Origin: an uncultured bacterium | Lineage (GTDB): Bacteria > Bipolaricaulota > Bipolaricaulia > UBA7950 > UBA9294 | NCBI GenBank assembly: GCA_903857865.1 | Contig: CAIOGO010000010.1 | Coordinates: forward strand, 186,001-250,000 | DNA length: 64,000 nucleotides | Direction: 5' to 3' | In this document: positions 1-64,000 of the stretch, piece after piece | How the letters are laid out: each line of letters starts with the position of its first letter | Position numbering within the stretch: position 1 is the stretch's first letter | Notes under the pieces: model-generated | The model's input: only the letters and a program-made list of their open reading frames with translations | Database searches by the model: none | Told to the model about the DNA's origin: nothing | Program-made: the position numbers and the translations under genes

Positions 1-5
1 GAACC

Positions 6-389
6 CTACGGTTCGAGCGTGAACGCGTCGGGAAGGAGTTCGGCGATCGTCGTACGCGTGTAGTCCCCCTGAGGGTTCCCCATGAGAACCTCGAGCTTTG
101 GCGCATGCTCGTGCAGCACCTGCCGACAGGCGCCGCACGGGCGGCAGTGGTCGGACTGGCAGGACACGGCGATCTTCACGAACTCCCGCTTCCCTTCCGA
201 GATGGCCTTGAACAACGCAACCCGCTCGGCGCAAAGGGAGAGGCCGTTGACGGCGTTCTCGATGTTGACGCCCGTGACCACGGTCCCGTCGGCGCACAGG
301 AGAGCTGCCCCTACGGGGAACTCCGAGTACGGCGCGTAGGCGAGCCGACGGACGTCGTTCGCCAGCTTCACGAGATCTCGATCGTTCAT
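6..389 (-). CDS. cdd: cytidine deaminase
   Basis: Zinc hydrolase that deaminates cytidine and deoxycytidine to uridine and deoxyuridine in pyrimidine salvage. The 127-residue product matches the usual short form (about 130 residues). It shows both family signatures: the C-A-E motif, giving one zinc cysteine and the proton-shuttling glutamate, and the P-C-x-x-C motif, giving the other two zinc cysteines. An N-terminal substrate segment with YAPYSEFPVGAA is also present. The ATG at 389 is preferred because it overlaps the stop of the upstream secreted-protein gene as ATGA, and the family starts just before this region. It is the last gene of a minus-strand set after the acyl-CoA synthetase and the secreted protein. 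Function is secure from the motifs. Confidence 0.93.
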   Translation of the reverse strand: MNDRDLVKLANDVRRLAYAPYSEFPVGAALLCADGTVVTGVNIENAVNGLSLCAERVALFKAISEGKREFVKIAVSCQSDHCRPCGACRQVLHEHAPKLEVLMGNPQGDYTRTTIAELLPDAFTLEP

Positions 390-1234
390 CAGAAACGGAT
401 CACCACTCCCACAGCGCCCGCCAATCCTCCGACGTGGAGGTCCCACCATCCAACCCACTCAACCATCGGCTGGACGAGTCTCGCTTCGGCGAAAAGGCGC
501 AGGAACGGGAAGCCGACTTCCAGGCGCGCGCCGACGTGCGCAGCGAGCGCCGACCAGCGGACGTCATCCAGGTGAAGAGCGGCGAGTGCTGCATCGACGC
601 CCTCTGCCCACTCCGGCGGAAGTTCGCGGCCGACGTCGACGGTCACCGCGCCGCCGGTCCAGTCGATCCCTGCCGATAGGTTGAGCGCAGCAATGACGAT
701 GTCGAACCGCTTCACCGCTTCGACGGAGATGGCCCACGCTGAGAGATCGGCATCCACGGTGAAGCGCGCTGTCTCGTCACCCAGTGCAAATTCCTCGTCC
801 AGGAGCGGATCGGGGATCTCAACCCCCGCCATGTCCGCGATGCCGCGGACGATCCCACTGCTCAGGATCCCGCCGGAAAGCCGCACGCCGTCGACAACGA
901 CGAACGGAAGCGGGATCTCAATTCCTCCTCCGATCATGGGAATGGGAACCAGCGTGGGGAACGCCGTGAGGCCCGCGTTCACGGCCGCAATCGCGGAGTC
1001 AAAGTCCGCCGCCAGGTCGGCGAGTTCGTCCGGTGGCATGCCTTGGTCGGCGAGAAGGGTGAGCAACTCGTCGGAGGCGCCGTGCAACGCAACGGGGACC
1101 CTCGCAAGGGTCCCCGCGACGTCCAGCGAGACGACCTCGCACCCCAGATCGAAGCCGCCAGCACGCACGCACGCTGCCCCCAGCACGAGGACGAACAGAA
1201 CGATGGCAGCCGCTGCAGTTCCCCTCGATATCAT
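389..1234 (-). CDS. secreted protein of unknown function
   Basis: A 281-residue protein with an N-terminal signal peptide: a short basic start, then a hydrophobic stretch of about 18 residues ending near an A-C-V-R-A-G-G segment. The rest alternates hydrophobic and polar residues with many V, L, A and G residues and aromatic W/F near the C-terminus, ending in a strand-like V-V-I-R-F. That resembles a beta-rich envelope protein, though I recognise no family. The ATG at 1234 overlaps the stop of the acyl-CoA synthetase as ATGA, so the two are probably co-translated, and its own stop overlaps the cdd start. The terminal aromatic residue could suit an outer-membrane barrel, which is speculation. 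Confidence 0.7.
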   Translation of the reverse strand: MISRGTAAAAIVLFVLVLGAACVRAGGFDLGCEVVSLDVAGTLARVPVALHGASDELLTLLADQGMPPDELADLAADFDSAIAAVNAGLTAFPTLVPIPMIGGGIEIPLPFVVVDGVRLSGGILSSGIVRGIADMAGVEIPDPLLDEEFALGDETARFTVDADLSAWAISVEAVKRFDIVIAALNLSAGIDWTGGAVTVDVGRELPPEWAEGVDAALAALHLDDVRWSALAAHVGARLEVGFPFLRLFAEARLVQPMVEWVGWWDLHVGGLAGAVGVVIRF

Positions 1235-2856
1235 CGCCGATCCCAGCCCTCCCATTCCTTCCTCTTCAGCTCGGCGCGCTTGATCTTGCCGCTCATCGTC
1301 TTCGGAAGCTCCGTGACGTATTCGATCGCGCGCGGGTACTTGTACGGCGCCGTGACCTTCTTGACGTGGTCTTGAAGCTCTTTCGTCAGCTCGGCGGACG
1401 GCGCGAAGCCCTTGGCGAGAATGACGAACGCTTTCACAATCTCGCCCCGCTCGCGGTGCGGCGCGGCTACCGCAGCCGCTTCGACGACCGCCGGGTGACT
1501 GACGAGCGCGTCCTCAACCTCGAATGGCCCGATGCGATAGCCGGAGGTCAAGATGACGTCGTCGGCACGACCTTCAAAGAAGAGATACCCGTCCTTGTCT
1601 GCCTTCGCGAGGTCTCCGGTGCGGTACCAGCCGCCGGAAAACGCTTCCTTGTCGAGCTCGGGCGCGTTCCAGTAGCCGTCGAAGATCGCCGGGTTCCCCG
1701 GCTTGAGCGCGATCTCCCCTACCTCGCCCTGCTTAACCAGGTTGCCGCTCTCGTCGATGAGCACGACGCCGGGACCCGGAGACGGAAGGCCCATGGCGCC
1801 GGGCTTCACCGGGAGCCCCGGCAGATTGCAGACAAGGCAGACGCTCTCGGTCTGGCCATAGCCGTCGCGAATGGTCACGCCGAACGCGCGTTTGAACGCC
1901 TCGATCGGCTCGACGTTGAGCGGCTCGCCGGCCGACAGAGCGTCCTTCAAGTAGATCTTGTGTTTCCCCATGTCGGGCACCTGCGCAAAGAGGCGATACT
2001 CAGTCGGCGTGCAGCAGAGCTTCGTCACTCTGTACTTCGCCAGGAGTTCGAGATACCGCTCGCCGTCGAAACGCCCGTTGTAGATGAGCTGCGTCGCGCC
2101 GGTCGTCAGCGAGACGCCGACCGGGCTCCAGTACCACTTCGCCCAGCCCGGAGCCGTCGTCGCCCAGACGACGTCCGACTCGTCTGCGTCGTACCAGTAG
2201 TGGGCGGTGACCCGGTTGTGACAGTACATCCAGTGGTGATTGTGCACGACGGGCTTCGGGTTGCCCGTCGTGCCAGAGGTGAAGTTGATCGTCATCGGGT
2301 CCTCGGCCATGAGAGGAACCTTCTTGGCGCGTGGATCGCCGGAAGCGACAAGATCCTCAAATCGCAGCCAGCCCTTGCGCGGCTCCGCGCTGCCGATCAG
2401 GATGAACGTCGAGAGCGGACATTGGCCGCGCACGGCCTCCACGATGCCGACCGTCGAGGTGTCGGCGACGATGACCTTGGCGCCCGAGGCCTGGGAGCGG
2501 TAGAGGATCTCTTTCTCTTTCAGCATTTCGGAGCACGGAACTGCAACCCCGCCGGCGACGAACGTCCCGAGTTGCGCGACGTGAGCCTCGGGAATGCGAG
2601 GCAGAATGTGCAGCACGGGCTCGTGCTTCTTCACGCCGAGCTTCATGAGGGAGTCTCCGAACCGATGCATCCCTTCTACAAGCTCGCCGTAGGTCATCTT
2701 TCTGGCGTTCCCCTCGGCATCTTCCCACAGGATGGCGAGCTTGTGCGGATTCCTCTTCGCGTGTCCCTCCACGACATCCAAAATGTTGTAGCCCGCCGGA
2801 ACGTTCCAAACGAAGTCCCTGACTTCCTTTTCGTAACTGGCCTTGTCGTACCGCAT
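1231..2856 (-). CDS. AMP-forming acyl-CoA synthetase (acetyl-CoA synthetase-like)
   Basis: ANL-superfamily enzyme that activates a carboxylate with ATP and CoA through an acyl-adenylate. The 541-residue product has the P-loop-like motif FTSGTTGNPK, the DGYGQTE adenylate motif, the YRTGD motif and the C-terminal hinge-lysine region with T-M-S-G-K-I-K. It is shorter at the N-terminus than classical Acs (about 650 residues), closer to medium-chain or benzoate-type ligases, so the substrate is uncertain (acetate, a short-chain acid or an aromatic acid). The ATG at 2856 is chosen because an AGGTGG ribosome site sits 8 nt upstream; the longer reading from 3000 adds unrelated sequence that overlaps the divergent gene. 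It heads a three-gene minus-strand unit. Confidence 0.88.
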   Translation of the reverse strand: MRYDKASYEKEVRDFVWNVPAGYNILDVVEGHAKRNPHKLAILWEDAEGNARKMTYGELVEGMHRFGDSLMKLGVKKHEPVLHILPRIPEAHVAQLGTFVAGGVAVPCSEMLKEKEILYRSQASGAKVIVADTSTVGIVEAVRGQCPLSTFILIGSAEPRKGWLRFEDLVASGDPRAKKVPLMAEDPMTINFTSGTTGNPKPVVHNHHWMYCHNRVTAHYWYDADESDVVWATTAPGWAKWYWSPVGVSLTTGATQLIYNGRFDGERYLELLAKYRVTKLCCTPTEYRLFAQVPDMGKHKIYLKDALSAGEPLNVEPIEAFKRAFGVTIRDGYGQTESVCLVCNLPGLPVKPGAMGLPSPGPGVVLIDESGNLVKQGEVGEIALKPGNPAIFDGYWNAPELDKEAFSGGWYRTGDLAKADKDGYLFFEGRADDVILTSGYRIGPFEVEDALVSHPAVVEAAAVAAPHRERGEIVKAFVILAKGFAPSAELTKELQDHVKKVTAPYKYPRAIEYVTELPKTMSGKIKRAELKRKEWEGWDRR

Positions 2857-2904
2857 CGAGATGACCACCTTGCTTGCTCGAGGTTTTGCTTTGATGCGGT
2901 GAAC

Positions 2905-2934
2905 CTTATAGCATATTCGCAAACCCTTTCGCAA
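2905..2934 (-). promoter_or_regulatory. candidate promoter of the acyl-CoA synthetase gene
   Basis: On the minus strand TTGCGA (2929-2934) and TATAAG (2905-2910) are separated by 18 nt, in the 91-bp divergent gap between the acyl-CoA synthetase and the gene at 2948. Predicted transcripts would start near 2898 with a leader of about 42 nt carrying AGGTGG. Both hexamers are imperfect. Confidence 0.4.
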
Positions 2935-2947
2935 ACAGGAGATCCCG

Positions 2948-3703
2948 ATGAATGCATCCGTGGTCCTGACCTCTGCCGCGTCGAAGCGTCTGATCGCCAA
3001 GGGCGTTGCCGCTCATCCAGGCGTCAAGAGAGCGCTCGGGGGGGGGAGGATCGTGATCACGCGGGGCACGACGAATGCGTTCGTCGCTGAGGAGCTCACC
3101 GGCGCGCCGATCGACCGTGGCGCCTACGCGGCAGGATTCATCGACCGGTGTTGGAATGTGAACGCCCGCGTGGGGGAGATGGAGGAGATCGTGCTCGTCC
3201 ACGGGAGGCCGGCCGACGAGACCCTAGATCAGACGCTGTCCTCACTCGCCGCGGGAGATGTCGTGATCAAGGGTGGCAACGCGCTCGATCCCTGGGGCGT
3301 CGTCGGCGTGTTGCTCGCGTCGGCCACCGGGGGGACCGTCGGCCGCTACGTCGCCGCCGCGCTGGCGCGAGGAGTGGACATCGTCATCCCAATCAGCGTC
3401 TCCAAGTCGATCCACACGTCCGTCATTGACCTGTCCCAGGAAATGGGCACCAGCAGAATGGGTCTCCACAATGGTCTCGCCTGCGGGATCTTCCCGCTGC
3501 ACGGGCAGATCGTGACGGAGGTCGAAGCCCTCCATCTTCTATTTGGCGTCGACGCCGTGCACGTAGCGTCCAATGGGATCGGGGCTGGAAAAGGGAGCGT
3601 GTCACTGCTCGTGTATGGGGAGGCCGCCGCCGTCAGCAACGCGTACGAGTTCGTCGCCACCTTGCACGAGGAGGCCGACGTGGAGCTGGCTGGCCGCGCT
3701 TGA
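2948..3703 (+). CDS. conserved protein of unknown function
   Basis: A 251-residue soluble protein without signal peptide or membrane segment. It has glycine-rich patches such as IKGGNALD and ASATGGTVG and a mid-protein segment of alternating I/V strands, suggestive of an alpha/beta fold that might bind a nucleotide or phosphate. I cannot name the family. The ATG at 2948 has AGGAG 7 nt upstream. It is the first gene of a tightly packed plus-strand series: its TGA at 3701-3703 overlaps the ATG of yigZ (TGATG), then ruvA and ruvX follow with ATGA overlaps. That suggests co-expression with housekeeping genes. It is transcribed divergently from the acyl-CoA synthetase. Confidence 0.75.
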   Translation: MNASVVLTSAASKRLIAKGVAAHPGVKRALGGGRIVITRGTTNAFVAEELTGAPIDRGAYAAGFIDRCWNVNARVGEMEEIVLVHGRPADETLDQTLSSLAAGDVVIKGGNALDPWGVVGVLLASATGGTVGRYVAAALARGVDIVIPISVSKSIHTSVIDLSQEMGTSRMGLHNGLACGIFPLHGQIVTEVEALHLLFGVDAVHVASNGIGAGKGSVSLLVYGEAAAVSNAYEFVATLHEEADVELAGRA

Positions 3704-4311
3704 TGGACGCGTACCGGACACTAGCAGGCCGAGGTTCGGCTCGCGTGACGCGCGAACGCTCGAGGTTTCTTGCGTTCGTTGGACCCGCGGCGACGGTCGA
3801 CGAGATCGAAGAGCGACTGGCCGCGATCCGACGCCAGTATCACGACGCAACTCACGTCTGCCATGCGTATCGATGCCGCGCTGAGCCCCGCGTCGTCGCA
3901 CATGTCGACGATGCCGGCGAACCGAGCGGCTCGGCCGGCGCGCCAATCCTACGACAACTCGAGGCCGCCGAACTCGTCGATGTGCTGGCCGTGGTCGTTC
4001 GCTACTTCGGGGGAGTCAAGCTCGGCGTTGGGGGACTCGTCCGCGCGTACGGAGCGGTCACCGCGGCCGCCCTTGCCGAGGCGCCGAGGGTCGAACGACA
4101 CCTCGAGGTCACGTTGCGTCTCCAGTTTCCCATCGAGGTCAATGCGGCCGTCCTGCGAGCCATTCGCCGACACGGAGCGCGGGTGCTCGACATCCGCTAC
4201 GATACCCAGGGCGAGGCCACGGTGACCGTGCCGCCGAGTCGCGCAACGTTGTTCGCCGATTCGGTGTGCGAGGAGACAGGAGCGCGAGCGCGCGTGGAGA
4301 GGGTGCAATGA
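3703..4311 (+). CDS. yigZ: YigZ/IMPACT family protein
   Basis: A 202-residue member of the UPF0029/IMPACT family, whose bacterial members (YigZ) are thought to interact with translation factors or nucleic acids; their exact job is not settled. Diagnostic features are the H-D-A-T-H-V-C-H-A-Y segment, DDAGEPSGSAGAP, and the VVVRYFGGVKLGVGGL core of the N-terminal domain (about residues 20-115). A ferredoxin-like C-terminal domain follows. Length is normal for YigZ. The ATG at 3703 overlaps the preceding stop (TGATG); a TTG one codon earlier is possible but less likely. It overlaps ruvA downstream by ATGA. Confidence 0.9.
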   Translation: MDAYRTLAGRGSARVTRERSRFLAFVGPAATVDEIEERLAAIRRQYHDATHVCHAYRCRAEPRVVAHVDDAGEPSGSAGAPILRQLEAAELVDVLAVVVRYFGGVKLGVGGLVRAYGAVTAAALAEAPRVERHLEVTLRLQFPIEVNAAVLRAIRRHGARVLDIRYDTQGEATVTVPPSRATLFADSVCEETGARARVERVQ

Positions 4312-4898
4312 TCGACTCCATCAGCGGGGAGGTCGTGCGAAGGGCGGCAGACTCCGTGGTCATCGACACGGGAGGAGTCGCCTATCGAGCTTCGTGTCCT
4401 GCCGGCACCTTGCGGACATGCGAGATCGGGCACGACGCGCTCCTCTACATCCACCTCATCCTGCGCGACGATACGATCGAGCTCTTCGGCTTCTCGTCGC
4501 TTCGGGAGCGCGAGCTGTTCCGCCAGCTGCTCACCGTCAGCCAGGTAGGAGCTCGCGTCGCTCTTCAGGTGCTGTCGGTCATCCCGCCCGACAAGCTCGT
4601 GGAGGCCGTGGCGGGGCGCAACGTCGACCTCCTCATGACGGTGAAAGGGGTGGGGAGGAAGACGGCGGAACGCATCCTCGTTGACCTTCACGGCAAGTTG
4701 TCCGATGCGGGAGACGGAGGAACCGAGGGACTCTTCCTTACCCCGAACGAAGAGACGGCTCTGCGCGCCCTCACGTCAAAGTCGCTCGGGTTCTCGGGAC
4801 GCGAAGCGCGAGAGGCGCTCGCTCACTTGCGCGGCGAGGCTCTCGGCGTCGAAGCCCTCATCCGCCGGGCACTCGAGGTCCTCGGTAGCCGGTCATGA
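4308..4898 (+). CDS. ruvA: Holliday junction DNA helicase subunit RuvA
   Basis: RuvA binds four-way DNA junctions as a tetramer and recruits the RuvB motor for branch migration. The 196-residue product has an N-terminal OB fold (about 1-62, with the characteristic LFGF segment), two helix-hairpin-helix motifs (about 70-140, including VKGVGRKTAERI) and a C-terminal UBA-like domain that contacts RuvB. The ATG at 4308 overlaps the yigZ stop as ATGA. Its own stop overlaps the ruvX start in the same way. Neither ruvB nor ruvC is present in this window, so they must be encoded elsewhere. Confidence 0.95.
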   Translation: MIDSISGEVVRRAADSVVIDTGGVAYRASCPAGTLRTCEIGHDALLYIHLILRDDTIELFGFSSLRERELFRQLLTVSQVGARVALQVLSVIPPDKLVEAVAGRNVDLLMTVKGVGRKTAERILVDLHGKLSDAGDGGTEGLFLTPNEETALRALTSKSLGFSGREAREALAHLRGEALGVEALIRRALEVLGSRS

Positions 4899-5341
4899 GG
4901 ATTCTTGGCATTGACTACGGCCGGGTGCGCCTTGGGCTGGCACTCTCGGATGAAGAGGCAATTCTGGCGAGCCCACTTCCCACGCTGCCGCGTTCGCGAC
5001 GTTCATGCGACGACTTCCATCACATCGCAAGACTCGCACGGGAGCACGGCGTGGCGCACATCGTCGTCGGACTACCCCTGCTCATGGATGGAACGAGCGG
5101 CACCATGGCCGCCGAGGCGAAAGCCTTCGCCGACCAGGTAGCCCACCACTCTCACCTGCCGGTTGACCTATTCGATGAGCGACTGACGTCATCGGAAGCC
5201 GAACGCGCCATGCTGGAGGGCAATCTCTCCCGCGAACGCCGCAAGGAACTACGAGACGGCTTGGCCGCCGTTCTTATTCTCCAAGCGTACCTCGAAACAC
5301 GCGCCCAGGAGAGAGACCCTGCACCGAATGGAGGGAGCTAG
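4895..5341 (+). CDS. ruvX: RuvX/YqgF pre-16S rRNA nuclease, Holliday junction resolvase-like
   Basis: A 148-residue RNase H-fold protein of the YqgF family, implicated in 16S rRNA 5' end maturation and also described as a Holliday junction resolvase-like nuclease. The N-terminal motif ILGIDYGRVRLGLALSD supplies the first catalytic aspartate. VVGLPLLMDGTSG and the later DERLTSSEAER carry the remaining conserved acidic positions. Length is typical. It is coupled to ruvA by ATGA. Its stop codon (TAG, 5339-5341) interlocks with the stop of the small ribbon-helix-helix gene coming from the other strand, leaving no intergenic space. Confidence 0.93.
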   Translation: MRILGIDYGRVRLGLALSDEEAILASPLPTLPRSRRSCDDFHHIARLAREHGVAHIVVGLPLLMDGTSGTMAAEAKAFADQVAHHSHLPVDLFDERLTSSEAERAMLEGNLSRERRKELRDGLAAVLILQAYLETRAQERDPAPNGGS

Positions 5342-5514
5342 TTCTTCCTCTTCTCCTCGCGCGCCAGGTACTCGACGATCGCCTCGACGACGAGGTAGTT
5401 GACCGATCGGTCTTTTACCTCGGCCAGCTTCATGAGCCGCTCTACGGGCTGCTGATCGAGCTTGTTCTTCGGAACGTAGATCGAGATCTTGTCCAACAAT
5501 TCCTTCTGAGCCAC
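5338..5514 (-). CDS. small ribbon-helix-helix (Arc/MetJ-type) protein
   Basis: A 58-residue basic/acidic protein whose predicted beta-strand (ISIYVPKN) followed by two helices (PVERLMKLAEV; SVNYLVVEAIVEYLAREE) fits the ribbon-helix-helix DNA-binding fold. Such proteins act as dimeric repressors, often of themselves or of toxin genes, but no toxin partner is adjacent. The GTG start at 5514 is chosen because GAGGGAGGA lies 6 nt upstream; an in-frame ATG at 5535 has no ribosome site. A good promoter lies at 5552-5580. The target genes are unknown. Confidence 0.75.
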   Translation of the reverse strand: MAQKELLDKISIYVPKNKLDQQPVERLMKLAEVKDRSVNYLVVEAIVEYLAREEKRKN

Positions 5515-5551
5515 GATGGTTCCTCCCTCATCCATGGGTCTTGCAGGTTGT

Positions 5552-5580
5552 ATTGTAGCAATCTTCGATAGACACGACAA
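5552..5580 (-). promoter_or_regulatory. promoter of the ribbon-helix-helix gene
   Basis: Minus-strand TTGTCG (5575-5580) and TACAAT (5552-5557) are separated by exactly 17 nt. The expected transcript has a leader of about 30 nt containing GAGGGAGGA before the GTG at 5514. It lies within or next to the 3' end region of prfB. Confidence 0.55.
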
Positions 5581-5608
5581 CACCCTTCCCGTCGTCGTAT
5601 CGTGCAGT

Positions 5609-6707
5609 CTACTGCGCTGTATCGCTGGCTGTCGGTCGCAGGCATGCTTCAACAAACGGCAAGAGGTTCCCATCCAGCACGTCGTCGACGTTGCTCGTTT
5701 CGACGAGCGTCCGATGGTCTTTCACAAGACGATATGGATGGAGCACGTAGGATCGGATCTGGCTCCCCCACTCGATCTCTTTCAATTCCCCCTTCAACTC
5801 CTCCAGTCTCTCGGCCCGCTCCCGACGCAGGAGGTCGGCAAGCCTTGCCAGGAGAATGCGCATCGCTATCGCCTTGTTCTGGTGCTGGCTGCGCTCGTTT
5901 TGACAGGAGGCTACGAGGCCGGTCGGAAGGTGGGTGATGCGCACGGCGGAGTCCGTCACGTTGACGTGCTGCCCCCCCGCCCCGGACGAACGGTAGGTAT
6001 CAATGCGAAGATCCTTCGGGTCGATCTCGACCGCTGCCTCTTCCGTCACCGGCGTCACGGTGACGGCGGCAAAGGACGTGTGACGACGGTGTGCGGCATC
6101 GTAAGGTGAGAGCCGAACGAGCCTGTGCACACCCGCCTCGCTCTTCAGGTTGCCATACGCGTATTCGCCCTTGATCTCGAGCGTGGCACTGCGTATGCCG
6201 GCCGTATCCGCAGAGCTCACTTCGAGCAGGGACACGGAGAACCTCATGCGCTCGCAGAACCGCCCATACATGCGCAAGAGCATCTCAGCCCAGTCCTGCG
6301 AGTCCGTACCTCCCGCCCCAGCGTTGATGGAGAGATAGCAGTCCGAAGCATCGTGCTCTCCGGAGAATGCAAGCTCTATGTTGAAGGCTCTCAGCATATC
6401 CTCGAGCGTCCCGCTACGCCGCCCCAGGGCCGCGAGTTCGCCCCCGTCTCCTGCATCGAGAGCCATCGCGTGAAGGAGTTCGATTTCCCCGAGTTCGCGC
6501 TCCGCGTGTTCCCAACGAGAGAGAAGACGCTTCACTCGCTCCACGCGGCGGGCGACCTCGGTGGAGTGATCGCGCTGGTTCCAGAAGCCCGGGCCCGACA
6601 TCTCTCGCTCAAGCTCGGCGATCTCCCGTTCGAGCGCAGTGCGGTCAAAGGTGCTCACCGATCTTGGCCAGATCGCGTCGTAGATTTCCCAGTTGCTCCT
6701 CTAGCAT
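5609..6707 (-). CDS. prfB: peptide chain release factor 2 (programmed +1 frameshift)
   Basis: RF2 terminates translation at UGA and UAA. The gene is read in two frames: 20 codons from the ATG at 6707 end at an in-frame TGA (6645-6647), and a +1 shift at CTT-TGA-C continues into the main frame to give 365 residues, the standard RF2 length. The main frame has the RF2 coiled-coil N-terminal domain and the catalytic GGQ motif in SGAGGQHVNVTDSAVR. The stop-recognition tripeptide reads S-P-Y (in RLSPYDAAHRRHTSF) where most RF2 proteins have S-P-F. GGGAG precedes the ATG and a good promoter lies upstream. Annotation that starts in the main frame near 6658 would lose the true N-terminus. Confidence 0.97.
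6644..6659 (-). promoter_or_regulatory. prfB programmed +1 frameshift element
   Basis: Read on the minus strand: GGTGAG, CAC, then CTT TGA C. This is the canonical RF2 autoregulatory site, with a Shine-Dalgarno-like stimulator three bases before the slippery CTT, the UGA stop in the zero frame, and C as the weak-termination base. When RF2 is scarce the ribosome slips +1 and makes RF2. The geometry is the same as in Escherichia coli. Confidence 0.95.
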
Positions 6708-6748
6708 CAAGCTCCCTTTCGATCCGCATCGAAACGCTGACTACGTTC

Positions 6749-6777
6749 TTTATAGACGGAAGGAGCCCATTCCTCAA
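6749..6777 (-). promoter_or_regulatory. promoter of prfB
   Basis: Minus-strand TTGAGG (6772-6777) and TATAAA (6749-6754) with 17-nt spacing. The start would be near 6742, with a leader of about 35 nt before the ATG at 6707. Confidence 0.6.
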
Positions 6778-6939
6778 GCTGCGCAGGTCCCGCGGCCTTT
6801 GGCTTGCAGGACGGTGCGGCCAAGGCAAGATAGCCCGCTGCTTCTCACTAGCCTCTTCTCCCGCATCCAGACCCGTGACATCGCCATCCACGGCGGGCCC
6901 CGGTCGGCTAAGATCGAGACGACAAGGAGGGGGGACACA

Positions 6940-7143
6940 GTGAACGGACACTTCGCGATGCTCGCTGCGGTGCCTGGCTTTTTCCTCAGCTCGCTGTTCG
7001 TGATGCTCATGTCGCGCGCCATAGGCCCCAGGCTCGGTTTCGCGACGTTCGGCTATCCTGACGCGATGCTCGTCACGATCGCGCTCTGGCTGGCCGTCGC
7101 GCCGCTCGCCGCCGCAGAGCGGGGCCGCCGGTGTTGCCCGTAG
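6940..7143 (+). CDS. small two-span membrane protein
   Basis: A 67-residue product starting at a GTG with a perfect AAGGAGG 9 nt upstream (6924-6930). It has two hydrophobic segments (about residues 6-24 and 40-55), separated by a short loop with R-A-I-G-P-R, and a basic Cys-Cys-containing tail. I know no family. It is followed after 14 nt by a DUF4342-like gene and then a YciI-like gene on the same strand, so the three probably form a small operon. An unrelated upstream in-frame extension exists to 6664, but it overlaps the prfB leader and is not credible. Confidence 0.6.
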   Translation: MNGHFAMLAAVPGFFLSSLFVMLMSRAIGPRLGFATFGYPDAMLVTIALWLAVAPLAAAERGRRCCP

Positions 7144-7157
7144 GCTCGGAGGAACCT

Positions 7158-7424
7158 ATGCCGAAGGAGACGAAGACAGAGGAGTTGACGATCCGGGGCG
7201 AGGAACTCATCGCGACGGTGAAGGAGCTCGTCCATCAAGGGAACATTCGTCGCATCACGATCAAGAACCGCGAAGGGAAGGTGCTGATCGAGGTCCCGCT
7301 CTCATTGGGGGTGGTCGGAGTCCTCCTCTTGCCGACGCTGGCCGCCCTGGGTGCGCTGGCCGCAATCGTCAGCGAGTGCACGATCGTCGTCGAACGCATG
7401 GACGACTCGGCCCCGAAGGAGTGA
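7158..7424 (+). CDS. DUF4342-like protein
   Basis: An 88-residue protein with a charged N-terminal part containing ELIATVKELVHQGNIRRITI and a C-terminal half made of one long hydrophobic hairpin (about residues 45-78). This layout matches the DUF4342 family, whose function is unknown; some relatives are fused to ubiquitin-associated domains. The ATG at 7158 has GGAGG about 5 nt upstream. It sits between a tiny membrane protein and a YciI-like protein. Confidence 0.72.
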   Translation: MPKETKTEELTIRGEELIATVKELVHQGNIRRITIKNREGKVLIEVPLSLGVVGVLLLPTLAALGALAAIVSECTIVVERMDDSAPKE

Positions 7425-7427
7425 CGC

Positions 7428-7781
7428 ATGCCGCAGTTCCTTTATCGAGTCCAGCCAGCGCGGCCCGGGTTCTTCGGTGGGCCGACGGCCGACGAGGAAG
7501 CGGCCGTCGGTGAGCACTTCGCCTATCTTGAGGACCTGACTCGCCGCCGCGTCGTCCTCCTCGCCGGACGCACGCTCAACGAGGACTCGTCAACCTTCGG
7601 TATCGTCATCTTCGAAGCGTCCTCGGACGCCGCAGCGAGAGATCTCATGGCCCGCGATCCGGCCGTTCGCGCCGGCGTGTTCTCGGCCGAACTCTTCCCC
7701 TATCGAATCGCCCTCGCGTCCCCGCACCTCCTTGACCTCGCGCCGCCACAGGGCGCACAAAAGTATAAAGGCCAGATCTGA
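7428..7781 (+). CDS. YciI-like (YCII-domain) protein
   Basis: A 117-residue protein with the alpha/beta ferredoxin-like pattern of the YCII family: an N-terminal strand with a conserved arginine (FLYRVQPAR), a helix rich in acidic residues (EEAAVGEHFAYLEDL), then RVVLLAGRT and GIVIFEASS strands and a helix ending in D-P-A-V-R-A-G-V-F. YCII proteins may act as small hydrolases or dehydrochlorinase-like enzymes, but most are uncharacterised. The start follows the previous stop by 3 nt, so translation is probably coupled. Confidence 0.78.
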   Translation: MPQFLYRVQPARPGFFGGPTADEEAAVGEHFAYLEDLTRRRVVLLAGRTLNEDSSTFGIVIFEASSDAAARDLMARDPAVRAGVFSAELFPYRIALASPHLLDLAPPQGAQKYKGQI

Positions 7782-7823
7782 CGCGACGTCACTCGAGGGT
7801 CCTCCATGCGCTGCAAGCGGCGA

Positions 7824-8795
7824 TCAGGAAGAGGGTTGGTTGTCGATCTCTAGGCGGATCTGGTCGGACGAGGGTTGCCCTGTCGCGTCGTGGATCGTGA
7901 AAGTGATCGTCACCCTCTCGCCTTCGCGACGTTCCGTCTGCGGCGCATGGTAGACCGGCTCCAACGTGTCCGCTCGCTCGAACCAGCCCTGGCTCGCCGA
8001 CCAAGTGAAGCAGACAGAGGAGCAAGCGGGATTCGCGACAACGGCACGTAACGCCACGATCGATCCCTCGGCAACGTGGGCCGGATACTGGCGAACAATC
8101 CGCGGCGCCGGGCGATCCTTCGCCGCGAGCGCCGGCGTGGCCTGCGGCCACGCCGAGTCCCACGCGGCCGCGCATCCCTGCACGCAGCGACAAGGGACTG
8201 GAACTTGGTTGCATAGCGGTCGACTCGGAGCTTGGCTGACGCAGGGGTCCGCGCACGGTACATCGGGCTTCGGTGGGCAAGGCGATTGAGGCACCGACCC
8301 GCAGGGAAGCGGCGTCACGGCGATTCCTCCACACGCGGAGCGCTCCGGCGGACACGCCATCGGGTCGCGGATCTGGAGGGCGATGGAATCGCTTGCGCTG
8401 ATCCCACCACGGTTCGTCACGGTCAATGTCAACGTGACCGTCTGTTGGCAATCGCACGCCGAAGGTGCCGTGTACGTCGTGTTCGGTTCGCTCGGATCCG
8501 CGAGGAAACCAAGCCCGCCACTCGCCGTCCAGCGATAGCTCACCGTTCCACCAGCCGCGTCACGGCCAGACCCCGCGAGTCGAATCGTCTCCCGCTCCCC
8601 AACGGTTCGGTCAACGCCTGCGTCGACCCAAGGGGAGGCAGTGCTGGCCGCGGCTTGTGACGCCATCGCTAGATCTCCCCCGCTTGCGTCGCTCGGGGCG
8701 ACGGTCGGAGCAGGGGAAGGGTTCGAGAAGAGCAAGAGCGCGCCGAGAATCGCGCCAGCCAACAACACAACAAGCACGAGCGAACTGCCACTCAT
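7824..8795 (-). CDS. secreted, Cys-rich protein with two PKD-like domains
   Basis: A 323-residue exported protein with an N-terminal hydrophobic anchor or signal segment (residues 5-24). A first PKD/Ig-like beta-sandwich follows (about 57-140, with DAGVDRTVGERETIRLAGSG and a YRWTASGG segment), then a linker of about 70 residues crowded with Pro and Cys (about 140-215), then a second PKD-like domain (about 225-320). I count about 14 cysteines between residue 110 and 260, arranged as C-x-C and C-x3-C groups. This suggests disulfide cross-links or metal binding outside the cytoplasm. The ligand is unknown. Confidence 0.75.
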   Translation of the reverse strand: MSGSSLVLVVLLAGAILGALLLFSNPSPAPTVAPSDASGGDLAMASQAAASTASPWVDAGVDRTVGERETIRLAGSGRDAAGGTVSYRWTASGGLGFLADPSEPNTTYTAPSACDCQQTVTLTLTVTNRGGISASDSIALQIRDPMACPPERSACGGIAVTPLPCGSVPQSPCPPKPDVPCADPCVSQAPSRPLCNQVPVPCRCVQGCAAAWDSAWPQATPALAAKDRPAPRIVRQYPAHVAEGSIVALRAVVANPACSSVCFTWSASQGWFERADTLEPVYHAPQTERREGERVTITFTIHDATGQPSSDQIRLEIDNQPSS

Positions 8796-8993
8796 CGGGA
8801 TCCACCTCCTGCATCCGATCGGCCGCCACTGAGAAGCCGGGGCGTCGTTCTCGTCAAGCCTACTGCCAACGCGGGGAGCAAGTCAACGGCGCAGCGTGGC
8901 GAAGCGGTTTCTCCAGACGGCTAGGTCCGTCCGCAAACCACGCGGGTTGCGGGGCCGGGGGCGATCCACTAGAGTGGCGGAGAGGTGGTAGGC

Positions 8994-9500
8994 ATGAGGA
9001 AGGCGCTGATCCTCGTGGAGAATGGCTACGAGGAGCTGGAGTTGTGGGTGCCGTACTACCGGTTTCTCGAGGCTGAGCTTGACGTCGTCCTCGTCGGTCC
9101 AGAGGCGGGCTGTACCTACACCGGCAAGCACGGCCTCCCCGCCCGCGCCGACGTATTGTTCGTCAACGCGAGACTGGACGATGTCCGAGCGGTTCTCATT
9201 CCCGGCGGATGGGCGCCCGACCGGCTTCGCGTTCACGAGGCGGCTGTGGACTTCGTCCGGCGCGCCTACGACCGCGGCACCGTCGTCGCCGCAATCTGCC
9301 ACGCCGGATCTGTGCTCGTCTCGGCCGGCATCGTGCGCGGTAGACGCGTGACGTCCTGTCGTTCGATTCGCGACGATCTGCGGGCCGCCGGAGCGACATG
9401 GGTCGATGAACCGGTCGTCATTGACGGGAGTCTCATCACGTCGAGAACGCCAGCCGACCTCCCGAAGTTTCTCCCGGCGGTTCTCTCCGCCGTCATCTAG
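8994..9500 (+). CDS. DJ-1/PfpI family protein
   Basis: A 168-residue flavodoxin-like alpha/beta protein of the DJ-1/PfpI superfamily (proteases, chaperones, deglycases). The nucleophile-elbow motif reads A-I-C-H-A-G-S, with the reactive cysteine followed by histidine. VLIPGGWAPD and an early glutamate in the N-G-Y-E-E-L-E segment are also typical. Length matches PfpI/YhbO-type members. The ATG at 8994 follows an AGGTGG. A weak TTGCGG-17-TAGAGT promoter lies at 8947-8975, with the CCACT/AGTGG inverted repeat over its -10 box. The rsmI gene begins 1 nt after its stop. Confidence 0.88.
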   Translation: MRKALILVENGYEELELWVPYYRFLEAELDVVLVGPEAGCTYTGKHGLPARADVLFVNARLDDVRAVLIPGGWAPDRLRVHEAAVDFVRRAYDRGTVVAAICHAGSVLVSAGIVRGRRVTSCRSIRDDLRAAGATWVDEPVVIDGSLITSRTPADLPKFLPAVLSAVI

Positions 9501-9501
9501 T

Positions 9502-10338
9502 ATGACGGGCCGTCTGTACATCGTCTCCCTTCCGATCGGCAACCTCTCCGATATCACCTTGAGAGCGATCGAGACGCTGCGCGAGGTCGACTACATCCTT
9601 GCCGAGGACACGAGAACGACAAAGCGCGTTCTCGACCGCTACGAGATCCGCACGCCGTTCTACTCAAGTCTCTACGAGGGCGCCGAGGATGGCCGCGTCC
9701 GCAGCGTGGTGGGCCTTCTCCAGTCGGGGAAGGCGATCGCCTTGGTGAGCGATGCCGGCACTCCTCTGATCAGTGACCCCGGATTCCCGTTGGTGCGAGC
9801 CGCCGTGGCGGCCGGGGTCACGGTGTGCCCGGTGCCTGGACCGACCGCCGCGATCGCCGCCCTCGTCGCCTCGGCCCTTCCGGCGGACCGCTTCCTATTC
9901 GAGGGCTCCCTACCGAGGAAACGCAGCCACCGCATGGAGTTGTTCGCGCAACTTCGCCGAGAGCCGCGCACGACGGTCGCGTACGAGTCGCCGCACCGAC
10001 TGCAGGAGACGCTGGACTTGCTCGTCCACGGACTCCCGGAGAGAAACATCGTCGTCGCCCGCGAGGTCACCAAGCTCCACGAGGAGTTTCTGCGCGGGCA
10101 CCCGGCGGACGTCGCCCGGACGCTGGCCGAACGCGGGGATGTTCGTGGGGAGTGCGTTCTTCTCATCGAGGGAGCAGAGGGCGCCGGCGACACTGTAGAC
10201 CCTCTGAAACTGGAAGCTCTGCTCGCCCTGGCGCACGATGAGGGACTGTCGAAGAAGACGCTCGAGAAGCTGCTCGTGGTCGCACTCGGTGTTCCGAAGA
10301 ACCGCGCGTTCGAGATCGCGCACCGCGGCGGCGCCTAG
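9502..10338 (+). CDS. rsmI: 16S rRNA (cytidine1402-2'-O)-methyltransferase
   Basis: Tetrapyrrole-methylase-fold enzyme that methylates the 2'-OH of C1402 in 16S rRNA using S-adenosylmethionine. The 278-residue product contains the family markers YIVSLPIGNLSDITLRA, AEDTRTT, LVSDAGTPLISDPGFPLV and PVPGPTAAIAAL, with FEGSLPRK further on. The ATG at 9502 is 1 nt after the DJ-1-like stop; the upstream in-frame extension overlaps that gene and is rejected. Its stop interlocks with that of the convergent YkuK-like gene (10335-10338). Confidence 0.95.
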   Translation: MTGRLYIVSLPIGNLSDITLRAIETLREVDYILAEDTRTTKRVLDRYEIRTPFYSSLYEGAEDGRVRSVVGLLQSGKAIALVSDAGTPLISDPGFPLVRAAVAAGVTVCPVPGPTAAIAALVASALPADRFLFEGSLPRKRSHRMELFAQLRREPRTTVAYESPHRLQETLDLLVHGLPERNIVVAREVTKLHEEFLRGHPADVARTLAERGDVRGECVLLIEGAEGAGDTVDPLKLEALLALAHDEGLSKKTLEKLLVVALGVPKNRAFEIAHRGGA

Positions 10339-10808
10339 GTGTGCTTATCGGCGACGGACGTCGCAGCGTAGGCGTGAGGCTTGATGCGCACACGCATGCC
10401 GTTGCCGATGATCATGCCCACGACCTCGTCGATCATCTCTTTCGTCCGCCCGTTCTCCCCGATATCTACGTGGATCTCGAGGTTGAACTGCAGAAGGGAC
10501 ACCGTCGCCAGGCGTTCCATCAACTTCTGGGCGAGCTCAAAGGAGAGCCACGCTTCGCGCCAGATGCGCTGGCGCAGCGAGGGCATCGTCGGCTCACGAT
10601 GCCGCGTCCAGAAATACCGTCCTCCTTTTCCCATCCGGTGAAGGACGATGGCACTGACGAAATCGAGACGTTCCGGACTGGCCGAGGAATCCGTGCCAAT
10701 CAGAATCTCGAACTGATCCTTGGGATTCGACCTCATCTCGGAGACCAGTTCCGTCACCACGTCATCGAACGTCATGTCCCCGATGTGGGGGTTATGGAAC
10801 ACCAACAT
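10335..10808 (-). CDS. YkuK-like ribonuclease H-fold protein (DUF458)
   Basis: A 157-residue protein of the YkuK/DUF458 family, which has an RNase H-like fold and unknown substrate. Visible features are the strand with an acidic catalytic candidate (ILIGTDSSAS), a second strand (FVSAIVLHRMGKGG) and a C-terminal basic strand. In spore-formers relatives are co-expressed with other genes, but here the gene stands alone between rsmI and a histidine kinase. TAGGAT (10814-10819) lies only 5 nt before the ATG, with TTGAAT 18 nt further up, so the mRNA is probably leaderless. There is no Shine-Dalgarno sequence. Confidence 0.85.
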   Translation of the reverse strand: MLVFHNPHIGDMTFDDVVTELVSEMRSNPKDQFEILIGTDSSASPERLDFVSAIVLHRMGKGGRYFWTRHREPTMPSLRQRIWREAWLSFELAQKLMERLATVSLLQFNLEIHVDIGENGRTKEMIDEVVGMIIGNGMRVRIKPHAYAATSVADKHT

Positions 10809-10813
10809 GCGCC

Positions 10814-10843
10814 ATCCTATCCGCTCTGTCTCGGACCATTCAA
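10814..10843 (-). promoter_or_regulatory. leaderless-type promoter of the YkuK-like gene
   Basis: Minus-strand TTGAAT (10838-10843), 18-nt spacer, TAGGAT (10814-10819), then 5 nt to the ATG at 10808. It overlaps the 3' end of the histidine kinase gene. Confidence 0.45.
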
Positions 10844-12204
10844 GCCATCGGAAGCCGTAGCGTGAACCGCGCGCCGCCCTCAGCCCGATTCTCCGCCCAG
10901 ACGCGTCCCCCGTGCGCCTCGACCCACTGCTTCACGATGGCCAACCCCAGTCCGCTTCCCCCGACCGCGCGGCTGCGCGACGCGTCCCCGCGGAAGAACC
11001 GCTCGAAGAGGTGGTCAAGGTCCTCAGGCGAAATCCCGGGGCCTGTGTCAGAGACGCTAACCTCCACTTCATCGTGGTCTTCCCGCACCACAATGCCGAC
11101 GAACCCACCGGGAGGCGTGTAGCGCAGGGCGTTCCCGAGGAGGTTCGCCATCACTTGTCGGAATCTCTTGGGGTCGACCATCGCTGTCGGCGAGGCGCCC
11201 TCGACAACCGTCTGAACCTCTGGAGCTCCCTCGAGCGCGGGGACCGTCGCATCGATGATCTGTCGCACGAGCTTTCCCACGTCGACGCGCTCCCGGCTGA
11301 GACGGAGTTCGCCGGCCTCGGCCATTGCCAGTTCGCGCAAATCATCGATCAGCTTGCCGAGATGGAGCGTCTCCTCGTAGATCGGGGCGATTGTCTCCGG
11401 CGTCGGCTCGTAGACCCCATCCAGGATGGCCTCAAGCGTTCCTTGGATGATCGTCACCGGTGTGCGGATCTCGTGGGCGATGTCAGCTGTCATCGTCTGC
11501 CGCAGCCTCTCGGAGTGACGCAGATTGTCCACCATGTGGTCGAACGATTCGCCGAGTTGGCCGATCTCGTCTCGCGACTTGAGCTGCACTTTCTGCGGCG
11601 TCTGGCCCTCCGCAATGCTCTCCGTCGCCCGCGTCAGTGCGCGCAGTGGAGACAGGATCTGCGCGATCAGAAAGACAGAGACGACCAAAGCGAGGGCCGC
11701 CGTGATTCCTCCGCCGATCAGCGACGAACGTCGGGCCGACGCGAGGAAGGCCGCCTCCTCTGGGTCGACGACACTCAGGGGGAGGAATGTACCCACTTGC
11801 ACGCCATCCACCATGATCGGCCCTTGGATCATCTCAGACGCCGTCAGCGTCCTGCCAACGTCCTGTCGTTCCGTGCTGAGAATGACTCTCCCGTCCTCGT
11901 TGGCCAACGAGAACGGGAAGTTGTACATCGCAACGGCCCCCTCGAGCACCTGATCGTCAATCCGAAACTCGATACGGCGGTAGAAGAGCCGATCCACCCC
12001 CACCCACGATCGATTCTGTCCCCAGTAGACGGAGAGTTGCGTTCCGAGGATCTGTGAGACCTGCTCGCGTTTCTCTTCTCGGTAGGTGTCGAAGCGTTGT
12101 GATACCGAGCGCGCGGTGAGGAAGTAGACGAGGGCCACGGAAAGGACGATCGTGACGAAGAAGGCCGCCGAGAGCTTGAGGGAGAGCGAGACCCGGTGGA
12201 GCAT
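10840..12204 (-). CDS. membrane sensor histidine kinase
   Basis: A 454-residue sensor kinase. Transmembrane segments lie at about 10-30 and 160-185 and enclose an extracytoplasmic sensing loop of about 130 residues; a HAMP linker follows (about 185-240). The HisKA dimerisation helix has the phospho-accepting His244 in D-I-A-H-E-I-R-T-P. The HATPase domain has N-L-L-G-N-A-L-R-Y, DTGPGI and GLGLAI motifs. It belongs with the OmpR-type regulator that ends 1 nt upstream. The pair resembles envelope-stress kinases of the BaeS/CpxA type by architecture, but the signal cannot be told. Confidence 0.92.
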   Translation of the reverse strand: MLHRVSLSLKLSAAFFVTIVLSVALVYFLTARSVSQRFDTYREEKREQVSQILGTQLSVYWGQNRSWVGVDRLFYRRIEFRIDDQVLEGAVAMYNFPFSLANEDGRVILSTERQDVGRTLTASEMIQGPIMVDGVQVGTFLPLSVVDPEEAAFLASARRSSLIGGGITAALALVVSVFLIAQILSPLRALTRATESIAEGQTPQKVQLKSRDEIGQLGESFDHMVDNLRHSERLRQTMTADIAHEIRTPVTIIQGTLEAILDGVYEPTPETIAPIYEETLHLGKLIDDLRELAMAEAGELRLSRERVDVGKLVRQIIDATVPALEGAPEVQTVVEGASPTAMVDPKRFRQVMANLLGNALRYTPPGGFVGIVVREDHDEVEVSVSDTGPGISPEDLDHLFERFFRGDASRSRAVGGSGLGLAIVKQWVEAHGGRVWAENRAEGGARFTLRLPMA

Positions 12205-12205
12205 G

Positions 12206-12889
12206 CTAGGCCTGCCGTGCGAACCGGTACCCGACGCCGTGGACGGTCTGGATGTAGCGCGGTGTCTTCGGGTCGTCCTCAGTCTTGCGGCGGAGGTTCT
12301 TCACGTGCGTGTCGACCGTCCGCGCGAACGAGTCGTACGTGTACCCCTGGACCTCGCGTAGAAGCTGAAGTCGGGTGAAGACCTGCCCCGGATGCCGAGC
12401 GAGGTAGGTGAGAAGGTCGAACTCCGTCGGCGTAAGGTCGATGGGATGCCCCTTGACCTTCAGCTCACGCGTCTTGAGATCGATCTCAAGGTCCCCGGCG
12501 ACCACCCTCTCTGCCTCCGCTCCCTCGCCGTCGAACCTCCTCAAGACAGCGCGAATCCGCGCCACGAGCTCACGGGGGCTGAACGGCTTCACGACGTAGT
12601 CGTCGGCCCCAAGCTCCAAGCCCACGACACGATCGGCCTCCGCGGCCTTGGCGGTCAGCATGATGATGGGCACGGAGGATTTCGCTCGGATGGCGCGGGT
12701 CACTTCCAGCCCGCTCACCTTCGGCAGCATGAGGTCGAGGATGATGAGGTCGGGACCTTTCTCGTCGAACGCTTGCAGCGCCGAAGCGCCGTCGTACGCC
12801 GTGTAGGTCTTGAAGCCCTCGTGATCGAGGTACGCCTTGACCGTCCGGACGATCATCTCTTCGTCATCGACGATGAGGATTCTCTTCAT
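12206..12889 (-). CDS. OmpR/PhoB-family response regulator
   Basis: A 227-residue two-component regulator. The N-terminal receiver domain has the acidic pair Asp8-Asp9, phospho-acceptor Asp52 (L-I-I-L-D-L-M-L-P) and the conserved lysine in D-Y-V-V-K-P-F. The C-terminal winged-helix DNA-binding domain carries LTPTEFDLLTYLARHPGQVF and RTVDTHVKNLRRK. The ATG at 12889 is preferred over one four codons earlier: GGAG lies 6 nt upstream of it, while the earlier ATG lies inside the -10 box TATAAT (12900-12905). It is followed after 1 nt by its cognate kinase. Confidence 0.94.
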   Translation of the reverse strand: MKRILIVDDEEMIVRTVKAYLDHEGFKTYTAYDGASALQAFDEKGPDLIILDLMLPKVSGLEVTRAIRAKSSVPIIMLTAKAAEADRVVGLELGADDYVVKPFSPRELVARIRAVLRRFDGEGAEAERVVAGDLEIDLKTRELKVKGHPIDLTPTEFDLLTYLARHPGQVFTRLQLLREVQGYTYDSFARTVDTHVKNLRRKTEDDPKTPRYIQTVHGVGYRFARQA

Positions 12890-12899
12890 TCCGATCTCC

Positions 12900-12930
12900 A
12901 TTATAGCCCCTACCCCTCCGTGCCGGGCAA
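12900..12930 (-). promoter_or_regulatory. promoter of the two-component operon
   Basis: A perfect minus-strand TATAAT (12900-12905), 10 nt before the chosen ATG. A weak TTGCCC lies 19 nt further up (12925-12930). The predicted 5' leader is only a few bases. Confidence 0.45.
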
Positions 12931-13119
12931 ATCGGTCCGGCGGATCCCCGCGCGCAGATCAGAGCTGCGACCTAGATCATTGTCCCCCACGCCTGTGGAG
13001 CCGCTCCGCCCGCATGGTGGAGATCCTGTGAAGCCTTCGCCGGATTGCCTTTCGCTCGGGTCGCGAATACCATTTTTCAGGCAGCGACTTGGGTGGATGG
13101 GGTTGGGGTGCAAGGGCGC

Positions 13120-14193
13120 ATGAGAAGGCTTCTGATCGTTTCCACGGAAGAGCACTCTGGGAAGAGTCTGCTTTCTCTGGGACTTGGCCGCGCCTTCCAG
13201 GCACGCGGAGTTGCTGTCGCCTACATGAAGCCGATCAGCTACGAGGTTTCGTATGCCACGGGAGAGCCGATCGACCGGGATGCCACTACCATTCGATCTC
13301 TTCTCTCTCTGGAGGACGACGTCCATGACATCGCGCCCATACCGCTCGAAGGCCCGTTCCTCCGAGAGACGATCGAAGCGGGAGATCGGGGATTCAGACA
13401 GCGAATCGCCGAAGCCTTTGACCGCATCTCGTCTGGACGCGGCGCGGTGCTTGTCGAGGGGCGCGGCTTCCTCGGTATGGGAATGAGCGCCGGGCTGAGC
13501 GACCTCGACCTCGCCGATCTGCTCGGCTGCGACGTTCTCCTGCTCACACGGTATGATGGGGAAGAAGCCATCGACCGCATCTTGTGCGCATTGCGTCTTT
13601 TCGAGCAGGGACCTTCTGTGCTCGGCGTCATCCTCAAGGACGTTCCTCTCGATCGGTCGTACTCCCTCATCGAAGAGGTCCTCTCGTCGTTCCTCGCTGA
13701 CCGCGGCGCGGAGGTGCTCGGCATTATTCCCCATGACCCGAACCTGCGCTACGTGAGCACCGACGAGATCGCAAGGCGACTCGGAGGACGCACGCTCACC
13801 CACTTCGACGACGCGCGCGAGGGGCGCCACTTCGTCGTTGGCGCCTCCGGCATCGAGCCGTCGCTGCGGAGCTTCCGCCGGACTCCGGAGTTCGCGGTCA
13901 TCACCGGCGGGGATCAGACCGACCTTCAACTCGCCGCGCTGGACGTTCCTGAACTGCGCTGCCTCGTGCTCACAGGGGATCAGCGCCCATCGCGGACAGT
14001 CATCGATCGCGCGGACAAGAACGGCGTGTCCGTCATCCTCGCAGGTCAGAACACACTAGCCACCGCCAACCTCTGCTCAAGCATGCTTGACCGATTTTGG
14101 GTGCTGCCCGGCCCCTCGCTGGAATACGCCGTGGATCACGTCCGATCGAACATCGACGTCGAGCGGATTCTCGAGAAGGCCCGCGATGGCTGA
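13120..14193 (+). CDS. BioD-like P-loop plus DRTGG-domain protein
   Basis: A 357-residue protein with a dethiobiotin-synthetase-like P-loop NTPase domain (about 1-215) followed by a DRTGG-type domain (about 220-340). The first contains a modified Walker A, S-T-E-E-H-S-G-K-S, and acidic motifs VLVEGRGFLG and LLLTRYDGEEA. This is the architecture of the regulatory N-terminal half of long phosphotransacetylases, here without the catalytic phosphotransacetylase domain. Such stand-alone proteins are common in anaerobes and may sense a nucleotide or acetyl-phosphate metabolism; that is inference. The ATG at 13120 lacks a strong ribosome site, and a GTG 12 nt upstream is possible. Confidence 0.78.
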   Translation: MRRLLIVSTEEHSGKSLLSLGLGRAFQARGVAVAYMKPISYEVSYATGEPIDRDATTIRSLLSLEDDVHDIAPIPLEGPFLRETIEAGDRGFRQRIAEAFDRISSGRGAVLVEGRGFLGMGMSAGLSDLDLADLLGCDVLLLTRYDGEEAIDRILCALRLFEQGPSVLGVILKDVPLDRSYSLIEEVLSSFLADRGAEVLGIIPHDPNLRYVSTDEIARRLGGRTLTHFDDAREGRHFVVGASGIEPSLRSFRRTPEFAVITGGDQTDLQLAALDVPELRCLVLTGDQRPSRTVIDRADKNGVSVILAGQNTLATANLCSSMLDRFWVLPGPSLEYAVDHVRSNIDVERILEKARDG

Positions 14194-14195
14194 TC

Positions 14196-14600
14196 CTATT
14201 CGAATCGCATCTCGTAGGTGATCTCCGCGACTCCCGCCAGACTGTTGGCAATGGGGCAGTACTTGGTCAACGAGAGCTCGATGGCCTTCTTGAGCCATTC
14301 CTCGGGGACGTCACCGTGCACAACGTACGCAAGATGGATCCGCTTCAGGACTTTCGGGTATTCCGTCGCTCGCTCATCGGTGATCTCGACCCGAAACGCA
14401 GTGGGCACGCTCTGCGACTTGCGGAGGATGGAGACGACGTCCATTCCGGTGCACGCACCGAGGGACGAGAGCAGCACTTCGACAGGTCGAGCCGCCGTGT
14501 CGTGACCACCGTTCGCCTCGTTCGCATCCATCACCACGTCGTGGCCGCTTGCTCCTTGCCCGACAAAGCGCATACCCCCTGCATGCGTGACGATCGTCAT
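14196..14600 (-). CDS. OsmC/YhfA-type peroxiredoxin-like protein
   Basis: A 134-residue OsmC-superfamily protein. The two reactive cysteines are visible, one in LGACTGMDV and one in K-Y-C-P-I-A-N-S. The family reduces organic hydroperoxides or protects thiols. The sequence is closer to the YhfA/archaeal OsmC-like subgroup than to Ohr, judged by the ARPVEVLLSSLGACTG segment. It is divergent from an ArsR-glutaredoxin pair, which fits a thiol or redox-stress locus. GGAGG precedes the ATG. It converges with the BioD/DRTGG gene only 2 nt away. Confidence 0.9.
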   Translation of the reverse strand: MTIVTHAGGMRFVGQGASGHDVVMDANEANGGHDTAARPVEVLLSSLGACTGMDVVSILRKSQSVPTAFRVEITDERATEYPKVLKRIHLAYVVHGDVPEEWLKKAIELSLTKYCPIANSLAGVAEITYEMRFE

Positions 14601-14631
14601 GTGTCCTCCGATTATCGAATCATTTCTATCC

Positions 14632-14659
14632 TTGAAAGACTGAATACTCAGGGTACCCT
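14632..14659 (+). promoter_or_regulatory. promoter of the ArsR gene with overlapping palindrome
   Basis: TTGAAA (14632-14637), 16-nt spacer, TACCCT (14654-14659), ending 30 nt before the GTG at 14690. The perfect palindrome AGGGTACCCT (14650-14659) covers the -10 box and is a good candidate operator for the ArsR-type product. Confidence 0.5.
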
Positions 14660-14689
14660 ATCCTAGGACAGCGCGATCGGAGGGGCAAA

Positions 14690-14983
14690 GTGGTCAGACG
14701 GACGGCTCGGGAAGAGTGGGTTCTGGTCTTCGGGGCGCTTGCCAGCGGCCCTCGCCTGCAGATCCTGGAGTGTCTGCGTCGCGGCCCGGTGCGTTGCCGA
14801 GAGATCCTCGATGTCGTTGGACTGAGTCAGCCGACTGTGTCCTACCACCTCGCGAAGCTCGAACGCGCGGGAGTCCTCGTGAAAGAGAGAAAGGGAACGC
14901 GCAACTGCTATCGGATCGATGAGGTCCTGGACAGCGTGTTGACGCAGTGCATCAAGGAGGATGGATCATGGCGCATACGGTGA
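14690..14983 (+). CDS. ArsR-family winged-helix repressor
   Basis: A 97-residue winged-helix regulator. The recognition region reads LSQPTVSYHLAKLERAGVLVKERKG, the typical ArsR/SmtB helix-turn-helix and wing. I do not see the classical C-V-C metal motif; single cysteines occur at the start of the domain and near the C-terminus, so the signal may be redox or another ligand. The GTG at 14690 has GGAGGGG just upstream. It overlaps the following glutaredoxin gene by 16 nt. The divergent OsmC gene suggests a thiol/oxidant-responsive locus. Confidence 0.88.
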   Translation: MVRRTAREEWVLVFGALASGPRLQILECLRRGPVRCREILDVVGLSQPTVSYHLAKLERAGVLVKERKGTRNCYRIDEVLDSVLTQCIKEDGSWRIR

Positions 14984-15207
14984 CGGTGTATACGACGCCG
15001 ACCTGCTCGTGGTGTCATGTCGTGAAGAGCCACTTGGAGTCTCATCAGGTTCCGTTCGCGGAAGTCGACGTGTCCGTCGACACGGAGAAGGCGCGCGAGA
15101 TGGTGACGAAGAGTGGGCAGTACGGCGTGCCCGTCCTCGATATCGACGGAGAGATCGTCGTCGGCTTCGACCGAGTGCGGATCAATACGCTGCTTGAAAT
15201 CGCGTAG
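14968..15207 (+). CDS. glutaredoxin/NrdH-like protein
   Basis: A 79-residue thioredoxin-fold protein with the N-terminal redox motif C-S-W-C-H directly after the first strand, G-V-P-V-L cis-proline loop and a C-terminal G-F-D-R segment. This matches the small glutaredoxin-like proteins of anaerobes. It probably exchanges electrons with a thioredoxin reductase or reduces disulfides in the partner OsmC or ribonucleotide reductase. The ATG at 14968 has AAGGAGG upstream, inside the end of the ArsR gene, so translation is coupled to the repressor. Confidence 0.88.
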   Translation: MAHTVTVYTTPTCSWCHVVKSHLESHQVPFAEVDVSVDTEKAREMVTKSGQYGVPVLDIDGEIVVGFDRVRINTLLEIA

Positions 15208-15242
15208 GCGAACGACACTGGAGACCAGGCCGGCCAACCTCT

Positions 15243-15815
15243 TCAGGAAGTGAAGAGAGGTAGAGGCTCGCGCTCGAGCTTCCCACCTGGTGAGACAACA
15301 ACCTTCGCACTCGGCCGGGTGCCCGCAAATGTCGGTGTGCCTGCTCGTTCGACCGACGAGAACCCTTCCCCATCTTCGACAAGCTCGTAGCGGCTTGCGA
15401 GAAGCTCATACACCTTGCGTGGGAAAGCTCGGACTCGCAGATGAGGCTTTTCGAACGCAAGGCGTTTGAGATTCCTCTGCATCCGCTCGTAGGCGACGTC
15501 AACAGGAGCCTCGATCATGACGTGTGCAATGGAGTCCCGGCCGGAGAGACGCGCGAGTTCGACAAAAGGCGCTCTCTCCTCGCGCGTCAGATTCGGTTCA
15601 TCGACGCACACGATGTCGGCCGGGGAATCGAGTGCCTCGACGAGAGCGGCATGGAAGATCCTGTCGACCGTGCCCTCAAAAGCCGCGTCGAATGAGCAAC
15701 GGAACATCGACTGACGAATCGCCGACCGCGACACAACAACCCAATCGGGATGCTCGCGCTGATACGCGGTCTTTCCGGATCCCGGCAACCCGATGAGCAC
15801 GACGAGTTGTTTCAT
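15243..15815 (-). CDS. P-loop kinase (AAA_33/zeta-toxin-like)
   Basis: A 190-residue P-loop protein with Walker A GLPGSGKT at residues 9-16, a Walker B-like D-I-V-C-V-D-E-P-N and arginine-rich C-terminal part. The layout resembles small polynucleotide- or tRNA-kinase-like AAA_33 proteins. The substrate is unknown. The ATG at 15815 is supported by a very strong GGAGGGGGAGAG just upstream; an in-frame extension to 15965 overlaps the subtilase gene and is rejected. It stands alone between the glutaredoxin and the subtilase. Confidence 0.78.
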   Translation of the reverse strand: MKQLVVLIGLPGSGKTAYQREHPDWVVVSRSAIRQSMFRCSFDAAFEGTVDRIFHAALVEALDSPADIVCVDEPNLTREERAPFVELARLSGRDSIAHVMIEAPVDVAYERMQRNLKRLAFEKPHLRVRAFPRKVYELLASRYELVEDGEGFSSVERAGTPTFAGTRPSAKVVVSPGGKLEREPLPLFTS

Positions 15816-15882
15816 CCCCTCTCCCCCTCCGACCGCACCGTCTCTAGTATGGATGATCTCCACGCACCCGACAAGCTCTTGC

Positions 15883-17268
15883 TCATCGCCCGCCGGCGGC
15901 GACGAGCGCCGCCCACGCGTCGATGAGCCCATAGCCGTACAGGTTGTCTCGCCCGCGGGAGCCAAGATCGACGGCCGTGTCCGCCAGAATCCTGATGGCC
16001 TCGTCGGCCGTAAGCATGGGGTTTACGGAAAGCAGGAGGGCGAGAACCCCGGTCACGTGCGGAGCCGCAAAGGAAGTGCCGGAGTCGGTGAAGGGACGCC
16101 CGCCGGGCGCGAACGAAGTGATGTCCGCTCCAGGCGCGCAGAAGGCAACCTCGGGGCCGCGGTTGCTGAACGCCGCCAGGAGGCCCGATGGAGTGATGGC
16201 AGACACGGCGAGGACGGAGTCGTACCGTCCGGGGTACATCACCTCACTCTTGCCGAGGTTCCCGCTGATGCCCACGATGGCAATGCCCCGCGAGCGAGCT
16301 CTGTCCAGCGCACGCTCGAACGAACTCGGCGGGCGACCGGTGGCGAAGATGCTCAAGTTAATGATGTCCGCGCCATTGTCCACGGCGTAGTTCACCGCGC
16401 GCTCGAACATGCTCCAATCTGCGCTGGCAAACTGGTTCTGCGAATCGAGGAAACGAACATCCATGAGCCTCGCACCGGGGGCCACGCCCACGATCGGATA
16501 CCGCCCAGGTTGCGCTGCAATGATGGAAGCAACAAAGGTTCCGTGACGGTGGATGGGTGACCCGATCAAGGAGCTCGAGTCGTCGTCGCGGAAATCCCAG
16601 CCGTGGATGTCGTCGATGTAGCCGTTGCGGTCATCGTCAATCCCGTTGTCAGGCACCTCGTCCGCATTCGTCCACAAGCTTGCGACCAGCTGCGGGATGG
16701 AGATGTCAATTCCTGAGTCAATGACGGCGACGACGACGCTCGGGTCGCCGTGCGACAACGTCCACGCGTTGGGCGCGTTGATGCTCTCGAGGCCCCAATT
16801 GCTGGGTTGCTGGTAGACGCTGTAGACATCGGTCGCAGAGAGAGTCGTCTCGGGCGCTAGCGGTAGCTTCACCGGCAGGATCTGGAACCTTAGGCTTGCC
16901 GACACGAGGGATCCTGCTCCCATGTCGAGGGCAATGCGCACGAGGTACGTTCCCGCCAACTGAAACTCCCAACGACTTGCCGCATCGACGTGAGCACGCC
17001 CACCGGCAGGAACGGAGAACGGGTCGATCAAAAACTGGTCTACCTCTCGCCCGGAGGGATCACTGAGCGTCACCGTCCCGCGCACATCGGGACTCGCGGT
17101 GGCCGCGCTGGCCTCCACCTCGAACGACACGGAGAAGGGAGCGAGGCTTGGGATCTCGATCGCGAGCACACGCGCCGCGCTCTGCGCCTGTGCTGGGAAG
17201 GCCGTTGCAAGAGCCCCAAGGAGGGCTAGCCCGATCATCGTCGCATGGATCGCGGAAGGCGCCCTCAT
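15883..17268 (-). CDS. secreted subtilisin-like serine protease (S8)
   Basis: A 461-residue exported protease. A signal peptide ends near A-F-P-A-Q-A-Q; a beta-rich domain (about 30-140) precedes the S8 catalytic domain (about 160-455). The triad is visible as Asp184 (A-V-I-D-S-G-I-D), His242 (I-H-R-H-G-T) and Ser399 (S-G-T-S-F-A-A-P-H), with the oxyanion Asn337. A D-D-D-R-N-G-Y-I-D-D segment looks like a calcium site. The start overlaps the stop of the GGDEF gene, so it is the third gene of an operon with the beta-helix/OpuAC-like fusion. Confidence 0.93.
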   Translation of the reverse strand: MRAPSAIHATMIGLALLGALATAFPAQAQSAARVLAIEIPSLAPFSVSFEVEASAATASPDVRGTVTLSDPSGREVDQFLIDPFSVPAGGRAHVDAASRWEFQLAGTYLVRIALDMGAGSLVSASLRFQILPVKLPLAPETTLSATDVYSVYQQPSNWGLESINAPNAWTLSHGDPSVVVAVIDSGIDISIPQLVASLWTNADEVPDNGIDDDRNGYIDDIHGWDFRDDDSSSLIGSPIHRHGTFVASIIAAQPGRYPIVGVAPGARLMDVRFLDSQNQFASADWSMFERAVNYAVDNGADIINLSIFATGRPPSSFERALDRARSRGIAIVGISGNLGKSEVMYPGRYDSVLAVSAITPSGLLAAFSNRGPEVAFCAPGADITSFAPGGRPFTDSGTSFAAPHVTGVLALLLSVNPMLTADEAIRILADTAVDLGSRGRDNLYGYGLIDAWAALVAAGGR

Positions 17269-18590
17269 TCAGGCGAGTCCTCTTTCTCTGCTGACAGCTG
17301 ATGCAGGATGACGTCGGCCGACGCATCGCCGTCCGGCTCCCACCCCATCGAAGTGACCGTGAGCGAGACCGGGAAGCCAAACTGGGAGACGACGTCCGCC
17401 GAGTACACGCGGAGCCGATCCGCGGCGACCCACGCCCCTTCCAGAGGTGTCACGGGCAGAAGGGCAGCCATCCGATCCGACCCGATCCGAAACACGGTGT
17501 CCACGCGACGTAACCCAGAGAGCAGGAAGTTGGCCGTCCGAACTCGGACTCGGTCCGCGTCGGCCGCGTCGAGATCGCTCAGGCCACCTATGTCGACGAC
17601 AAGGAGGGAGGTGGGGTGCCGGTAGCGTCTTCCCTTCCCAAGCTCAATGCCGAGCTGCCCTTGGAAGTGGGCCACGTTGTACAGCCCCGTCACGGCATCG
17701 AGCAAGACGAGCTTTCGTAGTTCTTGTTCGTGGGTTTGGATGACCTTCGACATGAAGTGGAAGCCGTCTTCCAGCTGGCACACCTCGTCGCGCACAGGAG
17801 TCCCGGGAGTTCGGCGCAACGTCGACGCGATGTCAATGCTGTAGTCTCGTTGCGTAATGGCGACCGCGGCTCGAGCCAGGCGCCGGACGGGCTGGGTGAC
17901 AAGCACTGTGAGGACGAGATGGAGCAATCCCCCGAGCAGCAAGAACCCAGCGACCGCCGCTACCCCGAATGCCCACGACAGGCCTCGCACGTAGCCGGCC
18001 TGTTCGTCGAGAGACATGTCGACGACGACCACGCCCGCCTTCTCTATTCCCGACGTAATCGGGTGAACCGCGCGCAGGAAGTTGCGCCGCGCGGAATGGA
18101 CGGACTCGACGGCCACATCGCTCATGCTCTCATACCGCTCTGCCTCCTCCTCCGACGCAAGTCGCCCGACTGCCGTGGGATCGGTGCTCGCCACGGTCAC
18201 GAGCCCCCGCGCCGTGGCTCCGATGACGGTAATCCCGACAATGGATTCGTATCGGCTGAGCAGTTTGCGAATGTCGGCATCGAGTTCGTCGGAGTAGTAG
18301 AGGATGTAGTCCTTCTCTTGGATGGACTTCGAGATCAAGGCGGCCACGCTGCGCGCGCGCTGCTCGTAGATCGATTGGATCGACGAGTGAAGAGAGGCAA
18401 ACGCGAACCAGAACAGGGCTCCCACGACGAGACAGGAGATCACAAGGGCAGGAGCAATCAACTTGAGCCGCAGAGAGGTCCCATAGCGGAGGCGCGAGCG
18501 AACGCGCGCCCATCCCCCCGGCCCGAAGACTCCTGGAGTCTCGCTACCCGCAGCTGCCTCCGTCTCGCGTCGATCGTTTGTCGAGGTCAT
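17265..18590 (-). CDS. membrane protein with HAMP-like linker and degenerate GGDEF domain
   Basis: A 441-residue protein with two transmembrane segments (about 42-64 and 208-232) around an extracytoplasmic sensor domain, a HAMP-like linker and a C-terminal GGDEF-fold domain beginning at DAVTGLYN. The signature loop reads G-S-D-R-M instead of G-G-D-E-F, and the Mg-binding acidic positions are altered, so diguanylate cyclase activity is unlikely; it may bind c-di-GMP or act as a scaffold. The ATG at 18590 has GAGGAG 5 nt upstream. It lies between the beta-helix fusion and the subtilase and may transmit their signal. Confidence 0.82.
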   Translation of the reverse strand: MTSTNDRRETEAAAGSETPGVFGPGGWARVRSRLRYGTSLRLKLIAPALVISCLVVGALFWFAFASLHSSIQSIYEQRARSVAALISKSIQEKDYILYYSDELDADIRKLLSRYESIVGITVIGATARGLVTVASTDPTAVGRLASEEEAERYESMSDVAVESVHSARRNFLRAVHPITSGIEKAGVVVVDMSLDEQAGYVRGLSWAFGVAAVAGFLLLGGLLHLVLTVLVTQPVRRLARAAVAITQRDYSIDIASTLRRTPGTPVRDEVCQLEDGFHFMSKVIQTHEQELRKLVLLDAVTGLYNVAHFQGQLGIELGKGRRYRHPTSLLVVDIGGLSDLDAADADRVRVRTANFLLSGLRRVDTVFRIGSDRMAALLPVTPLEGAWVAADRLRVYSADVVSQFGFPVSLTVTSMGWEPDGDASADVILHQLSAEKEDSPE

Positions 18591-18607
18591 CACCGCTCCT
18601 CTTCCGC

Positions 18608-20995
18608 CTACTTCGCGATCAAGGCCTCCCGCAGTAGAAAGTCAAGCGCCACATCCAAGGGGTCCCGGTGCAGCAGCCGAACCCGGCTGACCAGTCCGTG
18701 CAGGTTGTCTTCCGTGAGCCACGGGGCGAGTCTCATGAAGACGTCGCGGAGCCCTTCGGGAGGCGTCGCCGAGAGGGCCAGCCCGATCGACACGGAGGGC
18801 AAGAGGCCGCCATCGTCGAGCGCGCGGAAGTCGGCCAGGGTGACCGTCTCATCGATACGGTCGACGACGGCAACGTCCGCTCCGCCGAACTGAAGCGTCG
18901 TCTCCGCAGCGTCGGCCGTCGCCGCCATCTGGAACACGCTGAGAGCGAGTCCACTGTGTTCCAGCGCTTGACGGACAAGCCCCTCCGATACCCCGGGGCT
19001 CGCAGCCACAGACACTGGCAACCTTTGCGTTGCCCCAGACTCGGTCGCTCGCTGCGCATCCGTCACGCCACTCGACGCAACGAGCACCCAACCCGTCCGC
19101 GCGGGAATCTCCCAGAACGCGCCGATGCCTGAGCCCTCAAGACACCACGCCGCGTCGATATCGCCGCGTGCGAGGGCCGCCAGGAGCGCTTTCTCGGAGG
19201 AGAAGCCCACCATGTCGACGACACGGAAGCCCGCGTCGACTAGACAAAGCTCGAGCAGTCGGCCCAAGACCCGACTGGTTGGCGAGGCTCCCGCGCCGAC
19301 CGCCACGGTCCCCTTCCACGACGATTGCGGCAGGCGCACGTCTCCCGAGACGCGCCCGGCCTCCGCAGCACCTGATTCCTGCAGGGCGTTGCCGCCGGCA
19401 TAGAGAAGGGAGCCCGTCCTCGCCTCGAGGTCGAACGTGCGATTGCCCCGGAACACGTTGCCCGTGACCATCGGGCTCCCACCCGACGTCAGCCGATCGA
19501 CCCGGAACCCGAGGGCTTCAAGCGGCGAGGAAGACGGCGCCACATCATCCCAACTCAGGCCCACATCGTTCTCGACGATGCGGTTTTCCTTGACCTGGAT
19601 CCCGTATCCCACTCGGTGGAGGAAGATCCCGGTCTGACAGCCGAGAACCTCATTCTCCGCCACAACGTCGCGCGACGACCCGGCTACGAGAAGGCCAATC
19701 GGATGCTCACGCAGGCGATTCCCGGTCGCTGTACTTCCGAGGAGTCCGTTCGCCAGAGTCAGGCCCACGGAGTGGGAGCCGACGACCGTGTTGCGTTGAA
19801 GAAGCGCGCCGTCCGAAGACACGACGACGATTCCCGCGTCGCCGCCGTCCACGGAGTTGTCCAGTAGGAGAGCGCGTTCGGCTCCGTGAAGGAGAATGCC
19901 GCAGCTCGCCATGCGCGCGACCCGGTTGCGAAGGACTTGTGCAGCCGCCGAGCGATCCACGGAGATCGCGACGCCCCCTTCCAGGATGGTGTTGTGGGAG
20001 ATGAGGACATTCTCGCTCCCGGCCACGTCAATGGACGTATCGCCACATCCGCGAAACCGTCCGTCAAGGATGGCGTTGTCCCTGCCGCCCGCGACGCGGA
20101 CGCCCGCGCGGCAGGATCGAATGTCCGTGGACGACACGCGGCAGCCTCGCGCGTCGGCGAGATCGACCGCCGGATCCCCCGCCGTGACGAAGCGGCAGGC
20201 GTCCACGACTCCGGATTGCGTGGCTTGAAGCAAGATCCCGGCCGTCGTGTCCCGGATTTCGCTCGTCGAGACGGTGTTGTCGCTCCCCCCAAGGATCTCG
20301 AGGCCGACTTGCGAGCAGCGGACGATTGTGAGCCCGGTCAGACGAGACCCGACGCAGTCCTCAAGCGATACGCCAGTCGTCGTCCCCGCGACGTCCACGT
20401 TCTCCATGACGCTCCGCGCGACACCGCGAAGCCGGATCCCCACGACGGAAGGATTCGAGCACACGACGTCGCGCAGCGTCTGTGCGGAGGACAGGATGTC
20501 GACTCCGATGCGACCGCCTACGATCTCAATCCCCTCCGCTACGTTCTCCTCCCCACGTGAGAAGCGGAGGCCGACATCGCACGACTCGATGGACACATGG
20601 CGCACGCGGCACCCGGTGCCCGCGAGAGCAATTCCCACCGGCGCATCCTGGACGATGAGGTTGTCGAGCGTGACTCCATCGGCGACAACCTCGATCGCCG
20701 GGTTGTCTCCGCCGCGCAGCACGGCCGCCCGCCCCTTGGATCGCAGCGTGATCCCGGGCACCCGGACCACAACGGGTTCGCTGAACGGACCCTGATTCGC
20801 TTCCAGCACGATGACGCCGCCCGGAGTCACCCGCTCCAGAGCCTCGGAGATCGTGGCCACATCGCGCGGCACCACGAGGGCGCCTTCAGGGAAGCCCTGA
20901 TGCGTCAATCTCCACGCCAGGAGGAAGGCGCCGCCGACGGCGATCGCTGCGAACGCCGAGACCCAGACCTTTCGGGTGCGGAGCATGCTCTTCAT
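18608..20995 (-). CDS. NosD-like beta-helix fused to OpuAC/NMT1-like binding domain
   Basis: A 795-residue exported protein. After an N-terminal membrane or signal segment (about 10-30) there is a long right-handed parallel beta-helix (about 60-520) with many repeats of the type N-x-[IV]-x-x-N-x-[IV]-x-x-[GC], as in NosD and periplasmic copper-binding or carbohydrate-binding proteins. The last 240 residues look like a periplasmic binding protein of the OpuAC/NMT1 type, with VDAGFRVVDMVGFSSEKALL, D-I-D-A-A-W and L-A-R-G. No transporter genes are adjacent; instead a degenerate GGDEF protein and a subtilase follow. A TGGACG-18-TAGAGT promoter ends 7 nt before the ATG, so the mRNA is probably leaderless. 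Confidence 0.82.
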   Translation of the reverse strand: MKSMLRTRKVWVSAFAAIAVGGAFLLAWRLTHQGFPEGALVVPRDVATISEALERVTPGGVIVLEANQGPFSEPVVVRVPGITLRSKGRAAVLRGGDNPAIEVVADGVTLDNLIVQDAPVGIALAGTGCRVRHVSIESCDVGLRFSRGEENVAEGIEIVGGRIGVDILSSAQTLRDVVCSNPSVVGIRLRGVARSVMENVDVAGTTTGVSLEDCVGSRLTGLTIVRCSQVGLEILGGSDNTVSTSEIRDTTAGILLQATQSGVVDACRFVTAGDPAVDLADARGCRVSSTDIRSCRAGVRVAGGRDNAILDGRFRGCGDTSIDVAGSENVLISHNTILEGGVAISVDRSAAAQVLRNRVARMASCGILLHGAERALLLDNSVDGGDAGIVVVSSDGALLQRNTVVGSHSVGLTLANGLLGSTATGNRLREHPIGLLVAGSSRDVVAENEVLGCQTGIFLHRVGYGIQVKENRIVENDVGLSWDDVAPSSSPLEALGFRVDRLTSGGSPMVTGNVFRGNRTFDLEARTGSLLYAGGNALQESGAAEAGRVSGDVRLPQSSWKGTVAVGAGASPTSRVLGRLLELCLVDAGFRVVDMVGFSSEKALLAALARGDIDAAWCLEGSGIGAFWEIPARTGWVLVASSGVTDAQRATESGATQRLPVSVAASPGVSEGLVRQALEHSGLALSVFQMAATADAAETTLQFGGADVAVVDRIDETVTLADFRALDDGGLLPSVSIGLALSATPPEGLRDVFMRLAPWLTEDNLHGLVSRVRLLHRDPLDVALDFLLREALIAK

Positions 20996-21002
20996 CAGTG
21001 TC

Positions 21003-21032
21003 ACTCTAGCACAGCAAAACTCGCATCGTCCA
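21003..21032 (-). promoter_or_regulatory. leaderless-type promoter of the beta-helix operon
   Basis: Minus-strand TGGACG (21027-21032), 18-nt spacer, TAGAGT (21003-21008), then 7 nt to the ATG at 20995. The region between has no ribosome-binding site. Confidence 0.45.
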
Positions 21033-21063
21033 GGAGGGCGACATCCGCGAAGCGCAGTCTAGT

Positions 21064-21573
21064 CTAGTCCGGCATGATCGTGAAGACTATGGGCACCAGG
21101 GCGCCGCGAGGATCCGCAGGGGAATCACCAAAACGAAGCCGCACATCCACCCCAAGGTCAAACGCGCCGTTGGAGCCGCGCGTGAGGATGACCGGAGTTT
21201 CCGTGAGCGGAACATACGCGTCGCCGTGCCTCCGCACTTCGAGGGAGGATCCGAGATCGCTGCCCTCAAGGCGCACTTGAAGCTTCCACGGGATGTTGCT
21301 CGTGATCTTGATCCGTAGAGCATTCTCCTCGTCGGAGTATCCCTGCAGTCGACTGTCGGCCGTCGGCTCTGGCAGCGGGAACGAGAACGAGGAGAACTGA
21401 CCGACGGTGTCCACAAGACTGAGCGATTGGTACGGAAGAACCCGCCACCGCACCTCGACGGTCACCGACGAGTCGACCGCAAGAGCGCTGACGCCGACCA
21501 CAACGAGCAGGAGGAGAGCGAGGGCTTTGCGCCCCGCACACCCAAAGCTCCACGCAGGCCGTCCCCGAGCCAC
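21064..21573 (-). CDS. secreted beta-sandwich protein, unknown
   Basis: A 169-residue exported protein: signal peptide (about 14-35), then a mature domain of about 130 residues rich in beta-strands with S-S-V-T-V-E-V-R-W at its start and a C-terminal P-I-V-F-T-I-M-P-D. The shape resembles small pilin or surface-layer subunits (DUF4402-like), without clear homology. GTG at 21573 has AGGAGG 4 nt upstream. It is followed upstream on the same strand by a pilus-chaperone-like protein (21715-22539), so the two may belong to one surface structure. Confidence 0.6.
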   Translation of the reverse strand: MARGRPAWSFGCAGRKALALLLLVVVGVSALAVDSSVTVEVRWRVLPYQSLSLVDTVGQFSSFSFPLPEPTADSRLQGYSDEENALRIKITSNIPWKLQVRLEGSDLGSSLEVRRHGDAYVPLTETPVILTRGSNGAFDLGVDVRLRFGDSPADPRGALVPIVFTIMPD

Positions 21574-21714
21574 CGCGCCTCCTCTGTGCAACTACCTACA
21601 GCGTCGTACAGATTGTTCCTAACTGCGAACCGGACGAGACGCGCCGCGAGCGTCGACACCGTCGCCTGCCTGATGCCCCCACTGTCTTGGCGAGCCCCAA
21701 CGGCGCCGCGCGGG

Positions 21715-22539
21715 TCAGGGCACCCGCACGACAACTTGCCCGGCGACCAGGTATTCGGCACCGAAATCAACGACAGCGCGCACAAGATAGCTCCCTGGCT
21801 GAGTGATTCTCCACTCGGTGTCAACCCGAATGTCGATCGAGTGCCCTGGGAGAATGTCGACGATCGGGAGCGGCGCGGACAGCTCCGCGCCGCTTGCATT
21901 CTTCACCGACAGAACGCCCGACACGCCGGTGAGGCGGACCGAACCGCCGTTGTACACACGGAGGGTGGCCCAGAGAGGTTGGAACCCGCCGACTTCGAGG
22001 CCCACCACGTCAGCATCGATCTCTCCCGCCGGAACGGTAATGTAGAGCTTGACAAGGAATTCCCCTGCAACGACGATCCCCTGCGCAGGGATGGCTTCCC
22101 CATCTGGGTCTCGCGCGATGCGGAGGCCAGACCAATACGTTCCGCGCGCCTCCGTCGGGACGAGAATGGACACCCGGACCTGCACCTCAGCGAACGGATC
22201 GAGGACTCCTTCGAGAGGCCCGGCCAGGATCCAGGAGGCACAAGATCTCGCGACGCTTCCGTCGGGGTGAAGAACCGTGACTCCGTCTTCGTCTTCGTCC
22301 CATTCGGCGCTCTCGATGCGAAACCACACGGCGATCGGCTCGTCGTTCAGGATCGTGAACGTCGCGTCCGTCGTCTCGCCAGCGCCCACCGAGAGCGAGA
22401 ACTCTGCGACCGAGACGGTCAGTCCCTCAGCAGCCCGCGCGAGCGACAGTAGCGTCAGTGTCATCGCAAGCAGAATCCGACCGGCAAGGCGAACTCGCAA
22501 CGACGCAGACGCCACGCGCGGAGGCGTTTCGGGTTTCAT
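21715..22539 (-). CDS. secreted COG1470/DUF916-like beta-sandwich protein
   Basis: A 274-residue exported protein. The signal peptide ends near L-A-R-A-A-E-G; the mature part has two beta-sandwich domains. The first starts with L-T-V-S-V-A-E-F-S-L-S-V-G-A-G-E-T and reads like the N-terminal domain of DUF916 or chaperone-like proteins (extra-strand binding of a T-F-T-I-L-N-D-E-P type). The second resembles a bacterial Ig-like domain. The ATG at 22539 is chosen because the longer reading to 22707 has no signal peptide logic. It could stabilise or anchor the neighbouring small secreted protein. It is divergent from the gene at 22774. Confidence 0.62.
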   Translation of the reverse strand: MKPETPPRVASASLRVRLAGRILLAMTLTLLSLARAAEGLTVSVAEFSLSVGAGETTDATFTILNDEPIAVWFRIESAEWDEDEDGVTVLHPDGSVARSCASWILAGPLEGVLDPFAEVQVRVSILVPTEARGTYWSGLRIARDPDGEAIPAQGIVVAGEFLVKLYITVPAGEIDADVVGLEVGGFQPLWATLRVYNGGSVRLTGVSGVLSVKNASGAELSAPLPIVDILPGHSIDIRVDTEWRITQPGSYLVRAVVDFGAEYLVAGQVVVRVP

Positions 22540-22773
22540 CTCTACTTGTGTAGCCGCAAGCGGACCGCAGGGCAAACCGCAAGGTGACGAGTCGATAGAC
22601 GCACAAAGGGGAGCAGGTGGTTCCACACTTGTGCACTGTCTACGTGGCTTCCTCTCCGACAAGCAGTGCCCGCGGGACACCCACCAACCGTGATATGCAT
22701 CACGCACCCATGTCCACTGTGCCCGTGCGTAGAGTCGTTCGCCGCGCGGCGGTCACTGGCCACCATTACGATC

Positions 22774-24429
22774 ATGAGACCTCTGAGCATGGGGAGCGTT
22801 GGACTTCGTCGTCTTCTGCTCGTTTCGGTTTGTCTCGCGCTGTTGTTCTCGGCCTCGATCCTAGGGCAGGCGAGCGCATCGCTCGGCGTGGCCAAGGAGG
22901 CCCGCGTCGAGACGCACGGCGACGGATCGTTCACTGTCACGTATGTGATTCATGCGGTCAACCTCGGGACGTTCGATCTTCACGAGGTGCGCATTGAGGA
23001 CGACCTCGCGAGCGCCTTCTCCGGAGCGTGGGCGCTTGAAGTCGTGTCCGTCACGAGCCTACGGGGCACCGTCCGCGCGGACTACGACGGGCGAGAGACT
23101 CGTTCTCTCTTGTCAGGTGCGGACCGCCTCGCCGTCGGCGAAGCGATCGACGTGACGCTCGTGGTGCGCGTTACCGTGGGCGAGGATCCGCTTACCTGCG
23201 CGAACTCGGCCCTCGGCACGGCTTTGGCCCCCGACGGCAGTCTCGTGGCCGACATCTCGGAGCAAGGTACTGACCCCGACCCGGATCAGGACACGGATCC
23301 CAGCAACAATGACACGCCTACTGTCGTCGTACTCGATCCCCGGCCCGTGACCAGTTGGGCCAATGTGTCGATGCACGGATCGTTTGAAACGTCCATCCAA
23401 GTCGCGGATGCGCCGCTCGTGGTTGACGTTACGTCGATCGCTTTCGATAGCTTCGTTCAACTCGACAGCTTCTCTGCGAGATGCTACGCCCGGTTTACGG
23501 ACACGAACTACGATCTCCTGATATTGTCCGTCTCAGGAGTGCTGGGGACAAGCCAGTTGAGCTCATCTCTCGTTTTCAATCCCACAACCGCCTCTTTCGT
23601 CTCCGCGCAAGCGACCGGGGCGCTCGACATCCTCGGGATTCATCTCACAGACACGGTGTACATCACTTCACCGCAATCCTCCTCCTACACGCTTCTCCGC
23701 GCCAGCGGCGATGCGGGACCCTTCACATTCGCCGCATCCGCTACGTTTGGCGTATGCCCCTTTACGTTCTCGGAGGCTTCCATCTATGCCACCTGGGAAT
23801 GGCAGGCTTGCTCTTCTACGCCACTTACGCCACTCCGAACGTCCGTGACCTTCGACGACCAGACTGGCTTTGAGTCGTTCACCGCATCGGCTGCGGGGAT
23901 TCCGATCCTGGAGGGTGTACTCGGAGGTGCCGGGCTGCTCGACGTGGCGATCGAGTTCACGCTAACGGAGAAGGTGGTGACGCCCACCCTGCGATTCCAG
24001 CCCGATTGGCTCGTGTGCCCCGATGTTAGAGTATTCGGAGAGATCGTTCTCAGCAGTGGCTCAATCGGCATCGAAGGCATCTCGATCTACGGCATCAGGG
24101 CCGAGTTGCCCATTGGGGATTTCGTCTTCCGTTTCGCGGATTCCTTCGTCGACTCGAGGAACTCGTCGATGACGGGAAAAGCGGCATTCTTTGAGCTCAT
24201 CGCAATTGAGGGTCCGATCACGTCGTGCTGTGCGTCGCCTGGAAGAGTGAAGCTTTCGGCGTACTTCGAGCGCCCGCCGGCTCCATCAGGAGCGCTGTTC
24301 GGCATAGGCCTCCTTGCCGGCTCCGTGGACTTCCGAGTCACGAACAACGTGGCCGCCTACTTCTCCGCCGAGTTCACACCCGTAGCGCCACACCTACACC
24401 TCTTGACTCGACTGCGCGTCAATTGGTAG
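22774..24429 (+). CDS. secreted DUF11-like protein with long beta-rich body
   Basis: A 551-residue exported protein. A hydrophobic signal segment (about 12-32) precedes a DUF11/isopeptide-like repeat domain (about 40-155, with TYVIHAVNLGTFDLHEVRIEDD), an acidic D-P-D-P-D-Q-D-T-D-P-S-N-N-D linker typical of this family, and about 380 residues of repetitive strands that read like a beta-solenoid or barrel with Cys pairs. The product is probably on the cell surface or part of the toga/outer layer; its function is unknown. The start may be the ATG at 22774 or the one at 22789. The 234-bp divergent gap before it holds no other recognisable gene. Confidence 0.65.
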   Translation: MRPLSMGSVGLRRLLLVSVCLALLFSASILGQASASLGVAKEARVETHGDGSFTVTYVIHAVNLGTFDLHEVRIEDDLASAFSGAWALEVVSVTSLRGTVRADYDGRETRSLLSGADRLAVGEAIDVTLVVRVTVGEDPLTCANSALGTALAPDGSLVADISEQGTDPDPDQDTDPSNNDTPTVVVLDPRPVTSWANVSMHGSFETSIQVADAPLVVDVTSIAFDSFVQLDSFSARCYARFTDTNYDLLILSVSGVLGTSQLSSSLVFNPTTASFVSAQATGALDILGIHLTDTVYITSPQSSSYTLLRASGDAGPFTFAASATFGVCPFTFSEASIYATWEWQACSSTPLTPLRTSVTFDDQTGFESFTASAAGIPILEGVLGGAGLLDVAIEFTLTEKVVTPTLRFQPDWLVCPDVRVFGEIVLSSGSIGIEGISIYGIRAELPIGDFVFRFADSFVDSRNSSMTGKAAFFELIAIEGPITSCCASPGRVKLSAYFERPPAPSGALFGIGLLAGSVDFRVTNNVAAYFSAEFTPVAPHLHLLTRLRVNW

Positions 24430-24444
24430 GGCCGAGGCCATCGC

Positions 24445-24963
24445 TCACTGAAGCGTAAGGCGAACGACGCTCTTGACCCAGTAGCTGCCTGCCGATGTCG
24501 CTTGGTACTCCTCGTTGCTGACGCGCCCGTCCTCGGGCAGCACGACGATGCGGAATCCATCACTCCACTCAGGGATCTCGACGCCGTTGAACGCGTAGGC
24601 GAGGACGACGGGGTACTCGGGATCCTCGACCCGCGCTCGGTCGACCGGCGCGTGGTATCCGTCCGCGGCCACGACCTCGACGGTCGCGTAGGCGACGTCC
24701 CCGATGAGGTCGCTGAGCCGCACGCCCGTGTAGGTTCCCGCATCGCGCCAATTGCCGAACTGGTTCTGGTACTCGCCCTGCCGGGTGAGGACGGGAAGCC
24801 GACGCAAGGCGGCGAGCGTCACCGTGCGGGTCGCTCCGGACGGAAGGACGACCTCGATCGCCGGCCCTTTCGGGGAAAGGACCCACCGAACGATGAGAGG
24901 AGCGGCAACGGCAACCGTGAGAACTACAAGCCCGAGGAGCATCCCTCGCCGAACGTTCTGCAT
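24445..24963 (-). CDS. membrane-anchored molybdopterin-fold (sulfite oxidase-like) domain protein
   Basis: A 172-residue protein with one N-terminal transmembrane or signal segment (about 6-28) and one extracytoplasmic domain. The domain order TYTGVRLSDLIGDV, then V-V-A-A-D-G-Y, then V-V-L-A-Y-A-F-N-G-V-E-I-P, then WVKSVVRLTLQ follows the sulfite-oxidase molybdopterin-binding fold (W-x-G-V-P-L, DGY, LAYEMNG, VKW). The molybdenum-ligand cysteine is not visible. The start overlaps the EcfT stop (ATGA). It is the last gene of the ECF operon and probably its extracytoplasmic ligand-binding component. Confidence 0.75.
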   Translation of the reverse strand: MQNVRRGMLLGLVVLTVAVAAPLIVRWVLSPKGPAIEVVLPSGATRTVTLAALRRLPVLTRQGEYQNQFGNWRDAGTYTGVRLSDLIGDVAYATVEVVAADGYHAPVDRARVEDPEYPVVLAYAFNGVEIPEWSDGFRIVVLPEDGRVSNEEYQATSAGSYWVKSVVRLTLQ

Positions 24964-25715
24964 CAAGTCCACCCCCCGCGTGCCGCAACGACCGCCAGCG
25001 CAATGGCCGCGCCTGCGATCCCGAGCGCGACGACGCTCCATACGCTTCGGGGTTCCTCGCGGCTCGCCGTTCGCCTGGAGTAGAGCCCGAAGCACCGACC
25101 CTTCATCGAGATCGCGATCGAGTCCACGCGGTGAAGTCCCGAAACAAGGACGGGGACGAACGTGTAGCGGGCCGCGTGGGCAATCCGCCGCGGACTGCGC
25201 ACCGAGACCTTGATCCCCCTCACGCGCTGGGCCTCGCGCACGGATCGAAGCTCGTCCTGAAAGAAGGGGACGAAGCGAAGCGCCAAGATGAACAGGTACC
25301 CGTACCGATACGGAATCCCGGCTCGAATCAACCCTTGTGCGAGGCGATCCGGGTCCGTCGTTCGGACGAAGAGCGCGCTCGCGGAGAGGATGACGAGGAA
25401 GCGAAGCGCCATGCGCGCGCCGGCCAAGAGCCCGCCCGCGGTGATGCGAACCGGAGACGTGACGAAGACCCGCCCCGTGTGAATCGACAGCGCCTGGGCA
25501 ATGAATAGGACGAGGGCGAAGAGGGTGACGAAGCGAAGGCCTCGGAAAAACTGCGCTGGGCGATCTCCTGAGGTGATCGCCAGGCATGCGACTCCCAGAA
25601 GGATCGCGCCTTCGACAATCAGGCTCGGAACCGCAAGCACGACCCCAACCAGGGCAAGCAGGAGAACGAAGTTCGTCATCGGCGAAGAACGATGGAGTCC
25701 TCTTCCTCCGGTCAT
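24963..25715 (-). CDS. ECF transporter transmembrane (T) component
   Basis: A 250-residue EcfT/CbiQ-type membrane protein with about six hydrophobic segments. The coupling helices carry the paired arginine signatures typical of EcfT: E-A-Q-R-V-R-G near residue 152 and M-K-G-R-C-F-G near 202, which contact the ATPases. It couples ATP hydrolysis to toppling of the substrate-binding S component. The start overlaps the ATPase gene stop by ATGA. The next gene encodes a molybdopterin-fold protein. CbiQ of cobalt systems is the closest relative by length, but no CbiM/CbiN partner is present here. Confidence 0.9.
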   Translation of the reverse strand: MTGGRGLHRSSPMTNFVLLLALVGVVLAVPSLIVEGAILLGVACLAITSGDRPAQFFRGLRFVTLFALVLFIAQALSIHTGRVFVTSPVRITAGGLLAGARMALRFLVILSASALFVRTTDPDRLAQGLIRAGIPYRYGYLFILALRFVPFFQDELRSVREAQRVRGIKVSVRSPRRIAHAARYTFVPVLVSGLHRVDSIAISMKGRCFGLYSRRTASREEPRSVWSVVALGIAGAAIALAVVAARGGWT

Positions 25716-27151
25716 GACCAGGTCTCCGGGGTGAACGCGATCTCTCCCAGGTCTCTCAGTCGGCCGAACACCTCGTCAGGAGGGCCGAGGAGTTGCACCC
25801 CTCGATCGAGGTAGAGAACCCGATCCGCCAGCGCCGCGGCGAGCGGGATGTCGTGCGTCACGAGGACGGCCGTTCCGCCGGCCGCGACCACCTCCCGTAG
25901 TCTTGAGATCATCCAAAGGACGTTTCTCCGGTCCTGACCGATGAACGGCTCGTCGAGCAAGAGCAGGTTCGGTCGGAGCGCGAGCGTCGTTGCCATCGTC
26001 AGACGGCGCTGCTCGCCGAGGCTGAGCGACAGGGGTACCGCGTCATCGAGGCCCGCGAGGCGCGCGTCGAGGAGTTCGGCATCGACGCCCCCTGCGTCCC
26101 GCGGGTTCCCGAGTTTGATCTCCTGTCGGACCGTTCGCTCGAAGATCTGGTGGTGCGGGTGCTGGAAGACGAAGCCGACTTGCGTTCCCCGGGCGCGCTC
26201 GATCGTCCCCGTCCGCGAGGACGCAAGCCCGGCGAGCAGCCGGAGGAGCGACGTCTTGCCCCCACCGTTTGGGCCGATCACCACGAGGACCTCGCCTTCG
26301 CGCAGGGTGAAGGAGAGGTCTCGCCACAGTGCTTCGTCATAGCCAAACGAGATGCGGTCGACCACGATCCGCGGAGAGCCGCTCGCTGTTTCCGGCGCAG
26401 GAAGGGCCCACGCCCCACGGAGTCCTGCCTCGGCGTAGTCGATGCGTTCTCGAGCCGGGTAGCGCTCGACCGTCTCTCCGTGGTCGAGAAGAACCAGGCG
26501 CGGCGCGAGCGCGCGGAGCGCGTCGATCCGGTGCTCGATGACCACGAGCGTTCGTTTCCCGGCACGCCCGAAGTCGGAGAGCGTCGCGAACAGCGCCTGG
26601 ACGCCGCGCGGATCGAGGTTCGCCGTGGGCTCGTCGAACAGGAGGACGCGCGGCTCCATCGCGAGGATCGACGCGATGGCGAGCCGCTGCTTCTCTCCGC
26701 CGGAGAGCGTCGTGGTCACTCGATCGCGGAGGTGCGCGATCCCGAGTTCGGCAAGACCCCGTTCAACGCGAGCTCGGACCTCAGGCGCCGGAAGGCACAG
26801 GTTCTCCGGCCCGAACGCCACTTCCTGCCACGCCGAGAGCGTGCAGATCTGCGCGTCGGGATCCTGTTGGACCAGCCCGATGCGGGTCGCCAGTGCCTCG
26901 GGCGCGACGTTGCGAAGGGACTCGCCGCCCAGGCAGACGTCGCCCGACACGGCCGCCGGGATCATCGACGGGACGAACCCCGCCAGCGTCCGACAGAGGG
27001 TCGTCTTCCCGCACCCCGAAGGCCCTGCGATCGCGACGACCTCCCCCTCGGCGATCGTCTCGGAGAACCCGACGAGCGCGTCGCTGTCTCGATCCGGATA
27101 GCGCACAGAGAGCTTCGAGATCGCGATGTCGAACCGCTCACTCGACGGCAA
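25712..27151 (-). CDS. ECF transporter fused double ATPase
   Basis: A 479-residue protein with two ABC ATPase domains in one chain. Domain 1 (about 8-235) has Walker A GPSGCGKT, signature LSGGEKQRL and Walker B VLLFDEPTANLD. Domain 2 (about 262-475) has GPNGGGKT, signature LSLGEQRRL and LLLLDEPFIGQD. This is the fused equivalent of EcfA1-EcfA2, as in YkoD of the thiamine-precursor transporter. It overlaps the S-component gene by 14 nt and EcfT by ATGA, so all are co-translated. The organisation YkoE-D-C plus accessory domains supports an ECF importer of group I type with a dedicated substrate. Confidence 0.92.
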   Translation of the reverse strand: MPSSERFDIAISKLSVRYPDRDSDALVGFSETIAEGEVVAIAGPSGCGKTTLCRTLAGFVPSMIPAAVSGDVCLGGESLRNVAPEALATRIGLVQQDPDAQICTLSAWQEVAFGPENLCLPAPEVRARVERGLAELGIAHLRDRVTTTLSGGEKQRLAIASILAMEPRVLLFDEPTANLDPRGVQALFATLSDFGRAGKRTLVVIEHRIDALRALAPRLVLLDHGETVERYPARERIDYAEAGLRGAWALPAPETASGSPRIVVDRISFGYDEALWRDLSFTLREGEVLVVIGPNGGGKTSLLRLLAGLASSRTGTIERARGTQVGFVFQHPHHQIFERTVRQEIKLGNPRDAGGVDAELLDARLAGLDDAVPLSLSLGEQRRLTMATTLALRPNLLLLDEPFIGQDRRNVLWMISRLREVVAAGGTAVLVTHDIPLAAALADRVLYLDRGVQLLGPPDEVFGRLRDLGEIAFTPETWS

Positions 27152-28190
27152 CCCGCACCACCATCTCTACCCAGTACGCGCCGTCGTACCCTGGGGCGAC
27201 GAGGCGAAGATCGTCGCCATCGAGGATCAAGAGGACATCCGGATTGTCCGTGAGTTCCAAAATCGGAAAGCGAGCCTCGTACCCGTCCGACGCAACGATC
27301 CGTACCGTCGCCGCACCGGCGGATGGACTCGCACGCTCGAGGATGAGGTTCACGGGGACGCCTGTGTAGTCGGCCGGAGGCACGTAGGTCACGCTGCCGC
27401 GCAGCTCGGTCCGCACGGTGCGCTCTTCCGCCTTCCACTCCCTGTACACGAACTCGTACGGCGCTCTCACCGCGCCTCCGATGGTTGCGGCGCCGGGCGA
27501 GGGGAACGGGTCATACACCTTGAGGTAGAAGTAGACGCCTCCCGCCAGGAATCCGAGGACAACAGCGAGCGTAGCGGCGTGGCGCCATCCGACGGCACGC
27601 CGCCCGTTTGGCACGACCGAATCCGTAGGGCGAATCAGGCGCGACGCCACGAGCACCCGTTCGATGTCCCACGCCAGGTACCCGCCGAAGACGGCGCCGG
27701 AGACGAACGCCGCAGCGATCATCAGAGCGAGGAAGCTGGCTGCGACGCCGGAGAAGTAGATCGCCTGGAACATGACGACGTTCGAGACGCTGGCCAGCGC
27801 GCCGGCGAGCATCGTGAGGGCAAGAGAACGCCGCCGCGTCAGCCCGAGGCCAAGGTCGACGAACAGGCCCTCGACCGCAGAGACGAGAAGGATCACCACG
27901 CCATGTGTCCCTCCGCTGAAGAGCTCGACCGCCCCCTTGGTGAGGCCCGTCAGTGTGCCGGCGCCGAACCGCCCGACGAGAGCACGGGCGAGAAGCGGCC
28001 ACACGATGTGCAGACCGGCAATGAGCTGTCCGGCGCCGAACGGAACGCCGAACAGCCGATTGATAAGGTTGCCGAGGTACCCGATGTACGTCGAGAGAAC
28101 TCCGCCGGCCGCGGAGAAGAGCGCGATCAGAACGATGTCGCGGACATCAAACCGGTAGCGCCGCTCCCCCGCGGCCGACTCCACGGGCAC
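27138..28190 (-). CDS. YkoE-like ECF S component with C-terminal molybdopterin-fold domain
   Basis: A 350-residue fusion. Residues 15-180 form about five hydrophobic segments resembling the YkoE-type substrate-specificity subunit, with G-G-V-L-S-T-Y-I-G and L-T-K-G-A-V-E-L-F-S-G-G-T segments. A further transmembrane helix (about 206-223) leads to an extracytoplasmic domain (about 225-350) with A-D-Y-T-G-V-P-V-N-L-I-L, V-A-S-D-G-Y and Y-W-V-E-M-V-V-R-V, the same fold as in the genes on either side. I am not aware of such a fusion in the characterised ECF systems. The substrate may be a thiamine-like compound, a tetrapyrrole or a molybdenum/tungsten compound. It sits 2 nt after the triple-repeat secreted protein. 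Confidence 0.8.
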   Translation of the reverse strand: MPVESAAGERRYRFDVRDIVLIALFSAAGGVLSTYIGYLGNLINRLFGVPFGAGQLIAGLHIVWPLLARALVGRFGAGTLTGLTKGAVELFSGGTHGVVILLVSAVEGLFVDLGLGLTRRRSLALTMLAGALASVSNVVMFQAIYFSGVAASFLALMIAAAFVSGAVFGGYLAWDIERVLVASRLIRPTDSVVPNGRRAVGWRHAATLAVVLGFLAGGVYFYLKVYDPFPSPGAATIGGAVRAPYEFVYREWKAEERTVRTELRGSVTYVPPADYTGVPVNLILERASPSAGAATVRIVASDGYEARFPILELTDNPDVLLILDGDDLRLVAPGYDGAYWVEMVVRVAVE

Positions 28191-28192
28191 CG

Positions 28193-29686
28193 CTAGTCCT
28201 TGACCAGGGCGATCGACACCAGGAACTTGACCGACTTCAGGCTCACACCCTCAGACAGAACGACGGAGTCATCGAAGACGAACCGCATCGCGCCGTCCTT
28301 CGACGTGTCGAGGAACGTTCCGTTCTTCTTGAACGCCACGACGAACCGGTCGTCCCGAGCGATCAGGCTCAGCGGCACCGTTTGGCTGTAGCCGTCGCTC
28401 GCCGTCAAGACGATGTGGTATCCCTCAGCGATGAGCTTGTCGTTGAAGTCCACGTCATCGTAGTGGATGCCCTGGTCCGCGGCCGGAGCCGCCCCGCCGT
28501 CCACGTAGGCGAGGAGACGCCACAGGGGGAGCCCTGAGTAGGTCGCCGTCTCACCTTTGGACGTCACGGTGGCCGTCGCCGTGTGGCACGGACAGCCGAT
28601 CCCCGCTTCCAGCTCGCTACGCGTGAAGACGCGCGTCGTCTCTCCGGTGACCGTCAGCGTGTACGCCGTGTACTCGCCGAGGACTTCGATCCTCTCGACC
28701 ATGCGCGCCGAGAGGGAACTGGTGAAGTGAGGATTCCCTTCTCCCACCTGCACGATGCGCAGGTAGCCGGGATCGAGCGGCATGTACCAGCCACTCTCCT
28801 TGTAGGCAAGAACCCAGGTGCCCGCCGAGCGATCCAAGAGCTGCGAGACGGGGTAGTTCATCGAGTACCCGTCCGACGCGGTGACGCGCACCGTCCCGTC
28901 GCTCGGGGCGTTGCCGATGAGCGCAGAGAAAGGGATCCCCGTGTAGGTCGCCGTGGTGTCAATGCCGGCCGAGTTGGTGAACGTGCCGGGCGCGGCGATC
29001 GATTCGAACGCCTCGATGTCCGCCATGGTGTAGGTGAAGGTCTCACCGCCCCGTGCGACGGTGAGCACGACGCCCTCCGCCGGCCCGGCCGCGAGGGCTA
29101 CGTTCTCTGCAGCTGTGGGGAGGCTCGCGCCGTCGTAGTTCACGATCAGGTACGCGACGTTCTTCACCAGAAGTCCCGTCGTCGACGGCTTGTCGCCGTA
29201 GTAGTGCGCGTAGTCCGGACCCAAGGCAGCGAGCATGTCGTCGTTCGAGAACCGCTCGTCGGACGCGAGGAACACGAGAACCGGAGCGTCTTCACCGTCC
29301 GACCCGACTTCGAGGCCGAGAATCGGCGTACCTGCCGGCGTTTCGCTGTAGATGGCCGCATACGGCAGTCTCTTGGTGTAGCCGTCCCCGGCGACAACCG
29401 AGACGACGTCTCCCGTCGCCATGCCGCCGACTTCCGACAGGATGGCCGACAACGGGATTCCCGCGTACGTCTTCGGCGACTTCCAGTTCTCGGCGCCGTC
29501 GCTCATGGCGGGACCCTGATAGGCGACCGTGCCGCCGGCACTGATCGAGAGAAGGGGCAGGTCCACTTGCACGACGCGATCGCCGTTTTGCACGACCACG
29601 GCCCAGGACGTCGCGGCGGCAGATGCTGCCGAGAGTCCAACCAAGACGAGAACGAGACTCAAAGCTCCGACCAAGATTCCTCTCAT
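28193..29686 (-). CDS. secreted protein with three molybdopterin-fold domains
   Basis: A 497-residue exported protein: signal peptide (1-23), then three repeats at about 28-183, 205-336 and 340-496. Each repeat has [ST]Y[ATS]G[IL]P[LF], a hydrophobic helix, a D-G-Y strand and a C-terminal V-x-x-I/L strand, matching the sulfite-oxidase molybdopterin-binding fold. Only the third has cysteines in front of its Y-S-G-L-P-L motif (G-C-P-C-H, residues 364-368), roughly where sulfite oxidase relatives place their metal-ligand cysteine. The start overlaps the regulator stop by 4 nt. It is probably the primary extracytoplasmic binding protein of the ECF system, either free or lipid-less. Confidence 0.78.
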   Translation of the reverse strand: MRGILVGALSLVLVLVGLSAASAAATSWAVVVQNGDRVVQVDLPLLSISAGGTVAYQGPAMSDGAENWKSPKTYAGIPLSAILSEVGGMATGDVVSVVAGDGYTKRLPYAAIYSETPAGTPILGLEVGSDGEDAPVLVFLASDERFSNDDMLAALGPDYAHYYGDKPSTTGLLVKNVAYLIVNYDGASLPTAAENVALAAGPAEGVVLTVARGGETFTYTMADIEAFESIAAPGTFTNSAGIDTTATYTGIPFSALIGNAPSDGTVRVTASDGYSMNYPVSQLLDRSAGTWVLAYKESGWYMPLDPGYLRIVQVGEGNPHFTSSLSARMVERIEVLGEYTAYTLTVTGETTRVFTRSELEAGIGCPCHTATATVTSKGETATYSGLPLWRLLAYVDGGAAPAADQGIHYDDVDFNDKLIAEGYHIVLTASDGYSQTVPLSLIARDDRFVVAFKKNGTFLDTSKDGAMRFVFDDSVVLSEGVSLKSVKFLVSIALVKD

Positions 29687-30378
29687 GCTTCCTCCTCCAG
29701 AGGCGTTGTGTGGATGGCTGCGGTCAGCAGGGTCACGCAGACGAAGTCCCCCCGTGTGGGGGAGAGCTCGCTCCGATCGGCGGCGTAGAGAGCGTTCAGT
29801 TCAAAGCCGTCCGCGGCAAGAACGAGATTGACGAGTTGGCCCATCGGGCGGACCTTCGTAACGCGAGCCGGGAGGGCCGTGGCCGACGACGTGGTCGCGT
29901 TGATCGGGAGCGCGGTCGACACGCTCACGGTTTCCGGCGGCACGACAAGGCGAAGCGACGTGGCCCGCGAGAACGAGAGAACGCGGATGAGCGCGTTGCC
30001 GACGCGCACTGTGCAAAGGGCGCCGTGGCGCTTCTCCACGTGTCCGTCGAACGTGTTTCGCGCCAGGAGGCGCGAAGCGCCCGGCCGGTACGCGCCGAGA
30101 TCGGTGACCGCGTGCCCGAGCCGGACACGCTCCGACCACACGAGATCCTCCATGACCGATCGTGACGTTCCCGCCGCCACGAGCAGCTCTCCCAGATCCA
30201 ATTCTAGAACCCCGGCCAGCGTGCGGATCGACGTGAGATCGGGGGCCGGGCGCGTTCCCTGCTCGATGCGCGCTAGGCGGCTGTAGTCGACGCCGGACAG
30301 GCTCGCCAGCCGCCGGAGACTGAGGTTCTTCTCGGCCCGGGCGGTATGAATCAGGTCTCCGAATTGGCGTTTGGTCAC
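29683..30378 (-). CDS. XRE-type regulator with C-terminal TOBE (molybdate/tungstate-binding) domain
   Basis: A 231-residue transcription factor. The N-terminal helix-turn-helix (about 5-60) has L-R-R-L-A-S-L-S-G-V-D-Y-S-R-L-A-R-I-E-Q-G. The C-terminal third (about 145-225) reads like the TOBE domain of ModC and related proteins: LPARVTKVRPMGQLVNLVL and R-G-D-F-V-C-V-T-L-L-T-A-A-I-H-T. TOBE/Mop domains bind molybdate or tungstate, so this protein probably represses or activates the downstream ECF genes in response to the oxyanion. The GTG at 30378 is preferred: the ATG at 30408 lies inside the promoter spacer. It is the first gene of the operon. Confidence 0.82.
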   Translation of the reverse strand: MTKRQFGDLIHTARAEKNLSLRRLASLSGVDYSRLARIEQGTRPAPDLTSIRTLAGVLELDLGELLVAAGTSRSVMEDLVWSERVRLGHAVTDLGAYRPGASRLLARNTFDGHVEKRHGALCTVRVGNALIRVLSFSRATSLRLVVPPETVSVSTALPINATTSSATALPARVTKVRPMGQLVNLVLAADGFELNALYAADRSELSPTRGDFVCVTLLTAAIHTTPLEEEA

Positions 30379-30386
30379 GATGGCGG

Positions 30387-30415
30387 AGTCTACGGACGGT
30401 GTTGCCATTTGTCAA
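30387..30415 (-). promoter_or_regulatory. strong leaderless promoter of the ECF operon
   Basis: Minus-strand TTGACA (30410-30415), a 17-nt spacer and TAGACT (30387-30392), then 8 nt to the GTG at 30378. Consensus -35 and ideal spacing make this the best promoter in the window. The mRNA would begin within about two bases of the start codon. The in-frame ATG at 30408 lies in the spacer and cannot be on this transcript. Confidence 0.68.
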
Positions 30416-30417
30416 CA
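30400..30417. promoter_or_regulatory. palindromic operator over the -35 box of the ECF operon
   Basis: An 18-bp imperfect palindrome, TGTTGCCATTTGTCAACA on the plus strand, with seven of nine base pairs matching; the outer five are TGTTG and CAACA. It covers the -35 hexamer and the adjacent spacer. By position it is the likely binding site of the XRE-TOBE protein, acting as an autorepressor. Confidence 0.55.
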
Positions 30418-30442
30418 GACCGCCTGAGCCACCCGAAACGCC

Positions 30443-30471
30443 TTGCAAACGGCATCACGCAGTCCTACCCT
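30443..30471 (+). promoter_or_regulatory. promoter of asnS
   Basis: TTGCAA (30443-30448), 17-nt spacer, TACCCT (30466-30471). The -10 box ends 29 nt before the ATG at 30501. The motif TACCCTCTT is shared with the rpsF promoter and with the one at 48520. Confidence 0.55.
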
Positions 30472-30500
30472 CTTCCCCACATACGAGGATGGAGGAGTCC

Positions 30501-31796
30501 ATGGCATCGATCAGGATCTCCGAGGCGCGACAGCATCTGGGAGACGTGGCGACTCTGCGGGGTTGGCTCTACAACAAGCGGTCAAGCGGCAAGATTCTGT
30601 TCCTTCAATTGCGCGATGGAACCGGGATTCTGCAGGGAGTGGTCGCTGAGCCTGAGAACCCCCAGTTGTTCGCGCTCGCCGCGCGTCTTCCGCGCGAGAC
30701 GTCCGTCATCGCGTCCGGAACACTGCGCGAAGATCCTCGCGCGCCCAGCGGATGCGAGATGCAGTTGTCAACCCTCGAGGTCATCCAGGAACCGACGGGC
30801 GATTTTCCGATCGAACTCAAGGAGCAGACGCCAGGTTTCCTCCTCGATCATCGTCACCTGTGGATCCGCACCGGCCGGCAAGTGCCCATTCTTCGCGTCC
30901 GGGACGCAGCTTTCCGAGCCTTTCGCTCGTTCTTCTGCGAACGCGGGTTCGTCGCGACCGAGGCACCCATCCTCACCGGCGCGTCCGTCGAGGGGACGAC
31001 GACCCTGTTCGAGCTCGACTACTTCGGCGACAAAGCTTACCTGAGTCAGAGCGGCCAACTCTACCTCGAAGCGACGGCGATGGCTCTGGGAAGAGTCTAC
31101 TGGATCGGGCCGGCGTTCCGCGCCGAGAAGTCGAAGACTCGCAAGCACGTGACTGAGTTCTGGATTGCGGAAGCGGAGATGGCGTTCTATGACCATGCGG
31201 CCAACCTCGCGCTCCAGGAGGACCTCGTGCGCTACCTCGTCGAGGCGGTCGTCGCGGAACGCAAGGAGGACCTCGTCACACTGGAGCGCGACACCGACCT
31301 CCTCCTCCGCGAGGTGCGCCAGCCGTTCGCGCGCATCGACTACGGGGACGCCGTTCGCCTTCTCCAGGAGAAGGGTCATGAAGTGACCTTCGGTGACGAC
31401 TTCGGGGCTCCGGAGGAAGAAGCGCTCGGCGCGCATTTCGGACGGCCGGTGTTCATCGAACGCTTCCCCGTGACGATGAAGCCGTTCTACATGAAGCGCG
31501 ATCCAGCAGATCCGACGCGAGCTCTTGCCGCCGACCTCATCGCACCCGAGGGGTATGGCGAGATCATCGGCGGCAGCCAGCGCGTCGACACCGTGGAGGA
31601 ACTCCTCGCTCAACTCGAAGAGAACAAGCTTCCTACGGCACCCTATGAGTGGTATATCGACCTGCGGCGGTATGGCTCGGTGCCGCACTCCGGGTTCGGT
31701 ATGGGTCTCGAACGGGTCATCACGTGGATCTGCGGCGCGTCACACATCCGCGAGGTCATCCCGTTCCCGCGGCAGATTCACCGCCTCTATCCGTAG
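30501..31796 (+). CDS. asnS: asparaginyl-tRNA synthetase
   Basis: Class IIb aminoacyl-tRNA synthetase that charges tRNA-Asn. The 431-residue product has the N-terminal OB-fold anticodon-binding domain (about 15-105, V-A-T-L-R-G-W-L-Y-N-K-R), motif 2 around G-P-A-F-R-A-E-K-S-K-T-R-K-H-V-T-E-F and motif 3 at G-F-G-M-G-L-E-R. Discrimination from AspS rests on length and on the archaeal/bacterial AsnS-type segments V-T-E-F-W-I-A-E-A-E-M-A and M-K-P-F-Y-M-K. The ATG at 30501 has GGAGGAG 3-5 nt upstream; an ATG four codons earlier is an alternative. It is divergent from the ECF operon. Confidence 0.93.
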   Translation: MASIRISEARQHLGDVATLRGWLYNKRSSGKILFLQLRDGTGILQGVVAEPENPQLFALAARLPRETSVIASGTLREDPRAPSGCEMQLSTLEVIQEPTGDFPIELKEQTPGFLLDHRHLWIRTGRQVPILRVRDAAFRAFRSFFCERGFVATEAPILTGASVEGTTTLFELDYFGDKAYLSQSGQLYLEATAMALGRVYWIGPAFRAEKSKTRKHVTEFWIAEAEMAFYDHAANLALQEDLVRYLVEAVVAERKEDLVTLERDTDLLLREVRQPFARIDYGDAVRLLQEKGHEVTFGDDFGAPEEEALGAHFGRPVFIERFPVTMKPFYMKRDPADPTRALAADLIAPEGYGEIIGGSQRVDTVEELLAQLEENKLPTAPYEWYIDLRRYGSVPHSGFGMGLERVITWICGASHIREVIPFPRQIHRLYP

Positions 31797-31806
31797 GGCA
31801 CCCTCG

Positions 31807-33894
31807 CTAGAGCCTCACGAGGATATCTACGACCGCCGCGCCGTCCGCGTTGGCAATCACCGGATTGAGGTCAACTTCCGAGACCTCCGGCAGATCGACG
31901 GCGAGCTGGCTGAGAGCCGTCAGCAAGTCCACGAGAGACGACAGGGCGACGGCTCGTTCGCCGCGAAAGGCTTCGAGAAGGCGGAACGAGCGGATGGAGC
32001 GGATGGTTGCCGCGGCCTGATACGAACTGACGGGCGCGACGGCAAACGCCACATCGTGGAGCGCCTCGACGAGTGTCCCTCCGAGCCCGAACATCGCTAC
32101 GGGTCCGAAGGCCCGGTCTCGCTCGATCCCGTAGATCAGTTCGCGCCCCCGGCGCGTCTCTTGAAGCAGTGTGCGCGCCCCATCAAGACCGGAACGGCTG
32201 ACGACGCCACGCAAGCGTTCGATGGCAGCGCGCAGTTCCAGCTCACTGGTGATGCCCGTGATCACGGCACCATGCTCGAAACGGTGAGAGAGGGACGGAG
32301 AGTCGACCTTGGCCACGATCGGGTATCCCAACGCTCGGGCCGCCCGCGTCGCCTCGTCCGGAGTCTCGACGTAGCGAAACGCACAGACTGGAATCCCGTA
32401 CGCAGCCAAGACCTCCGCCCCCTCGTCGAAGAAGAGGCCGGAACGCCCCTCCGAAAGGACACGGCGCAGGACCTCGTGAGCGCGCAGACGATCGAACGAG
32501 CGGGGAGGTTCAGGAGCCTGCCAGCTCTCACGGATCCGCCGAGCACGGTCGAGCACCGCTAGGGCTTCCACCGCAGTCTCCGGCATGGCGTACACGGGCA
32601 GCTTGGCCGCCCTCAGTCGTTCGACGGCAGGCGTGGATTGCTCGCTGAGCGTGCAAACAAGGACGGGCTTGTCAGGAACCTGCGTGGCTGCTTCGACGAT
32701 GTGGTCAGCGACCGTCTCGGGGGCGTCCTTGAGGACGAGCGGAGGGCGGAAGATCACGATCGCAGCGTCCGCTTCGGCCAATCCAACGGCAAGCCCGCGC
32801 CCGTAGTCCGAGGCTCCGGCGGTCGCAATCATATCGATCGGGTTTCCCAATCCGGCTTCGGCGGGCAGGAACTCGGCGAGCTTCTGCTTCGCAGCATCGC
32901 CAAGCGCTGGTACGGCGATGCCCATTCGTTCGCAGGCGTCTGCCGCAATGATGCCTGCGCCGCCGGCGTTCGTCAGAATCGCAACACGGTTCCCGCGAGG
33001 CAGGACACCGCGTTCGATCGCGCGCAGCGCGGTCAGCGTCTCTTGGATCGTCGTCACGCGGAGTGCCCCGCACTGGTTCAAGAAGGCGTCGACGATCGCA
33101 TCCGGGCTGGCAAGGGACCCCGTGTGCGAGGCGACGGCCGCGGCTCCTGCCTCCGTTCGGCCAGCCTTGAGGACGACAACGGGCTTGTCCTTCGAGATCC
33201 GCTGGACGTACCGGCGGAATTCGATCGGGTCCGCGAAACTCTCCAGGTAGAGGAAGATCGCTGTGCAAGTCGGATCGGATTCGAGATGGGCGAGGAAGTC
33301 GTTCTCGGATAGGCCAGCGCGATTCCCGAGGTTGATGAACAGAGACACGCCGAGGTCGGCGTCCCCGAAACACTCGAGCAGAGTTTCGCCGAGGGAACCG
33401 CTCTGGGACACAAAGGCGATGCCGCCTCCCTGGGGAAACCAGCGAGAGAAGGAGGCGTTGAGACGGACGGACGGGGTGCTGTTGATGATCCCCATGCAAT
33501 TCGGGCCGACGACGTTGAGCGAGTTCTCTTCGATCAGGTCGCGCAGGGCGCGCTCCCTCTCCGCCCCTGCGCTGCTACTCTCTTTGAACCCAGCGGTGAT
33601 GACGACCAGGTTCCGAATGCCACGTCTGGCACAGTCTTCCACTCCGGCCAAGACAAGATCTCGATTGATGGCAAGGACCGCGAGGTCAACCCCGCTCGGC
33701 AGATCGGCGACGGAGGAAGAGCACGGCAGACCGTCCACGCGATCGTATTTGGGGTTGACGGGGAGGATCGTGCCGGGGAAGCCGCATCGCTGAAGGTTTC
33801 TCAGGATCTCGCCCCCCACGGATCCCGGCTTGGGGCTCGCACCGACGACGGCGACCGAGCGTGGCGCAAGAAGCTTCGCTAGACCCCTACGCAT
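31807..33894 (-). CDS. ADP-forming acetyl-CoA synthetase (fused alpha-beta)
   Basis: A 695-residue NDP-forming acyl-CoA synthetase that interconverts acyl-CoA, ADP and phosphate with acid, CoA and ATP, giving energy conservation in fermenting anaerobes. Order of domains: CoA-binding Rossmann fold (about 7-125, with V-A-V-V-G-A-S-P-K-P-G-S-V-G), succinyl-CoA ligase-like domains (to about 455), then an ATP-grasp domain (about 475-690). The phospho-histidine is His257 in A-S-H-T-G-S-L. It is encoded with a DUF5317 membrane protein and an HD-GYP protein upstream, overlapping the former by 8 nt. The AMP-forming enzyme at 1231-2856 works in the activating direction. Confidence 0.92.
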   Translation of the reverse strand: MRRGLAKLLAPRSVAVVGASPKPGSVGGEILRNLQRCGFPGTILPVNPKYDRVDGLPCSSSVADLPSGVDLAVLAINRDLVLAGVEDCARRGIRNLVVITAGFKESSSAGAERERALRDLIEENSLNVVGPNCMGIINSTPSVRLNASFSRWFPQGGGIAFVSQSGSLGETLLECFGDADLGVSLFINLGNRAGLSENDFLAHLESDPTCTAIFLYLESFADPIEFRRYVQRISKDKPVVVLKAGRTEAGAAAVASHTGSLASPDAIVDAFLNQCGALRVTTIQETLTALRAIERGVLPRGNRVAILTNAGGAGIIAADACERMGIAVPALGDAAKQKLAEFLPAEAGLGNPIDMIATAGASDYGRGLAVGLAEADAAIVIFRPPLVLKDAPETVADHIVEAATQVPDKPVLVCTLSEQSTPAVERLRAAKLPVYAMPETAVEALAVLDRARRIRESWQAPEPPRSFDRLRAHEVLRRVLSEGRSGLFFDEGAEVLAAYGIPVCAFRYVETPDEATRAARALGYPIVAKVDSPSLSHRFEHGAVITGITSELELRAAIERLRGVVSRSGLDGARTLLQETRRGRELIYGIERDRAFGPVAMFGLGGTLVEALHDVAFAVAPVSSYQAAATIRSIRSFRLLEAFRGERAVALSSLVDLLTALSQLAVDLPEVSEVDLNPVIANADGAAVVDILVRL

Positions 33895-34438
33895 TCGTGT
33901 TCATCCCCTTCGCGAGCAGCCAGACCAAGCCGATCAGGATCAGCACGTCGCCGACGCTCATTGCTGTCGCAAACGGAACTCCCCGAGGTATGCCAATCCA
34001 GTCTCCTAGGACGTTGAGACGCGTCGCCGCGCTCATGCCCACGAGGTTCCCGTAGGTTTCCCCCCGAGCGAGGAGCCTCGCGACGGAGATGAGACCGGCA
34101 CGCTCGAACGCCGCGGGGGAGGCCGGCATGTAGCCACCATTCAAGGCGACTACGAGAATGTTCAGAAGAGCCCCACCTCCGACTGCAATCAACGGCCGGG
34201 CTCGAACGTTGAGCAGGAGCCAGAGGAGGACGAGTCCGTAGGAGACGCCGTGCAGGACCGCGGTCCCGAACGGGATGATGGGATTCGGCGTGAACAGCGG
34301 GAAGATGAGGAACTGGATGCCGAGCGCAACGAGGACAAGCCACATTCCGCGCAGGCGGAGGAAGACGAGGCGGGACAGTCGGCCTCCCAGCATGTACCCC
34401 ACAGCGATCCCGATGACCACCGCGCAGAGGAAGATCAT
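33887..34438 (-). CDS. DUF5317 family membrane protein
   Basis: A 183-residue integral membrane protein with about five hydrophobic segments. The combination G-Y-M-L-G-G-R-L-S-R-L at the start, A-L-N-G-G-Y-M-P in the middle and the loop L-N-V-L-G-D-W-I-G-I-P before the last span is characteristic of DUF5317, a family of unknown function common in Firmicutes and other anaerobes, often near HD-GYP regulators. It overlaps HD-GYP by ATGA upstream and the acetyl-CoA synthetase by 8 nt downstream. Confidence 0.85.
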   Translation of the reverse strand: MIFLCAVVIGIAVGYMLGGRLSRLVFLRLRGMWLVLVALGIQFLIFPLFTPNPIIPFGTAVLHGVSYGLVLLWLLLNVRARPLIAVGGGALLNILVVALNGGYMPASPAAFERAGLISVARLLARGETYGNLVGMSAATRLNVLGDWIGIPRGVPFATAMSVGDVLILIGLVWLLAKGMNTNA

Positions 34439-35745
34439 GCGAGCGTTTCTGCGGCCGCCACCGGGCGGGCCTTCTCCCTGGCGCGCTCGCGCTGGATGAC
34501 CACAAGAAGCGCATCGGCAACCATCGGGTCGATGTCCGTTCCCCGCATCTCCCCGATCATCCGGATCGTCTCCTCGTAGGTGAAGGCCTTCCGATACGGT
34601 CGGTCGGTGGAGAGCGCATTGTAGATGTCGGCCGCAGCGATGACTCTGGAGAGGAGTGGAATCTGTTCCCCACGGAGCCCATCAGGGTACCCCGAGCCGT
34701 CCCAGCGCTCGTGCTCATGCCGTACGGCATCCGCGACGCTGGAGTAGATCTCAAGACCCTCGATGAGTTGCGCGCTCACCACCGGGTGGGTCTTCATGAC
34801 CTTCCACTCGGCGTCGTTAAGGGGGCCTGGTTTGAGGAGGATCGAGTCCGGGATCGCCACCTTCCCAATGTCGTGAACCCTGGCAGCGACGTCGATCTGC
34901 TCCAACACGCCCTGCGGCATGCCCATTTCCCTGCCGATCTCGAGCGCGAGGCTAGCCACCTCAGTCGAATGCACGGCAGTGTAGTGGTCACGCGTGTCCA
35001 GGAGCTGGGAGATCCTTTCGAACGTACTCCGCGCCTGCGTCTGAAGCTTGAGGTAGCTGCGAAAGGAGATGTGCACCAACGTCAGAGGGAAGAGGGCGAG
35101 GAGAATGTGCCAAACGGAGATGGAATGTAGCACGGCGAGGAGGATGGCGGAAATGCAGAGCACAGCGTACTGAACGAAGAACGCGCGCAGGTTCTCTCCG
35201 AGCAGATGCCAGAACTGCCGCCGCTGGGTGAGGGAGATGATGCACACGACGAGCGATACGTTGAGCAGGAAGTAGACGAGGAACGCGGCGGAGGCCCACA
35301 GGAAGTCGGTCGGCTGCTGCATGCCCAGCTGCGTGCGCTGGGCAAGGCGCATCACGAATCCGGCCGCCACCACCGCGACCATGGTCTGACTTACGTTGAA
35401 CGCGATCGGCGCTAAGGCCTTGGACAGGCTGTCGCGTCGGCTCCCCCACCGAAGGAGTAACTCGGACACCAACGACGAACCGCACACAACGATGAGCGCC
35501 AAGTCGGGACCCAGAATGAACAGGGCCGCAAGGTAGATGGCGATCGAGCTAGAGATCTCCCACTTGTAGGCAGGAATCCACGTTGCAGAAACCTCGGCCA
35601 AAATGGCGAGGACTGCAAAGGCGCAAGAGACAAGAAGATCCTCAGCTGAGGGATGCCGTGCCTGAGCCAGTGACCAGCCCAGCGCGACGAGAGCGAAGAG
35701 AGACAGGACTACGACAAGGACCGCTGCTCGGAATGGAAGTCGCAT
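34435..35745 (-). CDS. membrane HD-GYP domain phosphodiesterase
   Basis: A 436-residue protein with an N-terminal membrane domain of about seven to eight hydrophobic spans (about 5-225) and a C-terminal HD-GYP domain (about 240-425), as in c-di-GMP phosphodiesterases. Visible residues: H-S-T-E-V-A, A-R-V-H-D-I-G-K (HD metal pair), T-H-P-V-V-S-A-Q-L-I, H-E-H-E-R-W-D-G-S-G-Y-P-D-G-L and D-I-Y-N-A-L-S-T-D-R-P-Y-R. The actual GYP motif is present as G-Y-P. With the degenerate GGDEF protein it is the only sign of c-di-GMP signalling here. GAGGAGG precedes the ATG. Confidence 0.92.
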   Translation of the reverse strand: MRLPFRAAVLVVVLSLFALVALGWSLAQARHPSAEDLLVSCAFAVLAILAEVSATWIPAYKWEISSSIAIYLAALFILGPDLALIVVCGSSLVSELLLRWGSRRDSLSKALAPIAFNVSQTMVAVVAAGFVMRLAQRTQLGMQQPTDFLWASAAFLVYFLLNVSLVVCIISLTQRRQFWHLLGENLRAFFVQYAVLCISAILLAVLHSISVWHILLALFPLTLVHISFRSYLKLQTQARSTFERISQLLDTRDHYTAVHSTEVASLALEIGREMGMPQGVLEQIDVAARVHDIGKVAIPDSILLKPGPLNDAEWKVMKTHPVVSAQLIEGLEIYSSVADAVRHEHERWDGSGYPDGLRGEQIPLLSRVIAAADIYNALSTDRPYRKAFTYEETIRMIGEMRGTDIDPMVADALLVVIQRERAREKARPVAAAETLA

Positions 35746-35840
35746 CCAGCCTCCTCGCCCCCCACTCGCTCACCATACCCACCGCGGTCCGATCGTACTG
35801 AATCGGCTGGTGCGTAGCCAGTCTCCGCTTCGCCACTCGA

Positions 35841-35978
35841 CTAACCCGGCCGCCACTTCAGCGTCTCGCTCATCAGCAGCCCCGCTGCCGCAATCGTCAA
35901 CAGCACGTACAGCACCTTCCCACCAAACAGCTTCTTCATTTTCTTCTCTCCTTCGCGATTGAACCCACCCCACTTCAT
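35841..35978 (-). CDS. 45-residue membrane peptide, copy 1
   Basis: A tiny protein with a basic N-terminal part (MKWGGFNREGEKKMKK), one transmembrane segment (about residues 20-37, V-L-Y-V-L-L-T-I-A-A-A-G-L-L-M) and a short C-terminal tail, S-E-T-L-K-W-R-P-G. The predicted orientation is N-in. A GAGGAGGAGAG ribosome site precedes the ATG. It is identical in amino-acid sequence to copies 2 and 3. The layout recalls families of small hydrophobic peptides found in tandem (type I toxins such as Ldr or Ibs, or small respiratory or transport subunits), but the sequence is unfamiliar. It is the last gene of the array, with 95 bp before the HD-GYP gene. Confidence 0.85.
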   Translation of the reverse strand: MKWGGFNREGEKKMKKLFGGKVLYVLLTIAAAGLLMSETLKWRPG

Positions 35979-36005
35979 GGCTCTCTCCTCCTCATCGTCC
36001 TTCGA

Positions 36006-36143
36006 CTAGCCCGGCCGCCACTTCAGCGTCTCGCTCATCAACAAACCGGCCGCCGCAATCGTCAACAGCACGTACAGCACCTTTCCGCCAAACAGCTTCT
36101 TCATTTTCTTCTCTCCTTCGCGATTGAACCCACCCCACTTCAT
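36006..36143 (-). CDS. 45-residue membrane peptide, copy 2
   Basis: Same 45-residue product as copies 1 and 3, encoded with 8 or 9 synonymous base differences, mostly in the leucine-glycine-alanine stretch of the membrane segment (36040-36055). A GGAGGAGAA ribosome site precedes the ATG at 36143. Gaps on both sides are 27 nt. Selection on the peptide rather than on the DNA is the simplest explanation of the synonymous-only pattern; gene conversion would instead have homogenised the bases. Confidence 0.85.
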   Translation of the reverse strand: MKWGGFNREGEKKMKKLFGGKVLYVLLTIAAAGLLMSETLKWRPG

Positions 36144-36170
36144 GGTCTTCTCCTCCTCAATGTCCCTCGA

Positions 36171-36308
36171 CTAGCCCGGCCGCCACTTCAGCGTCTCGCT
36201 CATCAGCAGCCCCGCTGCCGCAATCGTCAACAGCACGTACAGCACTTTCCCACCAAACAGCTTCTTCATTTTCTTCTCTCCTTCGCGATTGAACCCGCCC
36301 CACTTCAT
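36171..36308 (-). CDS. 45-residue membrane peptide, copy 3 (promoter-proximal)
   Basis: First gene of the array; the product is identical to the others. The promoter lies 65-93 bp upstream of the ATG, and its transcript would start near 36366 with a GC-rich hairpin at its 5' end. The in-frame reading could extend upstream to 36416, but that would cross the promoter and hairpin, so the conserved ATG at 36308 with its GGAGGAGA site is used. No antisense gene is obvious on the other strand. Confidence 0.85.
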   Translation of the reverse strand: MKWGGFNREGEKKMKKLFGGKVLYVLLTIAAAGLLMSETLKWRPG

Positions 36309-36344
36309 GGCTCTCTCCTCCTTCTCGGATCCGTCTCGATGGCA

Positions 36345-36362
36345 CAGCCGGACCTCCGGCTG
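36345..36362 (-). promoter_or_regulatory. 5' hairpin of the membrane-peptide mRNA
   Basis: A perfect 7-bp GC-rich stem with a 4-nt loop (CAGCCGG and CCGGCTG arms; on the minus strand the loop is AGGT), beginning about 4 nt after the predicted transcription start. No U tract follows, so it is not a terminator. It could protect the 5' end or control translation, as in type I toxin mRNAs. Confidence 0.45.
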
Positions 36363-36372
36363 ACCCGCGTCG

Positions 36373-36401
36373 AGAATACCCAGCCATGTTTCTTCCGTCA
36401 A
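36373..36401 (-). promoter_or_regulatory. promoter of the membrane-peptide array
   Basis: Minus-strand TTGACG (36396-36401), 17-nt spacer, TATTCT (36373-36378). Five of six and four of six consensus bases match with ideal spacing. The leader to the first ATG is about 58 nt. Confidence 0.6.
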
Positions 36402-36526
36402 GCTTGCATAATACATACACCGTAAACCTCCGCTCTTCCAGGACGCGCCTTACCATTTTGCAGCCCACCGGCCCCGTCTGAGCACCTGAGTGGGCGAGCG
36501 TCGCGAAACCAGCTGCGTCCTGCGGT

Positions 36527-36555
36527 TTGACTTCGCAGAAGGCCAGGGATACCCT
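36527..36555 (+). promoter_or_regulatory. promoter of rpsF-ssb-rpsR
   Basis: TTGACT (36527-36532), 17-nt spacer, TACCCT (36550-36555). The -10 box ends 29 nt before the GTG start of rpsF. It is one of the strongest matches in the window and shares TACCCTCTT with asnS and the gene at 48556. Confidence 0.68.
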
Positions 36556-36584
36556 CTTGCGAAGATCGATTGAGAGGTGCCAGA

Positions 36585-36869
36585 GTGCGAGATTACGAGA
36601 TTGTGTATGTGATTCGTCCGGACCTTTCTGACGAGGCGAGGGCCGCCAAGGTCGAACGGGTCCACTCCCTCATCACGGAGAACGGTGGTGAGATCGGCAA
36701 GGTTGATGATTGGGGCAAGCGCATCCTCGCATACGAGATCCGTCACTTCGCCGAAGGCTACTACCGACTGACCGAATTCCGAATGCCTCCGGGATCCGTC
36801 AACCTCCTTGAGGCGCGCCTCAACCTTGACGAGGAATTGCTGCGCTACCAGATTGTGGTGCGGGAGTAA
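36585..36869 (+). CDS. rpsF: 30S ribosomal protein S6
   Basis: A 94-residue ribosomal protein of the 30S platform, binding 16S rRNA together with S18. It has the typical opening R-D-Y-E-I-V-Y-V-I-R-P-D, the W-G-K-R-I-L-A-Y-E-I segment and the C-terminal L-R-Y-Q-I-V. The GTG at 36585 is chosen because AGAGGT lies 6 nt upstream; a TTG five codons earlier is less likely. It is the first gene of the conserved rpsF-ssb-rpsR operon, separated from ssb by 9 nt. The usual fourth member, rplI, is absent. Confidence 0.95.
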   Translation: MRDYEIVYVIRPDLSDEARAAKVERVHSLITENGGEIGKVDDWGKRILAYEIRHFAEGYYRLTEFRMPPGSVNLLEARLNLDEELLRYQIVVRE

Positions 36870-36878
36870 CGAGACACC

Positions 36879-37301
36879 ATGTCCGCAAGCCTCAACCGAG
36901 TCATTCTCATCGGGAATCTGACGGCCGACCCCGAGCTGCGATACACGCCGGGGGGGACGGCACGTGTGCGGTTCTCGATCGCCGTGAATCGACAGCACAA
37001 GGATGCTTCGGGAAAAGTGCAGGAAGAAGTCACTTTCGTTCCCATCGTCGTCTGGGGGACGCAGGCTGAGAACTGCGCCAACTATCTAAGGAAGGGCCGT
37101 TCCATTGCTGTCGAGGGCCGGCTCCGCATCGACTCTTTCGAGAACGCTGATGGAGAGCGGGTTCGAATTACCGAGGTCGTCGCATCGAACGTGCAATTCC
37201 TGGGCGGGCCGCAGCGGGCGGCCGACGAGCCGACCGTGGCTCCTGAGGCTCCGATCGCCAGCGACGAGGCTCCACTCCCCGAGGAGGAGGTTCCTTTCTA
37301 A
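36879..37301 (+). CDS. ssb: single-stranded DNA-binding protein
   Basis: A 140-residue SSB. The N-terminal OB fold (about 1-108) shows L-N-R-V-I-L-I-G-N-L-T-A-D-P-E-L-R-Y and F-V-P-I-V-V-W-G. A disordered acidic linker ends in the partner-binding tip E-E-E-V-P-F (the canonical tip is D-D-D-I-P-F). It protects single-stranded DNA during replication and recruits repair enzymes. It lies between the S6 and S18 genes, as in most bacteria; a stop and ATG 4 nt apart couple it to rpsR. Confidence 0.96.
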   Translation: MSASLNRVILIGNLTADPELRYTPGGTARVRFSIAVNRQHKDASGKVQEEVTFVPIVVWGTQAENCANYLRKGRSIAVEGRLRIDSFENADGERVRITEVVASNVQFLGGPQRAADEPTVAPEAPIASDEAPLPEEEVPF

Positions 37302-37304
37302 GCC

Positions 37305-37541
37305 ATGTTTCATAAGCGAAAACGTAAGTGCCGCGCATGCGAGAACGCGTTCCTGCTTGACTACAAGAAGGCCGAGGAGCTCAAGCAGTACATGAACCGC
37401 CTTGGGAAGATCCTTCCCAAGAGGGCAACCCGTCTGTGCGCGAAACATCAGCGCAGACTCGCCATCGAGATCAATCGCGCCCGCAAGCTCGCTCTTCTTC
37501 CGTATGTGGGCGAGCGCGAAGCGATGAGAGTGCGCCGCTAG
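37305..37541 (+). CDS. rpsR: 30S ribosomal protein S18
   Basis: A 78-residue basic protein of the 30S platform that forms a heterodimer with S6. The core K-A-E-E-L-K-Q-Y-M-N-R-L-G-K-I-L-P-K-R-A-T is typical. Cysteines at the start (K-C-R-A-C) and in R-L-C-A-K-H indicate the zinc-binding form of S18. It ends the operon; a terminator-like hairpin lies 46 nt downstream. Confidence 0.95.
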   Translation: MFHKRKRKCRACENAFLLDYKKAEELKQYMNRLGKILPKRATRLCAKHQRRLAIEINRARKLALLPYVGEREAMRVRR

Positions 37542-37587
37542 CCCACGCAGGGCACAGAGCGCGCTTCCCTCAGCGAACAAAAGGCAG

Positions 37588-37620
37588 CCTCCTCGATCTT
37601 CCAGGACCGGATCGAGGAGG
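37588..37620 (+). terminator. terminator-like hairpin after rpsR
   Basis: A perfect 11-bp stem (CCTCCTCGATC and GATCGAGGAGG) with an 11-nt loop, followed by TTCCAATTTC. The stem is strong; the T tract is interrupted. Position and stability suggest transcript 3' end formation for the S6-SSB-S18 mRNA. Confidence 0.5.
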
Positions 37621-37753
37621 TTCCAATTTCGGTGGGACGGAGAAGCGGCTCTTCTGGCGTGCTCAGGATCCTGACGAGAGTCACGCAGCACGGAGTAGGA
37701 TCGGGACGGCAGGCCCATGCCACGCCGAACCGCAGGCCGGAATCGGGGGATCC

Positions 37754-38872
37754 ATGAGACGAGTTGCAGGCCTCATCTTCCATGCGCCTCTCGGAGAGAG
37801 CCGCGGGGAACGCCTCGTCGAAGAAGGGCGATGGGCGGCGGCCCTCGGTCTCGCGAGACGCCTGCGCGCGGCCGGCGTGGGAGAAGTCTATGCTGTGACC
37901 CCAAGCGCCGGCAGATGCCCCGGCGGGGAAGGCATCGTCGAGTTCATCCTCTCCGAAGCCTCGGACTTCCACTTCGGCAAGGTCTTCGCGCGTCAGATCG
38001 CCCGCCTCGAACTCGACGGAGTCCTCTACTTCGGAAGCGGAGCCGGAGGGCTCTTGGCGGAGGACGACCTCGCTCGTCTCATCGAATTCGCGGGGAAAGA
38101 GACGTCGCGGGCGTTGTTCAACAACTTCTACTCGTGCGACTTCTGCTCGGTCTCGGGCGCGCGGCGACTGCTCGACGTTGACCTCCCGGCAATCGACAAC
38201 TCGTTGGGATTCGTCCTGTCGGATGCTGGGATTCCCTGCTTCTCCCTCGCGCGAACTGCGGCGACCCAGTTCGACATCGACACTCCGACCGACCTCCTTC
38301 TCCTCGCGCGCAGCGGCTCAGGGAACCCCGAACTACGCGCATTCTGCACCACCATCCATCCATCCCATCCAACCCTCGACCGCGCCCTCGCGACCCTCAC
38401 CGATCGTTCCGCGGTGACGTGTCTCGTCGGACGGGTGAGCCCGGTCACCTGGGCTCAGTTCGAGTCGCAGGTAGCCTGTCGAACGAGCGCGCTCGTCGAG
38501 GGACGAGGAATGCGCGCCGGAGCCTCCGCGCACGTGCCGTGGCTGCGCCAGTCCCTGATGGACGACGGCCCCGAGGCGTTCTTCGCTCGACTTGCCCAGG
38601 CCTGCGATGCGGCGTGGATCGACACGCGACCGCTTCTCGCCGCGCCGGACTCGTTTCCTCCCGCGGCGGTCCGCTTCGCCAGCGATCTCTTCCACTCTGA
38701 CGACGTCCTCGATCCTGCGTGGCGAGCATTCACGGACGCCGCACTGGGCTCCTCGATCCCCGTCGTGCTCGGCGGGCACAGCCTGGTGAGCGGTGGGCTC
38801 TACCTCGCCGCAGAAGCGTGCTGGAAAGGAAGAAACCTACTCCGTAGACTTCACCCGGAACCCTTCGCGTGA
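37754..38872 (+). CDS. conserved unknown, N-terminal half MobA/CofC-like
   Basis: A 372-residue soluble protein. The first 190 residues have a Rossmann-type pattern reminiscent of MobA- or CofC-like nucleotidyltransferases: GLARRLRAAGVGEVYAV, V-L-Y-F-G-S-G-A-G-G-L-L-A, and F-D-I-D-T-P-T-D-L-L-L-L-A near residue 180. The last corresponds to the F-D-I-D-T-P-x-D-L seen near the end of those enzymes. The remaining half has no recognised domain. The stop codon overlaps a possible GTG of the SHMT-GcvT fusion, whose better ATG lies 15 nt further, so the two are probably an operon. A role in folate or cofactor chemistry is possible but unproven. Confidence 0.6.
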   Translation: MRRVAGLIFHAPLGESRGERLVEEGRWAAALGLARRLRAAGVGEVYAVTPSAGRCPGGEGIVEFILSEASDFHFGKVFARQIARLELDGVLYFGSGAGGLLAEDDLARLIEFAGKETSRALFNNFYSCDFCSVSGARRLLDVDLPAIDNSLGFVLSDAGIPCFSLARTAATQFDIDTPTDLLLLARSGSGNPELRAFCTTIHPSHPTLDRALATLTDRSAVTCLVGRVSPVTWAQFESQVACRTSALVEGRGMRAGASAHVPWLRQSLMDDGPEAFFARLAQACDAAWIDTRPLLAAPDSFPPAAVRFASDLFHSDDVLDPAWRAFTDAALGSSIPVVLGGHSLVSGGLYLAAEACWKGRNLLRRLHPEPFA

Positions 38873-38886
38873 GAAAAGGAGCGATC

Positions 38887-41800
38887 ATGAGTTACGGACG
38901 TTCTCCCCTGCATGTGCTCGATGTCGACGCACAGACGGCCGCCCTGATTGCCGCCGAGGAGCGCCGCCAGCGGGAGAAGATCATTCTCATTCCCTCGGAG
39001 AGCCTGACGCCGCTTCCCGTACGAGAAGCTTTGGGATCGGCGTTCACCAGCGTCTACGCCGAGGGCTACCCACGCAAGGCGATGATGCGGCAGACCCAAG
39101 ATGAGCTCGCCGACATCGATGTGCAGCTGGCAAGCTACCGGCGCTATGCGGATCGCCGATTCTACAAGGGAACGGAGATGGCCGACCTCGTGGAGTCGCT
39201 CGCCGCGCGACGCGCCGCGGAGTGCTTCGCCACGGCGGAGTATCCGGCGGATCGCATTTTCGCCAACGTCCAGCCGCTCTCCGGAGCCGCTGCGAACCTT
39301 GCCGTCTACGATGCCTTCGTCAAGCCCGGCGAGACCGTCATGGGCATGGCGCTCACCGAGGGCGGACACCTCACGCACGGGTCGGAGTTCAATGTGACCG
39401 GCCGGAGATACCGGATCGTCTCCTACGCGATCGATCGCGGCACGGGCAAGCTCGACTATGAGGGAATCCTCGCCCTCGCCTTGGAGCATCGCCCGCGCAT
39501 GATCATCGGCGGATTCACCACCTACCCCTGGCAGCCGGACTGGGCAAGATTCCGAGAGATTGCAGATGCTGTCGGCGCCATTCTCCTCGCCGACGTTGCG
39601 CACACGGCCGGGTTGATCGTCGGAAAGGTCTACCCGAACCCGATCGGACACGCGCACGTGGTGTCCTTCACGACGCACAAGACCCTATGCGGCGGCCGCG
39701 GCGCCGTCATTCTGTCGACCGACCCCCAGATCGCCTCGCGTATCGACACGGCCGTGTTCCCTGGCCAGCAGGGCGGGCCGCACGTGAACAAATTCGCCGC
39801 CCTAGCGGTCACGCTCAAGTTGGCACAAGAGCCAGCCTTCGCAGCTCTGCAACGCCGCATCGTCGAAAACGCACAGCACCTTGCGCGCGCGCTCGCGGAG
39901 AACGGCCTCACGATGGCCTACGGCGGCACCGACACCCACCTCCTGCTCGTCGACCTGCGGGAGATCAAGACGAACACAGGATTCGTCATGATGGGGGAGA
40001 TCGCGTCCCGTATCCTCGACCTCGCCGGGCTCGTCTGCAACAAGAACACGCTCCCCGGCGATCGGAGTGCTGCGGACGCCCACGGCATCCGACTCGGCAC
40101 ACCGTGGGCGACCCAGCGTGGCATGGGCAAGGTGGAGATGGAGGCCATCGGGCGCATCGTCGCCGAGGTGCTGTTGTCGATTCGCCCATTCTCGTACCAA
40201 GGACTACGCGGCGAGTTGTCGCGCGGCAAGCTGCCGCTCAAGGTGCTCGATCGGGCGAAGCAAGAGGTGCGGGAGATCGTAGCGCACATCGAACCGAGAG
40301 TCGGCGGTCGGACGGAGGAAGAGCGCCGACGCGCTGGTGCATCGCAGTGGACTGTCCTGCGAGTGCGCAGCGGCCGGGCAGGCGCGCTGCTCCAGGAGGC
40401 GACGACAAGTGACATTCGCCAGCTTGCCGCGTCGACATCGTGTTCGACGTATCTGATCGACGAGCAGGGGTGTGCAATTTCCTCCGCCATCGTTGGGTGT
40501 CTCGGCCGGGACGACTATGTTGTGCTCGTTCCCCCCGACTGCGCTCGCGAGGTTCACTCGTGGCTGGAGGGGCTGGCTGAAGGGTACACCTTGTTCGATT
40601 CCGGCGACTTGTTCCGCAAGATCCAGGGGCCAGCGCTCATCGAGGAGACGGACGACTCCGCCCTACCGCTGGCCGTACGGTCGTGGCTCGCGCTGCCGAT
40701 AGAAGAGAGCGTCGCGGGCCAGACCGTCACGAGAATCGCCGCGGAGAATCCCCGGAGGTTCGCGCTCGACAAGCCGTACTTCGTCGGCCAGCGATTCCTC
40801 GATCTTCAGGGAAGTCAGGCCGCGCCCCCGGCGTTCTCGTGGACCGAAGAGGGGCAAAGGAATCCGCGCACGACGGCGCTCCACGAATCGCATGTCGCGC
40901 TGGGAGCGAGGCTCGTTCCCTTCGCCGGGTGGGAGATGCCGGTCTGGTACACGTCGGCCCTCGAGGAGCACCGCACCGTGCGCCGTGCAGCAGGCCTGTT
41001 CGACCTTGGCCACATGGGAGTGTTCCAGGTCGAGGGCGAGCGCGCGACCGAGTTCCTCGATGCTGTGACATCGAACTACGAAGGCTGGCTCGAGGACGGA
41101 CAGTCGCACTACGCCTACTTGTTGGGGCCTGACGGAAAGGCCATCGACGACATCTGGGTGTACCGGCGGGCGTGGAATCGTTACCTCGTCGTTGTCAACG
41201 CGGCGAACGAGCAGAAAGATTGGGCCTGGCTGACTGGCGTCAATGAAGGGCGGTACGCCGTCGATTCGGACCATCCAGCATGCCGCCTGGCTCCCGGCGT
41301 CGTGCTGCGGGACCTGAAGCGAGAGCGAGGCGTGATGGACATCGCTCTTCAAGGTCCGAAGAGCTACACCGTACTGAAGGAGATCCTCGGCCCCGGCGAA
41401 CGCCGGCTCGTGGCTGCACTTGAGAGGACGGAGTTCGTCGAGGTCGCCGCAGACGGCCACCAACTCCTCGTAGCACGCACGGGGTACACGGGCGAGCCGT
41501 TGGGATACGAGATCTACTCCGCGGCAGCCGACGCGCTGTGGCTGTGGAACCGCCTGCTCGATCTCGGCCGACCGCTCGGCCTTCTTCCGTGCGGACTCGC
41601 GTCGCGCGACTCGACGCGGACGGAGGCGGGCCTGCCCCTCTACGGGCACGAACTGGCCGGACCTCGTGACGTCAACCCGTTCGAGGCCGGATTCGGGCCG
41701 TACGTCAAGCTGCACAAGGCCTTCTTCGTTGGCCGCGCGGCGTGCATCAACTACTACCTCGAACAGAAACGGGAGATCGTACGGTTCGAGGTGGAAGTCG

Positions 41801-42084
41801 GATCACGCCCCGTTCGCGAGGGTGCCCTCGTCCTCGACCGGAACGGAACGGTGCTCGGGCACGTGACGAGCTGTGTCAGTCTTGGCGAAGCGCAAATAGG
41901 GCTCGCCCTGCTCGAACGGCGAGGACTCGATGCGGACACACCTGTCTTGCTCGTCCCCACGCCACGCCCCGACTCCTCGCCGGAGACGGCGGATGTCGGA
42001 GCACGCCTTCCGGTGGCCAGCCCGGGACGAATCGTCTCGCGCTTCCTGGCGAGAGACCTCCCGCCGGAGAGCGAAGCAGAATAG
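38887..42084 (+). CDS. serine hydroxymethyltransferase - YgfZ-like - aminomethyltransferase (GcvT) fusion
   Basis: A 1065-residue fusion. Residues about 1-470 are serine hydroxymethyltransferase, which interconverts serine and glycine with tetrahydrofolate; the PLP lysine is Lys265 in S-F-T-T-H-K-T-L-C-G-G-R-G. Residues about 488-650 resemble a shortened YgfZ/GcvT-like folate-binding domain (VLRVRSGRAGALLQEATTSD, C-L-G-R-D-D-Y-V-V-L-V-P). Residues about 659-1065 are GcvT, the tetrahydrofolate-dependent T-protein of the glycine cleavage system (H-V-A-L-G-A-R-L-V-P-F-A-G-W-E-M-P, D-L-G-H-M-G, E-A-G-L-P-L-Y-G-H-E-L). ATG at 38887 has AAGGAG 7 nt upstream. Proteins P, H and L are not in this window. 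Confidence 0.93.
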   Translation: MSYGRSPLHVLDVDAQTAALIAAEERRQREKIILIPSESLTPLPVREALGSAFTSVYAEGYPRKAMMRQTQDELADIDVQLASYRRYADRRFYKGTEMADLVESLAARRAAECFATAEYPADRIFANVQPLSGAAANLAVYDAFVKPGETVMGMALTEGGHLTHGSEFNVTGRRYRIVSYAIDRGTGKLDYEGILALALEHRPRMIIGGFTTYPWQPDWARFREIADAVGAILLADVAHTAGLIVGKVYPNPIGHAHVVSFTTHKTLCGGRGAVILSTDPQIASRIDTAVFPGQQGGPHVNKFAALAVTLKLAQEPAFAALQRRIVENAQHLARALAENGLTMAYGGTDTHLLLVDLREIKTNTGFVMMGEIASRILDLAGLVCNKNTLPGDRSAADAHGIRLGTPWATQRGMGKVEMEAIGRIVAEVLLSIRPFSYQGLRGELSRGKLPLKVLDRAKQEVREIVAHIEPRVGGRTEEERRRAGASQWTVLRVRSGRAGALLQEATTSDIRQLAASTSCSTYLIDEQGCAISSAIVGCLGRDDYVVLVPPDCAREVHSWLEGLAEGYTLFDSGDLFRKIQGPALIEETDDSALPLAVRSWLALPIEESVAGQTVTRIAAENPRRFALDKPYFVGQRFLDLQGSQAAPPAFSWTEEGQRNPRTTALHESHVALGARLVPFAGWEMPVWYTSALEEHRTVRRAAGLFDLGHMGVFQVEGERATEFLDAVTSNYEGWLEDGQSHYAYLLGPDGKAIDDIWVYRRAWNRYLVVVNAANEQKDWAWLTGVNEGRYAVDSDHPACRLAPGVVLRDLKRERGVMDIALQGPKSYTVLKEILGPGERRLVAALERTEFVEVAADGHQLLVARTGYTGEPLGYEIYSAAADALWLWNRLLDLGRPLGLLPCGLASRDSTRTEAGLPLYGHELAGPRDVNPFEAGFGPYVKLHKAFFVGRAACINYYLEQKREIVRFEVEVGSRPVREGALVLDRNGTVLGHVTSCVSLGEAQIGLALLERRGLDADTPVLLVPTPRPDSSPETADVGARLPVASPGRIVSRFLARDLPPESEAE

Positions 42085-42128
42085 CTCAGCTGGAGTGACA
42101 CGCCGAGTTCTGGGAATGCCAGGAAGGG

Positions 42129-42563
42129 CTAGTTCAGGCGGCGGTCGCCCGTCGACGTCGGCGCGACCGAATGCAGCCACTTGAGCTCCGGAGGCAACAC
42201 GGACTGGAGAGCGAGCGCGTATTCGCGCCACTGGTCTCGTTCCTCACTCATGTCCTGGAGAAGCTCCTGGACGAAGGCCATCTCCACCTCGGGACGAATC
42301 ACGATGAACACGCCCGAAGAGACATCGCCATCTCCGAGTTCGCCCCTCAGGCGGTCGGCAGCCTCGCGGATGGGGAGTCCTTCCTCGCGCCGCAACTCCT
42401 CGAGCCTACGCAGGATGGCCACCGCTTCGCCGCGGAAGATCAAGCGGTTGCGGTCGCCGCGCGTGAGGTAGCCTTCGAGCATGTCGCCGAGGGCGTCAAC
42501 CCGCAAACGAACTGCCCGCTTAGACAGGCCGAGGAATCTCGCCACTTCGTCCAACGTGACCAT
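42129..42563 (-). CDS. MerR-type/helix-turn-helix regulator
   Basis: A 144-residue protein whose first 60 residues (V-T-L-D-E-V-A-R-F-L-G-L-S-K-R-A-V-R-L-R-V) form a MerR-like helix-turn-helix with a wing, followed by a helical dimerisation region (L-R-R-L-E-E-L-R-R-E-E-G) and a short C-terminal part. No metal-binding cysteines are present. The ATG at 42563 is only 6 nt after a perfect TATAAT, and no ribosome site exists, so the mRNA is very probably leaderless. A possible autoregulatory hairpin lies just upstream (42585-42608). It converges with the SHMT-GcvT gene. Confidence 0.72.
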   Translation of the reverse strand: MVTLDEVARFLGLSKRAVRLRVDALGDMLEGYLTRGDRNRLIFRGEAVAILRRLEELRREEGLPIREAADRLRGELGDGDVSSGVFIVIRPEVEMAFVQELLQDMSEERDQWREYALALQSVLPPELKWLHSVAPTSTGDRRLN

Positions 42564-42569
42564 GCGCTC

Positions 42570-42575
42570 ATTATA
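42570..42575 (-). promoter_or_regulatory. -10 box for a leaderless transcript of the HTH gene
   Basis: A perfect minus-strand TATAAT separated from the ATG by GAGCGC. No convincing -35 is found. An inverted repeat (TCCCGCA and TGCGGGA, 42585-42608) lies immediately upstream and may be an operator. Confidence 0.5.
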
Positions 42576-43050
42576 CGCAAAAGATCCCGCACATCGTGTG
42601 ATGCGGGAAACCGTCGGGGCATCGAATCACGCCTCACAGACCGCGCCGTCGGGCCGCGAGCCGAGTCGGCCTCAGACCTCGGCACGTGTGGCCGCGCGGG
42701 TCAGCCTGGAGGACCCTGCGAACCCCGCTCCCCATCGACCAGCCGGGACAGCGAGAATCTTTCGATGGATGCTGGATCCGGCGAAGTGTCGAAGAAGCCA
42801 TGGATTCTCGAAAGAATGAGACTCCGCTCCGGCAGATTCTGGAGGAGACTGTTCGCAAGGCACACGTAGCTCAGCCGTAGGAGATCGAGGTCGATCGGCC
42901 GAGCGCACGTCGTCGTTCGCGTCGTCGCGACCCCATTGGAGCGCGCATCCTTCTGCGCACTCGCAGAGTCCAGCGGTGAGCCGATGACCGACCCGCCGGA
43001 CGGCGGGAGATCCGCCTCACTCCTGACCAAGTTCATGTCCGCCTCCTCTC

Positions 43051-43080
43051 GAGAAAAAGAAAAGACCCAGGCCTCGCCTG
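43051..43080 (-). terminator. intrinsic terminator or attenuator hairpin
   Basis: On the minus strand CAGGC-GAG-GCCTG (43068-43080; extendable by two more pairs with one bulged base) is followed by GTCTTTTCTTTTTCTC (43051-43066). It lies 15 nt before the ATG at 43036, so it either ends a short RNA or attenuates that reading frame. Confidence 0.55.
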
Positions 43081-43171
43081 TGGTCTCCGTGCCCGCGCCG
43101 CCCGGCTCACGCCGGCGTCCGGGCTACAGCGTCGTGAAGAGCGATGCGAAAGCGGAGCCGAAAGCCGGCTC
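43068..43171 (-). ncRNA. candidate structured RNA (three consecutive hairpins)
   Basis: On the minus strand, in order of transcription: GAGCCG/CGGCTC stem (43155-43171), a nested GCCCGG/CCGGGC stem enclosing the palindrome ACGCCGGCGT (43100-43124), then the terminator hairpin at 43068-43080. This arrangement fits a leader RNA, riboswitch-like attenuator or small RNA ending at the U tract. I recognise none of the glycine, TPP, SAM or cobalamin riboswitch consensus elements. Confidence 0.3.
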
Positions 43172-43304
43172 CTCGGAAACATCCATCCGCAGATCGCTCA
43201 TCCGTCTCATAACTCGGGCAACGTATCACGGAATGCCGCCCACGTCAATGGCACGCATTCTCCGCGAGTGGCGTCCTCGGACCCGCTTTGGTAGCCTCAT
43301 CTCC

Positions 43305-44072
43305 ATGGATCTCATGCAAGCAGCGCGTGACGTGGAACAGTTGCTCGAGGCCGAGGGAAGGTTGATTCGCCTATCCTCCAGCGCGCGGACCGTGTTTGTC
43401 GGCGACGTGCACGGCGACCTCGACGCCGTTGAGTGCGTGTTCACAGAGGCTGCACCGGGAACGGTCATCGTCTTCCTTGGAGACGTCGTCGACCGTGGGC
43501 TCTCGTCTCGCGAGGCCCTGACGCGCATTCTCCTTGCGAAGCTCGATCGGCCACAGGCGGTCTTTCTTCTCATGGGAAACCACGAGGCGTGGGGAGCGGC
43601 CAGCTTTCGGCCCGCCGACTTCTGGGAGTCGCTATCGCGGAAGGAGGTCTCCGCCTTGTCTCCCATCCTGCTGAAACTCCCTTTCGCCGCGTGGCATGAG
43701 GCTGGGGTTCTTGGGCTACACGGCGCACTACCCGATCTGCCGACGCTCAACCATCTAGCGACCGTGGCGGTCCCCAGCCCTCCGTGGCGTGACATCACGT
43801 GGGGCGACTGGAGCGACTCCGCAACGTCCCCGGAGAATCTGACGGGGCGACCGACGTACGGGACGAGCGAGTTCATCGCCCGCGCCCGTCGCCTCGGAGT
43901 CCGCGTGCTCGTCCGCTCGCATCAGCCGCACGCTCCGACCTACCTCTTCGAGGATCGGTGTCTCACGCTGTTCACGTCGAGAGCGTACGGAGGAGGGCCA
44001 CGGCGCGTAGCGGTCCTTGCGCCCGGAAGGGCGGTATCCACCGCGCACGATCTGGATGTCGTCGAGATTTGA
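43305..44072 (+). CDS. PPP-type protein phosphatase (calcineurin-like)
   Basis: A 255-residue metallophosphoesterase with the Ser/Thr phosphatase signature set: G-D-V-H-G-D near residue 31, G-D-V-V-D-R-G near 61, G-N-H-E near 94, and later H residues in L-H-G-A-L-P and R-S-H-Q-P-H. These bind two metal ions. The bacterial PrpA/PrpB-like or diadenosine-tetraphosphatase subtypes are both possible. The ATG at 43305 has no Shine-Dalgarno site; TAGCCT ends 7 nt before it, so a leaderless mRNA is likely. No partner kinase is nearby. Confidence 0.85.
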   Translation: MDLMQAARDVEQLLEAEGRLIRLSSSARTVFVGDVHGDLDAVECVFTEAAPGTVIVFLGDVVDRGLSSREALTRILLAKLDRPQAVFLLMGNHEAWGAASFRPADFWESLSRKEVSALSPILLKLPFAAWHEAGVLGLHGALPDLPTLNHLATVAVPSPPWRDITWGDWSDSATSPENLTGRPTYGTSEFIARARRLGVRVLVRSHQPHAPTYLFEDRCLTLFTSRAYGGGPRRVAVLAPGRAVSTAHDLDVVEI

Positions 44073-44153
44073 GAGACCCTTGCCGCGGACCCAGCGAGCC
44101 GCTATTGTCGGCAGACGGCGTGATCGGGAGCGCCTATCCCAAAGGAGACTCCG

Positions 44154-45262
44154 GTGTCCGATGCGCGCGTTGAGAAGCTGGCGCAGGTATTGGTGCAGTA
44201 CTCGATGTCCATTCGATGCAACGACAGGGTCTACGTGCAGGGGAGTTCCCTTGCCGAGCCGCTTCTCAAAGCCATCCTCGTCGAGGTCTTGAAAGCTGGA
44301 GGACATCCTCATGTGCGTGCCCAGCTCCCGGGTGCGGAAGAACTCTTCTACCGCTACGCATCGGACGATCAACTCCAGCACGTGGCTCCTGCCACGCGCC
44401 TGCTCTACGAGACCTACGACGCCATGATCAGTATCTGGAGCGCCGCGAACACGAGGGAACTCACGAATGTTCCCCCGCAGAAACTCGTCCTCGCCCAGCA
44501 ATCCTCGCGTGAGCTGTTCCGAACCTTCACGCAACGCACGGCGGCCGGCGAGCTTCACTGGGTAGGCACGCTGTTCCCGACCACGGCGTTCGCCCAGGAC
44601 GCTGAGATGGGCCTCGCGGAGTACGAGGACTTCGTCTACAACGCCTGCCTGCCGGATTCTGCCGACCCCGTAGGCCACTGGCAACGCCTCTCGACGTGGC
44701 AGCAGACGTTGGTGGATTGGCTCAAAGGAAGAGAGACTCTGCGCGTCGAGGCGCCCGAGGTGGATCTGCGGATGAGGATCTCCGGCCGCACCTTCGTGAA
44801 TTGCGACGGAAAGAGGAACATGCCGGACGGCGAGATTTTCACGGGCCCGGTGGAAGACAGCGTCGAGGGCCACGTTCGCTTCTCCTATCCCACCGTCTAT
44901 CAGGGACGCCGTCTCGACGGCGTGCATGTCTGCTTCAAGAACGGGAGGTCGCGAAAGCAACGGCCGACAGGGGCGAGGGCTTTCTCCTGCGGACTCTGGA
45001 TGCAGACGAGGGGGCTCGCTACGTCCGTGAGTTCGCCATCGGGACGAACAAGGGAATTACGCGCGCAACGGGCAACACGCTGTTCGGCGAGAAGATCTGC
45101 GGCAGCTTCCACATGGCCCTCGGGGCCGGAATGCCCGAGACGGGGAGTCGCAACGAGTCGGCCATCCACTGGGACATGGTGTGCGACCTCATGCAGGGCG
45201 GTCGGATCTGGGTCGATGACGAACTGATCTACGAGAATGGGGACTTCGTCATTCGCGGCTAG
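44154..45262 (+). CDS. M29 aminopeptidase T-like metalloprotease, frameshifted
   Basis: A thermophilic-aminopeptidase (M29) relative. The first frame, 44154-44945, carries the N-terminal domain and the catalytic-domain start with G-E-I-F-T-G-P-V-E-D-S-V-E-G. At 44943-44945 (GGG in AAC-GGG-AGG) the reading must move by -1 to continue as E-V-A-K-A-T-A-D-R to the stop at 45262. The second part supplies metal ligands (S-F-H-M-A-L-G, I-H-W-D-M-V). Left in one frame the protein stops at 45227 with nonsense sequence. One missing G, or a sequence error, explains this; there is no slippery heptamer. GTG start has AAAGGAG upstream. It is followed by an M20 hydrolase. Confidence 0.82.
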
Positions 45263-45280
45263 CCCCGAGAGCGGAGGATC

Positions 45281-46660
45281 ATGGGCACGGCGAGCCGGCA
45301 GGATGCGACCGACGATGATTGCTGGATCGAGCGGGAAGCTCAACGGATGGAAGCGGAGCTCGTTCGGAATCGTCGAGAGGTCCACCGTCACGCCGAGTCG
45401 GCTTGGACAGAGTTCTGGACCACGTCGTACATCGCCAAGCGCTTGGCGGAGTCCGGGTACAACGTCCTGATCGGTTCGGATGTCTGCTGCGACAGCGCGC
45501 GAATGGGCGTCCCACCGGACGCCATGGTGGAGCAGCACCGATGTCGCGCCTTGGAGCAGGGGGCCGACGCCGATCTTCTCAAGGCCATGCGCGGCGGACT
45601 CACCGGCGCCATCGGCTCTCGGTCCCAAGGGCGGGGACCCGTGATCGCGCTTCGCTTCGACATCGACGCCCTTGAACTCCTCGAGAGCAAGGAGTTGACC
45701 CATCGTCCGACACGCGAAGGGTTCGCGTCCCTGAACGACGGTGTGTGTCACGCCTGCGGACATGACGGGCATGTCGCGATTGGCCTCGGCGTCGCCAGCA
45801 TCCTGTCGCGCCTCCCTGAGGGTCTCCCCGGCACACTTCGACTCATCTTCCAGCCCGCGGAAGAAGGGGTCCGCGGCGCTCGCGCGATCGTCGCCGCCGG
45901 GCACTTGTCCGATGTCGACTACGTCATTGGATGCCACCTCCTCTCCGGGTGGGCCGTCGGGGAGTTCGCGTCGGGACTCGGCGGATACGCCGCAACACGC
46001 AAGTTCGACGTACGCTTTCTCGGCGAGGCAGCTCACGCCGGCGGGTCGCCGGAAGGGGGAAGGAACGCACTCCTCGCCGCGGCCACGGCGGCCCTGCACC
46101 TCCACGCTCTGCCCAGACATCACGGCGGTTTCACGCGAGTCCATGTCGGGCGAATGGAGGCCGGAACAGGCCGGAATGTGATTCCCGACCGAGCGCTTCT
46201 TGTTGCGGAAGTCCGCGGAGGCACGGGCGCACTTTGCCAGTCAATGTACGAACGCGCCGCGCGCGTTGTGGCCGCCGCCGCCGCCATGTACGGGTGCGCC
46301 GTCGACATCATCCTGATGGGACAAGCCGATACCGCGCAGAGTGATCCAGATTTGGCCCGTCGCGTGGAGAACGCCGGCGCGCACGTGGGGCCGTTTACTT
46401 TCCATGACGTCGACGCAATCGGCGGAAGCGAGGACTTCACGGAGATGATGAGAGCCGTGCAGGCTCGGGGAGGCCTTGCGACGAGCGTTGGGATCGGCGG
46501 CGACTACCACGGAATCAGCCGAGACGATGCGAATCGAAGCGGTCTCTTGGCTCCGCACAGTGGCGTGTTCGACTTCGACGAACGCGCCCTGGGCGTGGCC
46601 GTGCGCGTCTTGTCTCGTCTCGTCATCGACCTCGCCAGAGAAGCGCAAGAGACAACATAG
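45281..46660 (+). CDS. M20 family amidohydrolase (AbgA-like)
   Basis: A 459-residue metal-dependent hydrolase of the peptidase M20 family. The metal motifs are R-F-D-I-D-A and H-A-C-G-H-D-G-H, and the general base region is Q-P-A-E-E-G. Dimerisation-domain segments (G-E-A-A-H-A-G-G) and the last ligand in H-S-G-V-F-D follow. N-terminal features and the long insertion fit the p-aminobenzoyl-glutamate hydrolase AbgA or aminoacylase-type enzymes better than a dipeptidase. It begins 18 nt after the M29 stop; the two may work together in peptide or folate-fragment degradation. Confidence 0.88.
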   Translation: MGTASRQDATDDDCWIEREAQRMEAELVRNRREVHRHAESAWTEFWTTSYIAKRLAESGYNVLIGSDVCCDSARMGVPPDAMVEQHRCRALEQGADADLLKAMRGGLTGAIGSRSQGRGPVIALRFDIDALELLESKELTHRPTREGFASLNDGVCHACGHDGHVAIGLGVASILSRLPEGLPGTLRLIFQPAEEGVRGARAIVAAGHLSDVDYVIGCHLLSGWAVGEFASGLGGYAATRKFDVRFLGEAAHAGGSPEGGRNALLAAATAALHLHALPRHHGGFTRVHVGRMEAGTGRNVIPDRALLVAEVRGGTGALCQSMYERAARVVAAAAAMYGCAVDIILMGQADTAQSDPDLARRVENAGAHVGPFTFHDVDAIGGSEDFTEMMRAVQARGGLATSVGIGGDYHGISRDDANRSGLLAPHSGVFDFDERALGVAVRVLSRLVIDLAREAQETT

Positions 46661-47070
46661 CGGGCAGAAGGACTGGGCGGCTGGCGCACCAGTAGCGGAG
46701 GGACCCGGCGAAGACTCTCGGCCACGTGGCTGCGCCTCTGGGCTGGACAAACGGGAAGAGACGGAGTATTGACTCGACTAGCGGAGAGTCGGTATTCTGC
46801 GGCCCCGAATGGCATGTTTGACCTCGGCTTCCAAGGTGCGCGAGGACGCAGAGAGTCGCCCGCATCAAAGGGTCGAGAATCTCGGAGTACCAGGAGAGCC
46901 GGAATGGCGGATGCGGCGGAGCAGCGTGCGAGGATCGAGGGGACACCTGCGCGGCTGGATGCGATCGGGGGGCATTCCAAGTGGAGAACCGCGAGCCGTC
47001 TCGGCTGTCTTTCTATATATAAAGCAGAGATGTTGCTGTGTATGATAATGCCGCATATAAGGAGGGACTT
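46661..47070 (+). other. 410-bp gap, promoter and long leader only
   Basis: Between the M20 stop and the LysW-like start I see no convincing gene. The reading frames are short and GC-shadow-like. Present are a promoter candidate at 46769-46798, an AT-rich patch around 47010-47024 and a second -10-like TATGAT at 47041. Confidence 0.5.
46769..46798 (+). promoter_or_regulatory. promoter candidate upstream of the LysW-like gene
   Basis: TTGACT (46769-46774), 18-nt spacer, TATTCT (46793-46798). A GACTC/GAGTC inverted repeat spans the spacer start. The transcript would carry a leader of about 265 nt to the GTG at 47071, or encode a small RNA. Confidence 0.42.
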
Positions 47071-47289
47071 GTGAGCAAGATCGTGTGTCCTGTGTGTGAC
47101 GCGGCGCTCGATCTCGACAAGGACGAGCTCGGTCTGTTCAACCGCCTGCGCTGCGAGGAATGCGAGGCGCTGCTCGAGGTTGTCGAGGAGGACCCGATCC
47201 GCCTGGAGTGGATTGAGGAAGAGGACGACTTCGAGGAAGACGAGGAGCTCGACGCTGAGGAGGAGGAAGAGGACGACGACTACGCCTAG
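47071..47289 (+). CDS. LysW-like zinc-ribbon amino-group carrier protein
   Basis: A 72-residue very acidic protein with an N-terminal zinc ribbon (C-P-V-C, then C-E-E-C) and a long acidic tail. This matches LysW, the carrier that holds the amino group of lysine or arginine precursors through a C-terminal glutamate. Here the tail ends in E-D-D-D-Y-A, without the E-D-W-G-E motif used in lysine biosynthesis. It may therefore be a carrier for another pathway or a remnant. GTG at 47071 has AAGGAGG 5 nt upstream. A 12-bp hairpin follows. LysX and LysZ are not in this window. Confidence 0.75.
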   Translation: MSKIVCPVCDAALDLDKDELGLFNRLRCEECEALLEVVEEDPIRLEWIEEEDDFEEDEELDAEEEEEDDDYA

Positions 47290-47342
47290 GCCGTCGCTGC
47301 AGCGGGGGCTCTAGCCGCCGGGTCGATGGCGCGGCATGCGGA

Positions 47343-47377
47343 GGAGGGAAGGCGAGGCCAGGTTCCGCCTTCCCTCC
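47343..47377 (+). terminator. terminator hairpin between LysW-like and corA
   Basis: A perfect 12-bp stem (GGAGGGAAGGCG and CGCCTTCCCTCC) with an 11-nt loop, between two convergent genes. It is followed by CTCCTTCT on the plus strand, so a run of T is weak. The location supports a bidirectional terminator. Confidence 0.6.
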
Positions 47378-47383
47378 CTCCTT

Positions 47384-48445
47384 CTACAGCCAGCGCTTCT
47401 TGCGGAAGTAGACGAGCATGCCGACGGAGACAGTCGCCATGGCGGCGAGCAGGCAGTAGTAGCCATAGCGCCATTCAAGTTCCGGCATGAAGCGGAAGTT
47501 CATCCCGTAGAGTCCGGCGAGGAACGTCAACGGGATGAACAGCGTCGTGATCATCGTGAGCACCTTCATGACCTCGTTGGTTCGATTGGCGATGCTGGAA
47601 AGATAGACGTCCATGAGGCTGGTCAGCATTTCCCGGTACGTCTCGATCGTGTCGAGGATCTGGATCGCGTGGTCGTAGACGTCACGGAAATACGGCAGCG
47701 TGTCCGACGCAAGGAGCGAGGTCCCGCCGTGTTCGAGGTGGCTGAGGACTTCGCGAAGCGGCCAGACGGCCTTTCGCATGAAGAGAAGCTCGCGTTTGAG
47801 CAGGCGAATCGCATCGAGCTCCGCCCGAGTTGGGTTCTTGGTCACCGACTCGTAGACGTCCTCGACGCGGTCGCCGATGTCCTCGAGAACACCGAAGTAG
47901 CTGTCGACCACCGCGTCGAGGAGTGAGCAGAAGAGGTAGTCCGCGCCAGCAGCGCGGATGCGGCCGCGCCCGCCGCGGATCCTCTCACGGACAGGATCGA
48001 ACACGTCCCCCTGCCGTTCCTGAAACGAGATCACCCACAAGCGGTCGAGGACGAGGCTGACTTGTTCGTCCTCGACCTGGCCCGTCGCTTCGGTGATCCG
48101 CAACATGCGCAGCGAAACGAACAGGGATCCCGGAGACTCCTCCAACTTCGGCCGCTCGCCCGTGTGCATGACGTCTTCGAGGATCAACGGGTGGATACCG
48201 GCAGAGGCGCCGATGGCCTCGATGGCAGACGCATCGTGAACTCCGTCGACATCGAGCCACAGGACGCTGTCCGGGAGTCCGTGAACGAGTGCGCTTGCGG
48301 GATCCGGAGAAGATTCCGCGATGCGTTCCGCGTTGTACTCGATGCGCGACAGCATCGTCTGCTGCTCGTAGATTTCGCCGACGTGGACGAGCGTGCCAGG
48401 TGGTTGCCCGAGGGTCTTCCGCGTCTGCTTGATGAACTTCGACAT
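47384..48445 (-). CDS. corA: CorA-family magnesium/cobalt transporter
   Basis: A 353-residue CorA channel. A large N-terminal cytoplasmic domain is followed by two C-terminal transmembrane helices (about 287-308 and 325-345) joined by the signature Y-G-M-N-F selectivity loop; the last residues are basic (R-K-K-R-W-L). The protein forms pentamers that import Mg2+. The ATG at 48445 has GGGAGG upstream; the longer in-frame reading to 48580 crosses the divergent promoter. It converges with the LysW-like gene through a 12-bp terminator hairpin. Confidence 0.93.
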   Translation of the reverse strand: MSKFIKQTRKTLGQPPGTLVHVGEIYEQQTMLSRIEYNAERIAESSPDPASALVHGLPDSVLWLDVDGVHDASAIEAIGASAGIHPLILEDVMHTGERPKLEESPGSLFVSLRMLRITEATGQVEDEQVSLVLDRLWVISFQERQGDVFDPVRERIRGGRGRIRAAGADYLFCSLLDAVVDSYFGVLEDIGDRVEDVYESVTKNPTRAELDAIRLLKRELLFMRKAVWPLREVLSHLEHGGTSLLASDTLPYFRDVYDHAIQILDTIETYREMLTSLMDVYLSSIANRTNEVMKVLTMITTLFIPLTFLAGLYGMNFRFMPELEWRYGYYCLLAAMATVSVGMLVYFRKKRWL

Positions 48446-48495
48446 GGCGCCTCCCTCGTCGACGGTACGCCGAGTTGCGGCGGACAGCAAGAAAG

Positions 48496-48525
48496 TTGTG
48501 GAGGGCCCTCCCGAGGGAGTACCCT
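48496..48525 (+). promoter_or_regulatory. promoter of the gene at 48556
   Basis: TTGTGG (48496-48501), 18-nt spacer, TACCCT (48520-48525), ending 30 nt before the ATG. The spacer contains the perfect palindrome GAGGGCCCTC (48501-48510), a possible operator. Confidence 0.45.
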
Positions 48526-48555
48526 CTTTTCCGCTCTTCTGAGAGTGGATCACCC

Positions 48556-49311
48556 ATGGATAAGGCACTTCTTCGCCCACTTGTGTTCGACGCCCTGCGG
48601 CGAACGCCGCAGACCCATCTTCACGCCATCGAGAACGAAATTCGCCAGCGATCTAGCGGCTACGAACGGGGTGACGCGCTCCTTGTGCAGGAGGCAGTAT
48701 GGGACCTCCTTCTCCAGGGGGTCTTAGCACCGGGGAAGAACTCACTCAACCTCCATCTGCCGTTCGTTCATGTGACCGAATACGGGCAGCGATGCCTCGA
48801 AGAGGGCGTCATCGTAGCCCACGATCCGGACGGATACGTGGCCCGGCTGCGCGCCGAGACGCGGGAAGCGATCGCGCTCGACGTGCTGGAGAGCGCTCAG
48901 GATGCGCTTCTTGCTTTCCATCGTGGCCTGTTCCGGGTCTCCCTCGTTCTCCTGTCGCGGGCGGCTTTCGAGATCCTCATCGAGCTGCGTCGTGCTCTGG
49001 ATGGCGAGCGAGACGGCGCATCGGCTCATCGCCACCGTGACGTCGTAGGCCCGACGGGGCTCGTGCACTCCGTCCGCGGTGCGGCTGCGCAGCGGACCCT
49101 GCCGCGAGCGCTGGCAGAGGAACTGGACGGGCGACTCTCGGAGTTGGAGGCGCTGGCCCGACTGGCGCACACCGAGGCAGGTGGACCGCGCAACTTGACC
49201 GCAGACCGCGAGTCGACGCTCGGGCGGCTTCTCCTCTTCCCTGCCCAATGTCGCTTTGCCTACACTCTGCTCGAGGAGTGCCGCGGACCTCGCCGCGAGC
49301 CCGTCTCGTAG
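48556..49311 (+). CDS. unknown protein, winged-helix N-terminus and HEPN-like helical part
   Basis: A 251-residue soluble protein. Residues about 1-90 look like a small winged-helix or PadR-like region (L-L-V-Q-E-A-V-W-D-L-L-L-Q-G-V-L-A-P-G). Residues about 105-160 form long amphipathic helices (E-A-I-A-L-D-V-L-E-S-A-Q-D-A-L-L-A-F-H-R-G-L) similar to HEPN or DUF4145-type helical domains. I do not recognise a catalytic motif and the function is unknown. It has its own promoter, diverging from corA, and heads a run with a YdcZ-type transporter and a DUF8091-like protein. Confidence 0.62.
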   Translation: MDKALLRPLVFDALRRTPQTHLHAIENEIRQRSSGYERGDALLVQEAVWDLLLQGVLAPGKNSLNLHLPFVHVTEYGQRCLEEGVIVAHDPDGYVARLRAETREAIALDVLESAQDALLAFHRGLFRVSLVLLSRAAFEILIELRRALDGERDGASAHRHRDVVGPTGLVHSVRGAAAQRTLPRALAEELDGRLSELEALARLAHTEAGGPRNLTADRESTLGRLLLFPAQCRFAYTLLEECRGPRREPVS

Positions 49312-49348
49312 TGGAGCCCGCAATCTCATGCGCTGAGAAGGAGCCATC

Positions 49349-49786
49349 GTGAACACGAACCTGTTCGCTGCGTTCTTTGCCCTCGCGGCCGGAGCAGCCA
49401 TCTCCATCCAATCCTCGCTTTCCGGCCTCATCGGACGCACGCTGGGAGTCCTCGAGAGTTCGTTCGTCATCCACCTGAGTGGTCTGGCCCTGGCAGGCGC
49501 CCTCATGCTCGGTCTGCGAGGAGGGAATCTCGGGGCGTGGCGCACCGTCCCATTGTACGCGTATGGGGCTGGATTCCTCGGTGTGGGAATCATCGCCGCC
49601 ATAAGCTACACCGTACCCCGCCTCGGCCTGGCGACAACACTGACCCTGACGATTGTAGCCCAGCTGCTGCTCGGCGCGTTCCTCGACCACGTCGGGTGGC
49701 TCGGCGCGGCGCCTCGACCGCTCGACGTGCCGCGGCTCCTCGGCATGGCCGTTCTCCTCGCCGGCACGTGGCTCGTCGTCCGGTAG
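49349..49786 (+). CDS. YdcZ (DUF606) membrane protein
   Basis: A 145-residue protein with five hydrophobic segments. The pattern A-L-A-A-G-A-A-I-S-I-Q-S-S-L-S-G and G-V-G-I-I-A-A-I-S-Y-T is characteristic of YdcZ/DUF606, a short relative of the drug/metabolite transporter superfamily that usually works as a homodimer or in pairs. The substrate is unknown. The GTG/ATG start at 49349 follows GGAG; it is 37 nt from the gene upstream and 28 nt from the DUF8091-like gene. Confidence 0.86.
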   Translation: MNTNLFAAFFALAAGAAISIQSSLSGLIGRTLGVLESSFVIHLSGLALAGALMLGLRGGNLGAWRTVPLYAYGAGFLGVGIIAAISYTVPRLGLATTLTLTIVAQLLLGAFLDHVGWLGAAPRPLDVPRLLGMAVLLAGTWLVVR

Positions 49787-49814
49787 CGGGCCGCAACCCC
49801 TCAGGAGGTCGCCG

Positions 49815-50534
49815 ATGACAGAACGCAAGAGGCCGGACAGTTCGGAGGAGACGTCCCCGCACATCGGGACGCTCAACGAGAAGCCTCTTCACGCGGCGCT
49901 CAAAGCATGGTGTTCGGAGGACGGCGACCGCTTCGAGGTGCCGATCCTCGGATTCGTTGCGGACATCGCGCGCGGGACCACGTTGATAGAAATCCAAACG
50001 GGATCGACGTCGGGCTTGCAGCGGAAGCTCACGGCGCTTCTCCGGCGTCACGAGGTGCGCCTCGTTCTCCCGGTGGCAGCGCGCAAGACGATCGTCAACA
50101 TCGGCCCGGATGGAGAGGAGCAGACCCGGCGGCTTTCCCCGCGACGCGCCGGGGTTATCGATGTCTTCCGCCAGCTCGTCAGCCTCGGCGAGTTGCTCGG
50201 CGACTCCAACCTTTCCATCGACGTAGTCCTCATCCACGAGCAGGAGATTCGTCACGCACGAGCCGCGCGCAGACGAGGCAAGGACTACTCCGTCGGAGAG
50301 CGCAGACTTGTAGAGGTAGTGGACTGCGTCTCGTTCCGACACCCCGCCGACTTCCTCGGCGTCATCCCGCGAACCCTCGCCGAGGGGTTCACGACCGCCG
50401 ATCTCGCAAAGGCGATCCGGCAGCCACGCTGGATGGCCCAGAAGATCGCCTACGTGCTGCGAACGATGGGCGTTCTCCGAGTGGTCGGGAAGCACGGAAA
50501 CGCTTTCCTTTACGAGCGCGATGCACGTTCGTAG
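49815..50534 (+). CDS. DUF8091-like protein, nuclease-like fold plus winged helix
   Basis: A 239-residue protein with an N-terminal domain opening in I-G-T-L-N-E-K-P-L-H-A-A-L-K-A-W, followed by F-V-A-D-I-A-R-G-T-T-L-I-E-I-Q-T-G, which resembles the D...E-x-[QK] core of PD-(D/E)XK nucleases. A basic middle segment and a C-terminal winged-helix region (T-A-D-L-A-K-A-I-R-Q-P-R-W-M-A-Q-K) complete it. Homologues are scattered in bacteria and have no assigned function; DNA or RNA binding is plausible. GAGG-type ribosome sites precede the ATG. Confidence 0.62.
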   Translation: MTERKRPDSSEETSPHIGTLNEKPLHAALKAWCSEDGDRFEVPILGFVADIARGTTLIEIQTGSTSGLQRKLTALLRRHEVRLVLPVAARKTIVNIGPDGEEQTRRLSPRRAGVIDVFRQLVSLGELLGDSNLSIDVVLIHEQEIRHARAARRRGKDYSVGERRLVEVVDCVSFRHPADFLGVIPRTLAEGFTTADLAKAIRQPRWMAQKIAYVLRTMGVLRVVGKHGNAFLYERDARS

Positions 50535-50582
50535 ACGAGGCGGCGAGCGCACGACACCCACCTGCGGGTACGATGGGGCATC

Positions 50583-51251
50583 ATGGACAAGGACGCGGCA
50601 CCGAAGCATCAATTGCCCGAATACACTCTCGGAGAGGAGATCGCGAACAGCGTCACGCACGGCATCGGTGCCCTCCTGAGCTTGATCGGGACTGCCATTC
50701 TCCTCTATCGCGCGGTGCACGACGGCACAACCCTCCACGTGATCAGCTTCGCCGTCTACGGATCGTGCCTCTTCCTCCTTCACCTCTCGTCGACCCTGTA
50801 CCACGCGCTACGCCCGCCGCGGGCAAAGAGGGTGTTCCGAGTCTTCGACCACTGCTCGATCTACCTCCTCATCGCCGGAACCTACACCCCCTTCCTTCTC
50901 CTGTCCCTGTGGGGGCGCTGGGGATTGACGCTCCTTATCGCCATTTGGACGCTCGCCATCGCTGGAATCGTGTTCAAGAGCCTGTTCATCGGAAGGTTGC
51001 AGAAGGTATCCGTCCTTCTCTACATCCTCATGGGGTGGATGATCATCGTCGCGGCGCGGGAGGCGTGGATACGGGTCCCTCACGCGGCGATCGGCTTCGT
51101 TGCAGCCGGGGGCCTCTTCTACACCCTCGGCGTCGCGTTCTACGCGTGGAAGTCTCTGCCCTACAATCACGCCGTGTGGCACCTGTTCGTCCTCGGTGGC
51201 AGCGCGTGTCACTACGCTGCGATCCTTCTGTACCTCATACCGCACGCCTAG
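50583..51251 (+). CDS. hemolysin III/PAQR family membrane protein
   Basis: A 222-residue integral membrane protein with seven transmembrane segments. Motifs of the YqfA/hemolysin III family are present: N-S-V-T-H-G-I-G-A near the start, S-S-T-L-Y-H-A, F-D-H-C-S-I-Y-L-L-I-A-G-T-Y-T-P-F and, near the end, H-A-V-W-H-L-F-V. These histidines and aspartates form the zinc-dependent hydrolase-like centre of the PAQR/CREST superfamily. Its physiological role is unclear (membrane homeostasis). TACGAT lies 8 nt before the ATG with no ribosome site, again a leaderless arrangement. Confidence 0.92.
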   Translation: MDKDAAPKHQLPEYTLGEEIANSVTHGIGALLSLIGTAILLYRAVHDGTTLHVISFAVYGSCLFLLHLSSTLYHALRPPRAKRVFRVFDHCSIYLLIAGTYTPFLLLSLWGRWGLTLLIAIWTLAIAGIVFKSLFIGRLQKVSVLLYILMGWMIIVAAREAWIRVPHAAIGFVAAGGLFYTLGVAFYAWKSLPYNHAVWHLFVLGGSACHYAAILLYLIPHA

Positions 51252-51343
51252 GCCCGGTGGAGAGTCCCGCGGCGCGCCGCTAGAATGGGGGCGGCACTCA
51301 CGATGGGTTCCGGCCATCGCTACTCCAGGAAAGGACTCGCACC

Positions 51344-52417
51344 ATGGCGCTTCGTTGCGGTTTGATCGGCAGCCCCGGCTGCGGCAAGACGACGCTCTAC
51401 AACGCAATGACCGCCGCGGGCGCCCCGTCGTTCGACGCGGCAGAGCTGCACCGTGCGACGGTCGAGGTTCCGGACCCGCGCGTAACGGAGCTGGTAAGGC
51501 TCTACGAGCCAAAGAAGGTCGTCAAAGCATCCGTCGAGATCGCCGACATCCCCGGCCTCGCGGCAGGAGACGCCACGGCCAACAGCCGCGCATCTCGACT
51601 CCTCTCCCACATCAAAGAGGCCGATGTGCTGATCCACGTTGTGCGGTGTTTCCCGTCGGCTGGCGGCAAGCCGAACCCGATCCACGACGTCGAGCTCGTC
51701 GATCTCGAGTTGATGGCCGCCGACTCCGTCACCCTCGAGCGCAAGCGTGACCGCATCGTGAAGCGTGCCAGGACGGGCGACAAGGAGGCCGCACGGGAAA
51801 TGGAGGATTGTGAGCGCGTGCTGTCGCGGCTCCACGAAGGCCTTCCTGCCAGACGACAGGGACTCACCACACGAGAGCGAGAGAGCGTGTTCGAGTGCAA
51901 TCTGATGTCCCAGAAGCCCGTCTTGTACGTGGCGAACGTTGCTGCGCCAGACGACATGCAGGGCGACATCGTCGCTCTGCTGCGACCGTGGGCGGAGGAG
52001 GAAGGCGCGGAGACCGTTCCCATGTGCGGGAGAGACGAGGCCGACATCAGTGAGCTTCCCACGGAGGAGCGCGCCCCGTTCCTCGCAGCCCTGGGCCTGA
52101 CGGAACTCTCGATCGAACGCTTGATCCACGCGGCCTACCGGGAACTCGGGCTTGTCGACTTCTTCACCGCAGGGGAGCGCGAGGTCCACGTCTGGACCTG
52201 CCGCAGAGGAGACAAAGCGCCGGCGGCGGCGGGGAAGATTCACAGCGACATGGAGAGAGGCTTCGTGCGCATGGAGGTCATCCCGTACAGCGACCTCGTG
52301 GCCCTTGGCTCGGAAGACGCCGTCGCCAAGGCCGGCAAGCGTCGGATCGAGGGCCGGGACTACGAAGTGCAGGATGGCGACGTGGTCTTCGTGCGGTTCA
52401 CGCCCCCGCGGCCGTAG
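51344..52417 (+). CDS. ychF: YchF-type redox-regulated GTPase/ATPase
   Basis: A 357-residue Obg-superfamily ATPase (eukaryotic OLA1 is the homologue). It has Walker A S-P-G-C-G-K-T-T-L-Y-N-A, switch region V-E-I-A-D-I-P-G-L, then a coiled-coil insertion (about 130-210), a modified G4 region, and a C-terminal TGS-type domain ending V-V-F-V-R-F. YchF binds ribosomes and affects stress response. An upstream TGGAGA-17-TAGAAT promoter (51258-51286) is possible. The 3' end overlaps the convergent glutamine amidotransferase by 20 nt. Confidence 0.93.
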   Translation: MALRCGLIGSPGCGKTTLYNAMTAAGAPSFDAAELHRATVEVPDPRVTELVRLYEPKKVVKASVEIADIPGLAAGDATANSRASRLLSHIKEADVLIHVVRCFPSAGGKPNPIHDVELVDLELMAADSVTLERKRDRIVKRARTGDKEAAREMEDCERVLSRLHEGLPARRQGLTTRERESVFECNLMSQKPVLYVANVAAPDDMQGDIVALLRPWAEEEGAETVPMCGRDEADISELPTEERAPFLAALGLTELSIERLIHAAYRELGLVDFFTAGEREVHVWTCRRGDKAPAAAGKIHSDMERGFVRMEVIPYSDLVALGSEDAVAKAGKRRIEGRDYEVQDGDVVFVRFTPPRP

Positions 52418-53150
52418 CTGCTCCTCCGCGCGCCGGAAGCCCCATCGGCACCGCAGCCACGTCGCCAGTTCTTACATCGACCCGAAGTGCCGATCCGTTC
52501 TCCATCGGCGTCCAGCGCGCGCCAAACTCCGCCAGAGGTTCCGAGGCCACGACGGTTCCGTCCGGTGTCTTGGTCCAGACGAGCGTGTAGTACGCCTTGA
52601 CTTGAGGATTCGTCCACGCGCAGAACGCCCAAAGACCCGTCGGGCCGAGCAGAAGGCTGTTGAGCGAGGTGTAGTCGCGCAGGGGTTCGGCCACGACCTG
52701 GAAGGCGGTCACGGGGTCGACGCGCGATAGCAGAGGCGACAGACGGTGGAAGAAGCGCTCCGAGTCGGTCACACCGTCTCCGTCACCCGACAGATCCCTG
52801 ATCGTTCCGTTGTGGCAGAAGTACCACGACTCTCCATCGATCTCGATGGAGAAGGGGTGCGAGTTGGCCTCGCTCACCCCGCTGACGGACGCTCGTCGAG
52901 CGTGGAGAAGCAGCACAGACGTTGCCCGCACCTTCGAGAACCCGTCGTCATTCCAGCAGGGGCGAGGGCTACGGACGCGGGCGATGCGACCGTCGGACTC
53001 GAGCACACCTCCCCAACCATGCCCGTGTCTCCAGTGACCGAGCGAGGGGTTCTGTTCGTTCACACTGTTCTCGCCCCGCGCCATACGCAGGAACGCGTCG
53101 GCGGCGAGACGTCCGGGAATCCCCGAGGGCGCGGCCATCATGCGGCACAT
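52398..53150 (-). CDS. class II glutamine amidotransferase (YafJ-like)
   Basis: A 250-residue enzyme of the N-terminal-nucleophile amidotransferase family. The start Met-Cys-Arg exposes Cys2 as nucleophile after methionine removal, and N-S-H-P-F, H-N-G-T-I (substrate binding) and S-E-R-F-F-H-R are conserved. YafJ-type proteins hydrolyse gamma-glutamyl bonds; the substrate is unknown. The start is fixed by the catalytic cysteine. A TACACT box lies 10 nt before the ATG. It converges on ychF with a 20-nt overlap. Confidence 0.88.
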   Translation of the reverse strand: MCRMMAAPSGIPGRLAADAFLRMARGENSVNEQNPSLGHWRHGHGWGGVLESDGRIARVRSPRPCWNDDGFSKVRATSVLLLHARRASVSGVSEANSHPFSIEIDGESWYFCHNGTIRDLSGDGDGVTDSERFFHRLSPLLSRVDPVTAFQVVAEPLRDYTSLNSLLLGPTGLWAFCAWTNPQVKAYYTLVWTKTPDGTVVASEPLAEFGARWTPMENGSALRVDVRTGDVAAVPMGLPARGGAATAAGA

Positions 53151-53242
53151 GACGGCAGCGAGTGTACCCGGGAGATGACGGACGCGGGACGCTGGGGAGA
53201 CGGCGGCGCTCTACCGTGGGCATGTGATACGAGGGAGGAGCG

Positions 53243-54226
53243 ATGGACCGAGCAGGATTCCGCGCGTACCTGGTGGAGAGGCAAGCGACCGCGGAAGCGA
53301 CGGAGAGCGCGTTGGCCGTGGCGGAGAGATTCGAGTCGTACGTCCAGAAGACGCAGGGCGTCCCTGTGGACCAAGCGCCCGCAGACGCCGCGAGGGCGTT
53401 CGCGTCCGAGCTGATAGAGAGCGGCGACAACACGTACGACAACTACCTCGCACTAGCAAGGTTCGGACGGTTCGTGCGGAACCATGCGGTCCTTGTGGCG
53501 ATACTGGAGATTCTCGACGGCCACGAGGCGCTCGGAAACCTCTACGACAAGGTCGGGGACGAGTTGGGCGACACCGCCCGCGACCGCGTCTTCGCGGGGA
53601 TTGACGTCCCACCTCTGGGAGTGTCGAACCTCCAGAGAGCTCGGCTCATGAGGCAAGTCGTCGAGCGTCTCGAGGCGGCCGTTGGCCACGAGCGCTGCGC
53701 CCGCCTGATTGGACGAGGGCTACGCGATCTTCCCGACAAGGGGTACGCGGAGGAGCGGCGCCGCTTCGAGGAGGCCGGCGGGATCGACGAGTATCTCCAG
53801 CGCAAGGGAGATTGCTTTATCGCCGAACTCGAGGGCATCCGGGATCAAGGCGCCCTCTACTTCTCGCAGCCGATCACCGACGAAGTGATCGCCTACGTCG
53901 AAGCGCACCCCGAGATCCGCCAGGGCGTGCGCGTCGGAAACGTGCTCTACGAGGCCAAGATCCCGTACATGGCACGCGAGTACCTCCAGGAGACCGACCC
54001 GGAACTCAGAGCCTATTACTACTGCCACTGCCCGTGGGCTCGGGAGTCACTGCGTCAGAGTGAAGCCAAGGTACCGACCACGTTCTGCAACTGCAGCGCC
54101 GCATTCCACAAGAAGCCGTACGAAGTCATCTTCGGGCGGAAGCTCGAGGCTGAGGTCCTGGAAACGGTTCTCGCCGGAGACCCGTGGTGCCGGTTCGCCA
54201 TCCACCTTCCCAAGGACGTCGCCTGA
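53243..54226 (+). CDS. unknown protein with conserved C-terminal cysteine motif
   Basis: A 327-residue soluble protein. The last third contains the unusual block Y-Y-Y-C-H-C-P-W-A-R-E-S-L followed 20 residues later by F-C-N-C-S-A-A-F-H-K-K-P-Y-E, giving two C-x-C pairs and a histidine that could hold a metal or iron-sulfur site. The N-terminal 190 residues are helical with many charged residues. I am reminded of DUF6144-like proteins but cannot confirm it. Its position beside the amidotransferase is not informative. The ATG at 53243 has GGAGGAG upstream. Confidence 0.55.
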   Translation: MDRAGFRAYLVERQATAEATESALAVAERFESYVQKTQGVPVDQAPADAARAFASELIESGDNTYDNYLALARFGRFVRNHAVLVAILEILDGHEALGNLYDKVGDELGDTARDRVFAGIDVPPLGVSNLQRARLMRQVVERLEAAVGHERCARLIGRGLRDLPDKGYAEERRRFEEAGGIDEYLQRKGDCFIAELEGIRDQGALYFSQPITDEVIAYVEAHPEIRQGVRVGNVLYEAKIPYMAREYLQETDPELRAYYYCHCPWARESLRQSEAKVPTTFCNCSAAFHKKPYEVIFGRKLEAEVLETVLAGDPWCRFAIHLPKDVA

Positions 54227-54299
54227 TGGTCTCCAGCGGACGCTGAGGCAAGTCCGTCTTCTTGAGAAGGCCCGGCCCCCGCTTCGCGGAGACGCCGGA

Positions 54300-55523
54300 T
54301 CAGGCGATGAGCCCGAGCGACTTGCCGACGGAGGCGAAGATCTCGAGCACGCGATCCATCTGCTCGTCCGTGTGCGTGGCCATGTAGCTCGTGCGTAGAA
54401 GCGCCTTGCCCTGCGGGACTGCGGGGGGAATCGCAACATTGACGTACACGCCTGCGTCGAACAGGGCGCGCCACGCGTGCATCGTGTCCAGCGAGTCACC
54501 GATGAAGATCGGGATGATGGGCGTTTCGCTTTCCCCGACATCAAAGCCAAGGTCCTTAAGGGATTCGCGCATTCGGTCCGCAATGGCGTTGACGCGTTCC
54601 ACTCGCTCCGGCTCGCGCTCCGTGATGTCAAGCGCGACGAGGGCGGCTGCGACGTTCGGCGCGGGAAGGCTGGCGCTGAAGATGAGCGACCTCGCCAAGT
54701 GCTGGATCCAGTGGATCGTCGTCTCGTCCCCAGCGACGAAGCCGCCGATCGAAGCGAAGGACTTGCTGAACGTGCCCACGATGAGATCGACCTCGTCGAC
54801 CAACCCGAAGTGAGCCGCGGTGCCGCGCCCTCCGCCAAGGACGCCCATGCCGTGCGCGTCGTCGACGAGGAGTCGCGCCGCATGCTTTCGACACACGGCG
54901 AGAACATCGGGAAGAGACACGATCTCGCCGCCCATGCTGAAGACGCCATCAACGACGACGAGCTTCCCGGCGTCAGGCGGGCACGCCGCGAGGACTCGGT
55001 CGAGATCGCCAGCGCTGTTGTGCCGAAAGCGAGCCATTCGCCCGAGCGCCAATCGACAGCCATCGATGAGGCTCGCGTGGTCCTCCTTGTCGCAGACAAC
55101 GATGTCGCTCCGCCCAATGAGAGCGGACAGGACGCCAAGATTGGCTTGGTAGCCCGTGCTGAACACGAGCGCCTTTTCCTTGCCGACAAAGAGGGCGAGG
55201 CGCCGCTCCAACTCCCCGTGCAGGGCGAGGGTCCCGTTCAGAAAACGGGATCCCGTGCAACTTGTGCCAAACTCCCGGATCGCGCGGACGGCGGCCTCAC
55301 GCACCTCTGGATGCATGGTCAGACCGAGGTAGTTGTTCGAGCCAAGCATGACAAGCCGCTGGCCCTGGATCGTGACTTCGGTCCCTTCGGTTTGGTCGAG
55401 CGGGATGAAGAACGGATACACGCCGAGCTCCTTCGCCCGGTTGGGACTCGCCGGGTACCCCATGCTCTCGGCAACGGAGGGGTCGGAGAAGAAACCTCGA
55501 CACTTCTCGAAGAGATCAGGCAT
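54300..55523 (-). CDS. serine palmitoyltransferase-like alpha-oxoamine synthase
   Basis: A 407-residue PLP enzyme that condenses an amino acid with an acyl-CoA to give an aminoketone. PLP residues: His149 (E-D-H-A-S-L), Asp221-His224 (D-D-A-H-G-M-G), Lys254 (G-T-F-S-K-S-F-A). Distinguishing segments, S-N-N-Y-L-G-L-T-M-H-P-E-V, G-S-R-F-L-N-G-T-L-x-L-H and V-N-V-A-I-P-P-A-V-P...S-Y-M-A-T-H-T-D-E-Q, look more like bacterial serine palmitoyltransferase than KBL or BioF, both of which I considered. It overlaps the reductase gene by 8 nt; together they could make 3-ketosphinganine-like long-chain bases. Confidence 0.78.
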   Translation of the reverse strand: MPDLFEKCRGFFSDPSVAESMGYPASPNRAKELGVYPFFIPLDQTEGTEVTIQGQRLVMLGSNNYLGLTMHPEVREAAVRAIREFGTSCTGSRFLNGTLALHGELERRLALFVGKEKALVFSTGYQANLGVLSALIGRSDIVVCDKEDHASLIDGCRLALGRMARFRHNSAGDLDRVLAACPPDAGKLVVVDGVFSMGGEIVSLPDVLAVCRKHAARLLVDDAHGMGVLGGGRGTAAHFGLVDEVDLIVGTFSKSFASIGGFVAGDETTIHWIQHLARSLIFSASLPAPNVAAALVALDITEREPERVERVNAIADRMRESLKDLGFDVGESETPIIPIFIGDSLDTMHAWRALFDAGVYVNVAIPPAVPQGKALLRTSYMATHTDEQMDRVLEIFASVGKSLGLIA

Positions 55524-56415
55524 CTCGCCCTCCTCGGGCTCCGACGGCTCCCTCGCGAGAGGACGCGCCCAGTCGGTAGTAGACGCGAAGAATCTTCTCG
55601 AAGGCCCGTCCTGGAAGGATTCCCTTCAAGCGCACGGCCAACCGCTGCGGCAGGGGACCGATGGTGTAGCGAAGGCGGGGCCGATTCGAGAGGAGGACGC
55701 GTTCGACCAAGCGAGCGATCGGCTCCGGGGTGGCTCCGCCCCGCTCGTCGGCCTCGATCACGGTCAGAGCGCGCTCAAATGCGTTGTGGTAGGCGCTTCC
55801 TTGTTGCGACCTGCGGACGCGGGCTCGACGATCGGTGAACCCCGTGTGGAAGTCGCCGGGTTCGATGAGAGCGACGCGCACGCCGAAACACCGCACCTCC
55901 ATGCTCATGGCTTCAAGGAGACCCTCCACCGCGAACTTCGTTGCGCTGTACAGACCCTGGAACGGCAGGGCAATGCGTCCACCGATTGACGAGACGACGA
56001 CAAGAGTACCGGAACCCTGACAACGCATCCTCGGAAGCACGGCCCGGCAGATACGGAGGGTTCCGAGAAGGTTCGTTTCGAAGATCGCCCGCGCTTCGTC
56101 GTCCTCCGTATCCTCGACAGCACCTCCGATGCCGAAACCCGCGCAGTGAACGACGGCGTCAATGCGTTCAGCCCTTTCCATCAGCCGCTCGATCGCCTCT
56201 CGAACGGCGCTGTCGTCATCTATGTCCATATCGAGAACTTCGAGGCGCGCCGCCGCTGGCAGTTCCGCGCGAAGCTCAGCCGATACAGTCGCCGCAGAAC
56301 GCCTCGACGTCGCGAACACGGCGAAACCACGCCGCGCTAAGTGAAGAGCGCACGCACGGCCGATGCCGGACGAGGCACCTGTCACGAGGACGACGCCGGA
56401 AGTCGTGGAAGTCAT
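55516..56415 (-). CDS. short-chain dehydrogenase/reductase, probable ketone reductase
   Basis: A 299-residue classical SDR. The nucleotide motif is T-G-A-S-S-G-I-G and the cofactor loop A-T-S-R-R-S suggests NADPH. The catalytic segments are H-C-A-G-F-G (N-N-A-G position), S-S-I-G-G-R and Y-S-A-T-K (Tyr-Lys). A basic, hydrophobic C-terminal part (about 240-290) may associate with membranes, as in 3-ketodihydrosphingosine reductases. It is transcribed first in the two-gene operon, with a consensus TTGACA promoter. ATG at 56415 has AGGAGG 6 nt upstream. Its gene partner and length support reduction of the 3-keto product. Confidence 0.8.
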   Translation of the reverse strand: MTSTTSGVVLVTGASSGIGRACALHLARRGFAVFATSRRSAATVSAELRAELPAAARLEVLDMDIDDDSAVREAIERLMERAERIDAVVHCAGFGIGGAVEDTEDDEARAIFETNLLGTLRICRAVLPRMRCQGSGTLVVVSSIGGRIALPFQGLYSATKFAVEGLLEAMSMEVRCFGVRVALIEPGDFHTGFTDRRARVRRSQQGSAYHNAFERALTVIEADERGGATPEPIARLVERVLLSNRPRLRYTIGPLPQRLAVRLKGILPGRAFEKILRVYYRLGASSREGAVGARGGRDA

Positions 56416-56443
56416 AGGCAGCCTCCTAGGGATGCGAGACCGA

Positions 56444-56473
56444 ACGATAAGCAGGACGGGCGGTTGTTGTCAA
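56444..56473 (-). promoter_or_regulatory. promoter of the reductase - oxoamine synthase operon
   Basis: Minus-strand TTGACA (56468-56473), 18-nt spacer, TATCGT (56444-56449). The leader to the ATG at 56415 contains CTAGGAGG. The -35 is perfect. Confidence 0.6.
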
Positions 56474-56525
56474 TGGGATCGAGGTCCGCGACGTGCACCA
56501 ACCCTCGACAGCGCCGCCCTTGTCC

Positions 56526-57059
56526 CTAGACTCGCTCGGCGAGGAGTCGGTCGATCGCTTCTGTGTCAAGGCGACCCTGCTGGCCCCACCCCGCTCTTCC
56601 CTCCGCAACCGCGGGACGCATTCGCATGTAGAGGTCCATGGCATGCGCTTCGAGTTCCTCCGACGGATAGGCCAGCGCAAGCGCAGCGAGTCTCTGTTCG
56701 ACGAGCGGAAGCGCACCCTTGAGTTTCGATTCGAGGTAGCGGCGGACGCTGTTCGGGTCGATCGGCGTGGTCTCGGCCAGGGCCCGCAGTCCCTGCGGCG
56801 TACGCAGACAGGGAATCGTCCGAGCCATGAAGTGGATCGTTTCCGCTCCGAGGACTTCGCGTCTTGTCTCTAGCTCCCGACGATCCTCCGCCGACCGCTC
56901 CTCAAGAATGCCGAGTCGCCTCCCTCTGGAGGCAGCGGTCTGCCCCGCCACGGCGCGTCCAAGCGTCAAGGCTTCGTCGGCGTCGTACCCAAGCCTTCCT
57001 GCAACGACGCTTGCCCACAGAGTCAAGAACGGGGCCCGGTTCACGAGGATCTCGGACAC
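56526..57059 (-). CDS. conserved hypothetical helical protein
   Basis: A 177-residue protein, mostly helical. The segment N-R-A-P-F-L-T-L-W-A near the start, then D-E-A-L-T-L-G-R-A-V-A-G and the R-x-R-R-L-G-I motif (residues about 45-55) recur in a family known from several phyla without assigned function. The GTG at 57059 is chosen because the earlier in-frame GTG leaves no ribosome-site spacing. It is upstream of a NifU-type gene on the same strand but 112 bp away. Confidence 0.6.
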   Translation of the reverse strand: MSEILVNRAPFLTLWASVVAGRLGYDADEALTLGRAVAGQTAASRGRRLGILEERSAEDRRELETRREVLGAETIHFMARTIPCLRTPQGLRALAETTPIDPNSVRRYLESKLKGALPLVEQRLAALALAYPSEELEAHAMDLYMRMRPAVAEGRAGWGQQGRLDTEAIDRLLAERV

Positions 57060-57192
57060 GGCCGTCCCCACCTCCTCATCCCGCTCGGCTCGAGCGCCGG
57101 GTGGCCTTCGCTAGGACACACTGTCGGCACGCGCCTGAGCGAGATCCAGCACAGACAGGGCCTGACCCGCTCAGCGAACGGCATCAGTGGAT

Positions 57193-57414
57193 CTAGACTG
57201 CCTCAACGGCCGTAACCCCTGGGACCTGCTCCCTGACGACGCGTTCGATGCCGTTCTTGAGAGTCATCGTCGACATCGGACAGCCGTGGCACGCGCCCTG
57301 GAGCCGTACGCGCACCACGCCCTGCTCGGTCACTTCCACAAGCTCGACGTCGCCTCCATCCGCAAGCAGCATCGGCCGGACGGCCTCCAGGGCCTCCAGG
57401 ACCTTGTCGTACAT
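57193..57414 (-). CDS. NifU-domain (NfuA-type) Fe-S scaffold protein
   Basis: A 73-residue stand-alone NifU C-terminal domain. The core is D-G-G-D-V-E-L-V-E-V, followed by G-A-C-H-G-C-P-M-S, the C-x-x-C that holds a bridging iron-sulfur cluster. It probably donates clusters to apoproteins. The short length is normal for single-domain Nfu proteins. ATG at 57414 has GGAG about 9 nt upstream. Confidence 0.9.
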   Translation of the reverse strand: MYDKVLEALEAVRPMLLADGGDVELVEVTEQGVVRVRLQGACHGCPMSTMTLKNGIERVVREQVPGVTAVEAV

Positions 57415-57667
57415 GCTCGGTCACTCCTTCCCTTTGACTGCGCAACACAACACGGGAGAGAGTACCCGCAACAGGCCGCGGGCACACGGCCAACAAGGGA
57501 GGGCGTCACGATCATCGCGCGTCGGGGGTCTCGCCGCGCCTGTGCGAGCAAACGAAAACGCGCCGCCCGAGGCGACGCATTACCTTCTATGTACGTCGCG
57601 AAGGCCAAGTATGTCAAGGGCGGACTGCCCGCTGCCCTCGGAGGCGAATCCCCATCGCAGATCTCGA

Positions 57668-57955
57668 CTACGCCAGGTATAGGCAGTGGTAGGCCGAGGG
57701 CACGGTCACCGTGAGGTGAAACGTCTCTCCGGAACCAACCCGAAAGGAGTCGCCCGCTCGATAGACCGCCGCCGTCGTCTCTCCCGGGAGTCGCGCAGCG
57801 AGAGCGCCGTCAATCACGGTCATGATTTCGACCGTCGTTGTGGAGAACTCATACGCCCCTGGACCCATCACGCCAATCGTCGCTCGCCCGTTCTCCCCCT
57901 CAAAACCGATCGACTTGACGCTGCCATGGAAGTACTCGTTGACCTTGAATGCCAT
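57668..57955 (-). CDS. ppnP: pyrimidine/purine nucleoside phosphorylase PpnP
   Basis: A 95-residue cupin-like protein of the YaiE/PpnP (DUF1255) family that phosphorolyses a broad set of nucleosides. The characteristic segments are V-N-E-Y-F-H-G-S-V-K-S-I-G-F, G-V-M-G-P-G-A-Y-E-F, M-T-V-I-D-G and the closing Y-H-C-L-Y. The ATG at 57955 has GAGGGAGGG upstream. With cdd at the other end of the window it fits nucleoside salvage. Confidence 0.92.
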   Translation of the reverse strand: MAFKVNEYFHGSVKSIGFEGENGRATIGVMGPGAYEFSTTTVEIMTVIDGALAARLPGETTAAVYRAGDSFRVGSGETFHLTVTVPSAYHCLYLA

Positions 57956-58478
57956 CGCACCCTCCCTCGATCCGTGCATCGGGCGCACAGTATACGTTGC
58001 CCTCTGTGCGCCCGCCGCGGGCACGGCGGGTGCACTGGCCCACATCACCAAGGTACGCACGCCAAGGCACCGACGAGACCTGGCCGCGGGCCGTTTCTCC
58101 CTTCCCGCGTCGTCCCTCTCGGGTATCTCTGGTCGAGGAGCAGACCCCGTTCATGGGGAGACCGATCATGCCGAAGAGAAACGACGCGTTCATGAGAGAC
58201 TCCGATCTCGATCATCGCCCGTTTGGCGACTCCCACTTCGGCGACGCGGGCCTCCATCGGCGCCGAATGGAGAGGTCGCGCCCGTTCGCTCACGATGCGA
58301 GAGAGGACGCATGTTCCAAGTCCGTCGACCCGCCGCCGTCTCCGACTTCCGCTTTCTATTCGTGGCATGAAGGCTTCTTCGAAGATCTCGCCGTAGATAA
58401 CCCAAGGACAAAGCAGCCCGTTGCTCGGCGGAGGTCGGCACGGCCGGAGAGGTCCGCGGGGGACGGCTGATCCCCACG
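57956..58478. other. 523-bp stretch without a confident gene
   Basis: Several short overlapping frames exist. The best, on the plus strand from an ATG at 58168 to 58470 after a GGGGAG, encodes a 100-residue low-complexity basic product with no recognisable domain. I would not call it a gene. No repeat, hairpin with T tract or RNA motif stands out. Confidence 0.45.
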
Positions 58479-59033
58479 CTATGCGTCGCGTGCCGCGAGA
58501 GCGACGTAGCGGTCGTACGCCGCCTCTTCTGTGGACGGAACCAGGAAATCGTAGATTGCCATGCCGAGACTCGCGATCGCTGAGTACAGCCAATCGTACG
58601 GCGTGATCAGGTTGATCGGGTACACGAACGAAGCGACCCCAGCGGCGAGATTGGCGACTCCCGACAAGATGCGGCCGCGCCGCCCTTCGTCGGCCAATCG
58701 TTCCAAGGCCGACGTGGACTCAGCCTCCGAGGTGCCGGATCGCGCGAACTCTTGTTCCGACGAAGATGGCGACAGGAGAAGCACAACGCCTGGCGCCGCG
58801 ATGACGCCCCCCGCAATGAGGCCGTAGATGCCCAATTCCGTGTCCATCAAGAACAACCCACTCGCGACACCGATGGCCACGCCGACACCCACCATCGCAG
58901 TGCCTGTTGCGATTCGCTCACTGGGCGCGGAATCGGCAAGATCCGCGAGCACGATTTGGGCTGGCCCCGCGTGAGCGCAGGCACTGAGAGCAACAACGAG
59001 CACTCCGGCGGTCAGCAGTCTTCTGATCGTCAC
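58479..59033 (-). CDS. predicted lipoprotein with membrane-like segments, unknown
   Basis: A 184-residue protein starting with a signal that ends in the lipobox L-S-A-C, so Cys19 or thereabouts would be acylated. The mature part has two glycine-rich hydrophobic stretches (about 45-70 and 75-90) and a third near 135-165, perhaps membrane-embedded. No family is recognised. GTG at 59033 follows a run of G. It is divergent from the coiled-coil membrane protein at 59200. Confidence 0.6.
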   Translation of the reverse strand: MTIRRLLTAGVLVVALSACAHAGPAQIVLADLADSAPSERIATGTAMVGVGVAIGVASGLFLMDTELGIYGLIAGGVIAAPGVVLLLSPSSSEQEFARSGTSEAESTSALERLADEGRRGRILSGVANLAAGVASFVYPINLITPYDWLYSAIASLGMAIYDFLVPSTEEAAYDRYVALAARDA

Positions 59034-59199
59034 AGAATCCCCCCCTCTCTCCACAGTACGTACAGGCGCACGGACGACAACACGAACAAGAGCGCTCGTA
59101 CCTGCGCCATTTCGCCCGCGCGCTCTCTCATCGAGGGCAACCCTGGAGTTGAATTCCAGGCCCGGTCCGGCTATTGTGACACGGGTTACGCCTAAGGCT

Positions 59200-60057
59200 A
59201 TGACGAAGAGGACATCGGGTTCGAGCGGACAGATGGAGCGCGCTTCGACGAGGGCTGAACTTCAGCGAATCGAGGAGCGCCGACACGTCGAGAGTGTGAT
59301 TCGCAATGCGCGGCGCGTCCGCCTCCCAAAGAAGAGGACGGCGCTTGCCAAGCAGGACGATCCCGTGAAGGTCGCGAGGACCGCTCCGGCGCAGGAGCCG
59401 CGTCCTCTGACTCCGGCCGAGCAAGAACGCATGGAGGAGCGCCGGCACGTCGAGTCCGTGATGCGCAATGCTCGCCGGTCCCGACTTCGACTTCGGAAGA
59501 AGCCAGCGACTGTGCGCTCCGGCGGTGGGGGAGCTGTGGCAGGAAGCGTCGAGACATCATCCGGATCTTCCGCACGGGGGTCCATGATTAGACCGCTTGC
59601 GACGGCACTCGGAGTCGTGGCTCTCGTGCTCGGATGCGCTCTGCTTGGCCTGACCCTTAAGTCAGTATTCCAGCACGATCGGCTCGCCGAGGGCCTTGCC
59701 TCGTTGCGCGAGGAGACGTCTCTTCTCAAGGGCCAACAGCAGGAGTCCTTGGACAGGATCGAGCAAGCTCTTGTCCAATTCGCGGCTACTGAGGACAGGG
59801 TCGAGGCGAGGCTGCAGGCGGTCACAGACAGTCAAGGGAAGCTCGAATCGAAGGTCGGTGCCCTGGAGGCCGGCCAAGCGGCAGAGGTTGCTCAGTGGCA
59901 GGAGGACGTCTCGGGCATAGAGAAGGCAACGCGTGAGGGCTTCGCTGGAGTCGCCGCACGGCTGGACAGCGAAGAAGCGCTCGCCGCATCAGTCGAGAAG
60001 CTCCTTCCCTTGCTACAACAGCCGTCCGACTCGACCATCCCGGTCCAGACGCCGTAA
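59200..60057 (+). CDS. membrane-anchored coiled-coil protein with duplicated basic motif
   Basis: A 285-residue protein. The cytoplasmic N-terminal part contains the same motif twice, E-E-R-R-H-V-E-S-V-[IM]-R-N-A-R-R, about 60 residues apart, each followed by a basic R-L-P-K-K or R-L-R-K-K stretch. A single transmembrane helix (about 128-154) follows, and the rest (about 160-270) is a long coiled coil rich in E, Q and A. Such topology suits a cell-envelope or chromosome tether. The duplicated basic motif is unknown to me and may bind DNA or acidic lipid. Confidence 0.62.
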   Translation: MTKRTSGSSGQMERASTRAELQRIEERRHVESVIRNARRVRLPKKRTALAKQDDPVKVARTAPAQEPRPLTPAEQERMEERRHVESVMRNARRSRLRLRKKPATVRSGGGGAVAGSVETSSGSSARGSMIRPLATALGVVALVLGCALLGLTLKSVFQHDRLAEGLASLREETSLLKGQQQESLDRIEQALVQFAATEDRVEARLQAVTDSQGKLESKVGALEAGQAAEVAQWQEDVSGIEKATREGFAGVAARLDSEEALAASVEKLLPLLQQPSDSTIPVQTP

Positions 60058-60329
60058 GAGACGACCCCAGCATCATAGGGTCCGCCATCCGCGTGGGGTC
60101 CCATTCGTGTCCCTGTCTACGACAAGAGCGAAGCCGTGAAGGAATCTCTCCCACCGAAAAGTTCTCGCTACCCTCTCGCACCTGCACGGGACTGAAACTG
60201 GAGGACACTAGCGAAGCTTGGCCTGCATCCTCTCCGCGGTGGCCCCGATTCGTCCCCTTCTCAGCTCAGCTGGCTGGCTCCGTGTTCTGGCGCCTCTTCG
60301 TCGTCCGCACGTGGCTTCGCGAAGATGGG

Positions 60330-61790
60330 CTACGGCTTGAGAATTGGCTTCGCGTCAACCGGGAGGCGAGTGTCAAGCGTGGCACGCCCTCCTGTCGCCC
60401 AGGCAAAGGGCGCGTACTGGTCGAACTCCTCGGGCGAATTCCAGCTCATGAGGTGGTAGGAGAGGAGCGAGTAGTACACGTACTCGGCGTCGGTGAACGG
60501 GTCATCTTGCACGACGATGAACGCCCCTGAGAAGGCTTTCTGACTCTCATCGAAGGTGGGAGAACGTACCCCGCCGTGCGCCGCGATGATGTCCTCTATG
60601 GTCACAGTCTGCACGGATGCAGCGGCGATTCGCTCCGAGTTCGTAAGGTCCGGCTCTGACAGGATGTGCATCGGAGGAACGTCCTCCGCGGGGACGAGGC
60701 CCATGATGTAGAGCTCCAACGGAGCGTAGGGTTCGTTCTCGGCAACGGGCACCAGCCTCCATGTACCATCCCCATTCGAGGCAAGGCGGCCCACCACTCC
60801 ATCCTCCGAGATACAGTAGGACGCCAACTGTCCGCCGACGTCGCTCTGCGGATTCCAGACGAGAGATCCAAGACCGGCAGACTGCGCGAGGCCGCAGGGG
60901 ACTCCAATGTCGATCCCCCAGACGTTCAGGACCTCCGAATCCAAGAGGTCGATCGACCCAAACGGTTGGACGACGACTCCGCGCAGGCGTCCCGCCGAGC
61001 CGCACGAGGCCGCGTCGTTGTACATTGTAACGCCGATGTGTTCTACATTGTTCGCGGTCCGGAGGGTCTGAGACGAAGTCTCCTTGAACCCGTCGGAAGA
61101 GAACATCGTCCTCCCGGACATGACGATCGCGAGATCGAACGCGTCGGGAAAGATAGAATAGAACGCTCTCAACGCTGCACGGGAGGCAGCACGCGGATCC
61201 GTGGACGAGACGGGGTACCCATCGAACATAGCGCAATCGATATCCTGAAGGAAGAAAGCGTAGCTGGTAGCCGATAGGCCGCTGTCGAAGTACACCACCT
61301 CGGCCTTCCCGCGGTATCGCGGCGCTGCAAACCCGATACGAATCGGCCTCTCATCGATCAGCGTGGTGCCGTTAGCGAGTGTCGCCTCAACAGTGCCCAA
61401 CCAGCTTCCGATCGTCCCTCCGTACTTGAGGGAGAGTCCCGTGTGGCAGTAGGGGCACGCACCGGCCAGTGTGAAGGCGAAATCGCCGGCGAGAGGGTCG
61501 CCGTGCGTGCCATCGTCGTAGAGCGTGAACGTCTCGTTCGGTCCGACGATACGAACACCCACGACGTCGGTGCGTCCCACAATGTGTGCTTCGATCGTCG
61601 TGGTCGAGTCCCTCACGCCGCACCAGATGACGGAGGGGCTGACTCGTGTCCACACGTTCTCAGACGGCAGGATGCCGTTCGGGTCGTCCGCGCCAAGACC
61701 GAGGGACGACGTAAGAACGAACGCCGCCACGAGCAGGACGCGGCACGGCCGGAACCTGCCGCCCGCCCGCATGTTCTGCTGACCGCACAT
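60330..61790 (-). CDS. secreted protein of unknown function
   Basis: A 486-residue exported protein with a signal peptide ending near S-S-L-G-L-G-A-D-D. A beta-sandwich-like first part (to about residue 165) carries D-D-G-T-H-G-D-P-L-A-G-D-F-A-F-T, typical of Ig/choice-of-anchor-type X-repeat domains. A larger second part, with Y-S-I-F-P-D-A-F-D-L and E-L-Y-I-M-G-L, looks like a peptidase-associated or metalloprotease-like domain, but I see no H-E-x-x-H. A TACAAT box only 6 nt before the ATG at 61790 favours this start and a leaderless mRNA. An ATG 18 nt further is an alternative. Confidence 0.65.
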   Translation of the reverse strand: MCGQQNMRAGGRFRPCRVLLVAAFVLTSSLGLGADDPNGILPSENVWTRVSPSVIWCGVRDSTTTIEAHIVGRTDVVGVRIVGPNETFTLYDDGTHGDPLAGDFAFTLAGACPYCHTGLSLKYGGTIGSWLGTVEATLANGTTLIDERPIRIGFAAPRYRGKAEVVYFDSGLSATSYAFFLQDIDCAMFDGYPVSSTDPRAASRAALRAFYSIFPDAFDLAIVMSGRTMFSSDGFKETSSQTLRTANNVEHIGVTMYNDAASCGSAGRLRGVVVQPFGSIDLLDSEVLNVWGIDIGVPCGLAQSAGLGSLVWNPQSDVGGQLASYCISEDGVVGRLASNGDGTWRLVPVAENEPYAPLELYIMGLVPAEDVPPMHILSEPDLTNSERIAAASVQTVTIEDIIAAHGGVRSPTFDESQKAFSGAFIVVQDDPFTDAEYVYYSLLSYHLMSWNSPEEFDQYAPFAWATGGRATLDTRLPVDAKPILKP

Positions 61791-61876
61791 GGCTCGATTG
61801 TAGCCGCGCTCTCGACGCCGGACCACGATCCGCTGGTCTTCAGAGACGGCGCAGAGCCATCCAGGCTCGGAGTGGC

Positions 61877-62374
61877 CTACCCAGCCAACCGTGCGGAAAG
61901 GTCGCTTGCCCAAGCGCGGATCTCGTTCCACCTGCGATAGTCGCCTGGCACAGCCTTCATGAGACGCATGAGAAACCGGACGGGGAAAGGCATCCTCCGT
62001 AGGTTGACCGCGCCGGCAAAGGATCCCCTAGCGACGCAACTCAACCCTCGCTCGAGAGGGAGAAGAGCCATTTCGGCCTGCCGATGGTTCTCCTCCGTGT
62101 CGTCGCGGAGATTGCCGGCCACAGCGAACAAGGCAACTCGCTTCGAGGCGAGTTCGCCTCTGTACTTCGCGACATAGCGTTGCAGATCGCCCAATACGTG
62201 GCCAGCATGAACGGCGCCTCCTGCAACGATGACCGCGTAGTTCCGCGGGCTTGGCATCTCGCGGGCAGCCCACACAACGACATCGTGACCCGACTCACGA
62301 AGGACGTCGCCGATGCTCTCCGCGACTTCAGCCGTCGAGCCGTAACGGCTCGCATGGACTATGAGGATCTTCAC
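61877..62374 (-). CDS. flavodoxin-domain protein (HemG-like)
   Basis: A 165-residue flavodoxin-fold protein. The FMN-phosphate loop is H-A-S-R-Y-G-S-T-A-E-V-A-E, with a second strand V-A-G-G-A-V-H-A-G-H and K-R-V-A-L-F-A-V-A-G-N. This resembles menaquinone-dependent protoporphyrinogen oxidase HemG or a small flavodoxin. No other haem-biosynthesis gene is nearby, so the electron-transfer partner is unknown. The GTG at 62374 has GGAGG about 10 nt upstream. Confidence 0.82.
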   Translation of the reverse strand: MKILIVHASRYGSTAEVAESIGDVLRESGHDVVVWAAREMPSPRNYAVIVAGGAVHAGHVLGDLQRYVAKYRGELASKRVALFAVAGNLRDDTEENHRQAEMALLPLERGLSCVARGSFAGAVNLRRMPFPVRFLMRLMKAVPGDYRRWNEIRAWASDLSARLAG

Positions 62375-62958
62375 ATACCATCGACCTCCCCCACCCCATC
62401 TCTGGAAGGAACGTCCCATTGTCTGGGGTCTCGCAGTCCCCGTCAAAGAGAGACGCCCGGGAGTCTGCATGCTCCGTATCGCTCTACAAAGAGCGCGCTC
62501 CGCCTGACCGTGCTGGAGCCGGACACTCGGCACGGACAATCCCGAGCTGAGTATGCGCCGGATGCACCGCATCTGGGCCACACATCGCAGGACGATCTCT
62601 GGCAACAGCTAAGGACGTCAACCGAACCCTCGCTTTGCCGCAGTGCGGACCCTGAGAAGAACAGCGTGACTTGGCTCGCGTCGCGACGTTCGCGAGGCAG
62701 TGGAGTGTGTTCGTCGACTCGGCGCACTATGGAAGCGGCGCGGGAAGCTCGCTATCCGTGCCGCTACAGGCATCCGGAATTCGAAGCCCTCGAACTCTTC
62801 TCCCGGCGGCCCGAGACGCTTATCATCTCTGCGAGGAGATCAGCGGGTTCTGCGCTCTCACGAATCCTGGACGATGGAGGGTTCGCCGATCCGACAGCGA
62901 CTCCAACGGGTGCGCTCGCTTGACTCGCTCCGTCCGCCACACCGAGGGTGGAGCTCCC
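62375..62958. other. 584-bp stretch without a confident gene
   Basis: Between the flavodoxin gene and the elongation factor G stop. Frames on both strands are broken or poor in recognisable motifs. I see neither repeats nor an RNA-like fold. Confidence 0.45.
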
Positions 62959-64000
62959 TTACTTCTTGCCTGCGGCGCGCCGATCCTCGACGATCTGCTC
63001 GGCAATCGAGTAGGGCACGGTTTCGTAGTGCTCGAATTGCATGGTAAACGTGCCACGACCGCTTGTCAGGCTCCGCACCTCCGAGGCGTAGCCGAACATC
63101 TCCGCAAGCGGAACCATGGCTCGCAGGATCACCGCATTCGCTCGGGACTCCATGCCGACGATGCGCCCCCGTTTGCTGCACAGGTTGCCGGTGATCGGGC
63201 CCGTGTACTCCTCGGGAGCCGTGACCTCGACGTTCATGAGTGGCTCGAGCAGCTCGAGGCCCGCGGCACGGCAAGCCTCGCGGAACCCCATGCGTCCGCA
63301 CGTGCGGAAGGCCTGCTCGGAGGAGTCAACCTCATGCATGGATCCGTCTTCGACGGTGACAAGAATGTCGACCATCGGGAACCCAGCGTACGGGCCTGCG
63401 GCCATTTCCTCGACGATGCCGCGCTGGATGGCAGCCAGGTACTCACGGGTGATCCTCCCGCCGGTCACCGTGTCCTCAAATTGGAATCCGGAGCCGGGAG
63501 CTGTCGGCTCAATGCGGAAGACCATGTGCGCGTACTGGCCGCGCCCACCGGTCTGCTTCACATGCTTGTACTCATGGTCGACCGGAGCCAGGATCGTTTC
63601 GCGATACGCAACCTGCGGCCTATCGGAGATCACGCCCACCCCGAACTCCCTGCGTAGGCGGTCGACGATGATTTCGAGGTGGAGCTCTCCCATTCCAGAG
63701 ATGATGACCTCGCTGGTTTCCTGGTTCGCACGAACAACGAAGGTTGGATCTTCCTCCGCCAACCGGTGCAGCGCGTGTGAAAGCTTGTCACGGTCATCGC
63801 GAGACTCGGCCCTCACGGCCACACCGATAACGGGGGCCGGAAACTCAATCGACTCAAGCACAATACGATGGTTCGGGCTGCAGAGAGTGTGCCCCGTCAG
63901 CGTCTCGGCAAGACCGACCACGGCGCCGACCTCGCCGGCGCGGAGAACGTCGAGGGGTTCGCGATCGTTCGCGTGCATCTCGAACAGCCGTCCCACACGC
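62959..64000 (-). CDS. fusA: elongation factor G, C-terminal part (truncated by window edge)
   Basis: The C-terminal half of EF-G, the translocase GTPase. Visible are the end of domain II (A-G-E-V-G-A-V-V-G-L), domain III (F-V-V-R-A-N-Q-E-T-S-E-V-I-I-S-G-M-G-E-L-H-L-E-I), domain IV (Q-T-G-G-R-G-Q-Y-A-H) and domain V (G-R-G-T-F-T-M-Q-F-E-H-Y). The GTPase domain lies beyond base 64000. The sequence near the end, V-P-Y-S-I-A-E-Q-I-V-E, is slightly divergent from the usual V-P.N-V-A-E-E-I. A second EF-G-like copy elsewhere cannot be excluded. Confidence 0.93.
   Translation of the reverse strand, partial: RVGRLFEMHANDREPLDVLRAGEVGAVVGLAETLTGHTLCSPNHRIVLESIEFPAPVIGVAVRAESRDDRDKLSHALHRLAEEDPTFVVRANQETSEVIISGMGELHLEIIVDRLRREFGVGVISDRPQVAYRETILAPVDHEYKHVKQTGGRGQYAHMVFRIEPTAPGSGFQFEDTVTGGRITREYLAAIQRGIVEEMAAGPYAGFPMVDILVTVEDGSMHEVDSSEQAFRTCGRMGFREACRAAGLELLEPLMNVEVTAPEEYTGPITGNLCSKRGRIVGMESRANAVILRAMVPLAEMFGYASEVRSLTSGRGTFTMQFEHYETVPYSIAEQIVEDRRAAGKK

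Follow-up and report, generated by a model that had tools for sequence, protein, structure and literature searches.

An ECF transporter operon with five SUOX domains in Bipolaricaulota, a candidate importer of a tungsten- or molybdenum-bearing pyranopterin cofactor

Organization of the operon

The region from 24445 to 30417 of the window, by which we mean the whole Bipolaricaulota stretch that was analysed (64,000 nucleotides), is a six-gene operon on the minus strand. Counted from the regulator end, the genes encode an XRE-TOBE regulator, a protein with three SUOX domains (497 residues), an S component fused to a SUOX domain (350 residues), a duplicated ATPase (479 residues), an EcfT protein (250 residues) and a membrane-anchored protein with a single SUOX domain (172 residues). 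The junctions between the genes are either 2 nt wide or overlaps of 1-14 nt, and position 30417 is the final base of a conserved operator (Table 1). The original prediction had placed the open reading frames correctly, and the tight junctions that it described were found; its count of five genes, on the other hand, has to be raised to six, since the double ATPase and EcfT, which it took together, are two separate open reading frames with a 4-nt overlap. The set of ECF genes that it named is confirmed by Pfam, with a match of the S component to ABC_cobalt/YkoE (PF09819) at 66.5 bits against a cut-off of 25.2, two ABC_tran domains and a CbiQ match. As is characteristic of group I ECF transporters, the system has its own S, T and ATPase genes within a single operon.

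The host genome (2.24 Mb, 91% complete) has Candidatus Bipolaricaulis MAGs as its closest named relatives. An Rfam search of the window gave no riboswitch match, Moco and TPP types included, and nothing matched in a comparison with PHROGs. A GGDEF protein is encoded at 17265-18593, several genes from the ECF operon.

Table 1. Features of the ECF operon and of its control region, in window coordinates
Feature	Position	Strand	Basis
Palindromic operator TGTTGACAAATGGCAACA	30400-30417		sole 0-mismatch site in window
Predicted promoter TTGACA-17-TAGACT, overlaps operator	30387-30415	-	sole promoter-like site in 24200-31000
XRE-TOBE regulator	29683-30408	-	HTH_3 34.1 bits, TOBE_2 23.3 bits
Secreted triple SUOX protein	28193-29686	-	PF00174 43.7 bits; 497 aa; signal peptide by inspection
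SUOX domain D1, PruR-like Trp W68 in N-W-K motif	29129-29608	-	hhalign; Trp alignment with PruR
SUOX domain D2	28673-29110	-	best fold match residues 199-338; Pfam best stretch 239-337
SUOX-like domain D3 with conserved C-P-C-H	28196-28669	-	alignment
CPCH motif of D3, residues 365-368	28583-28594	-	conservation
YkoE-like S component, one extra TM helix, C-terminal SUOX domain	27138-28190	-	PF09819
SUOX domain at S-component C-terminus, predicted extra-membrane	27141-27503	-	structure model, profile
Duplicated ECF ATPase	25712-27151	-	two ABC_tran
EcfT (CbiQ family)	24963-25715	-	PF02361 96.8 bits
Membrane-anchored single SUOX protein, PruR-like Trp	24445-24963	-	PF00174 18.0 bits (below cut-off); conserved last gene

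The S component and its relation to YkoE

The membrane part of the S-component model matches YkoE (5edl) with a TM-score of 0.75, normalised by the target, and a sequence profile links the two proteins with an E-value of 5.9e-13. The C-terminal part of the model matches sulfite dehydrogenases and PruR. Seven TM helices and a positive loop before TM7 suggest that the SUOX domain of the S component is extra-membrane. Like YkoEDC, the group I ECF system for thiamine/HMP of Bacillus subtilis, the operon combines a PF09819 S component with a duplicated ATPase and EcfT in a single operon. The differences from YkoEDC are nevertheless considerable: the thiamine contacts are replaced, the S component has gained a TM helix and a SUOX domain, additional SUOX proteins are present, and an XRE-TOBE regulator stands in place of a TPP riboswitch. 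With regard to the contacts, Tyr46, Trp49 and Asp131 of YkoE correspond to Ala, to an invariant His61 and to an invariant Gln142 in the S component, respectively; Gln95 is represented by Glu or Gln, and Glu77 alone is strictly kept. The Walker and signature sequences of the ATPase are present by inspection.

The SUOX domains resemble PruR

Five copies of a sulfite-oxidase-type fold had been proposed for this locus, and profile comparison together with AlphaFold and Foldseek identifies them as SUOX domains. In Pfam only the triple protein exceeds the PF00174 cut-off of 24, while the other two SUOX proteins fall below it at 22.2 and 18.0 bits. Because profile-profile comparison with hhalign joins all five domains, we consider them homologous; the weakest pair is D3 and the anchored protein (61%), all other pairs reach 84-99%, and the anchored domain is linked to D1 at 99%. 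The first Foldseek matches of the AlphaFold (AF2) model of the triple protein (pLDDT 84) are PruR structures (7kp2, Z 15.5; 7kom; and 7rkb, with neopterin), and sulfite oxidases are approximately equal to PruR as a fold match, with Z about 15.

PruR, known from Agrobacterium, Vibrio and Klebsiella, is a periplasmic pterin binder that partners DcpA in signalling. It has a Trp in place of the Mo-ligating Cys, and its pocket has been described as truncated, probably leaving too little room for Moco (PMC13259868). Besides the fold, four of the five domains described here share with PruR the absence of this Cys: it is missing from the Moco-ligand site in D1, D2, the S-component domain and the anchored domain. 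A nearly invariant Trp is found in D1 and in the anchored domain, that of D1 aligning with the Trp of PruR, and the PruR-type Trp is confined to these two domains; D2 and the S-component domain have neither this Trp nor CPCH. In D3, C365, P366 and C367 are invariant and H368 is nearly invariant among 16 homologues, and the CPCH motif is possibly a metal ligand. In contrast to PruR, these domains are encoded together with a transporter, one of them bears CPCH, and the conserved operon contains no DcpA-type gene. Judging from the sequences, all five SUOX domains are expected on the outer side of the cytoplasmic membrane.

A regulator and operator shared with tungstate uptake genes

The TOBE part of the regulator, as originally assigned, is retained with a TOBE_2 score of 23.3 bits against a cut-off of 21. 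The palindrome TGTTGACANNTGNCAACA, with one or two changes in some ECF loci, is located upstream of the XRE-TOBE gene in the ECF operons of families f1 and f3. In the listed relatives, TTGACA within the palindrome represents the -35 box and is followed 17 nt on by a TAxxxT -10 box, and the start codon lies 5-11 nt past the -10 box; the message is therefore probably leaderless. Because the -10 box sits between the two candidate start codons of the regulator, GTG 30378 is probably the true one, and not ATG 30408. The XRE-TOBE protein would bind the palindrome over the only predicted promoter of the operon and may act as its repressor, probably turning the operon off when molybdenum, tungsten or the cofactor is plentiful.

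In family f2 (G067), the same palindrome precedes an orthologous XRE-TOBE gene (Mop TIGR00638, 65.2 bits, cut-off 55), which is followed by TupA and TupB; G066 also has the palindrome with the regulator, at the end of a contig. In family f4, XRE-TOBE genes that are more distant and have no such palindrome adjoin TupABC (L094, L095), where TupA in L094 and L097 scores 191-205 bits against a curated cut-off of 400 and is named by best match. In L099 of the same family, XRE-TOBE is divergent from WtpABC, whose WtpA is above its cut-off. Since relatives of the regulator stand at tupAB, TupABC and WtpABC, we assign it to tungsten or molybdenum supply.

SUOX genes are also found outside the ECF operon. 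One such gene, in G001, codes for a secreted SUOX protein with two domains and lies between two WtpA genes and before WtpC, MoaA, MoaC, MoaD, MoaE and MogA, in a stretch that also bears MoeA. G060 encodes a SUOX protein with two domains and, with it, a small membrane protein (no Pfam match), both next to MobA and to a formate dehydrogenase that exceeds the TIGR01591 cut-off; profile searches detected no MoaA, MoaC or MoeA in this genome. For the small membrane protein next to the SUOX protein in family f8, no relationship with the S component was seen at the sequence level. Further SUOX genes carrying the same palindrome occur in G030 and G032. Taken together, these loci tie the SUOX domain to molybdenum or tungsten supply independently of ECF genes.

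Distribution of the operon and of cofactor biosynthesis

An S component with a SUOX domain is present in 24 of 100 genomes of the phylum, in two families, with contig-split fragments counted once in a survey that covers one phylum and mostly draft MAGs. Most loci on a long enough contig keep the gene order across genera and both families, and the operon is therefore not a chance arrangement. Nearly every carrier has conserved the S component, ATPase and EcfT genes side by side. Exceptions to the common layout are G031, in which the triple protein is absent, and G072, where a single contig holds the regulator with the triple protein, the S-ATPase-T genes and the anchored protein at three places; some species of genus g20 have the triple protein without ECF genes.

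AOR genes (AFOR_N profile) occur in all 24 carriers and in 57 of the 76 other genomes. The host genome has seven AOR matches and a subunit of the xanthine-dehydrogenase type in which the two Moco-binding domains are both present. Its MobB gene overlaps an AOR gene; such an adjacency was considered as a trait of genus g17 and rejected, as it is found only in the host genome and in G017. MoaA, MoaC and MoeA were detected together in 31 of 100 genomes, and at least one of the three in 35, in a profile survey. Among the carriers, profile searches of these mostly draft MAGs left MoaA, MoaC, MoeA and TupA all undetected in 23 of 24, the sole exception being G029, which has all four. When only AOR-positive genomes are compared, Moa genes are present in 1 of 24 carriers versus 20 of 57 others (Fisher p 0.004) and, within family f1, in 0 of 18 versus 6 of 13 (p 0.002), both tests ignoring relatedness; at the genus level the association between carriers and Moa genes has a p of 0.04.

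The PF12849 matches in carriers are PstS, except for TupA in G029, and the remaining carriers without Moa genes have no PF12849 match. A PF13531 match was not found in the host genome, and hence no ModA/WtpA-type binding protein was detected there. In the other carriers, most of the strongest PF13531 loci were compared with one WtpA and none was similar, and no carrier match to PF13531 attains the 180-205 bits of ModA-like matches elsewhere. FolE is present in 19 of 24 carriers, which therefore make the pterin ring of folate themselves.

Proposed function and alternative readings

What, then, could be the cargo of this transporter? The original prediction of an ECF importer for a molybdenum or tungsten compound, or for another ligand bound by the SUOX domains, is supported; the SUOX/PruR fold, the TOBE domain, the operator shared with tupAB, the position of related XRE-TOBE genes next to TupABC and WtpABC and the presence of AOR in every carrier all speak for molybdenum or tungsten. 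Because the carriers have no detectable cofactor biosynthesis, the likely cargo shifts from an oxyanion to the pyranopterin cofactor. We hypothesize that the operon is a group I ECF importer of a pyranopterin cofactor that bears tungsten or molybdenum (Tuco/Moco, or its molybdopterin with the metal bound), with a probability of about 0.6. Proceeding from what the sequences or models show, namely the gene set, the folds, the conservation, the shared operator and the pattern of presence and absence, we infer how such a system might act. Cells unable to make Tuco/Moco would acquire the ready-made, metal-bearing cofactor through the ECF operon: the extracytoplasmic SUOX/PruR-fold domains (three in the secreted protein, one in the anchored protein and one at the end of the S component) would catch the pterin and deliver it to the membrane part of the S component, inward transport would be powered by EcfT together with the duplicated ATPase, and the imported cofactor could serve enzymes of the AOR and xanthine-dehydrogenase types. 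On a slight balance of evidence we also favour the view that an ECF importer dedicated to the cofactor and fed by PruR-like pterin-binding domains allowed whole lineages to give up making Moco, along with their own tungstate importer, and still to keep their tungsten and molybdenum enzymes, under the regulator that in a sister family precedes tupAB.

The main rival to cofactor import is import of the tungstate or molybdate oxyanion, in which the ECF system would replace TupABC/WtpABC under the same regulator and the SUOX domains would bind the oxyanion. The operator and regulator in common with tupAB, the missing TupA in 23 carriers and the missing PF13531 protein in the host genome are all compatible with it, as is the TOBE domain, since such domains classically bind molybdate or tungstate oxyanions and not the cofactor. 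Yet in carriers without MoaA and MoaC, the enzymes of the first two steps, and without the metal-inserting MoeA an oxyanion has no known use, whereas a metal-bound cofactor would be usable at once; moreover, the SUOX fold provides a pocket for pterins and accommodates them either free or as molybdopterin, and we know of no ECF S component with a solved ligand other than vitamins or divalent metals, oxyanions never being among them. For these reasons cofactor import is favoured, and we regard oxyanion import as unlikely. The PruR pocket size, the lack of Cys in four of the five domains and the oxyanion-type TOBE domain count against the cofactor reading.

Improbable in our view is the import of a simple pterin, such as those of the neopterin/monapterin type, to serve in signalling or as a source of folate. 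Pterins of this kind are bound by PruR through its SUOX fold, but the regulator and operator are of the Mo/W type, the operon tracks AOR genes and the loss of Moco genes, and the locus has no PruR-DcpA pair; salvage of folate pterin was rejected in view of FolE in 19 of 24 carriers. Thiamine/HMP import as in YkoEDC, the accessory domains having an unrelated role, would explain the kinship of the S component with YkoE, and in genus g25 (two genomes) a divergent TPP riboswitch and a thiB-like operon lie beside the ECF operon. However, three of the five YkoE contacts are replaced, the window has no TPP riboswitch, and that of the host genome is found on another contig, ahead of genes for thiamine diphosphokinase and for a binding protein of the NMT1/ThiY-like kind. 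Only two TPP matches were obtained by Rfam on 11 related loci, both facing away from the ECF operon. The constant linkage to thiamine or cobalamin genes that would have spoken against a Mo/W importer is not seen, as a TPP riboswitch adjoins the operon only in g25, facing away. Thiamine as the main reading was rejected on the pocket residues, the riboswitch position and the separate thiamine locus, and we consider it very improbable. A secreted sensing or electron-transfer system with a degenerate ECF part would agree with the triple protein of g20, which is separate from ECF genes, but is scarcely credible for an operon that nearly every carrier retains with its S, ATPase and EcfT genes next to one another and whose ATPase has Walker and signature sequences by inspection.

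The ECF system is not the sole answer to missing biosynthesis, because AOR-positive genera without detected Moa genes exist that do not have the ECF operon, namely g17 (12 genomes), g18 and g20. Either these genera use importers of another kind, or our reasoning is partly wrong.

Moco is usually regarded as made by each cell for itself. The passage of pterins across bacterial membranes has been described as unknown (PMC13259868), and in a nematode the use of exogenous Moco is documented (PMC9793310). Our literature searches on ECF-molybdopterin and on Moco transport or import found no bacterial precedent, which is weak evidence. If cofactor import is true, Moco/Tuco would be a common resource in the way that cobalamin is, an explanation would be at hand for the AOR-bearing genomes in which no Moa genes were detected, and the loss of molybdenum or tungsten enzymes should not be concluded from the loss of biosynthesis.

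Relation to other transporters

The operon is connected to the TupABC/WtpABC systems of sister lineages by an orthologous XRE-TOBE protein with an identical operator before tupAB in family f2 and by a related regulator in family f4. It differs from them in transporter class and in binding proteins, and TupABC/WtpABC import the oxyanion. Among ECF transporters, NikMNQO and CbiMNQO are, to our knowledge, likewise group I systems with small extra anchored components, although the S-component family and the extracytoplasmic domains of the present operon are unrelated to theirs.

Distribution of AOR genes and of SUOX proteins outside the ECF operon

Tungsten-enzyme (AOR) genes are present in survey genomes G004-G015 (genus g17), G016 and G018-G025, in none of which MoaA, MoaC, MoeA or the ECF operon was detected. 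MobB overlaps an AOR gene in the source genome and likewise adjoins one in G017. AOR products feed enzymes of the acetate-CoA ligase (ADP-forming) type, a gene for which lies close to the ECF operon in the window and in several relatives; this nearness may be synteny only.

The secreted sulfite-oxidase-fold (SUOX) protein of G060 and G059 is accompanied by a small multi-TM protein that could be assigned to no known family. MobA and formate dehydrogenase adjoin the pair in G060, and MoaA, MoaC and MoeA were undetected in both genomes. The two proteins are possibly a second and unrelated cofactor-uptake pair. In the G001 cluster, the SUOX protein has Cys-His at the position of D3, the third domain of the secreted triple protein.

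In G072, a genome on a single contig, the anchored SUOX gene is solitary and has a transposase-like gene as its neighbour, which suggests that the SUOX gene moved out of the operon. In genus g25, the ECF operon has a divergent neighbour, an operon that contains a thiB-like gene and is preceded by a TPP riboswitch.

Coordinates of features in the window and in survey loci (L)
Feature	Genome	Position
798-aa protein, right-handed beta-helix repeats (NosD type) fused to OpuAC-like binding domain	source	window 18608-21004
Acetate-CoA ligase (ADP-forming) type protein	source	window 31807-33894
MobB, AOR	source	L165:6404-8790
MobB, AOR	G017	L183:6405-8791
Two-domain SUOX, multi-TM	G060	L155:4699-8882
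Two-domain SUOX, multi-TM	G059	L154:8441-9988
WtpA, two-domain SUOX, second WtpA, WtpC, MoaA/C/D/E, MogA (+ MoeA)	G001	L143:9084-17788
Anchored SUOX	G072	L158:6409-7731
TPP riboswitch	g25	L054:3181-3284
TPP riboswitch	g25	L055:12298-12401

Follow-up and report, generated by a model that had tools for sequence, protein, structure and literature searches.

Introduction

The ECF transporters for nickel and cobalt include the S-components NikM and CbiM, which act with small membrane partners, NikN and CbiN. ECF S-components bind small molecules, and CbiN, which has two helices, serves transport. Small single-span membrane proteins also act on signalling proteins: MgrB, SafA and UgtS regulate the sensor kinase PhoQ, and MgrB, with 47 amino acids, exerts its effect on this membrane sensor via its helix (PMC8404706, PMC10576120).

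Here we describe a peptide that is encoded three times in tandem in the window, by which we mean the whole 64,000-nucleotide stretch of Bipolaricaulota DNA that was analysed, and we conclude that this array is the founding member of an unannotated and widely conserved family of small membrane proteins tied to a membrane-bound HD-GYP enzyme. The peptide resembles MgrB, SafA and UgtS in being small, in having one helix preceded by lysines, in its conserved tryptophans and in the proposed tuning of a much larger membrane sensor, and MgrB is the best studied precedent for the mode of action proposed for it. It differs from these regulators in that its partner is a phosphodiesterase to which its gene is linked across phyla and in that it occurs in tandem copies, and no sequence relationship to them is claimed. 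As with NikN and CbiN, a small membrane protein is encoded beside an S-component-like domain, in this case that of the enzyme, which matches NikM best; unlike CbiN, however, the peptide has one helix. Its assignment as an ECF accessory protein of the NikN/CbiN kind was rejected on account of the single helix and because no ECF transporter domains were seen among the annotated neighbours of the peptide loci. The partner enzyme belongs to the MASE9 HD-GYP phosphodiesterases (PF20972 and PF13487), with a MASE9 assignment that is marginal in the window and above the cut-off in relatives. A literature search, which reached few subscription papers, returned nothing on the peptide, DUF5317 or MASE9.

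The Peptide Array and Its Surrounding Signals

The features of the locus are summarised in Table 1. All three open reading frames encode the same protein, MKWGGFNREGEKKMKKLFGGKVLYVLLTIAAAGLLMSETLKWRPG, in 45 codons each and in exact 165-bp units, as the initial annotation had stated, and a hydropathy scan together with the alignment yielded one hydrophobic stretch, corresponding to one predicted membrane helix. The coding parts differ pairwise at 3, 8 and 9 positions and, again as originally claimed, all of these differences are synonymous; they fall in 10 variable columns, and the probability of 10 out of 10 being synonymous by chance is about 1e-6. Counting the run of five neighbouring changes in codons 31–35 as a single conversion event raises it to about 3e-4. 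The 27-bp spacers, with six variable sites, are more variable than the coding part. The reading frame of copy 1 also remains open further upstream and, when read from 36416, comprises 81 codons. In each copy the internal Met14 codon follows a Shine-Dalgarno-like AAGGAG, such that a 32-residue short form is possible; this internal start was rejected on the basis of the alignment, where Met14 is not conserved across the phylum. No further copies of the peptide were found elsewhere in the genome (2.24 Mb in 22 contigs).

Table 1. Coordinates of the peptide array, its putative expression signals and the genes downstream of it, in window positions.
Feature	Positions	Strand	Remarks
Promoter-like site TTGACG-17-TATTCT, sigma-70-like	36373..36401	-	consensus match only
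Ribosome-binding region of copy 1, AAGGAGGAGAGAGCC	36309..36323	-	read from sequence
Peptide gene copy 1, first in operon	36171..36308	-	45 aa; stop included
Ribosome-binding region of copy 2, GAGGAGGAGAAGACC	36144..36158	-	read from sequence
Peptide gene copy 2, identical protein	36006..36143	-	45 aa; stop included
Ribosome-binding region of copy 3, GAGGAGGAGAGAGCC	35979..35993	-	read from sequence
Peptide gene copy 3, identical protein	35841..35978	-	45 aa; stop included
Partner enzyme: N-terminal MASE9-like membrane domain and HD_5/HD-GYP phosphodiesterase domain	34435..35745	-	436 aa
DUF5317 membrane protein, usual third gene	33887..34438	-	183 aa
ADP-forming acyl-CoA synthetase, overlapping fourth gene	31807..33894	-	

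Each unit is preceded by a ribosome site of the GGAGGAG type, in agreement with the original proposal that every unit carries its own. It had also been proposed that one promoter drives all of the units, and here the promoter-like site itself is present, with 9 of 12 consensus matches where 0.2 such sites would be expected, while its driving of all three units from a single upstream position is plausible. The opposite strand yielded no promoter-like site between 35700 and 36620. Rfam yielded no match anywhere in the window and has no entry covering the peptide, and the array shows no RNA structure beyond chance, with a folding z-score of -0.33 relative to shuffled sequence.

Comparisons between species extend the evidence from the array. 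Between congeners dS values are about 0.5–1.5 and dN values about 0.02–0.12, and the dN/dS ratio for the peptide, a measure that the initial annotation had called for, is about 0.04–0.2. The peptide gene is therefore real and under purifying selection, and the inferences of strong selection at the protein level and against a neutral repeat, both drawn originally from the array, are upheld by the synonymous-only changes within it and by dN lying far below dS between species. Within a genome the copies resemble one another (dS 0.10–0.37) more closely than they resemble those of other species and the arrays thus evolve in concert, such that the similarity within an array is partly due to concerted evolution.

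Distribution of the Peptide Family

Iterated profile searches recovered homologues across the Bipolaricaulota. A search of related genomes with a count of copies had been suggested at the outset, and it produced a peptide match in 70 of the 100 Bipolaricaulota genomes searched, and in 32 of the 38 that are at least 90% complete. A narrower peptide alignment, used as query on genome contigs, gave nine loci. In the Bipolaricaulota alignment W3 and the C-terminal K41-W42 (numbered as in the window peptide) are fixed and the N-terminal MKW is likewise conserved. The initial annotation recognised no family for the peptide, and this still stands, since neither the window peptide nor representatives of the other groups gave a match over the cut-off in Pfam, NCBIfam, PHROGs or PADLOC. 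A viral or defence origin was rejected given the lack of PHROGs and PADLOC matches.

Beyond the Bipolaricaulota, the peptide lies upstream of the HD-GYP enzyme in at least four phyla. Three of the four other phyla that carry DUF5317 were followed for the peptide and the peptide-enzyme arrangement was present in all three; two of these we take to be, probably, Thermales and Caldisericota and the third may, at a guess, be Atribacterota. In these three phyla the peptide that stands directly before the enzyme has 25–35 residues and contains lysines, a hydrophobic stretch and a small-residue motif as well as a terminal tryptophan, and in a further phylum (genome G483, locus L240) MKAKVLKALFVLASLLLAGGAHFRW precedes a MASE9-HD-GYP protein. 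Across the groups the peptide has a start rich in lysine followed by a hydrophobic stretch, and it carries a small-residue motif, typically GA, together with the terminal tryptophan. On sequence alone, the first matches outside the phylum are weak (E 4e-6 to 2e-2) and the case for homology across phyla therefore leans on position.

Peptide copies multiply in several lineages. Arrays reach five copies in the Bipolaricaulota, and a complete genome, presumably that of Caldisericum exile, carries six nucleotide-identical peptide genes at 104-bp spacing (locus L214, 1905–2510), an array that reflects either a recent expansion or continuing homogenisation of its copies. In the search of the 100 Bipolaricaulota genomes, some 25 of the peptide matches were no more than 100 bp from the end of a contig, and in several genomes, including G001, G003, G004, G007, G020 and G031, matches occur on both broken contig ends, such that copy numbers from draft genomes are minimum values.

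Linkage to the HD-GYP Enzyme

At almost all loci an HD-GYP membrane protein is encoded directly behind the peptide gene or genes and on the same strand, and the operon order is one to six peptide copies, then the MASE9-like membrane HD-GYP phosphodiesterase and then, usually, DUF5317. The strictness of this link was assessed with a fixed rule that demanded 20–60 codons, strong hydrophobicity, a tryptophan within the last seven residues and a position no more than 560 bp upstream. A peptide satisfying the rule was found upstream of 94 of 111 related HD-GYP loci as compared with 26 of 1063 control ORFs, the controls being the upstream regions of other long ORFs in the same loci; since the 111 loci are related by descent, these counts show consistency rather than independent events. 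Among the 17 loci that did not score, eight have no room on the contig and nine proved on inspection to carry a peptide. In these nine the tryptophan lies further from the end (L038) or is replaced by F, Y or K (L172, L173 and L148), the enzyme start is misplaced (L182 and L186), the copy is about 1 kb away (L160) or below the limits of the rule (L040), or the copies are cut or degenerate at a contig end (L043). The gap between peptide and enzyme has a median of about 80 bp and ranges from overlap to several hundred bases, apart from the roughly 1 kb in L160.

The peptide gene is thus linked to this enzyme, and attachment to DUF5317 instead was rejected: seven enzyme loci without DUF5317 within 3 kb still carry the peptide, whereas none was present at the expected place in eight loci with DUF5317 only, one of which (L211) has a single unrelated candidate 1.5 kb away. 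The fold of the enzyme does not by itself call for the peptide, since two MASE9-HD-GYP proteins from other phyla (L235 and L241) have no upstream peptide, and only a subset of MASE9-HD-GYP enzymes has one. The genome under study encodes nine HD_5 proteins and carries peptide copies at one of them only.

The Partner Enzyme

The HD_5 match of the window enzyme is well above the Pfam cut-off (PF13487, E 1.8e-37). Its MASE9 score (PF20972) is 22.3 bits against a cut-off of 24.3, or 24.5 in frame context, and the relatives at L131, L133 and L130 exceed the cut-off. Catalytic residues are retained, with H259, H291, D292, K295, H320, H345 and D373 invariant in 74 orthologues. The nearest solved protein, by both sequence and fold, is the c-di-GMP HD-GYP phosphodiesterase 4mcw, and the enzyme would, judging from its sequence, hydrolyse c-di-GMP or a similar cyclic dinucleotide. 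In the window enzyme, E344 takes the place of the first histidine of the HHE motif. At two of the metal-ligand positions of 4mcw, E185 and H276, the enzyme has Y and E, and a two-metal site is therefore likelier, and a three-metal site as in 4mcw unlikely. Nine GGDEF matches were found in the same genome.

The AlphaFold2 model of the enzyme has a mean pLDDT of 93.5, and in this predicted fold the membrane part, residues 3–213, aligns with ECF transporter S-components. The best match is NikM (4m5b; Z 15.4, rmsd 3.4 over 191 residues), and the BioY, RibU, FolT and ThiT families give Z values of about 12–14. The modelled S-component-like fold suggests that the MASE9-like domain may be a small-molecule sensor, although a shared fold is no proof of shared function. 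A plasmid search with the Thermus-type enzyme gave partial matches only, mostly to the HD domain.

DUF5317 and Other Neighbours

DUF5317 occurs in 82 of the 100 Bipolaricaulota genomes and in only four among about 140 genomes from other phyla, and it may be the third component of the module. Its invariant polar residues are N93, N100, D146, S161 and D164. It was modelled confidently (pLDDT 90.7) and no credible match to its fold was found in the PDB, which does not imply a new fold. The acyl-CoA synthetase gene marks the end of the operon in this family of Bipolaricaulota and lies outside the core module.

Some loci depart from this order. At L169, in a genome that is probably, we assume, that of Marinithermus, DUF5317 is kept and both the HD-GYP enzyme and the peptide are absent, and at three Bipolaricaulota loci (L057, L061 and L064) an MFS transporter and then a CsgG-like protein follow the enzyme and replace DUF5317. 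Elsewhere in the window, a 1071-codon ORF at 38869–42084 on the forward strand encodes GlyA (serine hydroxymethyltransferase) and GcvT (glycine cleavage T-protein) joined in a single frame, with relatives in 14 of the collected loci, and a degenerate 24-bp tandem repeat at 47215–47278 is probably an acidic glutamate/aspartate-rich coding repeat.

Proposed Function and Alternative Explanations

The locus is best explained by the downstream partner, which the initial annotation had overlooked. We consider it probable that the peptide is a small single-pass membrane protein that acts in trans on the membrane phosphodiesterase encoded downstream, either as its subunit or as its regulator. We infer a physical interaction between peptide and enzyme, as well as the topology, the mode of binding, the direction of regulation, the ligand and the role of dosage. 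The lysine-rich N-terminus would lie inside and the short tryptophan-containing tail at the outer membrane face, with the helix packing against the ECF S-component-like membrane domain of the enzyme. The contact between peptide and enzyme could then change when a small molecule binds, or with the state of the membrane, and thereby switch the cytoplasmic HD-GYP domain, which would hydrolyse c-di-GMP or a similar cyclic dinucleotide, such that the peptide would tune its breakdown as activator or inhibitor. Tandem copies would raise the amount of peptide relative to the single enzyme gene, and probably set its dosage.

A more far-reaching version, which we advance tentatively and regard as doubtful, makes the peptide a gating subunit that is required, and tuned by dosage, in a sensory phosphodiesterase of a new kind. 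The ECF S-component-like domain would sense a small molecule and the peptide would load or lock that domain in the way that CbiN acts beside CbiM, and peptide, enzyme and DUF5317 would be the three parts of an ancient module for membrane signalling in thermophilic and deep-branching bacteria.

Among the alternatives, it is unlikely, if the least so, that the peptide is the precursor of a signal that is exported or shed from the membrane, its tryptophan tail being released and the phosphodiesterase serving as receptor, with the copies raising output. The multiple identical copies and the signal-peptide-like hydrophobic stretch are compatible with such a role, as is the location of the most conserved residues, the small-residue motif followed by W, at the very C-terminus. 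However, the tail beyond the hydrophobic stretch comprises only about 3–8 residues, no consistent AxA-type cleavage site is present across the groups, no recurrent protease or exporter lies beside the peptide in the examined loci, and the conservation of the N-terminal MKW in the Bipolaricaulota would be needless for a released C-terminal signal.

A cis-acting leader or arrest peptide, which by being translated or inserted into the membrane would control the expression of the enzyme gene as MifM controls that of yidC2, is a rather unlikely alternative. The conserved operon position directly upstream at a short median gap, the hydrophobic nascent chain and the conserved tryptophan near the stop codon fit this explanation, and yet what was found is not a single copy at a constrained distance but one to six copies at variable gaps. 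Complete extra copies, up to six and each with its own start, would be useless upstream for a stall in cis, and they render a cis leader less likely together with the variable gaps, while the RNA folds no better than shuffled sequence.

It is common for small membrane proteins to act alone, and linkage could mean shared regulation only, such that the peptide might have a function of its own, for example in membrane stress, and merely be co-transcribed with the enzyme. We judge this improbable given that the linkage persists from phylum to phylum while the remaining neighbours vary and that the genome under study has no unlinked copy.

The parallel originally drawn with type I toxins of the Ldr and Ibs kind, silenced by an antisense RNA, receives little credence here. 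The size, hydrophobicity and tandem arrangement of the peptides do resemble Ldr and Ibs, but the peptide differs from these toxins in having a fixed enzyme partner, with one conserved operon position before it across phyla, and there is neither an Rfam antisense match in the window nor a promoter-like site on the antisense strand. A structured RNA or neutral repeat in place of a coding gene, which the GC-rich tandem repeat might have suggested, can be practically discounted in view of the coding constraint and the folding score given above.

Implications

If the proposed regulation of the phosphodiesterase by the peptide is correct, an entire family of conserved small membrane proteins has so far gone unnoticed, because their genes span only 25–50 codons and because short-read assemblies break at tandem copies that are nearly identical. 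HD-GYP phosphodiesterases would thereby gain regulators in the form of small proteins, and there would be a way to test what MASE9 domains sense. The module is apparently present in Thermus and Meiothermus, where genetics is possible, and a question arising from an uncultured phylum may therefore be testable in a laboratory organism.

Follow-up and report, generated by a model that had tools for sequence, protein, structure and literature searches.

A single gene in the window analysed here (the whole stretch of DNA, 64,000 nucleotides long) encodes serine hydroxymethyltransferase (SHMT) and a complete T-protein of the glycine cleavage system (GcvT) on one polypeptide chain, with a degenerate copy of part of a GcvT between them. 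We consider it probable, at roughly 0.75, that the product is a bifunctional SHMT/T-protein that interconverts glycine and serine with a local hand-over of methylene-tetrahydrofolate (methylene-THF), the dead T-copy serving as a spacer or scaffold. Methylene-THF links SHMT with the glycine cleavage system in amino-acid fermentation, photorespiration and the reductive glycine pathway. Direct folate hand-over between the enzymes is hard to test, as they normally occur as separate proteins; the fusion is a ready-made single-chain system for such a test, and it may also be of use in engineered glycine/serine pathways. We found no published description of an SHMT-GcvT fusion in the open-licence PMC literature.

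The coding sequence specifies 1065 residues followed by a TAG stop codon at 42082-42084, and the open frame on the + strand extends from 38869, or from the ATG at 38887, to 42084. The sequence-only reading had given the gene these coordinates and this length, and both are right, the ATG, the AAGGAG ahead of it and the TAG all being read in the sequence. The domains follow one another in the order SHMT (residues 7-468), degenerate module (485-640) and GcvT (660-1056). The full-length protein was modelled as one chain with AlphaFold2 (AF2) at a pLDDT of 84.8 and a pTM of 0.84. The earlier proposal of a fusion between SHMT and a complete GcvT was borne out by Pfam matches to SHMT (PF00464, 380.9 bits against a cut-off of 27) and GCV_T (PF01571, 266.3 bits against a cut-off of 25.6). 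An error of assembly or base calling that joined two neighbouring genes could in principle give the same picture. We found no point in favour of such an artefact; the uninterrupted ORF recurs across two phyla in dozens of independent assemblies, with conserved junction motifs, and we regard the probability of this explanation as negligible.

Table 1 Features of the SHMT-GcvT fusion gene, in window coordinates.
Feature	Position	Strand	Basis or remark
Ribosome-binding site AAGGAG	38876..38881	+	5 nt upstream of ATG 38887; read directly
SHMT - GcvT relic - GcvT fusion CDS	38887..42084	+	Homologous full-length fusions found in other genomes
Serine hydroxymethyltransferase domain, complete, residues 7-468	38905..40290	+	PF00464, PRK00011, structure match
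26-residue insert, residues 63-88	39073..39150	+	In fused SHMTs; alignment
Lys265, PLP Schiff-base lysine	39679..39681	+	Aligned to E. coli GlyA K229
Linker, variable, residues 469-484	40291..40338	+	dN/dS ~0.2 to >1 in close pairs; pLDDT low at 474-483
Middle module core, T-protein inserted domain (GcvT profile 47-127), catalytically degenerate, residues 485-590	40339..40656	+	GCV_T, hhalign, AF2
Ser532-Ser533, replacing T-protein Asp-Asp	40480..40485	+	Alignment; D97 is the catalytic residue of the E. coli T-protein structures
Residues 623-640, RFALDKPYFVGQ, remnant of later GcvT segment	40753..40806	+	Alignment with more intact middle copies L128, L127
Complete T-protein (aminomethyltransferase), residues 660-1056	40864..42054	+	Pfam GCV_T 266.3 bits; structure match
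Asp755, T-protein catalytic Asp	41149..41151	+	Alignment; invariance

The N-terminal half is a complete SHMT. Beyond its Pfam match, it matched the NCBIfam model PRK00011 at 419.5 bits (cut-off 335). The corresponding part of the structure model (residues 7-466) aligned with the Geobacillus SHMT 1kkj with a Z of 44.5 and an rmsd of 2.0 over 402 residues, with 46% identity over the aligned structure. Lys265, already picked out in the sequence-only reading, was found to align with the Schiff-base lysine K229 of E. coli GlyA, and E59, Y93, H161, D236, H239 and R402 aligned with GlyA E57, Y65, H126, D200, H203 and R363, respectively. K265, E59 and R402 were invariant in 43 fusions. The SHMT half thus has the complete fold and the catalytic residues in common with GlyA, but GlyA has neither the 26-residue insert at residues 63-88 nor a permanent link to GcvT. 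The insert is also missing from the aligned stand-alone SHMTs of Bipolaricaulota. In the fused SHMTs it has a conserved RRYAD stretch at its end. SHMTs function as dimers or tetramers, and it is possible that the insert makes contact with GcvT or is placed at the SHMT dimer interface.

The C-terminal half is a complete T-protein. The whole protein scored 236.6 bits with TIGR00528 (cut-off 235.85), while the isolated GcvT half scored 229.1 bits, slightly below the cut-off. The profile of the C-terminal barrel (GCV_T_C) reached 19 bits, which is below its Pfam cut-off of 25.9 bits; the barrel is covered by the structure model. Residues 660-1065 of the model have the three-domain fold of the T. 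maritima T-protein 1wos (Z 46.1, rmsd 1.7), with 356 of 361 residues aligned at 36% identity. The catalytic Asp and the folate-site Asn, Glu and Arg (D755, N771, E870 and R907) were invariant in 43 fusions. The complete fold and these four residues are common to the fused GcvT and to known T-proteins. Compared with the stand-alone GcvTs sampled, however, the fused GcvT differs by its link to SHMT, by the truncated second copy ahead of it and by its position on a separate side of the tree.

The host genome belongs to Candidatus Bipolaricaulota and is 2.24 Mb in size and 91% complete; the closest relatives that carry a name are Candidatus Bipolaricaulota / Acetothermia. We searched it for any other SHMT or GcvT and matched none besides the fusion gene in this 91%-complete assembly, the missing part of which could hide one. 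The partners that had been proposed as a check, gcvH, gcvP and lpd, were all found to be encoded in the genome: gcvH, gcvPA and gcvPB are grouped on another contig (C6), away from the fusion gene, and lpd (lipoamide dehydrogenase) was matched above its cut-off. Formate-THF ligase (FTHFS) is encoded as well. As the genome has no separate T-protein, its glycine cleavage system would be incomplete unless the fusion serves it. Both enzyme activities are strongly implied for the fusion protein because the active-site residues are kept and each half is the sole copy of its enzyme.

The same fusion was sought in other genomes and was found to be present across Bipolaricaulota and Chloroflexota. A long fused frame containing the middle module was present in 73 of 100 Bipolaricaulota genomes, comprising nearly every genome of family f1, most of f4, f5, and some of f6, while families f3, f7 and f8 have SHMT and GcvT as separate genes. 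In Chloroflexota, the fusion was present in at least 28 of 301 genomes, a lower bound set by a strict threshold. Among the fusion-bearing Bipolaricaulota, a stand-alone SHMT was matched only in genome G031, which is 8% contaminated, and a stand-alone GcvT was matched in no fusion-bearing relative from this phylum. In most of the sampled Bipolaricaulota genomes, the fusion seems to have taken the place of both stand-alone enzymes. Some Chloroflexota genomes (G100, G101, G102, G103, G107 and G108) contain two paralogous SHMT-relic-GcvT fusions each; in G102 a single contig carries both, ~6 kb from each other. The middle module is more divergent in the second copies of such genomes.

Genes for other glycine cleavage proteins adjoin the fusion in some relatives. 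In four loci (L102, L108, L110 and L111), gcvH, gcvPA and gcvPB adjoin the fusion, and in L110 and L111 they lie directly behind it, which connects the fused GcvT with glycine cleavage. These loci also bear on whether the GcvT half could be another folate-dependent demethylase, of the sarcosine, dimethylglycine or DMSP type. Matches to the soxA and demethylase families were found, but they are weaker, the GcvT models scoring 280 bits as against 128 bits or less. With the gcvH-gcvP neighbours in four relatives, and with the fusion gene being the sole GcvT match in a genome that has gcvH, gcvPA, gcvPB and lpd, we consider a demethylase very improbable.

The middle module had been described from the sequence as a shortened YgfZ/GcvT-like folate-binding module and as a possible relic of a second GcvT-type domain. 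The reading as a relic was supported, the YgfZ label was not, and the folate-binding label is doubtful. When the host genome was searched with GCV_T, a second stretch in the middle segment was matched with an E-value of 3e-8, and the match of the window's own module had an E-value of 1.5e-8 and 34.7 bits (cut-off 25.6 bits). All 40 of 40 middle modules were matched by Pfam GCV_T, the best at 3e-16. When profiles of the module and of these proteins' own GcvT halves were compared with hhalign, the probability was 99 and the E-value 3e-19. Residues 472-650 folded alone with AF2 gave a pLDDT of 87.4, and residues 16-280 of the T-protein 1yx2 aligned with this model with a Z of 17.7. The similarity of the middle segment to the folate-binding superfamily was found both as a GcvT sequence match and as a T-protein fold.

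The fold alone is also that of YgfZ/IBA57. The middle module shares the superfamily fold with these proteins (Z 14-16), the structural matches include YgfZ 1nrk (Z 15.6), and the motif KPYFVGQ resembles the YgfZ motif KGCYTGQ, as might be expected if an Fe-S-related YgfZ/IBA57-type domain had been inserted between the two enzymes. The sequence models nevertheless pick GcvT: the GcvT model PRK00389 matched 35 of 40 members, while YgfZ matched 1 of 40, at an E-value of 0.16. In the alignment, the YgfZ-like KPYFVGQ corresponds to the GcvT segment K-x-x-F-[IV]-G and has no Cys, whereas YgfZ/IBA57 proteins have the cysteine of KGCYxGQE. In addition, the more intact middle copy of locus L128 is a GcvT and groups with the fusion GcvTs. 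A YgfZ identity was rejected on sequence and ancestry, with the fold shared, and we regard this origin as improbable in the extreme.

The window's middle module has lost about half of the domain. According to the alignment, the half-domain that preceded residues 623-640 had carried the folate-site Glu and Arg and was deleted. Position 533 is Asp in 3 of 43 fusions and another residue in the remaining 40. The module has neither the catalytic Asp nor the whole folate domain of an active T-protein. Because Asp-Asp is now Ser-Ser and the half with Glu and Arg is deleted, T-protein catalysis by the middle module is very unlikely, and the same two losses make its description as folate-binding doubtful.

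Less degraded middle copies were found in relatives. The least degraded one seen is that of L128, a Chloroflexota locus (genome G130, 1032-4787) with an ORF of 1252 aa. Its middle copy is ~310 aa long, has a near-whole GcvT folate domain with Asp-Asp kept and is 39% identical to its own GcvT over 312 aa. In L127 the middle copy is shorter and has diverged further (30%), and in L111 and L096 it keeps ~130 aa and the KPYFVGQ-type segment. MDD or MDE is kept at the catalytic position in the middle modules of L096 and L103. In a phylogenetic tree of GcvT sequences, the L128 middle copy was placed inside the fusion-GcvT side with a support of 100/100, on a long branch that leaves its exact position unsure. 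This tree excludes YgfZ and the L127 middle copy; when both were included, long branches left the middle copies unplaced. Because the L128 copy sits within the fusion-GcvT side, a tandem duplication of the fused GcvT is the best reading of the middle module's origin. The series from the near-complete tandem GcvT of L128 to the short relic in the window is a clear graded case of an enzyme domain becoming a non-catalytic linker domain.

The middle module is under purifying selection. Its dN/dS between close relatives was 0.05-0.41, which exceeds the values for SHMT and, in most pairs, those for GcvT, but is well below 1. The linker that precedes the module was near neutral in several close pairs. 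R497, W559, D571, D574 and K578 of the module were invariant in 43 fusions from both phyla. A role as a structural spacer or scaffold between the two folate enzymes fits these observations. A plainer arrangement is less credible, and we put it a little short of even odds: both enzymes are active, but the fusion serves only to hold them at a fixed ratio and to have them expressed together, with the module as an inert spacer and methylene-THF in equilibrium with the bulk. Variable linkers flank the module on both sides, its catalytic residues are lost, and sister families have SHMT and GcvT as separate proteins, all of which suits a simple tether. However, the five invariant residues and the purifying selection exceed what an arbitrary spacer needs. 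They could instead reflect a role of the module's own, either folate binding, as a reservoir or relay of polyglutamyl-THF, or docking of GcvH or GcvP. T-proteins dock GcvH, and the compact T-protein subdomain fold, the invariance of polar and aromatic residues and the low dN/dS are in line with such a role. It is nonetheless unlikely in our view, given the replacement of the catalytic Asp here and in nearly all other fusions and the loss of the half that carried the folate-site Glu and Arg.

In the bifunctional enzyme that we favour, the N-terminal SHMT, with PLP on Lys265, would convert glycine and 5,10-methylene-THF to serine and THF, and the C-terminal T-protein would convert the aminomethyl arm of GcvH and THF to methylene-THF and ammonia, both reactions being reversible. 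Together with GcvP, GcvH and Lpd, which are encoded elsewhere and with which the fusion is expected to co-operate, the net result would be the conversion of two glycine to serine, CO2, NH3 and reducing equivalents, or the reverse. Run in reverse, the system would make glycine and serine from one-carbon units. THF would cycle between the two sites of the single chain, and a local hand-over of methylene-THF between them is plausible. The middle module would have originated by tandem duplication of the GcvT folate domain, then lost the catalytic Asp and most of domain 1 while keeping the fold of the inserted subdomain, and would now most likely be a rigid spacer or scaffold between both enzymes. 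A stronger version is a natural methylene-THF channel, in which the dead T-copy positions the two folate sites or shapes the path between them and the one-carbon unit of one glycine is passed directly to a second glycine. We offer this version only tentatively and would sooner bet against it. If it is true, a duplicated catalytic domain was worn down into a channelling scaffold across two phyla.

Other proteins join folate modules in comparable ways. In dimethylglycine dehydrogenase/oxidase and the alpha subunit of sarcosine oxidase, a C-terminal T-protein-like folate module takes up a one-carbon unit, and proteins of these types were among the structural matches of the fusion model. There the one-carbon unit comes from the partner, a flavin amine oxidase, whereas here the partner is SHMT, which is able to consume methylene-THF. 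DHFR-TS and FTCD are classic channelling cases in which consecutive folate enzymes are located on a single chain. The fusion resembles them in chaining folate enzymes, but the domains are unrelated, and SHMT-GcvT is another pair.

We constructed phylogenetic trees of both halves of the fusion. The fused SHMTs formed one side of a branch against the sampled stand-alone SHMTs (100/100), and the fused GcvTs likewise formed one side against the sampled stand-alone GcvTs. The trees include 8 stand-alone GcvTs and 11 stand-alone SHMTs, so that a single origin here means only this one-sided grouping. The pattern fits a single fusion event with later spread, a history that is provisional because the stand-alone sample is small. 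The fusions of L096 and L103, from Bipolaricaulota family f5, grouped among the Chloroflexota fusions and not with those of other Bipolaricaulota, which suggests lateral transfer.

Other features were noted around the fusion gene. Homologues of rpsF and ssb were found near the fusion in ~40 of 80 loci, including many Bipolaricaulota (window 36570-37301; L037-L116). This neighbourhood is conserved and functionally unrelated to the fusion. The upstream ORF (window 37436-38872, +) ends 14 nt ahead of the fusion ATG and has no Pfam match; its true start probably lies further in. Downstream, at 44154-45262 (+), a gene for an M29 aminopeptidase is apparently frameshifted. Its first ORF covers positions 2-286 of the 406 of the M29 profile, and an apparent continuation of the peptide is encoded in another frame (ORF 44696-45262), which is either a real lesion or an assembly error.
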